Origin: a virus
Reading direction: 5' to 3' (one strand)
DNA: 21,788 nt
Virus record (IMG/VR): IMGVR_UViG_3300021197_000909
Span: 1 to 21,788 of that record
In this document: piece by piece, positions 1 to 21,788 of the stretch
Numbering within the stretch: position 1 is the stretch's first letter
Layout of the letters: each line of letters starts with the position of its first letter
Made by a program: the position numbers and the translations under genes
The notes under the pieces: model-generated
Told to the model about the DNA's origin: nothing
Databases searched by the model: none
Seen by the model: only the letters and a program-made list of their open reading frames with translations

Positions 1-156
1 GACACTATGATTCAAGATTTGTGGGATTTTCATTTTCATAGTATGTCGTTAACTGAACTTGTCGAGTTAGCTAAAAAACAACACGATTATAACTTGAGAA
101 AAAAAGAACCAACAGAGCTAATTGACCAATACAAACAGGTGTTTGGTAATTGGTAA
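1..156 (+). CDS. Hypothetical small protein, possibly 5'-truncated
   Basis: An open frame runs from the first base of the window to a TAA at 154-156. The first ATG in frame is at position 7, giving 49 residues, but the frame stays open to the window edge, so the true start may lie outside. The product is charged (Lys/Glu/Gln-rich second half, ending in FGNW) and looks helical. I recognise no family. The next gene on the same strand starts at 230, after a hairpin at 166-199. That a codirectional chain of early mini-genes follows supports it being real, but no ribosome binding site can be judged from six upstream bases. Confidence 0.45.
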   Translation, partial: DTMIQDLWDFHFHSMSLTELVELAKKQHDYNLRKKEPTELIDQYKQVFGNW

Positions 157-165
157 TCAAAAGAA

Positions 166-199
166 CCTCTGTAGGGTACCTTAAAACGCTCTACAGAGG
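166..199 (+). other. Intergenic stem-loop (perfect 9-bp stem)
   Basis: CCTCTGTAG at 166-174 is exactly complementary to CTACAGAGG at 191-199. Three more inner pairs (two of them G-U) extend it to 12 bp around a loop of about 10 nt. It lies just after the stop at 156 and before the Shine-Dalgarno of the gene at 230. The downstream bases are A/T-rich but are not an uninterrupted T-run, so it is either a weak terminator or an RNA processing/stability hairpin. Confidence 0.5.
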
Positions 200-229
200 G
201 CATTTAAAATTTATTTAGGAGTAGAATTA

Positions 230-400
230 ATGAGATGCAGAATTTGCAATACAAAATTAAAGGATTCGGAGTTGTCAAAAAAGGACAGTAGGGGTAATTT
301 CTTGGAGACATGCGGAAATTGCATGGCTTCGGTGTACGAAAGTTTAGATGATTTTACACCTTTTTTAAAAGATATTGAAAAACCACTTGACACGGATTAA
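230..400 (+). CDS. Zinc-ribbon microprotein (56 aa)
   Basis: ATG at 230 is preceded by AGGAG at 217-221, a good ribosome binding site at 8-nt spacing. The product has two CxxC knuckles, Cys3/Cys6 (CRIC) and Cys28/Cys31 (CGNC), with about 20 residues between them. That is the usual spacing of a zinc ribbon, followed by an acidic helical tail. A zinc-bound fold is likely and binding to DNA, RNA or a host protein is plausible, but nothing shows the target. A minus-strand open frame overlapping this gene is a shadow. The promoter at 387-415 overlaps its last codons. Confidence 0.7.
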   Translation: MRCRICNTKLKDSELSKKDSRGNFLETCGNCMASVYESLDDFTPFLKDIEKPLDTD

Positions 401-415
401 AACTATCATTAGTAT
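387..415 (+). promoter_or_regulatory. Sigma70-like promoter upstream of the 497 gene
   Basis: TTGACA at 387-392 (perfect -35) is followed after 17 bases by TAGTAT at 410-415 (4/6 match to the -10). A better -10 hexamer, TATACT at 413-418, would need a 20-bp spacer. It starts in the last codons of the preceding gene and fires into the gene-free gap before 497. Confidence 0.5.
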
Positions 416-483
416 ACTTAAGTAGTCAAGAGTTATTAACCTTAATCTTTACACTTAAAGTTAATTACTTAAGAATACTTAAG
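415..483. repeat. Three TACTTAAG repeats in the early intergenic gap
   Basis: The octamer TACTTAAG occurs at 415-422, 466-473 and 476-483, with a related ACTTAAAG at 453-460. The last two copies are exactly 10 bases apart, one helical turn. The first overlaps the -10/start region of the promoter at 387-415. The core CTTAAG is a palindrome. This layout suits binding sites for a regulator, but no binding protein can be named. Confidence 0.45.
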
Positions 484-496
484 AAGAGAGGATATT

Positions 497-664
497 ATGT
501 CTATTACTAAAAAGAAAAAACTTAACGGATGGAAAGTTAGGAATCCAGAGAAAGTAGTTCTTGACAAATACTACCATCCTAAGGTATTTAAGTCTAAAAA
601 GATTGGTCTCAGAGCTAAGGAAGCCGATCAAGAAGTAAAAGATTATTTAGAGGGTAAAATATAA
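497..664 (+). CDS. Small basic protein of unknown function (55 aa)
   Basis: ATG at 497 follows an AGAGAGGA ribosome binding site. The stop TAA at 662-664 shares its last A with the ATG of the next gene (TAATG), so the two are probably translationally coupled. The product is Lys-rich at the N-terminus (KKKK at residues 5-8), has a central 'DKYYHPKVFKSKK' segment and ends in a charged helix. No known motif or family was recognised. It is the first gene after the promoter and the TACTTAAG repeats, so it may be among the earliest expressed. Confidence 0.65.
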   Translation: MSITKKKKLNGWKVRNPEKVVLDKYYHPKVFKSKKIGLRAKEADQEVKDYLEGKI

Positions 665-1284
665 TGAACATATTCTATTTAGATAAATCATTTGCAAAAT
701 CAGCAAAGTATCATTGTGATAAGCATGTAGTCAAAATGATATTAGAAACTGCACAGCTACTGTCTACTGCACATAGAGAATTAGATGGCGATGAGTATGC
801 AGACAGCATGGGCTTATACAAAGCAACACACAAAAATCATCCATCTGCTGTGTGGGTACGTTCTAAAAAAGAATCATATGATTGGACTTACATGTTATTT
901 GTAAAATTATGTGAAGAGTACACAAGACGTTATCACAAGGAACATAAGTCTTCGAGACTGATACCGTGGCTTTTAGTGGCTCCAGAGAATATAGAGCCGT
1001 ATGATTGGTCTTCTATAAAAGATTTTGTACCGCCACCGCAATGTATGCCAGATGAATACAAACATAAAGATACTGTCACAGCGTATCGTAATTATTACAA
1101 AGGTGAGAAAGCGTATTTCGCAAAGTGGAATTATTCTCAAGTACCCCAATGGTGGGCAGATGATGATTATATTTACGATATAAAATGTGAAAATTGTGGA
1201 GACATGACTAATGCTTACGAAGCTTTTATTGTAGGTGATGAATACTTTTGTTGCGACTGTTGCCCAGATGACTATGGAGAATAA
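664..1284 (+). CDS. Conserved phage protein of unknown function with C-terminal zinc ribbon
   Basis: 206 aa. The N-terminus holds a dense conserved-looking block, 'YHCDKHVVKMILETAQLL' at about residues 17-34. It is followed by 'THKNHPSAVWVR' and 'PPQCMPDEYKHKD', then 'AYRNYYKGEKAYFAKW'. I recall this pattern from a widespread family of phage proteins with no proven function. The His/Asp/Lys-rich N-terminal block and the PPxxMP motif suggest an enzyme, but no catalytic assignment is safe. An added C-terminal part carries Cys175/Cys178 and a CCxCC cluster at 196-200, a probable zinc ribbon that fits the other zinc-ribbon genes nearby. The start overlaps the preceding stop by one base. Confidence 0.8.
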   Translation: MNIFYLDKSFAKSAKYHCDKHVVKMILETAQLLSTAHRELDGDEYADSMGLYKATHKNHPSAVWVRSKKESYDWTYMLFVKLCEEYTRRYHKEHKSSRLIPWLLVAPENIEPYDWSSIKDFVPPPQCMPDEYKHKDTVTAYRNYYKGEKAYFAKWNYSQVPQWWADDDYIYDIKCENCGDMTNAYEAFIVGDEYFCCDCCPDDYGE

Positions 1285-1286
1285 AC

Positions 1287-1373
1287 ATGGGTAAATTTTT
1301 TTGGGTTGCAATGCACATAATTACGTGTACAATGATCTGCATAGGAAACGCTAGAGTAATGGGGTGGTTATGA
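1287..1373 (+). CDS. Tiny membrane peptide (28 aa)
   Basis: ATG at 1287 lies 2 bases after the preceding stop, with GGAGA just upstream inside the end of that gene. The product is almost entirely hydrophobic: FFWVAMHIITCTMICIG forms one possible transmembrane helix, followed by a short polar and then apolar end (NARVMGWL). The stop overlaps the next start as ATGA. Position, ribosome binding site and coupling support translation. The function is unknown; small single-span peptides in early phage regions often act on host membrane proteins, but that is only analogy. Confidence 0.5.
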   Translation: MGKFFWVAMHIITCTMICIGNARVMGWL

Positions 1374-1519
1374 ACTGTTGGCACTGTAACACTGAGTTAA
1401 TTTGGGGTGGTGACCAAGATATAGATGATGAATTTTATGTCATGGTTACTAACTTGACTTGTCCTAAATGTGAGAGTATAGTGGATGTCTATTATCCAAA
1501 GGAGAAAGAAGATGACTGA
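1370..1519 (+). CDS. Zinc-ribbon microprotein, MNCWHC type (49 aa)
   Basis: ATG at 1370 overlaps the upstream TGA (ATGA). The product has Cys3/Cys6 (CWHC) and Cys31/Cys34 (CPKC) separated by an acidic loop (GGDQDIDDEF) and a short beta-like segment 'YVMVTNLT'. It ends in VDVYYPKEK. I recognise this as a recurrent small protein of marine phages, usually left as hypothetical. The fold is a one-zinc ribbon and the role is unknown. A sigma70-like promoter (1454-1482) sits in its second half. Confidence 0.75.
   Translation: MNCWHCNTELIWGGDQDIDDEFYVMVTNLTCPKCESIVDVYYPKEKEDD
1454..1482 (+). promoter_or_regulatory. Sigma70-like promoter inside the 1370 gene
   Basis: TTGACT (1454-1459, 5/6), a 17-bp spacer, then TATAGT (1477-1482, 5/6). 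It lies about 30 bases before the start at 1512 and would serve the following mini-genes. Confidence 0.45.
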
Positions 1520-1568
1520 AGTGTTTAAACAGTCTCTTAATTATAAGATACAGGAGTATCCTAAATGA
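1512..1568 (+). CDS. Possible 18-residue peptide or translational coupler
   Basis: ATG at 1512 has a strong AAGGAG ribosome binding site about 7 bases upstream. It overlaps the previous gene by 8 bases, and its TGA overlaps the next ATG (ATGA, 1565-1568). The peptide MTEVFKQSLNYKIQEYPK has no recognisable domain. It may be a real microprotein or a leader whose translation carries ribosomes to the 1565 gene. Confidence 0.35.
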   Translation: MTEVFKQSLNYKIQEYPK

Positions 1569-1702
1569 ATCCAGAATTTGAAGAGGAGTTAATAGGTTTG
1601 TTGGTAAAATATTACGGAACAAATTTTATTTATAGCAGTGACCCAGAGAGAAAAGGTCATTACATTAGACTTAATGTATGGGAGGAGGAAGAGAATGAGT
1701 AA
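1565..1702 (+). CDS. Small acidic protein (45 aa)
   Basis: ATG at 1565 is preceded by CAGGAG and overlaps the stop of the 18-residue frame. The product starts with an acidic helix (NPEFEEELIGLL), has a short middle (YGTNFIYSSDPERKG) and ends in EEEENE. No family was recognised. The GGAGGAGGAAGAG that encodes its acidic tail is also the ribosome binding site for the next gene at 1695, which explains both the overlap and the tail composition. Confidence 0.5.
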   Translation: MNPEFEEELIGLLVKYYGTNFIYSSDPERKGHYIRLNVWEEEENE

Positions 1703-1826
1703 TATACCCTTGATACACAAGCAACGTTTGTTGCAAAAGATTTACAGAAATGTAAAACTTGATAAGAGAGTCTTGACATACGAAAAGAAACCTATTACAC
1801 TGAAACGTGTAGATATAAAAGTTTAG
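1695..1826 (+). CDS. Small basic protein (43 aa)
   Basis: The start is placed at ATG 1695 (MSNIPLIHKQ), directly behind a strong purine-rich ribosome binding site (GGAGGAGG). The frame is open further upstream to 1638, but that extension overlaps the acidic protein at 1565 and lacks its own binding site. The product is strongly basic (many Lys/Arg, KKPITLKRVDIKV at the end), so nucleic-acid binding is possible. No family was recognised. It overlaps the previous gene by 8 bases. Confidence 0.55.
   Translation: MSNIPLIHKQRLLQKIYRNVKLDKRVLTYEKKPITLKRVDIKV
1773..1801 (+). promoter_or_regulatory. Sigma70-like promoter upstream of the 1837 gene
   Basis: TTGACA (1773-1778, 6/6), a 17-bp spacer, then TACACT (1796-1801, 4/6). 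It ends 35 bases before the ATG at 1837. Confidence 0.4.
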
Positions 1827-1836
1827 AGGTGACGAG

Positions 1837-2049
1837 ATGAAAGTTTATTTAGTTTTACAACATGACGGTTTTGAGTATTCCCATGTAGCAGGAGTATTCG
1901 AGAGTGAGGATTTAGCAGAAGAAGCTAGAGACCTCTACACAAGCAGTGACCAAGGACTTATGTTAAATTTTTATGTCAAAGAATTTAATGTTGAAAAAAG
2001 TCTTGACAGTCATTTTCCCTACGTATATACTACAGAAGAGTTACATTAA
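1837..2049 (+). CDS. Small conserved phage protein (70 aa)
   Basis: ATG at 1837 has AGAGGTGACGAG just upstream. The N-terminus 'MKVYLVLQHDG' followed by 'VAGVFESEDLAEEA' looks like a beta strand, a loop and a helix. This is the pattern of small phage proteins in which a 'YxVxxxG ... VFxxxxxAxxxA' core is conserved (DUF7336-like, from memory and unsure). The rest has no catalytic motif. The best promoter of the region (2003-2031) overlaps its 3' end and drives the SSB gene downstream. Confidence 0.7.
   Translation: MKVYLVLQHDGFEYSHVAGVFESEDLAEEARDLYTSSDQGLMLNFYVKEFNVEKSLDSHFPYVYTTEELH
2003..2031 (+). promoter_or_regulatory. Strong sigma70-like promoter for the SSB gene
   Basis: TTGACA (2003-2008, 6/6), exactly 17 bp, then TATACT (2026-2031, 5/6). 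It lies inside the end of the 1837 gene, 35 bases before the SSB start at 2067. It is one of the two best promoter matches in the window. Confidence 0.65.
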
Positions 2050-2066
2050 CCAATAGGAGTTTAGAC

Positions 2067-2447
2067 ATGATTACAGAAGGCGTAGTAGCATTTAGCAATT
2101 TATCCGAGACAGAGAAGTACAATGGTCAAGACACAGGTAAGTTTTCCATTGTGTTGACCCTTGAGGAAGACGAGGCTGGAAAGCTTTCGGATGCTGGTGT
2201 AAATGTTAAAGAGTACAAGAACCAACCACAGCGTAAGTTTGTGACAAAGTTTCCAGACTTTCCAGTAATGGATGCTGAGGGAGAGGTGATTGCGAAACAC
2301 ATACCGTATGGTTCTAAAGTACGTGTGTTGTGGGAGCCGAGCAAGCCACACCCGACCCACGGTGTTGCTCCGTACTTTAAGAAGATTAAAGTGCTTGAGT
2401 TAGCTACCCATGAGGGCGCAATGGCTGACGGTGATGAAGAGTTTTAA
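2067..2447 (+). CDS. Single-stranded DNA-binding protein, T7 gp2.5-like
   Basis: 126 aa with ATG at 2067 behind AATAGGAG. The body reads as an OB-fold protein with alternating strands (VVAFSNL, KFSIVLTL, RKFVTKF, SKVRVLWEP, PYFKKIKVLEL). It ends in an acidic tail, MADGDEEF, with a terminal Phe. In T7 gp2.5 an acidic tail with a C-terminal aromatic residue is needed for contact with the polymerase and helicase. At 126 aa it is shorter than T7 gp2.5 (232 aa) and closer to the short SSBs of marine podoviruses. Its place directly before primase-helicase, with its own promoter and terminator, suits a protein needed in large amounts. Confidence 0.8.
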   Translation: MITEGVVAFSNLSETEKYNGQDTGKFSIVLTLEEDEAGKLSDAGVNVKEYKNQPQRKFVTKFPDFPVMDAEGEVIAKHIPYGSKVRVLWEPSKPHPTHGVAPYFKKIKVLELATHEGAMADGDEEF

Positions 2448-2465
2448 CCCTCGTTGACTTAACTA

Positions 2466-2498
2466 GGAGCCTAGGGTAAAACCTAGGTTCCGCTTTTT
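2466..2498 (+). terminator. Rho-independent terminator after SSB
   Basis: A 10-bp stem (GGAGCCTAGG at 2466-2475 with CCTAGGTTCC at 2482-2491, one G-U pair) has a 6-nt loop and is followed by GC and five T (2494-2498). It separates the SSB gene from primase-helicase and would keep the strong SSB promoter from fully reading into the replication genes. Confidence 0.8.
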
Positions 2499-2513
2499 AA
2501 CAAGGAGATTATT

Positions 2514-4160
2514 TTGTTGCAAAAAGTTTCTAAAGTTACAGGCAAGAGTGCGTGTCCTAAGTGTCGAGAGAGTGGTAACGACAGATCAGGAGATAATTTA
2601 GTTTCCTATGATGACGGACACAAATACTGTTATGCTTGTAATTACACAGTGTTTAAACAGGATGCCTTTGAGCAACCTAAAATAATTAAAACAAAACGAG
2701 GATTTGAAATGTCAGGTGTAAGTGGTGCTATAAAAGATAGACGTATATCGGAAAGCATTGTAAGAAAGTTTGGAGTTACTCTGGAGAAGAACGCAGATGG
2801 TAGTGTTGATAAACATCATTATCCGTATCATGACAAAGATACAGGAGAGGCGGTAGGTACAAAAGTCCGTACAGTAGCAACTAAGAATTTCCACGCTACA
2901 GGGACACTAGAGAATACTGGATTGTTCGGACAACAAATATGGCGAGAGGGTGGTAAATTTGTCACAGTAGTTGAGGGTGAGTTAGATGCCCTAGCGGTGG
3001 CAGAGATGTTTGACGGTAAGTGGCCCGTGGTATCAATCAAGACAGGTTCCGCTGGAGCATTGAAGGACATCAAAGCTAACCTAGAGTGGCTAGAAACTTT
3101 TGAAAATGTTGTGATCTGTTTTGATATGGACGATGCTGGAAAGAAAGCAGTAGATAGCATACTACCGTTGTTCTCTCATAACAAAGCAAAGGTTGTTTCT
3201 CTCCCTCTTAAGGATGCTGGAGAAATGTTACAGGCCAGTAGAGTTCAAGAGTTCGTGAGTTCATGGTGGGACGCTAAACCCTACAGACCAGTAGGAGTAG
3301 TGTCGTTCGGTGACGAGGAGTGTTGGGATGCTTTCATCAAACGTGGCACAGAGGAGATCATACCTTTACCAGATGCCTATGGGTCATTAAATGTAATGAT
3401 GAATGGTGGTCTAGCCACAGGTGAGGTCACTGTGATAGGTGCTTTAACTTCAATCGGTAAAACCACAATGGTATTTAATCTCCTTTACGACATGGTGTTA
3501 CAATCAAATAAAAAGATTGGTGCAGTGTTGTTAGAGTCAGACCTAGGTGAGACCATTGAGAAGATTGTATCGTTACATAGTGGTGAGAACATTAGTATAG
3601 TCCCATCAGAAACTAGGGATAACTCTTTATACCGTGACTTCTACGATGACTTCAAAAGTAAATCTAATGTGCATATACTGAAACACCTAGGTTTCTCTGA
3701 TGTTGATGCGTTGTTCTCTAAGATGAGGTGGATGGCTGTGGGTGATGACTGTGATGTTATTCTTCTTGACCCTTTACATGCAGCAGTCAGATCAAATGAG
3801 AATGGACAGATAGATGAGTTCATGGATAGATGTCTTAAGTTAGCTAAGGAGACAGGAGTATCTATTGTTATCGTGTCACACATGAGGAAGCCTAACGTCA
3901 AAGACCCACACGATGTCAACGAGTACGACATGAAGGGGTCAGGATCGATCAATCAGATAGCTTTTAACACAATCTTACTAAGTCGTGACAAGATGTCTGA
4001 GGATCAGTACACTAGAAATTCCACTAAGGTACAGCTAGTGAAGTGTCGTAGGACAGGACGCACTGGACACGCTGGATGGTTGTACTATGAGGAAGGCACA
4101 GGGCGTATGGTTGCTGGTGTGGAACCTAAAGTAAAGGCGGTAGAAGATGAGGAGTTTTGA
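2514..4160 (+). CDS. Bifunctional DNA primase-helicase, T7 gp4-like
   Basis: 548 aa. It unwinds DNA at the fork and makes lagging-strand primers. In order: a zinc-binding domain (Cys14/Cys17 CPKC and Cys39/Cys42 CYAC); a TOPRIM primase core (VVEGELD with Glu154; CFDMDDAG with Asp204/Asp206); and a RecA-type hexameric helicase. The helicase shows Walker A GALTSIGKTT at 309-318, Walker B VILLDP with Asp419, SHMRKP with His456, and arginine-finger motif CRRTGRTG with Arg512. The tail VEDEEF ends in Phe, as in T7 gp4, where the acidic Phe-ended tail docks on the polymerase. The start is TTG at 2514, 6 bases after AAGGAG; no in-frame ATG lies upstream and the next one (2709) would delete the zinc domain. 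The 3' end overlaps the HNH gene by 14 bases. Confidence 0.95.
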   Translation: MLQKVSKVTGKSACPKCRESGNDRSGDNLVSYDDGHKYCYACNYTVFKQDAFEQPKIIKTKRGFEMSGVSGAIKDRRISESIVRKFGVTLEKNADGSVDKHHYPYHDKDTGEAVGTKVRTVATKNFHATGTLENTGLFGQQIWREGGKFVTVVEGELDALAVAEMFDGKWPVVSIKTGSAGALKDIKANLEWLETFENVVICFDMDDAGKKAVDSILPLFSHNKAKVVSLPLKDAGEMLQASRVQEFVSSWWDAKPYRPVGVVSFGDEECWDAFIKRGTEEIIPLPDAYGSLNVMMNGGLATGEVTVIGALTSIGKTTMVFNLLYDMVLQSNKKIGAVLLESDLGETIEKIVSLHSGENISIVPSETRDNSLYRDFYDDFKSKSNVHILKHLGFSDVDALFSKMRWMAVGDDCDVILLDPLHAAVRSNENGQIDEFMDRCLKLAKETGVSIVIVSHMRKPNVKDPHDVNEYDMKGSGSINQIAFNTILLSRDKMSEDQYTRNSTKVQLVKCRRTGRTGHAGWLYYEEGTGRMVAGVEPKVKAVEDEEF

Positions 4161-4542
4161 TATAAAGGGTAAAGTAAATAGATCAGAATATTTAAGAAAA
4201 AGAACTGGTTACGCTTGCGAAGTTTGCGGAGAAAAATACCCAGAAGAACTTTTAGAACTACATCATCCAGAAGGTGTGAAAAAGGAACGGAATTTTGACT
4301 CCCATACGTGGAGAAAAATAAAACAGGAAGTTATTGACGAAGCAGATAAATGTGTTATACTGTGTAGTAACTGTCACAAGCTTGAGCATATAGCGTTAAG
4401 AAAGGGTGAGACTTTAATCAATGACAAAGAAGCTTATTCTAGATATAGAAACCACCGCTTTTCCAGTTACAAAGGTTTGGATGATCGGGACGAAAGACAT
4501 ACAAACGGGGACGAAGAAGAATTTCCTTGCGCCCCTATCTGA
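4147..4542 (+). CDS. HNH endonuclease, probably a free-standing homing-type nuclease
   Basis: 131 aa. The HNH core is complete: CEVC (Cys24/Cys27), ELHH (His39/His40) and CSNCHKLEH (Cys73, Cys76, His77, His81), giving the metal site and the zinc-binding knuckles. The N-terminal 'NRSEYLRKRTGYACEVC' is typical of phage HNH proteins. It starts 14 bases inside primase-helicase and runs 122 bases into DNA polymerase in another frame. Residues 92-131 therefore use the polymerase exonuclease coding DNA and lie outside the nuclease core. Insertion between two essential replication genes is the usual behaviour of a selfish homing nuclease. A promoter (4334-4361) inside it could serve the polymerase. 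Confidence 0.85.
   Translation: MRSFDIKGKVNRSEYLRKRTGYACEVCGEKYPEELLELHHPEGVKKERNFDSHTWRKIKQEVIDEADKCVILCSNCHKLEHIALRKGETLINDKEAYSRYRNHRFSSYKGLDDRDERHTNGDEEEFPCAPI
4334..4361 (+). promoter_or_regulatory. Sigma70-like promoter inside the HNH gene, upstream of polymerase
   Basis: TTGACG (4334-4339, 5/6), a 16-bp spacer, then TATACT (4356-4361, 5/6). It lies 60 bases before the polymerase ATG at 4421. Its -10 region TGTGTTATACTG matches 11 of 12 bases of the promoter at 8156-8183. Confidence 0.45.
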
Positions 4543-6157
4543 AACAAAACAAATACAGGAGTACATTGATGGATTTGATACTATTATTGGTCACAATATT
4601 CTTGGGTTCGACTCCCCTATTGTAGAGAAGTTCTTAGGCGTAACGTTTAAACAGCATGAGATTATAGATACGTTGACTTTATCTAGACTTTATAACCCAC
4701 AGCTAGAGGATGGACATTCTCTCAAAGCTTGGGGAGAAAGACTTAAGTTTCCTAAGGGAGACCATGATGATTGGACTAAGCTAACACCTGAGATGATTAA
4801 GTACTGTGAACAAGATTGTGACGTAACTCATAAAGTTTATGATTTACTTACTCAAAGACTTGAGAAGTTTGGTGATACGAGTGTAACTCTGGAACATGAA
4901 GTACAAAAAGTTATCGTTAAACAGACTGAGAATGGTTGGTTATTGGATCAGAGAAAGTGTGTTGATTTACTAGCCAGATTGAAACAAAGAAAGATGGAGA
5001 TAGAAGATGAAGTACACGAAAAGTTTAAGCCGTTACCTGTTTTTGTTAAAGAGATCACGCCTAAGTACAATAAAGATGGCAGACTCAGCACTGTGGGTCT
5101 TAAGTTTCTTAGTGATTGCGACAGGGGCTTTGTATCTGGTTCATTTAGTAGAATAGATTGGCCTGAGTTTAACCTAGGTTCTAGGCAACAGATCGGAAGA
5201 TACTTACAGTTTTTCGGATGGAAGCCTGAGACATACACTGAGAAGGGAAACGTAATTGTCGATGAAGCAGTCCTTAGTAAAGTCAAGAAGATACCTGAAG
5301 CTTCTCTTATCGCTGAGTACTTACTGGTACAGAAGCGTATGGCACAGATAGATTCATGGCTAGAAGGAGTAGAAGAGGACGGAAGAGTTCATGGTTACGT
5401 TAACCCTATCGGTGCTGTAACGGGACGTATGACACACAGCAGTCCCAATATGGCTCAGGTTCCAGCGAGTTACTCACCTTACGGTGGCGAGTGTCGGAGT
5501 TGTTGGGTAGTTCCTAAAGGTTACAAGTTAGTAGGTGTTGATGCTTCAGGATTAGAGTTGAGGATGTTGGCACATTACATGGACGATAAGGAGTATACCC
5601 ATGAAGTTATTAATGGAGACATACACACAGTTAATCAAAACTCAGCAGGACTTACAACAAGAGACAACGCAAAGACTTTTATCTATGCTTTCCTATATGG
5701 AGCAGGGGACGCTAAAATCGGAAGTGTTGTTGGAGGCAATAGCAGAGATGGGGCAAAGCTCAAGAAAAAATTTCTCGACAACACTCCGTCTCTTAGAGAC
5801 CTTAGAGAAAGAGTTGAGCGTAGTTCCCAAAGAGGATACCTCAAAGGACTTGACGGAAGAAAGCTAATCATAAGATCAGCACACGCTAGTTTAAACACTC
5901 TTTTACAATCCGCTGGTGCAATTATTATGAAAAAAGCCTTGACACTGTTAAATGAGTATGCGATACTACATAATATAGACTATAAATTCGTAGGTAATAT
6001 TCACGATGAATTTCAAGCGGAAGTTCGGGAAGACCAAGTAGATAATTTTGGATGGTTAGCTGTAGAGTGTATTAAGTCAGCAGGTCTAAAGTTTAACTTA
6101 AGATGTCCCTTAGATGGGGAATATAAAATCGGAAACAACTGGGCTGAAACCCACTAG
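4421..6157 (+). CDS. DNA polymerase, family A, T7 gp5-like
   Basis: 578 aa; it replicates the phage genome. N-terminal 3'-5' exonuclease: DIET (Asp8/Glu10), GHNILGFD (Asp64), YCEQDCD (Asp132). Polymerase domain: motif A VDASGLELR (Asp374), motif B RDNAKTFIYAFLYGAG (Arg414, Lys418, Tyr422, Tyr426), motif C HDE (528-530). The position equal to E. coli Pol I Phe762 is Tyr422, as in T7. It is shorter than T7 gp5 (704 aa). About 40 residues (roughly 210-250) lie between the palm-side ITPK and the FNLGSRQQIG motif, where T7 has its thioredoxin-binding loop. The start at 4421 is needed to keep the exonuclease DxE motif; only a weak AAGGGTGAG precedes it. The first 122 bases overlap the HNH gene. Confidence 0.95.
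   Translation: MTKKLILDIETTAFPVTKVWMIGTKDIQTGTKKNFLAPLSETKQIQEYIDGFDTIIGHNILGFDSPIVEKFLGVTFKQHEIIDTLTLSRLYNPQLEDGHSLKAWGERLKFPKGDHDDWTKLTPEMIKYCEQDCDVTHKVYDLLTQRLEKFGDTSVTLEHEVQKVIVKQTENGWLLDQRKCVDLLARLKQRKMEIEDEVHEKFKPLPVFVKEITPKYNKDGRLSTVGLKFLSDCDRGFVSGSFSRIDWPEFNLGSRQQIGRYLQFFGWKPETYTEKGNVIVDEAVLSKVKKIPEASLIAEYLLVQKRMAQIDSWLEGVEEDGRVHGYVNPIGAVTGRMTHSSPNMAQVPASYSPYGGECRSCWVVPKGYKLVGVDASGLELRMLAHYMDDKEYTHEVINGDIHTVNQNSAGLTTRDNAKTFIYAFLYGAGDAKIGSVVGGNSRDGAKLKKKFLDNTPSLRDLRERVERSSQRGYLKGLDGRKLIIRSAHASLNTLLQSAGAIIMKKALTLLNEYAILHNIDYKFVGNIHDEFQAEVREDQVDNFGWLAVECIKSAGLKFNLRCPLDGEYKIGNNWAETH
5939..5967 (+). promoter_or_regulatory. Sigma70-like promoter inside the polymerase 3' end
   Basis: TTGACA (5939-5944, 6/6), a 17-bp spacer, then GATACT (5962-5967, 4/6). 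It lies about 200 bases before the exonuclease ATG at 6166. Confidence 0.35.
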
Positions 6158-6165
6158 GAGATGAC

Positions 6166-7044
6166 ATGAGTAAAACATTAGACACACTAGTAGAAGACAT
6201 CTATACGTTAATGAAGAATAAAAACACAGCTAAAGGTGTTGACCCTGAAGCAGAGATAGAGAAGTTCGGGGAGTCACTTAAGGACCTAATGAAGAAAGAG
6301 TTCCTACCTTCTAATCACCGTTATGATGGACGTAAGCTAAGGCTGTCTGCTATAGGCAAACCAGACTTACAACAATGGTACTCAGTGAACAACTACACTG
6401 GAGAGAAACTACAACCACACACCTTAATCAAGTTTATGTATGGTCATTTGATTGAAGAGTTTCTTCTCATGCTTGTTCGTATGACGGGGCATGAGGTTAC
6501 CGATGAACAGAAGGAAGTGTCAGTAGGTGGTGTTAAAGGACACATGGACTGTAAGATAGATGGTACTGTAGTTGACGTTAAGTCTACAACTGCTTTCGGT
6601 ATGAAGAAGTTTAAGGACGGAACCTTAGCAATGAATGATGACTTCGGTTATGTAGATCAGATCAAAGCATATGCTCATGCAGAAGGTGACCGTAAGTGGG
6701 CGTGGTTGGCTATGGATAAACAGAATGGTACTCTGGCGGTGCTTGAGTATGACTTAGATGATACTAAACATCCCATGTATAAGTACTACTCAGGTGACAT
6801 TGAGGAGCGTGTGTCACATGTAAAAAAGTCCGTAGAGCAGGAAGACCGTCCTGCGCCATGCTCTTCTCCAGTACCAGATGGGCGTTCTGGAAATGTAAAA
6901 CTATCTACTATGTGTTCTTACTGTCAGTACAAAGCACATTGCTACCCAAGCTTAAGAGCCTTTTCTTATTCTACTGGTCCAAGGTTTTTGACCCAAGTAA
7001 ATAATAAGCCACAGGTTCCTGAGATTAACCTTAACAAACAATAG
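6166..7044 (+). CDS. PD-(D/E)XK exonuclease, RecB/Cas4-like
   Basis: 292 aa. The nuclease core is visible as GHLIEE (Glu97/98), GHMDCKIDG (Asp128) and VVDVKST (Asp137, Lys139), followed by 'DQIKAYAHA', the Q-containing helix of RecB-type nucleases. The C-terminal part has four cysteines, Cys232, Cys250, Cys253 and Cys259 (C-x17-CxxC-x5-C), suited to an iron-sulphur cluster as in AddB/Cas4 nucleases, or to zinc. The Cas4-type N-terminal cysteine is not seen, so all four candidate ligands lie after the core. By position between polymerase and endonuclease I it probably does the job of T7 gp6: host DNA breakdown, primer removal and recombination. The start ATG at 6166 is preceded by TAGGAG. Confidence 0.85.
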   Translation: MSKTLDTLVEDIYTLMKNKNTAKGVDPEAEIEKFGESLKDLMKKEFLPSNHRYDGRKLRLSAIGKPDLQQWYSVNNYTGEKLQPHTLIKFMYGHLIEEFLLMLVRMTGHEVTDEQKEVSVGGVKGHMDCKIDGTVVDVKSTTAFGMKKFKDGTLAMNDDFGYVDQIKAYAHAEGDRKWAWLAMDKQNGTLAVLEYDLDDTKHPMYKYYSGDIEERVSHVKKSVEQEDRPAPCSSPVPDGRSGNVKLSTMCSYCQYKAHCYPSLRAFSYSTGPRFLTQVNNKPQVPEINLNKQ

Positions 7045-7053
7045 GAGATACTA

Positions 7054-7260
7054 ATGGCTAAAGAGTTTAAAGTTATCAACACCCCACGACATGATCGTTT
7101 TGAAGAAACAATAACAAAACTTCTTAACGATGGTTGGGAACTACACGGGAGTCCTTTTGTTTCTCAGACAGGAGGGATGACACAGGCTTTACTAAGGGAA
7201 CCTAAGGCATCGTTTAAACAACCTGCTAAGGCTAAAGCTAAGACTAATGAAGTATCGTAA
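7054..7260 (+). CDS. DUF1737-like small protein
   Basis: 68 aa with ATG at 7054 behind AATAGGAG. The core 'FKVINTPRHDRFEETITKLL' then 'DGWELHGSPFVSQTGGMTQALLRE' fits the DUF1737 pattern: a strand, a helix, 'GWexxGg', then a strand ending in QA(L/M). The function of that family is not known. A basic Ala/Lys-rich tail (KQPAKAKAKT) follows and may bind nucleic acid. It overlaps endonuclease I by 14 bases, so the two are probably coupled. Confidence 0.75.
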   Translation: MAKEFKVINTPRHDRFEETITKLLNDGWELHGSPFVSQTGGMTQALLREPKASFKQPAKAKAKTNEVS

Positions 7261-7603
7261 CAAGTTTGAAGCTCAAATTGCAGAGGTCTTGGGTGACCTC
7301 TGTAGTTACGAATCAAAACAAATACCTTACATAGTTAATAGAATGTATATTCCTGATTTCATAGGGATGAAAGGTAAGTTTGAGATTTTAGTTGAAGCTA
7401 AAGGTTACTTTAGAGTGGGAGACATCCAGAAGTACAAAGCAATTAGGGATAGTCTGCCGAAGAAAAAGCAACTGGTGTTTTTATTATACAACCCATATAA
7501 AAAAGTAAGGAAGGGAAGTAAGATGAATATGGCAGAATGGTGTGACAAAGAAAACATGAAGTGGTACACTGTGGAGAATATCAAAGATGCCTTTACCAAC
7601 TAA
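7247..7603 (+). CDS. Endonuclease I (Holliday junction resolvase), T7 gp3-like
   Basis: 118 aa. It cuts branched DNA and, in T7, also degrades host DNA. The PD-(D/E)XK active site can be aligned with T7 gp3: Glu8 (KFEAQIAEVL), Asp37 (YIPDF), Glu50 and Lys52 (VEAKG). The second half, 'KGSKMNMAEWCDKENMKW', also parallels the T7 'KGS...EFCEKHGIKF' segment. It is shorter than T7 gp3 (149 aa), lacking the N-terminal extension and basic tail. ATG at 7247 lies inside the preceding gene, with TAAGG upstream. A stem-loop at 7281-7302 lies in its first codons. Confidence 0.9.
   Translation: MKYRNKFEAQIAEVLGDLCSYESKQIPYIVNRMYIPDFIGMKGKFEILVEAKGYFRVGDIQKYKAIRDSLPKKKQLVFLLYNPYKKVRKGSKMNMAEWCDKENMKWYTVENIKDAFTN
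7281..7302 (+). other. Stem-loop in the first codons of endonuclease I
   Basis: CAGAGGTC (7281-7288) is perfectly complementary to GACCTCTG (7295-7302) with a 6-nt loop TTGGGT; two flanking pairs may extend it. It lies about 35 bases after the start codon. The right arm region contains CCTCTGTAG (7297-7305), the same 9-mer as the left arm of the hairpin at 166-199. It could slow translation or be a processing site. Confidence 0.45.
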
Positions 7604-7766
7604 ACAATTCTTGAACAGAGTATCTAACTTAGCGGAACCTTCTTACTTGTGTGAGGTTCTTAACATAACTTCCGAAGATTTGATAGAGAGATTTGGAGAT
7701 TTAATAGAACACAACATTGAAGACCTTAGAGAAGTTTTTGACGTTGACTTAGAGATTGAGGAGTAA
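7587..7766 (+). CDS. Small acidic helical protein (59 aa)
   Basis: ATG at 7587 overlaps the end of endonuclease I by 17 bases, with GTGGAGAA upstream. The product is helical and acidic: 'YLCEVLNITSEDLIERF' and 'EDLREVFDVDLEIEE'. I have seen similar short proteins with a 'YLCExLxIsSEeLlexF' pattern in marine phages, always without a function. The GAGGAG encoding its end is the ribosome binding site for the next gene. Confidence 0.65.
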   Translation: MPLPTKQFLNRVSNLAEPSYLCEVLNITSEDLIERFGDLIEHNIEDLREVFDVDLEIEE

Positions 7767-7770
7767 TAAC

Positions 7771-7992
7771 ATGGCTGACTATCCTGAAGACATGATGACT
7801 ATGATGATGCCTGACATTCTTGTAGTGCGTATGGAGCAAGTACGTAAGCTTATAAAAGATTTAAAGGATGCTGATGACGTATGCGCCCCTTTACTTATAG
7901 ACGCTATTGACATTCTTTTACAAAGTTGTGAGTTTAAGGAAAAGCCTAAGATAACTCATGAGGGTTATGACAACATAACTCCTTTGAATTAG
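7771..7992 (+). CDS. Hypothetical small protein (73 aa)
   Basis: The start is ATG 7771 (MADYPEDMMTMMM), 7 bases after GAGGAG. A TTG five codons upstream is also in frame but overlaps the previous stop and the binding site. The N-terminus is unusually Met-rich (MMTMMMPD at residues 7-14). The rest is two amphipathic helices (MEQVRKLIKDLKDADD and APLLIDAIDILLQSCEF) and a polar tail. No family was recognised. It sits in the chain leading to the RNR. Confidence 0.65.
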   Translation: MADYPEDMMTMMMPDILVVRMEQVRKLIKDLKDADDVCAPLLIDAIDILLQSCEFKEKPKITHEGYDNITPLN

Positions 7993-8001
7993 GAGAATAT
8001 T

Positions 8002-8244
8002 ATGAAGACATTATTCTTGATAATTATAATGGTGTATCACGATGGTAGTTTAGGGTACGACATACAGCAAAACCATGTTGACTTGGATATAGAAAGATGT
8101 CGTAAAGTGGTAGCACCTCAATTTATATATAAATATCTCAACAGTGGTAAAGTAGTTGACATCACTACCAAGTGTGTTATAATGATTAAACCAGTTGAGA
8201 AAAAAGATAAAGAGGAGAACAGTGTTGAGCAACCAAGTGTCTGA
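8002..8244 (+). CDS. Small protein with hydrophobic N-terminus (80 aa)
   Basis: ATG at 8002 behind TAGGAG. It begins MKTLFLIIIMVYHDG, a short hydrophobic segment that is either a weak signal sequence or a buried strand. Two cysteines follow (about residues 33 and 58) and then a Lys/Glu-rich tail. The pattern 'MKTLFL..MV..DGS.GY' is familiar from small marine phage proteins of unknown function. The best promoter of the window (8156-8183) lies in its 3' third, and the DUF3310 gene starts inside its end. Confidence 0.65.
   Translation: MKTLFLIIIMVYHDGSLGYDIQQNHVDLDIERCRKVVAPQFIYKYLNSGKVVDITTKCVIMIKPVEKKDKEENSVEQPSV
8156..8183 (+). promoter_or_regulatory. Consensus sigma70-like promoter upstream of DUF3310 and RNR
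   Basis: TTGACA (8156-8161, 6/6), a 16-bp spacer, then TATAAT (8178-8183, 6/6), the only perfect pair of hexamers found. It lies 41 bases before the DUF3310 start at 8225 and would drive DUF3310 and RNR. The hexamers fall inside a coding sequence (codons for VDIT and KCVIM). Confidence 0.65.
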
Positions 8245-8491
8245 AGAAAAGTTTTTCCCTGATGGCAACAACGATCCAGTAAACAGTCCTTCACATTATA
8301 ACATGCTGGACGTTGAAGCTATTGACCTGATAGAGATGTCCATGACTAGGGATGATTTCTTAGGGTATCTTAAGGGAAACGCAATGAAATATATAATCAG
8401 GTACAAACACAAAGGTAAACCTGATCAAGACATAAGCAAAGCAATTTGGTATTTAGAGAAGTTAAAGGGGAAAGTTAAAGATGGAGAGTGA
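8225..8491 (+). CDS. DUF3310 protein
   Basis: 88 aa. The family signature is clear: 'DPVNSPSHYNMLDVEAIDLIE', then 'GYLKGNAMKYIIRYKHKG' and 'DISKAIWYLEKLK'. DUF3310 proteins are frequent in phages, are sometimes called nucleotide kinases without good proof, and often sit beside nucleotide-metabolism genes, as here beside the RNR. There is no ATG in the right place. AGGAG at 8213-8217 favours TTG at 8225 (7-nt spacing) over GTG at 8222 (4-nt spacing). The frame is open back to 8195 but that part has no binding site. It overlaps the gene before by 20 bases and RNR by 11. Confidence 0.85.
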   Translation: MSNQVSEEKFFPDGNNDPVNSPSHYNMLDVEAIDLIEMSMTRDDFLGYLKGNAMKYIIRYKHKGKPDQDISKAIWYLEKLKGKVKDGE

Positions 8492-10172
8492 AATGCACTA
8501 CGGTATGACATTGCCAATATCAGAAGAGATAGACACAGTTAAGTACAGACAGACAGGCGAGGACTTCTACAGTAAAGTAGTACGTATAGCTGAGTCCCTT
8601 AAGGATAGCCCTGATCACTTTGAGAACTTCAAGGATGCACTTAGGCATCTTAGGTTTCTACCTGCTGGTAGGGTACAGAACGCTATGGGTGCTGCAAGAC
8701 AGACCACCGCTTATAACTGCTTTGTCAGTGGAGTTATAGACGACAGCATGGACTCTATCATGGGAAGAGCTACAGAGGCTGCAGAGACCATGCGTAGAGG
8801 CGGTGGCATAGGCTATGACTTCAGTAGGCTACGTCCCAGAGGAGATCGTATCAAGTCTTTGGACTCTAGGGCATCAGGTGCAGTTAGCTTTATGCAGATT
8901 TATGATTCTGTCTGTCAGACCATAGCATCTAGTGGACACCGTAGAGGAGCGCAGATGGGTGTCTTACGTATAGACCATCCAGACATTGAACAGTTTATCA
9001 CCGCTAAGAACAACGGTACAGCCTTAACTGGTTTCAACATTTCAGTAGGTGTAACAGATGAGTTCATGAGATGCCTAGAGAAGAAAGAACCATTCCCTCT
9101 ACGGTTTGACGGTAGGGTGCATGAAGAGGTAGACCCTGTAGCACTGTGGGACATGGTTATGCGTAGCACATGGGATTGGGCAGAGCCGGGAGTGTTGTTC
9201 ATAGATACCATTAACAAGATGAATAACTTATACTATTGTGAGAATATAGAGGCAACAAACCCGTGTGGTGAGCAACCTCTGCCTCCTTACGGTGCTTGTT
9301 TGCTAGGTAGTTTTAACTTGACTAAGTATGTAGGAGCAAGTGCGTTTGATTATGGTCTGTTCACTGGTGACATTCACCATGTAGTCAGAGCTATGGATAA
9401 TGTTATTGATAGGACTATATATCCTCTGGAAGCACAAGAGAAAGAAGCTAAGAACAAGCGTAGGATGGGACTAGGTATTACAGGACTAGCCAATGCAGGT
9501 GAGATGTGTGGTATGCCTTATGGATCAGAAGAGTTTATGAAGTTTACTACTAAGGTTCTTAAGTCACTTCGAGACCATACTTACTCAGCTAGTTCTATGT
9601 TGGCTCAGGAGAAGGGTTCTTTCCCACTCTATGATAAAAATAAATACATAGAGGGTAAGTTCTTTAAGACACTATCTCCTTGGGTACAGGATCAGATTAA
9701 AGAGTTTGGTATACGTAACTCTCACCTGACTTCCATAGCACCCACAGGTACAATCAGTCTCACAGCAGACAACGTAAGCTCTGGCATTGAACCACCGTTT
9801 AGTTTGTTTTATGACAGAACCATACAGGAGTTTGATGGTCATCAGATACAGAGAGTAGAGGACTATGCTTACAGACAGGGTGTGAACGGTAGAACTGCCA
9901 ATGAGATTAGTGCCGAAGAACATCTCTCAGTCCTTGCCTTGACCTCTAAGTACATAGATAGTGCAGTCAGTAAGACCTGTAACGTAGGTGACAATGTAAC
10001 TTACGATGCGTTTAAACAGCTTTATTATAATGCTTGGAAGCAGGGATGCAAAGGCATCACTACATTCAGAGCTAGTGGTAAACGTTATGGTATACTGAAT
10101 GAGGTTAAAGATGAGCCTAAAGCAGAAGCTTGTTTCATAGACCCACAGACAGGTCAGAAAGAGTGTGAGTAA
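8481..10172 (+). CDS. nrdJ: Ribonucleotide reductase, class II (adenosylcobalamin-dependent)
   Basis: 563 aa. It turns ribonucleotides into deoxyribonucleotides for phage DNA synthesis using vitamin B12 as radical source. The catalytic site NPCGEQPL carries Asn260, the thiyl Cys262 and Glu264. The redox pair is Cys80 (YNCFV) and Cys273 (GACLLGSFNL); the 11-residue gap between Cys262 and Cys273 is the same as I recall in the Thermotoga class II enzyme. PTGTISL and 'GCKGITTFRASGKR' are further family motifs. A C-terminal CFIDPQTGQKEC supplies cysteines for re-reduction. No ATP cone and no class I small subunit gene are seen. The start may be ATG 8481 or ATG 8493; the second has GGAG 6 bases upstream. 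Confidence 0.92.
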   Translation: MESEMHYGMTLPISEEIDTVKYRQTGEDFYSKVVRIAESLKDSPDHFENFKDALRHLRFLPAGRVQNAMGAARQTTAYNCFVSGVIDDSMDSIMGRATEAAETMRRGGGIGYDFSRLRPRGDRIKSLDSRASGAVSFMQIYDSVCQTIASSGHRRGAQMGVLRIDHPDIEQFITAKNNGTALTGFNISVGVTDEFMRCLEKKEPFPLRFDGRVHEEVDPVALWDMVMRSTWDWAEPGVLFIDTINKMNNLYYCENIEATNPCGEQPLPPYGACLLGSFNLTKYVGASAFDYGLFTGDIHHVVRAMDNVIDRTIYPLEAQEKEAKNKRRMGLGITGLANAGEMCGMPYGSEEFMKFTTKVLKSLRDHTYSASSMLAQEKGSFPLYDKNKYIEGKFFKTLSPWVQDQIKEFGIRNSHLTSIAPTGTISLTADNVSSGIEPPFSLFYDRTIQEFDGHQIQRVEDYAYRQGVNGRTANEISAEEHLSVLALTSKYIDSAVSKTCNVGDNVTYDAFKQLYYNAWKQGCKGITTFRASGKRYGILNEVKDEPKAEACFIDPQTGQKECE

Positions 10173-10338
10173 AGATGAGGGAGTTGGCATAGCTGGTGCG
10201 ATGGATTACGTACCAGCAGACCAACGTGACTTTAATTTTTATTGTCACAAATGTGGCAAAGGACATGAGAACCCTTATGGGGCCAGTGCGTGTCCTTTGA
10301 TATTTTGGTGTAGTAAGGAGTGTTTTGATGCAAGGTGA
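10165..10338 (+). CDS. Zinc-finger microprotein (57 aa)
   Basis: The best start is GTG at 10165, overlapping the RNR end by 8 bases; an in-frame ATG at 10201 would still keep the cysteines. Cysteines at 27, 30 (CHKC), 43, 49 and 53 (WCSKEC), plus His34, suggest a zinc-binding finger. The final 'WCSKECFDAR' looks like the end of a treble-clef or MYM-type finger. The function is unknown. The ribosome binding site is weak, so translation may depend on coupling to RNR. It overlaps the next gene by 11 bases. Confidence 0.6.
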   Translation: MSKDEGVGIAGAMDYVPADQRDFNFYCHKCGKGHENPYGASACPLIFWCSKECFDAR

Positions 10339-10573
10339 TACTAAAGATTACATATGGAGACTTAAGTGGGTATCATCAGTTGTTCTTATGTTTGCGATGA
10401 TACTTACTGCACAAAACATATATCCCTACAATCTGTTTTTTCATTTTGCAGGGATATTAGGTTGGTTAATAGTTTCTATAAATTGGAACGATAGGGCATT
10501 GATAGTCGTTAACAGCGTAGCCATAGCTATACTGACTAACGGTATCTTTGCTTACTATGTTAAAATATACTAA
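10328..10573 (+). CDS. Three-TM small membrane protein, DUF6552-like
   Basis: 81 aa; ATG at 10328 with AAGGAG about 8 bases upstream. Three predicted transmembrane helices lie at about residues 13-29, 35-51 and 57-77. The motifs 'DYIWRLKWVSS', 'LTAQNIYPYN' and 'GWLIVSINWNDRALIVVN' match a small family I remember from marine bacteria and phages (DUF6552, naming from memory), of unknown role. It is the last gene of the plus-strand module and its 3' end overlaps a convergent minus-strand frame by 14 bases. Confidence 0.75.
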   Translation: MQGDTKDYIWRLKWVSSVVLMFAMILTAQNIYPYNLFFHFAGILGWLIVSINWNDRALIVVNSVAIAILTNGIFAYYVKIY

Positions 10574-10670
10574 AGATTAGACGACCACATCTAGAACATT
10601 TATTGGGGTTACTTTCTTCCATTTTATGCCAGAAAATCCAGCAACGTATATCTTTAAGTATTTGAAACAT
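10560..10670 (-). CDS. Possible CxxC microprotein (36 aa)
   Basis: On the minus strand an ATG at 10670 is preceded by CAGGGGACACTG, whose AGGGG is a fair ribosome binding site at about 6-nt spacing. The 36-residue product has an aromatic, partly hydrophobic first half (MFQILKDIRCWIFWHKM), then NKCSRCGRLIFSIF with a CSRCGR knuckle like half a zinc ribbon. It would be the last gene of the minus-strand module. Its last 14 bases overlap the end of the convergent three-TM gene. No homologue is recalled with confidence. Confidence 0.45.
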   Translation of the reverse strand: MFQILKDIRCWIFWHKMEESNPNKCSRCGRLIFSIF

Positions 10671-10758
10671 CAGTGTCCCCTGTAGTGTTTAGTGTGTTCC
10701 CAAAATTGTCTAAAGTAATATCTTTCTCTGGCTACTAGCCGTTTAAACAGTCTTAAGA

Positions 10759-10869
10759 TCATCCGTAACCATACATTTTTTTCTTAGATGATTTCTTTTT
10801 AGCATATGACTTGCTCTTTTTCTTGCTATAGCCTTTACCGCTTTTCATCTTTGCTACTTTACTTCCCAT
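10759..10869 (-). CDS. Lys-rich small basic protein (36 aa)
   Basis: ATG at 10869 follows GGGAGATTACA, with GGGAG as ribosome binding site, 12 bases after the previous gene. Nearly half the residues are Lys, with Ser, Gly and Tyr (KKKSKSYAKKKSSKKK), ending in MYGYG. A charge of this kind points to DNA binding or packing inside the capsid. It is too short for any domain and the role is inferred only from composition and its place at the end of the structural genes. Confidence 0.6.
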   Translation of the reverse strand: MGSKVAKMKSGKGYSKKKSKSYAKKKSSKKKMYGYG

Positions 10870-10881
10870 TGTAATCTCCCT

Positions 10882-11133
10882 TTACCATTTTTTACAGGAC
10901 CAATATCTTGCACTTAGTTTACTAGGAGGACTAGTATCACACCTGTGTCTAGCCCTAAAGCTTTTTCTTCTCGCTGGCTGGTCTTTCTTTATAGTCATGT
11001 TAGGATCGCCAAACCTAACTAACTTCACTTGCTCACCTTGTTTAGCTAACACTGCGAACTTCTTATTCTTCTTAGGTGTTCTCTTGGGCTTATTGTAACC
11101 TGAGAACCTCTCTCCTCTGTATTCTACTGACAT
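10882..11133 (-). CDS. Conserved small basic phage protein (83 aa)
   Basis: It starts immediately after the stop of the 495-aa gene. The first part is 'YRGERFSGYNKPKRTPKK', then 'FAVLAKQGEQVKLVRFGDP', 'RRKSFRARHRC' and 'KLSARYWSCKKW'. This pattern is very conserved among marine phages (DUF5872/DUF6321-type from memory, name unsure): a small strand-rich basic protein with an Arg/His stretch and C-terminal 'sAxYWsckxW'. A virion or DNA-bound role is likely from charge and location, but unproven. Confidence 0.75.
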   Translation of the reverse strand: MSVEYRGERFSGYNKPKRTPKKNKKFAVLAKQGEQVKLVRFGDPNMTIKKDQPARRKSFRARHRCDTSPPSKLSARYWSCKKW

Positions 11134-12621
11134 CTATTGCCTCTCTTCTTCTCTAATAAAAGGTTTTACCGCTCTTCCTCCTGTAAACAGTCCTTCAGCA
11201 ATAACTCTCGAATAATTCTTTTTAAAAGGAGTATCAGCTACTGCTTGTATTCTACTTAACTGTTCTCTGGTAACTCCTTTAGGGACAGGGGTTGACAAAT
11301 CAACACCAGAATATTCTTTTAATTTATTCATTGATTTTTTAGTTGCTGTTTGTTTTGATTTATTTACTTTAGAAACAAGTTTTTTATTAGTAAGTAAGTT
11401 TACTTTTATAGGGGTTGAAACAGTAAACATCCTATCACCCTTCGGTAGTTTTATATTAAAAAGATCATGTTCGTCATTAACAAAACTAGTTAATTTTCCT
11501 TTTTTATTAATAGAAGTCATGTAATTAACTCCTCCTAAAACGTAAGAATCTGATTTTGTACTTCCAGTGACTACTGCTGGCATCCCTTTTAAAACTTCTT
11601 CTGGGTTTTGAACATCAATTTTTTTTGCTTCTAATGCGTCTAAAAACTCTTTGTCTGTTTTAAAACTTTTTGATTTACCGTGTTTCCACACACCTTTTTC
11701 TTTAACACCCCCAAATATTTTCTTTAAATCGTCTAAAGTAGAGCCTCCAAATAATTTTCTATTTAACCTAATAGGGCTTTCTAAATCCCCACCCGCCTGT
11801 GCATGAGACCTTCTTACCGCTAGTTGGTATTTTTTTGTAGAATCGTACCCAATAGAAGGAAGTGTTTTTATTACATTAAAAACTGAATTTAATTCTGCTT
11901 CATTCAACCCTGTTTTTTTAACTCCCCCTAGAACTGAAGCGTAATCATTAGCAGAAAAGTTAGGGGAAAACCCTACATTATCTACTCCTTCAGTAATTCT
12001 GTGAAATTTAGAAGGTTGTCCCATCTGTCGTGACATTAAAGTTGATTGGTCAAACTGACCTATAGCTTTTTTAGAAGCTTGTTTGGCTATTTTTCTTCCT
12101 TCTTGTGTAGATTGATCTGCTTTTTTTATAACATTTAGTGCTTGTTTAGCAACTAATTGATCTGCATAAGAAAGACCTTCGCTCCACAAACCTCTTCCAG
12201 TAGGAGAGTACCTAGCCTTTGCTAAATTTTTTACACCTTTTATCGCTCCTATACCTGCCATAGCCTTTTGCCCTAATTCACCACCCTTGCCTGAATAAAA
12301 ACCACCTAAAAAATTAGGAGAGTTAGGTATAGCTCTTGCTATAGTTTTACGAACACCAGCAGAAGGAACAAAAGGAAGTAAACCAGCTAAACCTAAAAGA
12401 GCGTTTCTTGCTGTAGGCTCTTTAGCAAAACCTATTGCATCTGCTCCCAGACCTAATATATCCCCTACTACTGGAACAGGAGAAGTTGCTAAAGCTAGTT
12501 TATCGTACCAAGGCATTGCATCAACTGCTTCACCAAAAAGACCAGCTACTCTTGCTCTAGATGTTTCGGCTTCCTTAGCCTCAGCCATCATCTTTAAAAT
12601 GTTGTCAGAAGAAGATGCCAT
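11134..12621 (-). CDS. Large internal virion-type protein (495 aa), unknown C-terminal domain
   Basis: The N-terminus is a charged helix (DNILKMMAEAKEAE), then two Gly/Ala-rich hydrophobic segments at about 42-66 (LALATSPVPVVGDILGLGAD) and 71-90 (ARNALLGLAGLLPFVPSAG). This set recurs in ejected proteins of podoviruses. The middle is basic and helical. The second half (about 230-420) is a more globular, strand-rich region (YVLGGVNYMTSI, LTSFVNDEHDLFNIKLP, RMFTVSTPIKVNLL) that I cannot assign. The start overlaps the preceding stop as TAATG. It is probably a virion protein delivered with the DNA, possibly with an effector domain; the latter is inference. Confidence 0.7.
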   Translation of the reverse strand: MASSSDNILKMMAEAKEAETSRARVAGLFGEAVDAMPWYDKLALATSPVPVVGDILGLGADAIGFAKEPTARNALLGLAGLLPFVPSAGVRKTIARAIPNSPNFLGGFYSGKGGELGQKAMAGIGAIKGVKNLAKARYSPTGRGLWSEGLSYADQLVAKQALNVIKKADQSTQEGRKIAKQASKKAIGQFDQSTLMSRQMGQPSKFHRITEGVDNVGFSPNFSANDYASVLGGVKKTGLNEAELNSVFNVIKTLPSIGYDSTKKYQLAVRRSHAQAGGDLESPIRLNRKLFGGSTLDDLKKIFGGVKEKGVWKHGKSKSFKTDKEFLDALEAKKIDVQNPEEVLKGMPAVVTGSTKSDSYVLGGVNYMTSINKKGKLTSFVNDEHDLFNIKLPKGDRMFTVSTPIKVNLLTNKKLVSKVNKSKQTATKKSMNKLKEYSGVDLSTPVPKGVTREQLSRIQAVADTPFKKNYSRVIAEGLFTGGRAVKPFIREEERQ

Positions 12622-14615
12622 TAATCACCCTTTAACATTTTAATAATATTATCATCCCCCATGCCTTCTGCGTAAGCATCGTCAACAACATCATCTATTA
12701 AAACCATAGCTAGTTTTGCAGCTTGTTCTGGTTTATTTCCTAATTCATTTATTTTTATTAATTTGTTCACATATTTAGGATTTACAGAAGCTCTTGCTAA
12801 AAATATAGGACCAAGAAGAATAGTTCCTGCGCTAACAACTGCTGTACTGGCTGGCATTAATCCAGTAGCACCTGCTGCAGCAAGACCACCCGCTGCTGTA
12901 AATTCCTTACTTCTTAAGAACAAAGTAGCAAGACCTGACTCTGGTTTTTTAGATGCGTTTGCCATTAGATTGACAGTTTTACGAAAAGAAGAATAGTTTG
13001 CACCCAATATTGCTTTAATTTTTTTAGCTTCTGTAGGATTTTTTAATGTCTCTGCTACTTTACTATAATCTGATAAATCAAAATCAGGTCTAGTAGGGTT
13101 TTTTATAACTGTTTGTATGTACCCTCTTGCTATTGCTTGTTTAGCTTCTTTTGCAGAAGAAAAAACCATAGAGTTTAATTTGTTTGAAGGAATTTTAGAG
13201 TAGGCTTTATCAATAGATCGCATAACTGCTTGAACATTTTCAACTTTTCCGGGTTGAGCAAACATAGCACCTAATGCTGTAAAACCACCTGAATTATTAG
13301 CGTCTATAAACTTTTGATTTATCTTTGGATAAATACCTTCTAAAGTATCTCCATAAGCTTTCTGAAGCTTTCTAAAAGAAGAACCAGCTTCTTTATCTAC
13401 TTTGGTTATATTTGTACGCACAACGGTTTTAACTCTTTTTGCTAAAGAGGTTAATTCTCTAGCTACCGTAGGATCAAAAGAAGGACCAAAAGAAGATACT
13501 TTTGCTATTTGTTGATTAACAGCTTGTTCAAAATCAAGTAAAAATTTAGCAGGTCCCTTTACATTTTCCCCCATTAAGTTATTTAATGTATCAATAACCC
13601 CTAGTGTTTTTTCGTCTAACTTTGAGTTTCCTAAAGCATCAAGATTTTCTTTTCTATTTACAAAAGACTTTAAAGAATTTTTTAAAGGGTTTAAACTTAT
13701 TGTTGTTTTAGATAAAGTTTTACTTATTTCCCCCAAACTATCTCCGTACTCTCTAACAGTAACGTTTCGACCTTCTTCAAAGGCATCCATAAGTCCTTTA
13801 CCAAGAACGTCATTAGTTATTTCACTACCTTGCCCAATAATATTAGACATCCTTGATCTAACTAATTCTTGTATTCTTTCTTGAGTGTTTGCAAAAACAT
13901 TCTTACCAAAAAAACCTGTTCTTCCTATGTTTTCTTTAGTTATTTCAAATTTAGGAGCAATTCCTGTTTGAAAAGGAGTTAAAGACATTCCTTCTTTTTG
14001 TAATATTTCTTGTGATTCTGCTACATCAGGTAACATTTTAGAGTTAGACATGTCTCCTGAAGCAATTCGTTTAACAACTTCTTCGGGAGGAACTCCTGAT
14101 TTTAATAGTTTTTTAGCACCAGCAAGTAAAGGTTTTCCTATCCTAGCTATACCTAAAGTAGCTATGTCCATTCCTAAAGACAAGGCTGCTTCGGTTAAAG
14201 CTTTCTGAACATCTCCGTCTGAATAATAAGAACCTGCTCCAGACCCTATAGAACCACCAACAATCGATCCTACTAAAGCACCTCCGGGAAGAGGTGATAA
14301 AAAACCTATAATACCTCCAGCAATAGTACCTCCAATTCCTCCGGGAAGTGATCCATTTTTATTAAGATATTCAATAGTTTCTTCTACAGTTAGTCCAGAT
14401 ATGGCATCACCAGCAGACCTTAAAACATCCAGTACTTGATCCATACTACTTTTTTGTGGCTGAGGTGTTGTAGGGGCAGGAGTATAGCCTATTTTTTGAT
14501 CAAACTCACTCCTGTCCATGTCTGAATAATTACTATTATACAGCTTATCTGCTAACTCTTTATCAGATAAATCATTATATTGAGGATATTGCTGTTTAAT
14601 TTGTTGTAAATTCAT
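12621..14615 (-). CDS. Internal virion / DNA ejection protein (664 aa)
   Basis: Residues 10-44 carry 'YPQYNDLSDKELADKLYNS' and 'DMDRSEFDQKIGY', a short domain I know from the N-termini of many phage internal virion and ejection proteins. Next comes a long Gly-rich hydrophobic region (about 93-135: GGIGGTIAGGIIGFLSPLPG and GSIVGGSIGSGAG), which looks like membrane-inserting glycine zippers, then a long helical body, a second apolar patch near 590-620 and an acidic end. There is no transglycosylase motif. It probably forms part of the ejectosome that carries DNA across the host envelope. It is coupled by TAATG to both neighbours. Confidence 0.7.
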   Translation of the reverse strand: MNLQQIKQQYPQYNDLSDKELADKLYNSNYSDMDRSEFDQKIGYTPAPTTPQPQKSSMDQVLDVLRSAGDAISGLTVEETIEYLNKNGSLPGGIGGTIAGGIIGFLSPLPGGALVGSIVGGSIGSGAGSYYSDGDVQKALTEAALSLGMDIATLGIARIGKPLLAGAKKLLKSGVPPEEVVKRIASGDMSNSKMLPDVAESQEILQKEGMSLTPFQTGIAPKFEITKENIGRTGFFGKNVFANTQERIQELVRSRMSNIIGQGSEITNDVLGKGLMDAFEEGRNVTVREYGDSLGEISKTLSKTTISLNPLKNSLKSFVNRKENLDALGNSKLDEKTLGVIDTLNNLMGENVKGPAKFLLDFEQAVNQQIAKVSSFGPSFDPTVARELTSLAKRVKTVVRTNITKVDKEAGSSFRKLQKAYGDTLEGIYPKINQKFIDANNSGGFTALGAMFAQPGKVENVQAVMRSIDKAYSKIPSNKLNSMVFSSAKEAKQAIARGYIQTVIKNPTRPDFDLSDYSKVAETLKNPTEAKKIKAILGANYSSFRKTVNLMANASKKPESGLATLFLRSKEFTAAGGLAAAGATGLMPASTAVVSAGTILLGPIFLARASVNPKYVNKLIKINELGNKPEQAAKLAMVLIDDVVDDAYAEGMGDDNIIKMLKGD

Positions 14616-15829
14616 TAACGTATTCCTAAAGGATCATTGTTTTCAGCCACTGGTGTCGAAAATAAATTTGTTTTTGCTTTGTTAAATAAATCAAGACCTC
14701 CTATATCTTGAGGGTTTGTGTTGGTAACTAACCAATCACCAGCTTTAACATCCTTATCCATTTCCCTAATTATGTCTTCAATTATAGCAACGTTAACTTC
14801 CGTACTTTGTCCTAAAGTAGCTAACTTGTCTTCTATATATTTTAAATCTGCATCTGTAGGTCTTGTTCCTAACTTTTTTAACTCTTTAACGAGTATATCG
14901 GAAGTTAGTTTATTGAATAAACCTATATTACCAGCAGTTTTTCCAAGGAAATCTGTTATGGGTTTTTTAACATTAGCTGTAAAACCACCAGTTTGTATAG
15001 TTTTAAGTAACTGTAAAGCTTGTGTCATTTTACTTTTTATTCTGCTTGATAATATCCCTGTTTCTATAGTTTTACCTCTCAATGTTGCCCAATTTTTACC
15101 AGCTTGTTTTACGCTTGCAATTCGACCTTCTTCGCCAACTCTCTGACCCGTTGTCATTTTACTTTTTCCAAGTAAAGCATAAGACCCTAAATTTATTTCG
15201 TTTTTGGAAGTTACTCCTGTAGTTTTATCAGTAATAGGAGTAATCATTATAATATCTTCTCCTTTCTTTTGATACACAGGAGTTCCCACATCATAGTCTT
15301 TACTTGCCTTTAAAGAATTTAAGTGTTTAGCCTTTGCAGTTTGTAATGTTGCAGGAAGTTCTTTTTCTTTTATAGTAACTTCACGTTCTTTCACAGCTAT
15401 TTGCCTTCTCTTAAGGTCTAAACCAGCCATTCCTTGTGCCATCTGAAGAAATTTAAAAGCTTCATCTTGATAACCTCTTGACATTAATTCACTAAATCCT
15501 GTTTCAAGTTCAGCTTCGCTAATTTTACCATCGTCCTCTGTAAATTTTTGTAACATAGAATTAATTTCTGTGCGGTCTTTATCTCTTTTGACTGCTCTAG
15601 ACAACCTAGGGTCCTGTGGCATCTTCATACCAAAGGCTCCCATAGCACCACCAAAAAGATTTCCAAGTGCTTGTCTGCCTCTCTCAGTAGCCTGAGACAT
15701 CAACTGAGCCTGATAACCACCTGCTCTAGAATCTAGTCCTGCTTGTCTGATACGCAGTTCATTCTCTTGGTTCATTAGTTGCCTAATGTCCTGTGGTGTA
15801 GGTCCACCAAATAATCCTTTGACTGCCAT
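14615..15829 (-). CDS. Internal virion-type protein (404 aa)
   Basis: The N-terminus is Gln/Arg-rich helix (QDIRQLMNQENELRIRQAGL) with a Gly-rich patch (LGNLFGGAMGAFG, 56-67). Residues 96-107 (FTEDDGKISEAE) resemble an EF-hand loop, but position 1 lacks Asp. Then comes a long coiled-coil-like stretch (about 125-165), and a C-terminal region with GTRPTDADL at 321-329, a motif I recall in other phage virion proteins. It stands next to the 664- and 495-aa proteins, so the three probably make up the ejected internal core. The start follows the stop of the 50-aa gene by 2 bases. Confidence 0.65.
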   Translation of the reverse strand: MAVKGLFGGPTPQDIRQLMNQENELRIRQAGLDSRAGGYQAQLMSQATERGRQALGNLFGGAMGAFGMKMPQDPRLSRAVKRDKDRTEINSMLQKFTEDDGKISEAELETGFSELMSRGYQDEAFKFLQMAQGMAGLDLKRRQIAVKEREVTIKEKELPATLQTAKAKHLNSLKASKDYDVGTPVYQKKGEDIIMITPITDKTTGVTSKNEINLGSYALLGKSKMTTGQRVGEEGRIASVKQAGKNWATLRGKTIETGILSSRIKSKMTQALQLLKTIQTGGFTANVKKPITDFLGKTAGNIGLFNKLTSDILVKELKKLGTRPTDADLKYIEDKLATLGQSTEVNVAIIEDIIREMDKDVKAGDWLVTNTNPQDIGGLDLFNKAKTNLFSTPVAENNDPLGIR

Positions 15830-15831
15830 AG

Positions 15832-15984
15832 CTATGCCTTCCTTGTCCTTGTTTTTTTCTTTGATTTCTTTTTCTTGAAACCAGCTTGCATGTTTTTATA
15901 GTCCTCATCACTAATCTTACTTTTCTTTTTAGTACGAGAAATGTTTTTACGTCTTCTTCTGTTTATGTTTTCATATAATGACAT
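15832..15984 (-). CDS. Small Arg/Lys-rich protein (50 aa), MSLYENI type
   Basis: ATG at 15984 overlaps the stop of the 417-aa gene as TAATG; the stop TAG is at 15832-15834. The product begins MSLYENINRRRRKN, followed by 'ISRTKKKSKISDEDYKNMQAGF' and a Lys/Arg tail (KKKKSKKKTRTRKA). Short proteins starting MSLYENI with an Arg/Lys-rich body are common among the structural genes of marine phages. They probably bind DNA in the head or act in assembly, but no experiment is known to me. Confidence 0.75.
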   Translation of the reverse strand: MSLYENINRRRRKNISRTKKKSKISDEDYKNMQAGFKKKKSKKKTRTRKA

Positions 15985-17237
15985 TATAAATACCCATCAT
16001 CGCTATCAAACGATCCCCAACTATCTGAATCAGCATCAGATGCTCCAACAGCATCGCCAGAACCTCCAAAACCATCGTCAAAATCTGCCCAACCTTGATA
16101 CTCATCTTTAGCTTCTTGCATAGCAGTAGCCATTGTTTGAGCTTGTTCTACAGCATCGTTATACCCACCGCCTTGATCGTAAACAGACCCAGCTAGTTCG
16201 TTCCAAGCATTACCACTCATGTTACTTAAAGAATCAATAGCTTCGTTAGTGTTTGAATCTCCGTATCCTGAAGGTCCATATCCGTAAGGTGTTCCATCAT
16301 AAGCTAACTGACCGTAACCAAACTCATCATCTCGTTCAGTTTTGAAGTAATCATTTAAGTCGTTTGCTCTAACGTATCCTTGTGGGGTATTTATATACTC
16401 TTCTCCAAGACCTTTGTTTACCATATCTTCAACCATGTTTGTCATGTTAAGCATACCCTCTTGCATACCTCCACCACCTGCTGATTTACTATCAAAACCA
16501 ACTAAACCTTGATCTGGGTCCATAAATAAATTAGAGTCTACATTAGGGTCATAGTCGTGATGAAATCCCATAGCGTTTAAACCACCTCCAAGCATACCAA
16601 ATAAACCCCCTGTGGTTCCTAATCCTAAAATACTAGCTACAGGCATCATACCTGCTGCAACTTTACGACCATTTATAAAAGAAGGGCTGTCTCCCCTAGC
16701 TTGTCCTATGGCATCTATAGCTTGCATATTTCTACCCATACCACCCATGCTTAAAGGATTTCCTGTTATTTGCTGTAAAGCGGTAGGAGCAGTATAAGGT
16801 CCTGTACCCATGTCAAATAAACCACTAAGGCTAAAGTTGCTACCGCTTGTAGCAGGAGACTCATCTACAGAAGTTGCTCCTAAACCGTTAAAAATATTTT
16901 CTATTCCACTTGCAAAACTAGAAACTGTGTCTGATATTCCTGTGGCTATTTGTTCCGGTACTTCAGCTAATCGAGAAAAACCACGGGTAAACGCATCACT
17001 ATTTATTGAGGGACTGAAAGAACCGCTAGTTGAAGCTATATCACCAAAAGTAGAACTGTAGTCTTCTCCGCTACCACCGTCATCAAGAGGTGGTCTTCTT
17101 GGAGGTAAGGCAGGTAACAAAGGTGCTACTGAAGGTGAAACAGGAACAACTGCATCAGGATCAACTACTGCTCCTCTGTCAATAAGAAACCTTTGTAGGA
17201 AGGGAGGGAGTGATGCTAACTCTTGAGATATTGCCAT
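15984..17237 (-). CDS. Virion-associated protein of unknown function (417 aa)
   Basis: Low-complexity composition: a Pro-rich N-terminus (PLLPALPPRRPPLDDGG at about 39-55), Ser/Gly/Ala-rich segments, an apolar patch (VASILGLGTTGGLFGMLGGG, about 200-219), Gly/Tyr repeats (YGYGPSGYGD), and a very acidic end rich in Asp, Ser and Gly. There are few charged helices and no enzyme motif. It starts by TAATG coupling to the 259-aa gene. Location between tail and internal-core genes suggests a structural, flexible or scaffold-like part. The product is not recognised. Confidence 0.6.
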   Translation of the reverse strand: MAISQELASLPPFLQRFLIDRGAVVDPDAVVPVSPSVAPLLPALPPRRPPLDDGGSGEDYSSTFGDIASTSGSFSPSINSDAFTRGFSRLAEVPEQIATGISDTVSSFASGIENIFNGLGATSVDESPATSGSNFSLSGLFDMGTGPYTAPTALQQITGNPLSMGGMGRNMQAIDAIGQARGDSPSFINGRKVAAGMMPVASILGLGTTGGLFGMLGGGLNAMGFHHDYDPNVDSNLFMDPDQGLVGFDSKSAGGGGMQEGMLNMTNMVEDMVNKGLGEEYINTPQGYVRANDLNDYFKTERDDEFGYGQLAYDGTPYGYGPSGYGDSNTNEAIDSLSNMSGNAWNELAGSVYDQGGGYNDAVEQAQTMATAMQEAKDEYQGWADFDDGFGGSGDAVGASDADSDSWGSFDSDDGYL

Positions 17238-18016
17238 TATGTTACCTGCTGACTTCTTTGAGTAAATAAACCGCCTAGGGAACCAAGAGCATTACCTGCT
17301 GTACTGCCCATAGCTGCTGTAACATTACCTAAGTTTTGTGCTGCCCCTGTTCTTGCTTGAAGACCTGAAGATGCTAACCTTCCTAAGTCACCTCCGATAC
17401 CTCTACCTAAATTAGCTTGCTGTAGTGGAATATTAAGAAGTCCAGTAGCAGTAGAAATATCACCTGTTTCTCTACCAAGTAAACTATCAATAAGAGTTTG
17501 AGCTTGTCCAAATGATTGAGTACGTCTTTGATTTTGGCTTCTTAGTATTGCTTCTTCCAAAGCACCCATGTCTTCTCTACCACCTGTGGAACCTAAGCGT
17601 CCCTGAGCAAGAAGTCTAGTCTCTAAATCTCTACGCAACCTATCTTCATCTCTTTGGAAAAATGGTTGTTGTTGTTCGTAAAATACATCAGCAGCCCCAA
17701 ATGGATCGGTAGCTAAGGGAAGAAGCTGTTCACCAAATAGACCACTTCTGCTTAAAGCACCTTGGTAAATATCTTGTAGTTCTGGAGATAGGTTAAGAAG
17801 TGCTGTTTGACTATCAGTATCAAACTCTGCTGTTCCTCCTATACTTCCAACACCAAAAGGCTGACCAGCTTCTATGGTTCTATCTGCTGCTTGATTAATA
17901 GATGATGCTTGTTGTTCCGCTGCTCTTTGAATTGCTTTTTGTTGCTCTCTAGCACCTAAGAAAGAAAGACCTCCTCCTAATAATGCTGAACCTAAACCGT
18001 CAAAAAAACTTGCCAT
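17237..18016 (-). CDS. Virion protein, gp14-like internal core candidate (259 aa)
   Basis: It begins MASFFDGLGSALLGGGLSFL, an apolar Gly-rich helix, then 'GAREQQKAIQRAAEQQAS' and long Gln/Arg/Leu-rich helices (DEDRLRRDLETRLLAQGRLG). It ends in a Gly/Ala/Asn-rich part (AAQNLGNVTAAMGSTAGNAL). This plan (short apolar helix, then Q/A-rich helices) is that of T7 gp14-type ejection proteins placed just after the nozzle gene. ATG at 18016 has AAAGGGA upstream, and a possible minus-strand promoter lies in the short gap and the end of the nozzle gene. Confidence 0.65.
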   Translation of the reverse strand: MASFFDGLGSALLGGGLSFLGAREQQKAIQRAAEQQASSINQAADRTIEAGQPFGVGSIGGTAEFDTDSQTALLNLSPELQDIYQGALSRSGLFGEQLLPLATDPFGAADVFYEQQQPFFQRDEDRLRRDLETRLLAQGRLGSTGGREDMGALEEAILRSQNQRRTQSFGQAQTLIDSLLGRETGDISTATGLLNIPLQQANLGRGIGGDLGRLASSGLQARTGAAQNLGNVTAAMGSTAGNALGSLGGLFTQRSQQVT

Positions 18017-18037
18017 AATATTCCCTTTGCTTACCTA

Positions 18038-18057
18038 TATTTTACCTTATTTTACCT
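18038..18057. repeat. Two perfect tandem copies of a 10-bp unit
   Basis: TATTTTACCT (plus strand) at 18038-18047 and 18048-18057. On the minus strand the second copy holds the stop codon of the nozzle gene and the TAAAAT hexamer of a possible promoter. Confidence 0.6.
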
Positions 18058-18068
18058 TGTTTTGTCAA
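18039..18068 (-). promoter_or_regulatory. Possible sigma70-like promoter on the minus strand
   Basis: Read on the minus strand: TTGACA (18068-18063, 6/6), an 18-bp spacer, then TAAAAT (18044-18039, 5/6). It would start transcription just before the 259-aa gene at 18016. Confidence 0.4.
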
Positions 18069-19697
18069 GAGTGTTGTATTGATTAAACTTGAGTGATGAC
18101 CGTTAACTTCTACTACCATTTTAATTCTTATATTTTTACCTGTTCTAGCCAAAGGAACTTTATATTCCCTAGGACCTGCTATTGGAGCATACTTAGCTTT
18201 GCCGTATAAAGAAGAAGAACTTCCGTATAAAAATGTTATTGCATCTGAAACTAAAGTAAATGTTTTAGAATAAGTAGAGTCCTCTTCATAGTCCTTAGCT
18301 ATTGTAATAGTTGCTGCACTATTTTGACCACCAGTTATTATCATTAAACCACTTTTAATTATTTTAGAAAATACTTGATCTCCAAGGTCTAACCAAGTAC
18401 TTTGGAATTGCCAGTTATAATCACTTTTTACAGTACTATAACAAACACCGCCTTGAAAAGTATGTCCTGCTGTTTCACACGCACTTTCGTTTCCAAAAGA
18501 ACCAGTTACATTACTAAGAACAATATCATTATATCCAGTATACTCAGCTACAGAAGTAGACGTACCCATGTATAACTTACCGTCTAATGTACTTACAGCC
18601 GTATAAGGGTTACTTGTAAATGTCCATGTTGTTATTCTAGGTACTGTTTTAACACCTCTAGAAAAATCAAAATAATAAGCAATGTTACTACTAGGTATAA
18701 ATGTAACAACAAAACCATCTGTTTGGTGATAACAACTTTTAACCTGACTTAAGTCAGCAGTACTTATTATCCTACTCAAATCATTTCTTACTGCAATAGA
18801 AACAGTTTCTACAGGAGCTTTACCGTCTTGTTGAGTAAGACGAGATAAGGCAGTTAACCCTTCAAAACTTAAAAATAGTAACTCAGTTCCTACGTAAACA
18901 AGGTTATCTCTACCAGCTAAACCAGTTCCTATTATAATCTCGTCTAATGATATGCTTGTGGGTACTGAAGCACTTTTAAAAATAACAATGTTTTGTTTAC
19001 CAAAAACTACTAACTTATCTTCTAACGCACCTAAGGCAATAATTTCATCATTACCCCAAACAGTTTTAAGATCAATAGAACCAGAAGCCCCACCCTGTAA
19101 TTTTTGACCAATTAAGTTGTCTGAGTAAAACACAGTTCCTTTATCTTCAGTAACACCCCCATACCATATTCTACCAAACTCACCTAAAGCACATGAGGGA
19201 TCAAAAGTAGTAACACCAGCAGGTGCTTGATAACTTCCTAAGTCATCTATATCTGTCCAAGCAGAACCACTATAGTTAATAGGCATGTGTCCTGATTGTA
19301 CACCCCAAAACTGATCATTAAAATTAATCCATTGCCAATTAGAATCAGTTATGGTCTGAGGTGATCCTGCAAAACTTTGTGTCGTAAGTCCGTGAGGTGT
19401 TGTAGATGTATCTAGTTTTACTATAGTAGCTCCAGAACCCCCGTAGTATTCTCTAGTACGGTCTGATTTAACAAACTCACCTAAAGACTTTACAGGAGAA
19501 GCTAGTATTTTGCCTACTTGTTTAGAACCTTTTCTTGGCCCCATTCGACCCTCAAGGTCATAGACAACATTATTTGCTTCTGTAAGCCACTGTGGTCCTA
19601 ATGTAGAGTCTTCTGCCTGAGTGTTTAACCCTGCATCTCCTAACCCCTTTAGGACTACTGGTCTAGTTGGTTTAACTGGCATACCAAGTTGTCTCAT
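18042..19697 (-). CDS. Tail nozzle / tail tubular protein B-like (551 aa)
   Basis: A strand-rich protein directly after the adaptor gene. The N-terminal 'LKGLGDAGLNTQAEDSTLGPQWLTEANNV' (cut here) and 'EGRMGPRKGSKQ' resemble the start of podovirus nozzle proteins. The body shows repeated blade-like segments (IWYGGV, VVFGKQNIVIFK, LLFLSFEGL, LYMGTSTSVAEY) suggesting a beta-propeller, as in P22 gp10/T7 gp12-type proteins. A Cys pair about 16 residues apart (SACETAG...GGVCYS) lies near residues 405-425. It probably extends the tail tube at its tip. The start ATG 19697 overlaps the adaptor gene by 26 bases; ATG 19682 is an alternative, and neither has a good binding site. Confidence 0.75.
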   Translation of the reverse strand: MRQLGMPVKPTRPVVLKGLGDAGLNTQAEDSTLGPQWLTEANNVVYDLEGRMGPRKGSKQVGKILASPVKSLGEFVKSDRTREYYGGSGATIVKLDTSTTPHGLTTQSFAGSPQTITDSNWQWINFNDQFWGVQSGHMPINYSGSAWTDIDDLGSYQAPAGVTTFDPSCALGEFGRIWYGGVTEDKGTVFYSDNLIGQKLQGGASGSIDLKTVWGNDEIIALGALEDKLVVFGKQNIVIFKSASVPTSISLDEIIIGTGLAGRDNLVYVGTELLFLSFEGLTALSRLTQQDGKAPVETVSIAVRNDLSRIISTADLSQVKSCYHQTDGFVVTFIPSSNIAYYFDFSRGVKTVPRITTWTFTSNPYTAVSTLDGKLYMGTSTSVAEYTGYNDIVLSNVTGSFGNESACETAGHTFQGGVCYSTVKSDYNWQFQSTWLDLGDQVFSKIIKSGLMIITGGQNSAATITIAKDYEEDSTYSKTFTLVSDAITFLYGSSSSLYGKAKYAPIAGPREYKVPLARTGKNIRIKMVVEVNGHHSSLINTTLLTKQGKIR

Positions 19698-20328
19698 CTA
19701 CTGTTCTAGATTGATCTTGAGCAATCGAATCTGATAACGCATCTGCAAATCTACTTACTGCAACATCTGTAGCAGTTCCACCGTCTTCACCTCTTTCAGC
19801 CAAAGCTAAAGAATACGTACCTAATACAATTAAATTCTCAGGTACTTTTATTGTATCTGCTGCCAGAGTTTTATCTGCTTCGGGTTGAACAGCGTGAACT
19901 TTAATGGTGTATGTTGCAGCCGGAATAGGCCAAAAAGAAATATCGTTATCGTTTAATCTAAAATAAGAAGGTACTCCTGTTTGAGTAGTTCCTATAAGAC
20001 TAAGGTTATAAAAATCTGAATCACTTATTTGAGTAAGCTGTGCATCATTAGTTGTATCAATAACTTGTAGCACTCTAGACCTGTTATTTAAATTAGACAT
20101 GTTATAAGATTCTGTAGAGGCTGAAGTAGTAACTGTTTCTAATGTCCTTAAAATACCCCAGTTCCAAGCATCCTCTACTAAGTCTTTAGTTTCGTTTACT
20201 AATTCTCCAATAAGTTTTTGATAATCATCCACACTAGAAGCTGATGTTAAAACTCCTGTCCAATCAGCATCTATAGTGTCCTCTCGTAATCTTCTTAACA
20301 CCTTATCAATTACTGTTCTATAACTCAT
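19672..20328 (-). CDS. Head-tail adaptor / tail tubular protein A-like (218 aa)
   Basis: The N-terminus 'YRTVIDKVLRRLREDTI' and 'KLIGELVNETKDLVEDAWN' is the pattern of the helical part of T7 gp11-like adaptors. A strand-rich part (SFWPIPAATYTIKVHAV) and a C-terminal helix (VSRFADALSDSIAQDQS) follow. It should form the ring between portal and nozzle. The start ATG 20328 lies immediately after the lysozyme stop, so the lysis gene and tail genes are on one transcript. The nozzle gene overlaps its end. Confidence 0.85.
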   Translation of the reverse strand: MSYRTVIDKVLRRLREDTIDADWTGVLTSASSVDDYQKLIGELVNETKDLVEDAWNWGILRTLETVTTSASTESYNMSNLNNRSRVLQVIDTTNDAQLTQISDSDFYNLSLIGTTQTGVPSYFRLNDNDISFWPIPAATYTIKVHAVQPEADKTLAADTIKVPENLIVLGTYSLALAERGEDGGTATDVAVSRFADALSDSIAQDQSRTVDETTWYAS

Positions 20329-20778
20329 TTAGTCATCCTCGCTTAAGAATAATTCTCGTTCCGCTTCTCTTCTCCTTAGAAGACCAGCTATAACTCTTTT
20401 TCTAGCGTACTTCCATTTTAAAAACTCATCAGCACAACCTTGATAATTTTCACGGTTAAGCTTCATTCTTGCTGTAGATCGTTGGAAAGCTCCTGTGCCT
20501 ACATTGTATGAGAAGCTACACAAAGCTCCATATTGGTTTTCCGTTAAAGGTACGTTAACTAAACGTGCTACTCTGTCTTCAGTGGACTTAAGATGATTTT
20601 CCATCAATACAGTAGCTTCTTCTTTTGTAATGTCTCTGTGGTCCTTTGTAATACGTTTGTGATCAAATCCATATATAGAACCAAAACCTATTGTCCAAAT
20701 ACCTGCTACATCTTTGTAGGTCTTGGAAGAAAAACCTTCAAAGTCTTTTATTAAGTCAAGACTTCTTTCGTTAATCAT
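20329..20778 (-). CDS. Endolysin, GH24 lysozyme
   Basis: 149 aa; it cuts the peptidoglycan glycan strand at lysis. The T4-lysozyme-type catalytic triad has the exact family spacing: Glu14 (DFEGF), Asp23 eight residues later (YKDVAG) and Thr29 five later (WTIGFG). 'LTENQYGALCSFSYNVGTGAF' (cut here) and the closing 'GLLRRREAERELFL' are the usual C-terminal family motifs. There is no N-terminal signal-anchor, so release should depend on the holin encoded just before it, whose gene overlaps this one by 4 bases. Confidence 0.95.
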   Translation of the reverse strand: MINERSLDLIKDFEGFSSKTYKDVAGIWTIGFGSIYGFDHKRITKDHRDITKEEATVLMENHLKSTEDRVARLVNVPLTENQYGALCSFSYNVGTGAFQRSTARMKLNRENYQGCADEFLKWKYARKRVIAGLLRRREAERELFLSEDD

Positions 20779-21209
20779 TTAGTCCACTTAGATACTAAAC
20801 GTTGACCAAACCAAAACGAAACTATTACAGAAAATATACCAGAGATTTCTGTGGACCAAAGTAGTTTAAACAGTTCGACACTAATCATGTCAAATGCTGA
20901 TAGTATTGTTAACAAAACAAACTCAAAGAAAAAGAAATATGTAATCAAAGGTCTTACCGTAGCAGATAGGTTTACTACCCACTGGCTTGATCTTTTACTA
21001 TCTGCTTGGGAACTCTTTTGTACCTGTACGTTTAACTCACCTGTGCTTTGTACAATAGCTTCGTCTAACCTATCTTGAGATTGTTGAGCCATAATCTTAA
21101 GCTCATGCTCTTTATCCCTAGCATCTTGTTTCTGATCCATAAATGTTTTAAATATAGAGGGTCCCGTAGAAGTAACAAACCCTAATAAACTACCAAGTAA
21201 TGTAATCAT
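20775..21209 (-). CDS. Holin, 3-TM GTA-type
   Basis: 144 aa. The first apolar segment is at about 3-22 (TLLGSLLGFVTSTGPSIF), then a charged helix (about 25-60) with Asp/Lys/Glu/Gln. Two more membrane helices lie at about 84-105 (VRPLITYFFFFEFVLLTILS) and 120-138 (ISGIFSVIVSFWFGQRL). This plan, with 'SVRPLITYxF' before the second helix and 'WFGxR' near the end, is the family of three-TM holins first noted in gene transfer agents. It is directly followed by lysozyme. It should make the membrane lesions that free the endolysin. Confidence 0.85.
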   Translation of the reverse strand: MITLLGSLLGFVTSTGPSIFKTFMDQKQDARDKEHELKIMAQQSQDRLDEAIVQSTGELNVQVQKSSQADSKRSSQWVVNLSATVRPLITYFFFFEFVLLTILSAFDMISVELFKLLWSTEISGIFSVIVSFWFGQRLVSKWTK

Positions 21210-21211
21210 GT

Positions 21212-21568
21212 TTAAACACTCTCTACTGGTGGATGTTTTCCGTTATGCATTTTTTCAAGTTTTGTTATACGATCACCATTAGTGTGAGCCATAACAAGTA
21301 TTTTCTCAAGTTCTCTATTGTTTTTCTCAAGTCTTTCTGGTGACATAATTGAAGAAAGAACGTGAGTTTTTTGTGCGTTAAGATCAATAGCGTTTTCTTG
21401 TCTATCTGTACGTTTATCTAAATCTCTTAATCTAGATTCATAATCAGATTTAATATCGTTTAGTTGTTCTATAACCGAAGCTAACTTCTGTTTCACTATG
21501 GTGGCTGCCGAGACAATACTAATCAGCATACCACCTACGGTTATTATCAACTTCGCATCTATTTCCAC
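21212..21568 (-). CDS. Single-TM coiled-coil protein, possible i-spanin or lysis accessory
   Basis: 118 aa. One transmembrane helix at about residues 7-25 (LIITVGGMLISIVSAATIV), then a coiled-coil-like charged region from about 28 to 105 (IEQLNDIKSDYESRLRDLDK; LEKNNRELEKILVMAH). The topology (N-terminal anchor, long helical domain) matches inner-membrane spanins. Its place two bases before holin and lysozyme supports a lysis role. No outer-membrane lipoprotein spanin (lipobox) gene was found overlapping it, which weakens the spanin call. Confidence 0.6.
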   Translation of the reverse strand: MEIDAKLIITVGGMLISIVSAATIVKQKLASVIEQLNDIKSDYESRLRDLDKRTDRQENAIDLNAQKTHVLSSIMSPERLEKNNRELEKILVMAHTNGDRITKLEKMHNGKHPPVESV

Positions 21569-21573
21569 TTTAT

Positions 21574-21788
21574 TTACTCAGGAGCAGGGTATTTTGTTTT
21601 AACTGCTTGACGCTTTACTTCGAGAGCATCTGCATCAGTTGCACGACCTTCTACCTCTTTCTCCCACAGAGCTACCATTAGCTCGTCTACACTAGGGTAT
21701 GCGTTTTGACGGTATGCTTTATAATTGTCTGCATAGAACTCATCGTATGTTGGAACACCGTCTGAGTTTTTACCGTCTTTGTCAGTTC
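21574..21788 (-). CDS. Partial gene at the window edge (C-terminal 71 residues)
   Basis: The minus strand is open from the window end to TAA at 21576-21574; the start lies outside. The visible part reads 'PTYDEFYADNYKAYRQ', 'AYPSVDELMVALWEKEVEGR' and ends 'RQAVKTKYPAPE'. The 'YPSxxELxxALWE ... RQAVKxKYP' pattern is like the C-terminus of small phage proteins found near tail fibre genes (XkdW-like, from memory). The partial frame stops 5 bases before the TM/coiled-coil gene, so both are on the same transcript. Confidence 0.7.
   Translation of the reverse strand, partial: TDKDGKNSDGVPTYDEFYADNYKAYRQNAYPSVDELMVALWEKEVEGRATDADALEVKRQAVKTKYPAPE

Follow-up and report, generated by a model that had tools for sequence, protein, structure and literature searches.

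Nuclease genes beside phage replication genes

The usual view of mobile nucleases is that they leave host genes unharmed or are removed by splicing. In T7-like phages, HNH nucleases linked to DNA polymerase genes include T7 gp5.3 and F-LimA. An intron nuclease linked to the DNA polymerase gene is reported for the T7-like phage Pf-WMP3 (PMC3428280). Among the free-standing HNH (mob) and GIY-YIG (seg) endonucleases of phage T4, several overlap the upstream gene by 11–24 bp (PMC2988022). The ShiLan domain is an out-of-frame HNH within a mycobacteriophage DNA methylase and terminates where the insertion ends (PMC11855218). The T7 gp4 helicase and the gp2.5 SSB contact T7 polymerase through acidic C-terminal tails (PMC5997990, PMC5686142).

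The locus described here lies in IMG/VR virus record IMGVR_UViG_3300021197_000909 (positions 1 to 21,788; the whole stretch of 21,788 bases is called the window). Judged from sequence comparison, and with rather more confidence than doubt, it is read as a homing-type nuclease slot of T7-like phages in which an acidic tail is overprinted on the polymerase gene. Like the T4 mob and seg genes, the nuclease is a lone gene between conserved phage genes, but, unlike the upstream overlaps reported for T4, the overprinting affects its 3' end and the polymerase gene that follows, by 116–173 nt among the relatives (PMC2988022). As with ShiLan, an HNH overlaps another phage gene in a different frame and is probably mobile (PMC11855218); in contrast to it, the nuclease frame continues into ordinary sequence of the polymerase, and its tail is common to unrelated nucleases. 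An insertion of the ShiLan type within another gene was rejected, since the insertion precedes the polymerase ATG and the polymerase is uninterrupted. The tie between an HNH nuclease and a T7-like polymerase gene is shared with T7 gp5.3, F-LimA and Pf-WMP3, from which the window differs in that the nuclease precedes and overlaps the polymerase and in that window positions 1–12000 gave no Rfam match at the gathering threshold, so that a group I intron homing endonuclease was also rejected. The acidic tail resembles those of T7 gp4 and gp2.5: the helicase and the SSB-like protein of the window (2067–2447) both end in DEEF and the nuclease tail holds DEEEF, although the nuclease motif is internal and missing from some members, and the likeness is one of sequence. 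Among open-access papers, judged by title and opening lines of the abstract, the arrangement was not recognised beyond the T4, ShiLan and T7-like polymerase-linked precedents.

Organisation of the locus

Pfam and PHROGs matches give the plus-strand order SSB-like protein, primase-helicase, HNH ORF, family A DNA polymerase, Cas4-like exonuclease, phage endonuclease I, ribonucleotide reductase (Table 1). The TTG start of the primase-helicase is an assignment by the ORF caller. The HNH ORF opens with the ATG at 4147 and closes with the TGA at 4540–4542. As the initial annotation had it, this ORF overlaps both neighbours: its coordinates share 14 nt with the primase-helicase and 122 nt with the polymerase, which starts at the ATG at 4421 and relative to which the nuclease is read in the -1 frame. 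The overprinted helix segment covers the polymerase start together with exonuclease motif I (DIET). Upstream of the replication genes, an ORF at 664–1284 matches a pyrimidine dimer glycosylase (PF03013, E 4.2e-8; phrog_624). The helicase C-terminus is Phe in all 33 ends listed, mostly preceded by acidic residues, like the T7 replisome tails.

Table 1. Features of the helicase–polymerase junction and of the polymerase gene in the window.
Feature	Position	Strand	Remarks and basis
Primase-helicase (T7 gp4-like)	2514..4160	+	Tail contains the nuclease start; Pfam and PHROGs matches
AAGGCGGT followed by ATG	4134..4149	+	Likely ribosome-binding site and nuclease start; sequence, relatives
HNH nuclease ORF, 131 aa, overprinted tail included	4147..4542	+	ORF list, PHROGs, alignment, AlphaFold2
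HNH core, residues 24-81 (CxxC, HH, CxxCHxxEH)	4216..4389	+	PHROGs, alignment
GGTGA and new polymerase ATG, within the nuclease gene	4405..4423	+	Sequence, relatives
Overprinted helix, nuclease residues 93-106	4423..4464	+	Basic; restrained silent sites; prediction
Overprinted acidic tail, nuclease residues 107-129	4465..4533	+	Predicted disordered; open frame kept, sequence free
Family A DNA polymerase with 3'-5' exonuclease start	4421..6157	+	Pfam and PHROGs
Nested ORF, 88 aa, polymerase +1 frame from codon 394	5601-5867	+	Stop counts, relatives

The nuclease is clearly recognised in PHROGs (phrog_3106, E 2.5e-20) and weakly in Pfam (PF21368, E 0.0013, under the cut-off), while NCBIfam gave no match to the ORF. 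Cys24, Cys27, His39, His40, Cys73, Cys76 and His77 are invariant among 28 aligned sequences, so that the HNH motif of a free-standing homing endonuclease is present by both PHROGs and alignment. A PDB profile search with the HNH gave a single match (E 0.078), and a PDB fold search with the model gave none at E <=0.001. The AlphaFold2 model, built from 28 sequences, places helices at residues 94–101 and 103–106 and has pLDDT below 50 only at residues 107–130. The initial annotation had put the whole tail from residue 92 outside the nuclease core; by this prediction that description suits residues 107–130 and fails for the two helices.

Relatives and groups

Scans of IMG/VR with the HNH and the polymerase yielded at least 237 usable polymerase loci, and de-duplication, which removed near-copies, left 85 (170 loci became 67 in the first set, 237 became 85 in the second). 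The polymerase scans kept the best 80 matches, so that losses among close kin may be missed. By hits, 31 representatives, window included, have an HNH or GIY-YIG match in the slot and 54 have none; the latter become 52 after dropping L188, a contig cut in the slot, and L200, which holds another nuclease, and these 52 still include L241 with its HNH-like ORF. In the early open-frame, silent-site and shuffle counts the groups were defined by the length of the overlap, a circular criterion where stops are counted, and the stop count was later repeated with groups set by nuclease match alone. All p-values are nominal, because the lineages share ancestry.

An open frame over the polymerase start

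The -1 frame stays open for at least 31 codons beyond the exonuclease DIE motif in 30 of the 31 sampled representatives with an HNH or GIY-YIG match and in none of the 52 without. The one exception, L038, has a distant HNH in the slot and an overlap of only 17 nt; among the 54 without a match, L188 and L200 are the two with an open frame. Single nuclease-less loci depend on the DIE pattern used, the first of two patterns returning L217 (34 codons), L254 (32) and L230 (45) as open and the second L230 alone, whose 45 open codons are a matter of chance. In L241 the HNH-like ORF, identified by eye, closes two codons past the motif. A nuclease can thus occupy the slot without the tail, as L038 and L241 do.

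Synonymous shuffling, in which codons were redrawn from each gene's own usage, leads to an expectation of 1.9 open frames in 29 for the group set by overlap length. In polymerase codons 1–37, the 30 representatives have no -1 stop against 77 expected (33.8 + 43.1), and stops resume from codon 38 (74 in codons 38–60 against 79.3 expected). With all 31 included, codons 1–37 hold seven stops, every one in L038, against 83.5 expected, whereas the 52 nuclease-less representatives have 243 against 193. The +1 frame has no such gap over codons 1–37 in the same shuffle comparison. A chance overlap or run-on was ruled out by these shuffles. A fusion by programmed frameshift was set aside as well, no common shift motif being seen by eye at the stops.

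Two parts of the overprinted segment

Among pairs up to 80% identical, observed over expected conservation at the silent sites of codons 1–14 is 1.36 in the tail-bearing group and 0.98 in the other; the contrast is smaller (1.35 against 1.11) for pairs 60–90% identical. Further along, the tail-bearing group is not raised (0.75 in codons 15–27, 0.90 in codons 28–40), and silent sites of codons 15–40 are much diverged, with the same codon in 33–42%. In disjoint pairs, third-position differences drop to 0.17 from 0.36 in codons 7–12 and to 0.28 from 0.42 in codons 13–19; the drop is absent in codons 1–6 (0.31 against 0.29) and little or none in codons 20–37 (0.38 and 0.37 against 0.39 and 0.43). 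The boundary between restrained and free codons coincides with that between helix and disorder in the AlphaFold2 model. A conserved tail sequence is thereby supported for codons 1–14 and unsupported for codons 15–37. Elsewhere in the polymerase, silent sites are most conserved in codons 386–425.

Codons 15–37 nevertheless show a bulk effect on charge. Over the 31 representatives the -1 product carries -3.7 against +0.15 in open shuffles. Per 10 codons the shift is -1.44, compared with -0.35 at the same place in the 53 others and a range from -0.56 to +0.34 in nine later windows of the frame. Codons 1–14 shift the opposite way (+1.33), and the +1 frame over codons 15–37 shows an opposite but smaller shift. 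Tails are more acidic than expected in 17 of 18 lineages less than 80% identical (nominal Fisher p 2e-8); the exception is L142, whose tail falls short of the expected acidity, and several others are near neutral. Third-position G in codons 15–37 is 0.41, compared with 0.25 in codons 100–300 and 0.23 in the other group. The silent codons of the polymerase thus appear tuned to keep the tail open and acidic, and the shuffles suggest selection for these two properties. Both frames of the overprinted pair show signs of selection, weak as regards sequence in codons 20–37. The proposal that the two genes limit each other's change agrees with the restrained silent sites of codons 1–14 and with the missing stops and acidic shift of codons 15–37; of the two signs named in advance against it, free variation is seen in codons 15–37 and stops are not.

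Insertion at the junction

In 42 of the 52 nuclease-less representatives the helicase stop lies no more than 16 nt from the polymerase start, or beyond it, which supports the insertion of the nuclease between these replication genes. Among the matches listed, the nearest nuclease-less relatives by identity are L035 and L196 (polymerase 65% and 69% identical, respectively; -1 frame with stops), in which the polymerase ATG lies within the helicase tail and the two genes share 14 nt. One tree places the two within the tail-bearing group, and a more careful one just outside it with weak support (70/89). Their empty slots may reflect a clean loss of the nuclease, contrary to the initial annotation, or its original absence. 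The nuclease ATG of the window corresponds to their polymerase start, so that the nuclease uses what is apparently the older polymerase start position; 28 of 31 tail-bearing representatives have a nuclease-frame ATG at -14 or -11 relative to the helicase end, and 26 of 31 have GGTGA or GGAGAG, by eye, 5' of the polymerase start. As expected of a free-standing homing endonuclease, the nuclease has its own gene between conserved genes and, by the Rfam search of window positions 1–12000, no intron around it.

Where this arrangement is absent, HNH ORFs end 2–14 aa past CxxCHxxxH (nine ORFs: those of L101, L102 and L174–L178, the post-polymerase one of L035, and that of L038; two pairs are near-copies), compared with 43–67 aa in the 28 tail-bearing HNH representatives. 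The suggestion that the nuclease lost its own stop fits these lengths, and the short ends elsewhere make it probable that the tail was gained in the slot by reading into the polymerase, once or more than once, since L199–L201 form a separate branch. Taken together, insertion, read-through and mutual constraint as first proposed hold up on junction gaps, short HNH ends elsewhere and silent sites, stops and charge, while the placement of the entire tail outside the fold does not. A scan of bacterial genomes with the HNH profile gave 52 loci, and 3 of the 52 matches listed extend beyond residue 95 and 2 beyond residue 100 in the numbering of the window protein.

Other insertions of about 490–525 nt occupy the helicase–polymerase gap in L057, L235, L232, L233, L237 and L238, all without a long overlap, and the ORF of the L057 insertion has no Pfam match. 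In L035, whose slot is without a nuclease, an HNH ORF directly follows the polymerase (L035:5139–5423). The Roseobacter phages CRP-361 and CRP-227 (L101 and L102) have an unannotated HNH ORF between polymerase and thymidylate synthase at about 4001–4264.

Exchange of nuclease cores

On both sides of the slot (1.7 kb upstream, 5.2 kb downstream) the window matches L010 at about 98% identity, and the flanks of L012 are similarly close, but the nuclease itself differs from the ATG in the helicase tail to the GGTGA before the polymerase. The window core is 46% identical to those of L010 and L012, a figure taken from L111 and L112, which are further cuts of these two contigs. A GIY-YIG nuclease in the slot (PF10544, E 4.6e-13) also carries the tail: between L133 (HNH) and L256 (GIY-YIG), polymerase codons 6–19 are 95% and codons 20–37 100% identical, with a mean of 81% in codons 80–430, although codons 52–79 are also high (94%). 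A third core, an endonuclease-VII-like ORF (phrog_3322, E 7.6e-16; phrog_1035, endonuclease VII), has the same tail in L200. The sequences thus display a pattern in which unlike cores (HNH alleles, GIY-YIG, endonuclease-VII-like) are exchanged between two shared edges; recombination in which these edges served as homology arms is the probable route. Signs of mobility are likewise visible in alleles or presence differing between close relatives, namely the core swap of L010 and L012 and the empty slots of L035 and L196.

Beside the nuclease, the primase-helicase of L017, L033, L142, L157 and L173 is divergent (43–46%, or 30% over a partial match), while the polymerase, and the SSB and exonuclease where present, stay close; these five appear to have had their helicase gene replaced.

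A second hidden ORF inside the polymerase

Of 68 representatives examined, 61 have an ATG-started ORF of at least 60 aa nested in the polymerase +1 frame, whether or not they carry the nuclease. In codons 394–475 the +1 frame has 12 stops against 147 expected in the 31 tail-bearing representatives and 23 against 243 in the 53 others, with sharp edges, and a large +1 charge shift occurs at the nested ORF in codons 406–519 of both groups; the most conserved silent sites of the polymerase are close by. AGGAG or AAGGA precedes the start in 58 of 75. The product is predicted to be a helical hairpin (mean pLDDT 77, pTM 0.40) and has no PHROG match. In HTVC103P, HTVC104P and HTVC115P only 'DNA polymerase' is annotated under the ORF, and among open-access papers, judged by title and opening lines of the abstract, none was recognised as describing it. 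By stop counts and relatives, 5601–5867 looks like an unannotated nested gene kept across the family.

Alternative explanations

The main rival takes the peptide as inert and gives the open frame a role in translation: ribosomes on the nuclease frame would have to pass the polymerase start and end beyond codon 38, keeping the start region unfolded or limiting the output of polymerase or nuclease. The polymerase start signal within the nuclease gene, the sharp return of stops at codon 38 and the free sequence of the tail are all compatible with it. It leaves unexplained why the tail is acidic relative to open shuffles and why nuclease-less relatives lack that shift, and it is regarded as unlikely. 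Selection on the DNA or RNA itself, with the segment serving as homology arm, nuclease target or RNA signal and openness arising as a by-product, would account for the near-identical tail segment of L133 and L256 despite their different nucleases and for the restraint in codons 1–14; codons 15–40 are nevertheless much diverged yet stop-free to codon 37, and the charge shift is frame-specific, which makes this a very improbable cause. Hardly credible is a plain run-on, in which a stop was lost once and the open frame inherited by accident: tail-bearing polymerases are close kin and HNH ORFs elsewhere are short, but the product of the probabilities of an open frame in codons 15–37 over 18 lineages less than 80% identical is 4e-15, which strongly disfavours it.

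A domesticated nuclease, no longer homing, would serve the phage in recombination, replication or attack on competitors, tail included. In line with this, the HNH Cys/His set is invariant and, judging from dN/dS, the cores are under purifying selection (0.03–0.35 in nine of ten pairs picked by hand, the tenth being saturated; final 80 core codons). Cores exchanged within near-identical flanks, or across nuclease families, and the empty slots look like mobility, and domestication is a possible but rather doubtful account. A role of the tail as a peptide is favoured. Its most specific form, in which the polymerase -1 frame is a reusable docking tail that tethers any core in the slot to the replisome and silent codons are selected for charge, is itself put forward tentatively, as an improbable one.

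A probable nuclease tail written in polymerase sequence

In the favoured reading of a homing-type slot, a free-standing nuclease gene occupies the primase-helicase/polymerase junction of T7-like phages and, as comparison shows, takes the start position that the polymerase uses in the nearest nuclease-less relatives, leaving the polymerase to start inside the nuclease gene. The nuclease frame then runs about 38 codons into the polymerase: the first 14 overprinted codons are predicted to form a basic helix that completes the HNH fold, and the next 23 would form a disordered acidic C-terminal tail, its lack of fold predicted and selection on it suggested by the shuffles. The polymerase would bear the cost as restricted silent codons at the exonuclease start. 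The tail may dock on the replisome, by analogy with the T7 tails, or its charge may act as a brake that limits how far the nuclease binds DNA non-specifically, which would fit as well.

The nuclease C-terminus would thus have been extended into the exonuclease start of an essential polymerase, an arrangement that has lasted while silent sites diverged widely. It may offer a natural, testable case of one sequence encoding two unrelated proteins, the one dependent on exact residues, the other chiefly on an open frame and its charge, and it suggests how unlike nuclease cores could be swapped between fixed edges.
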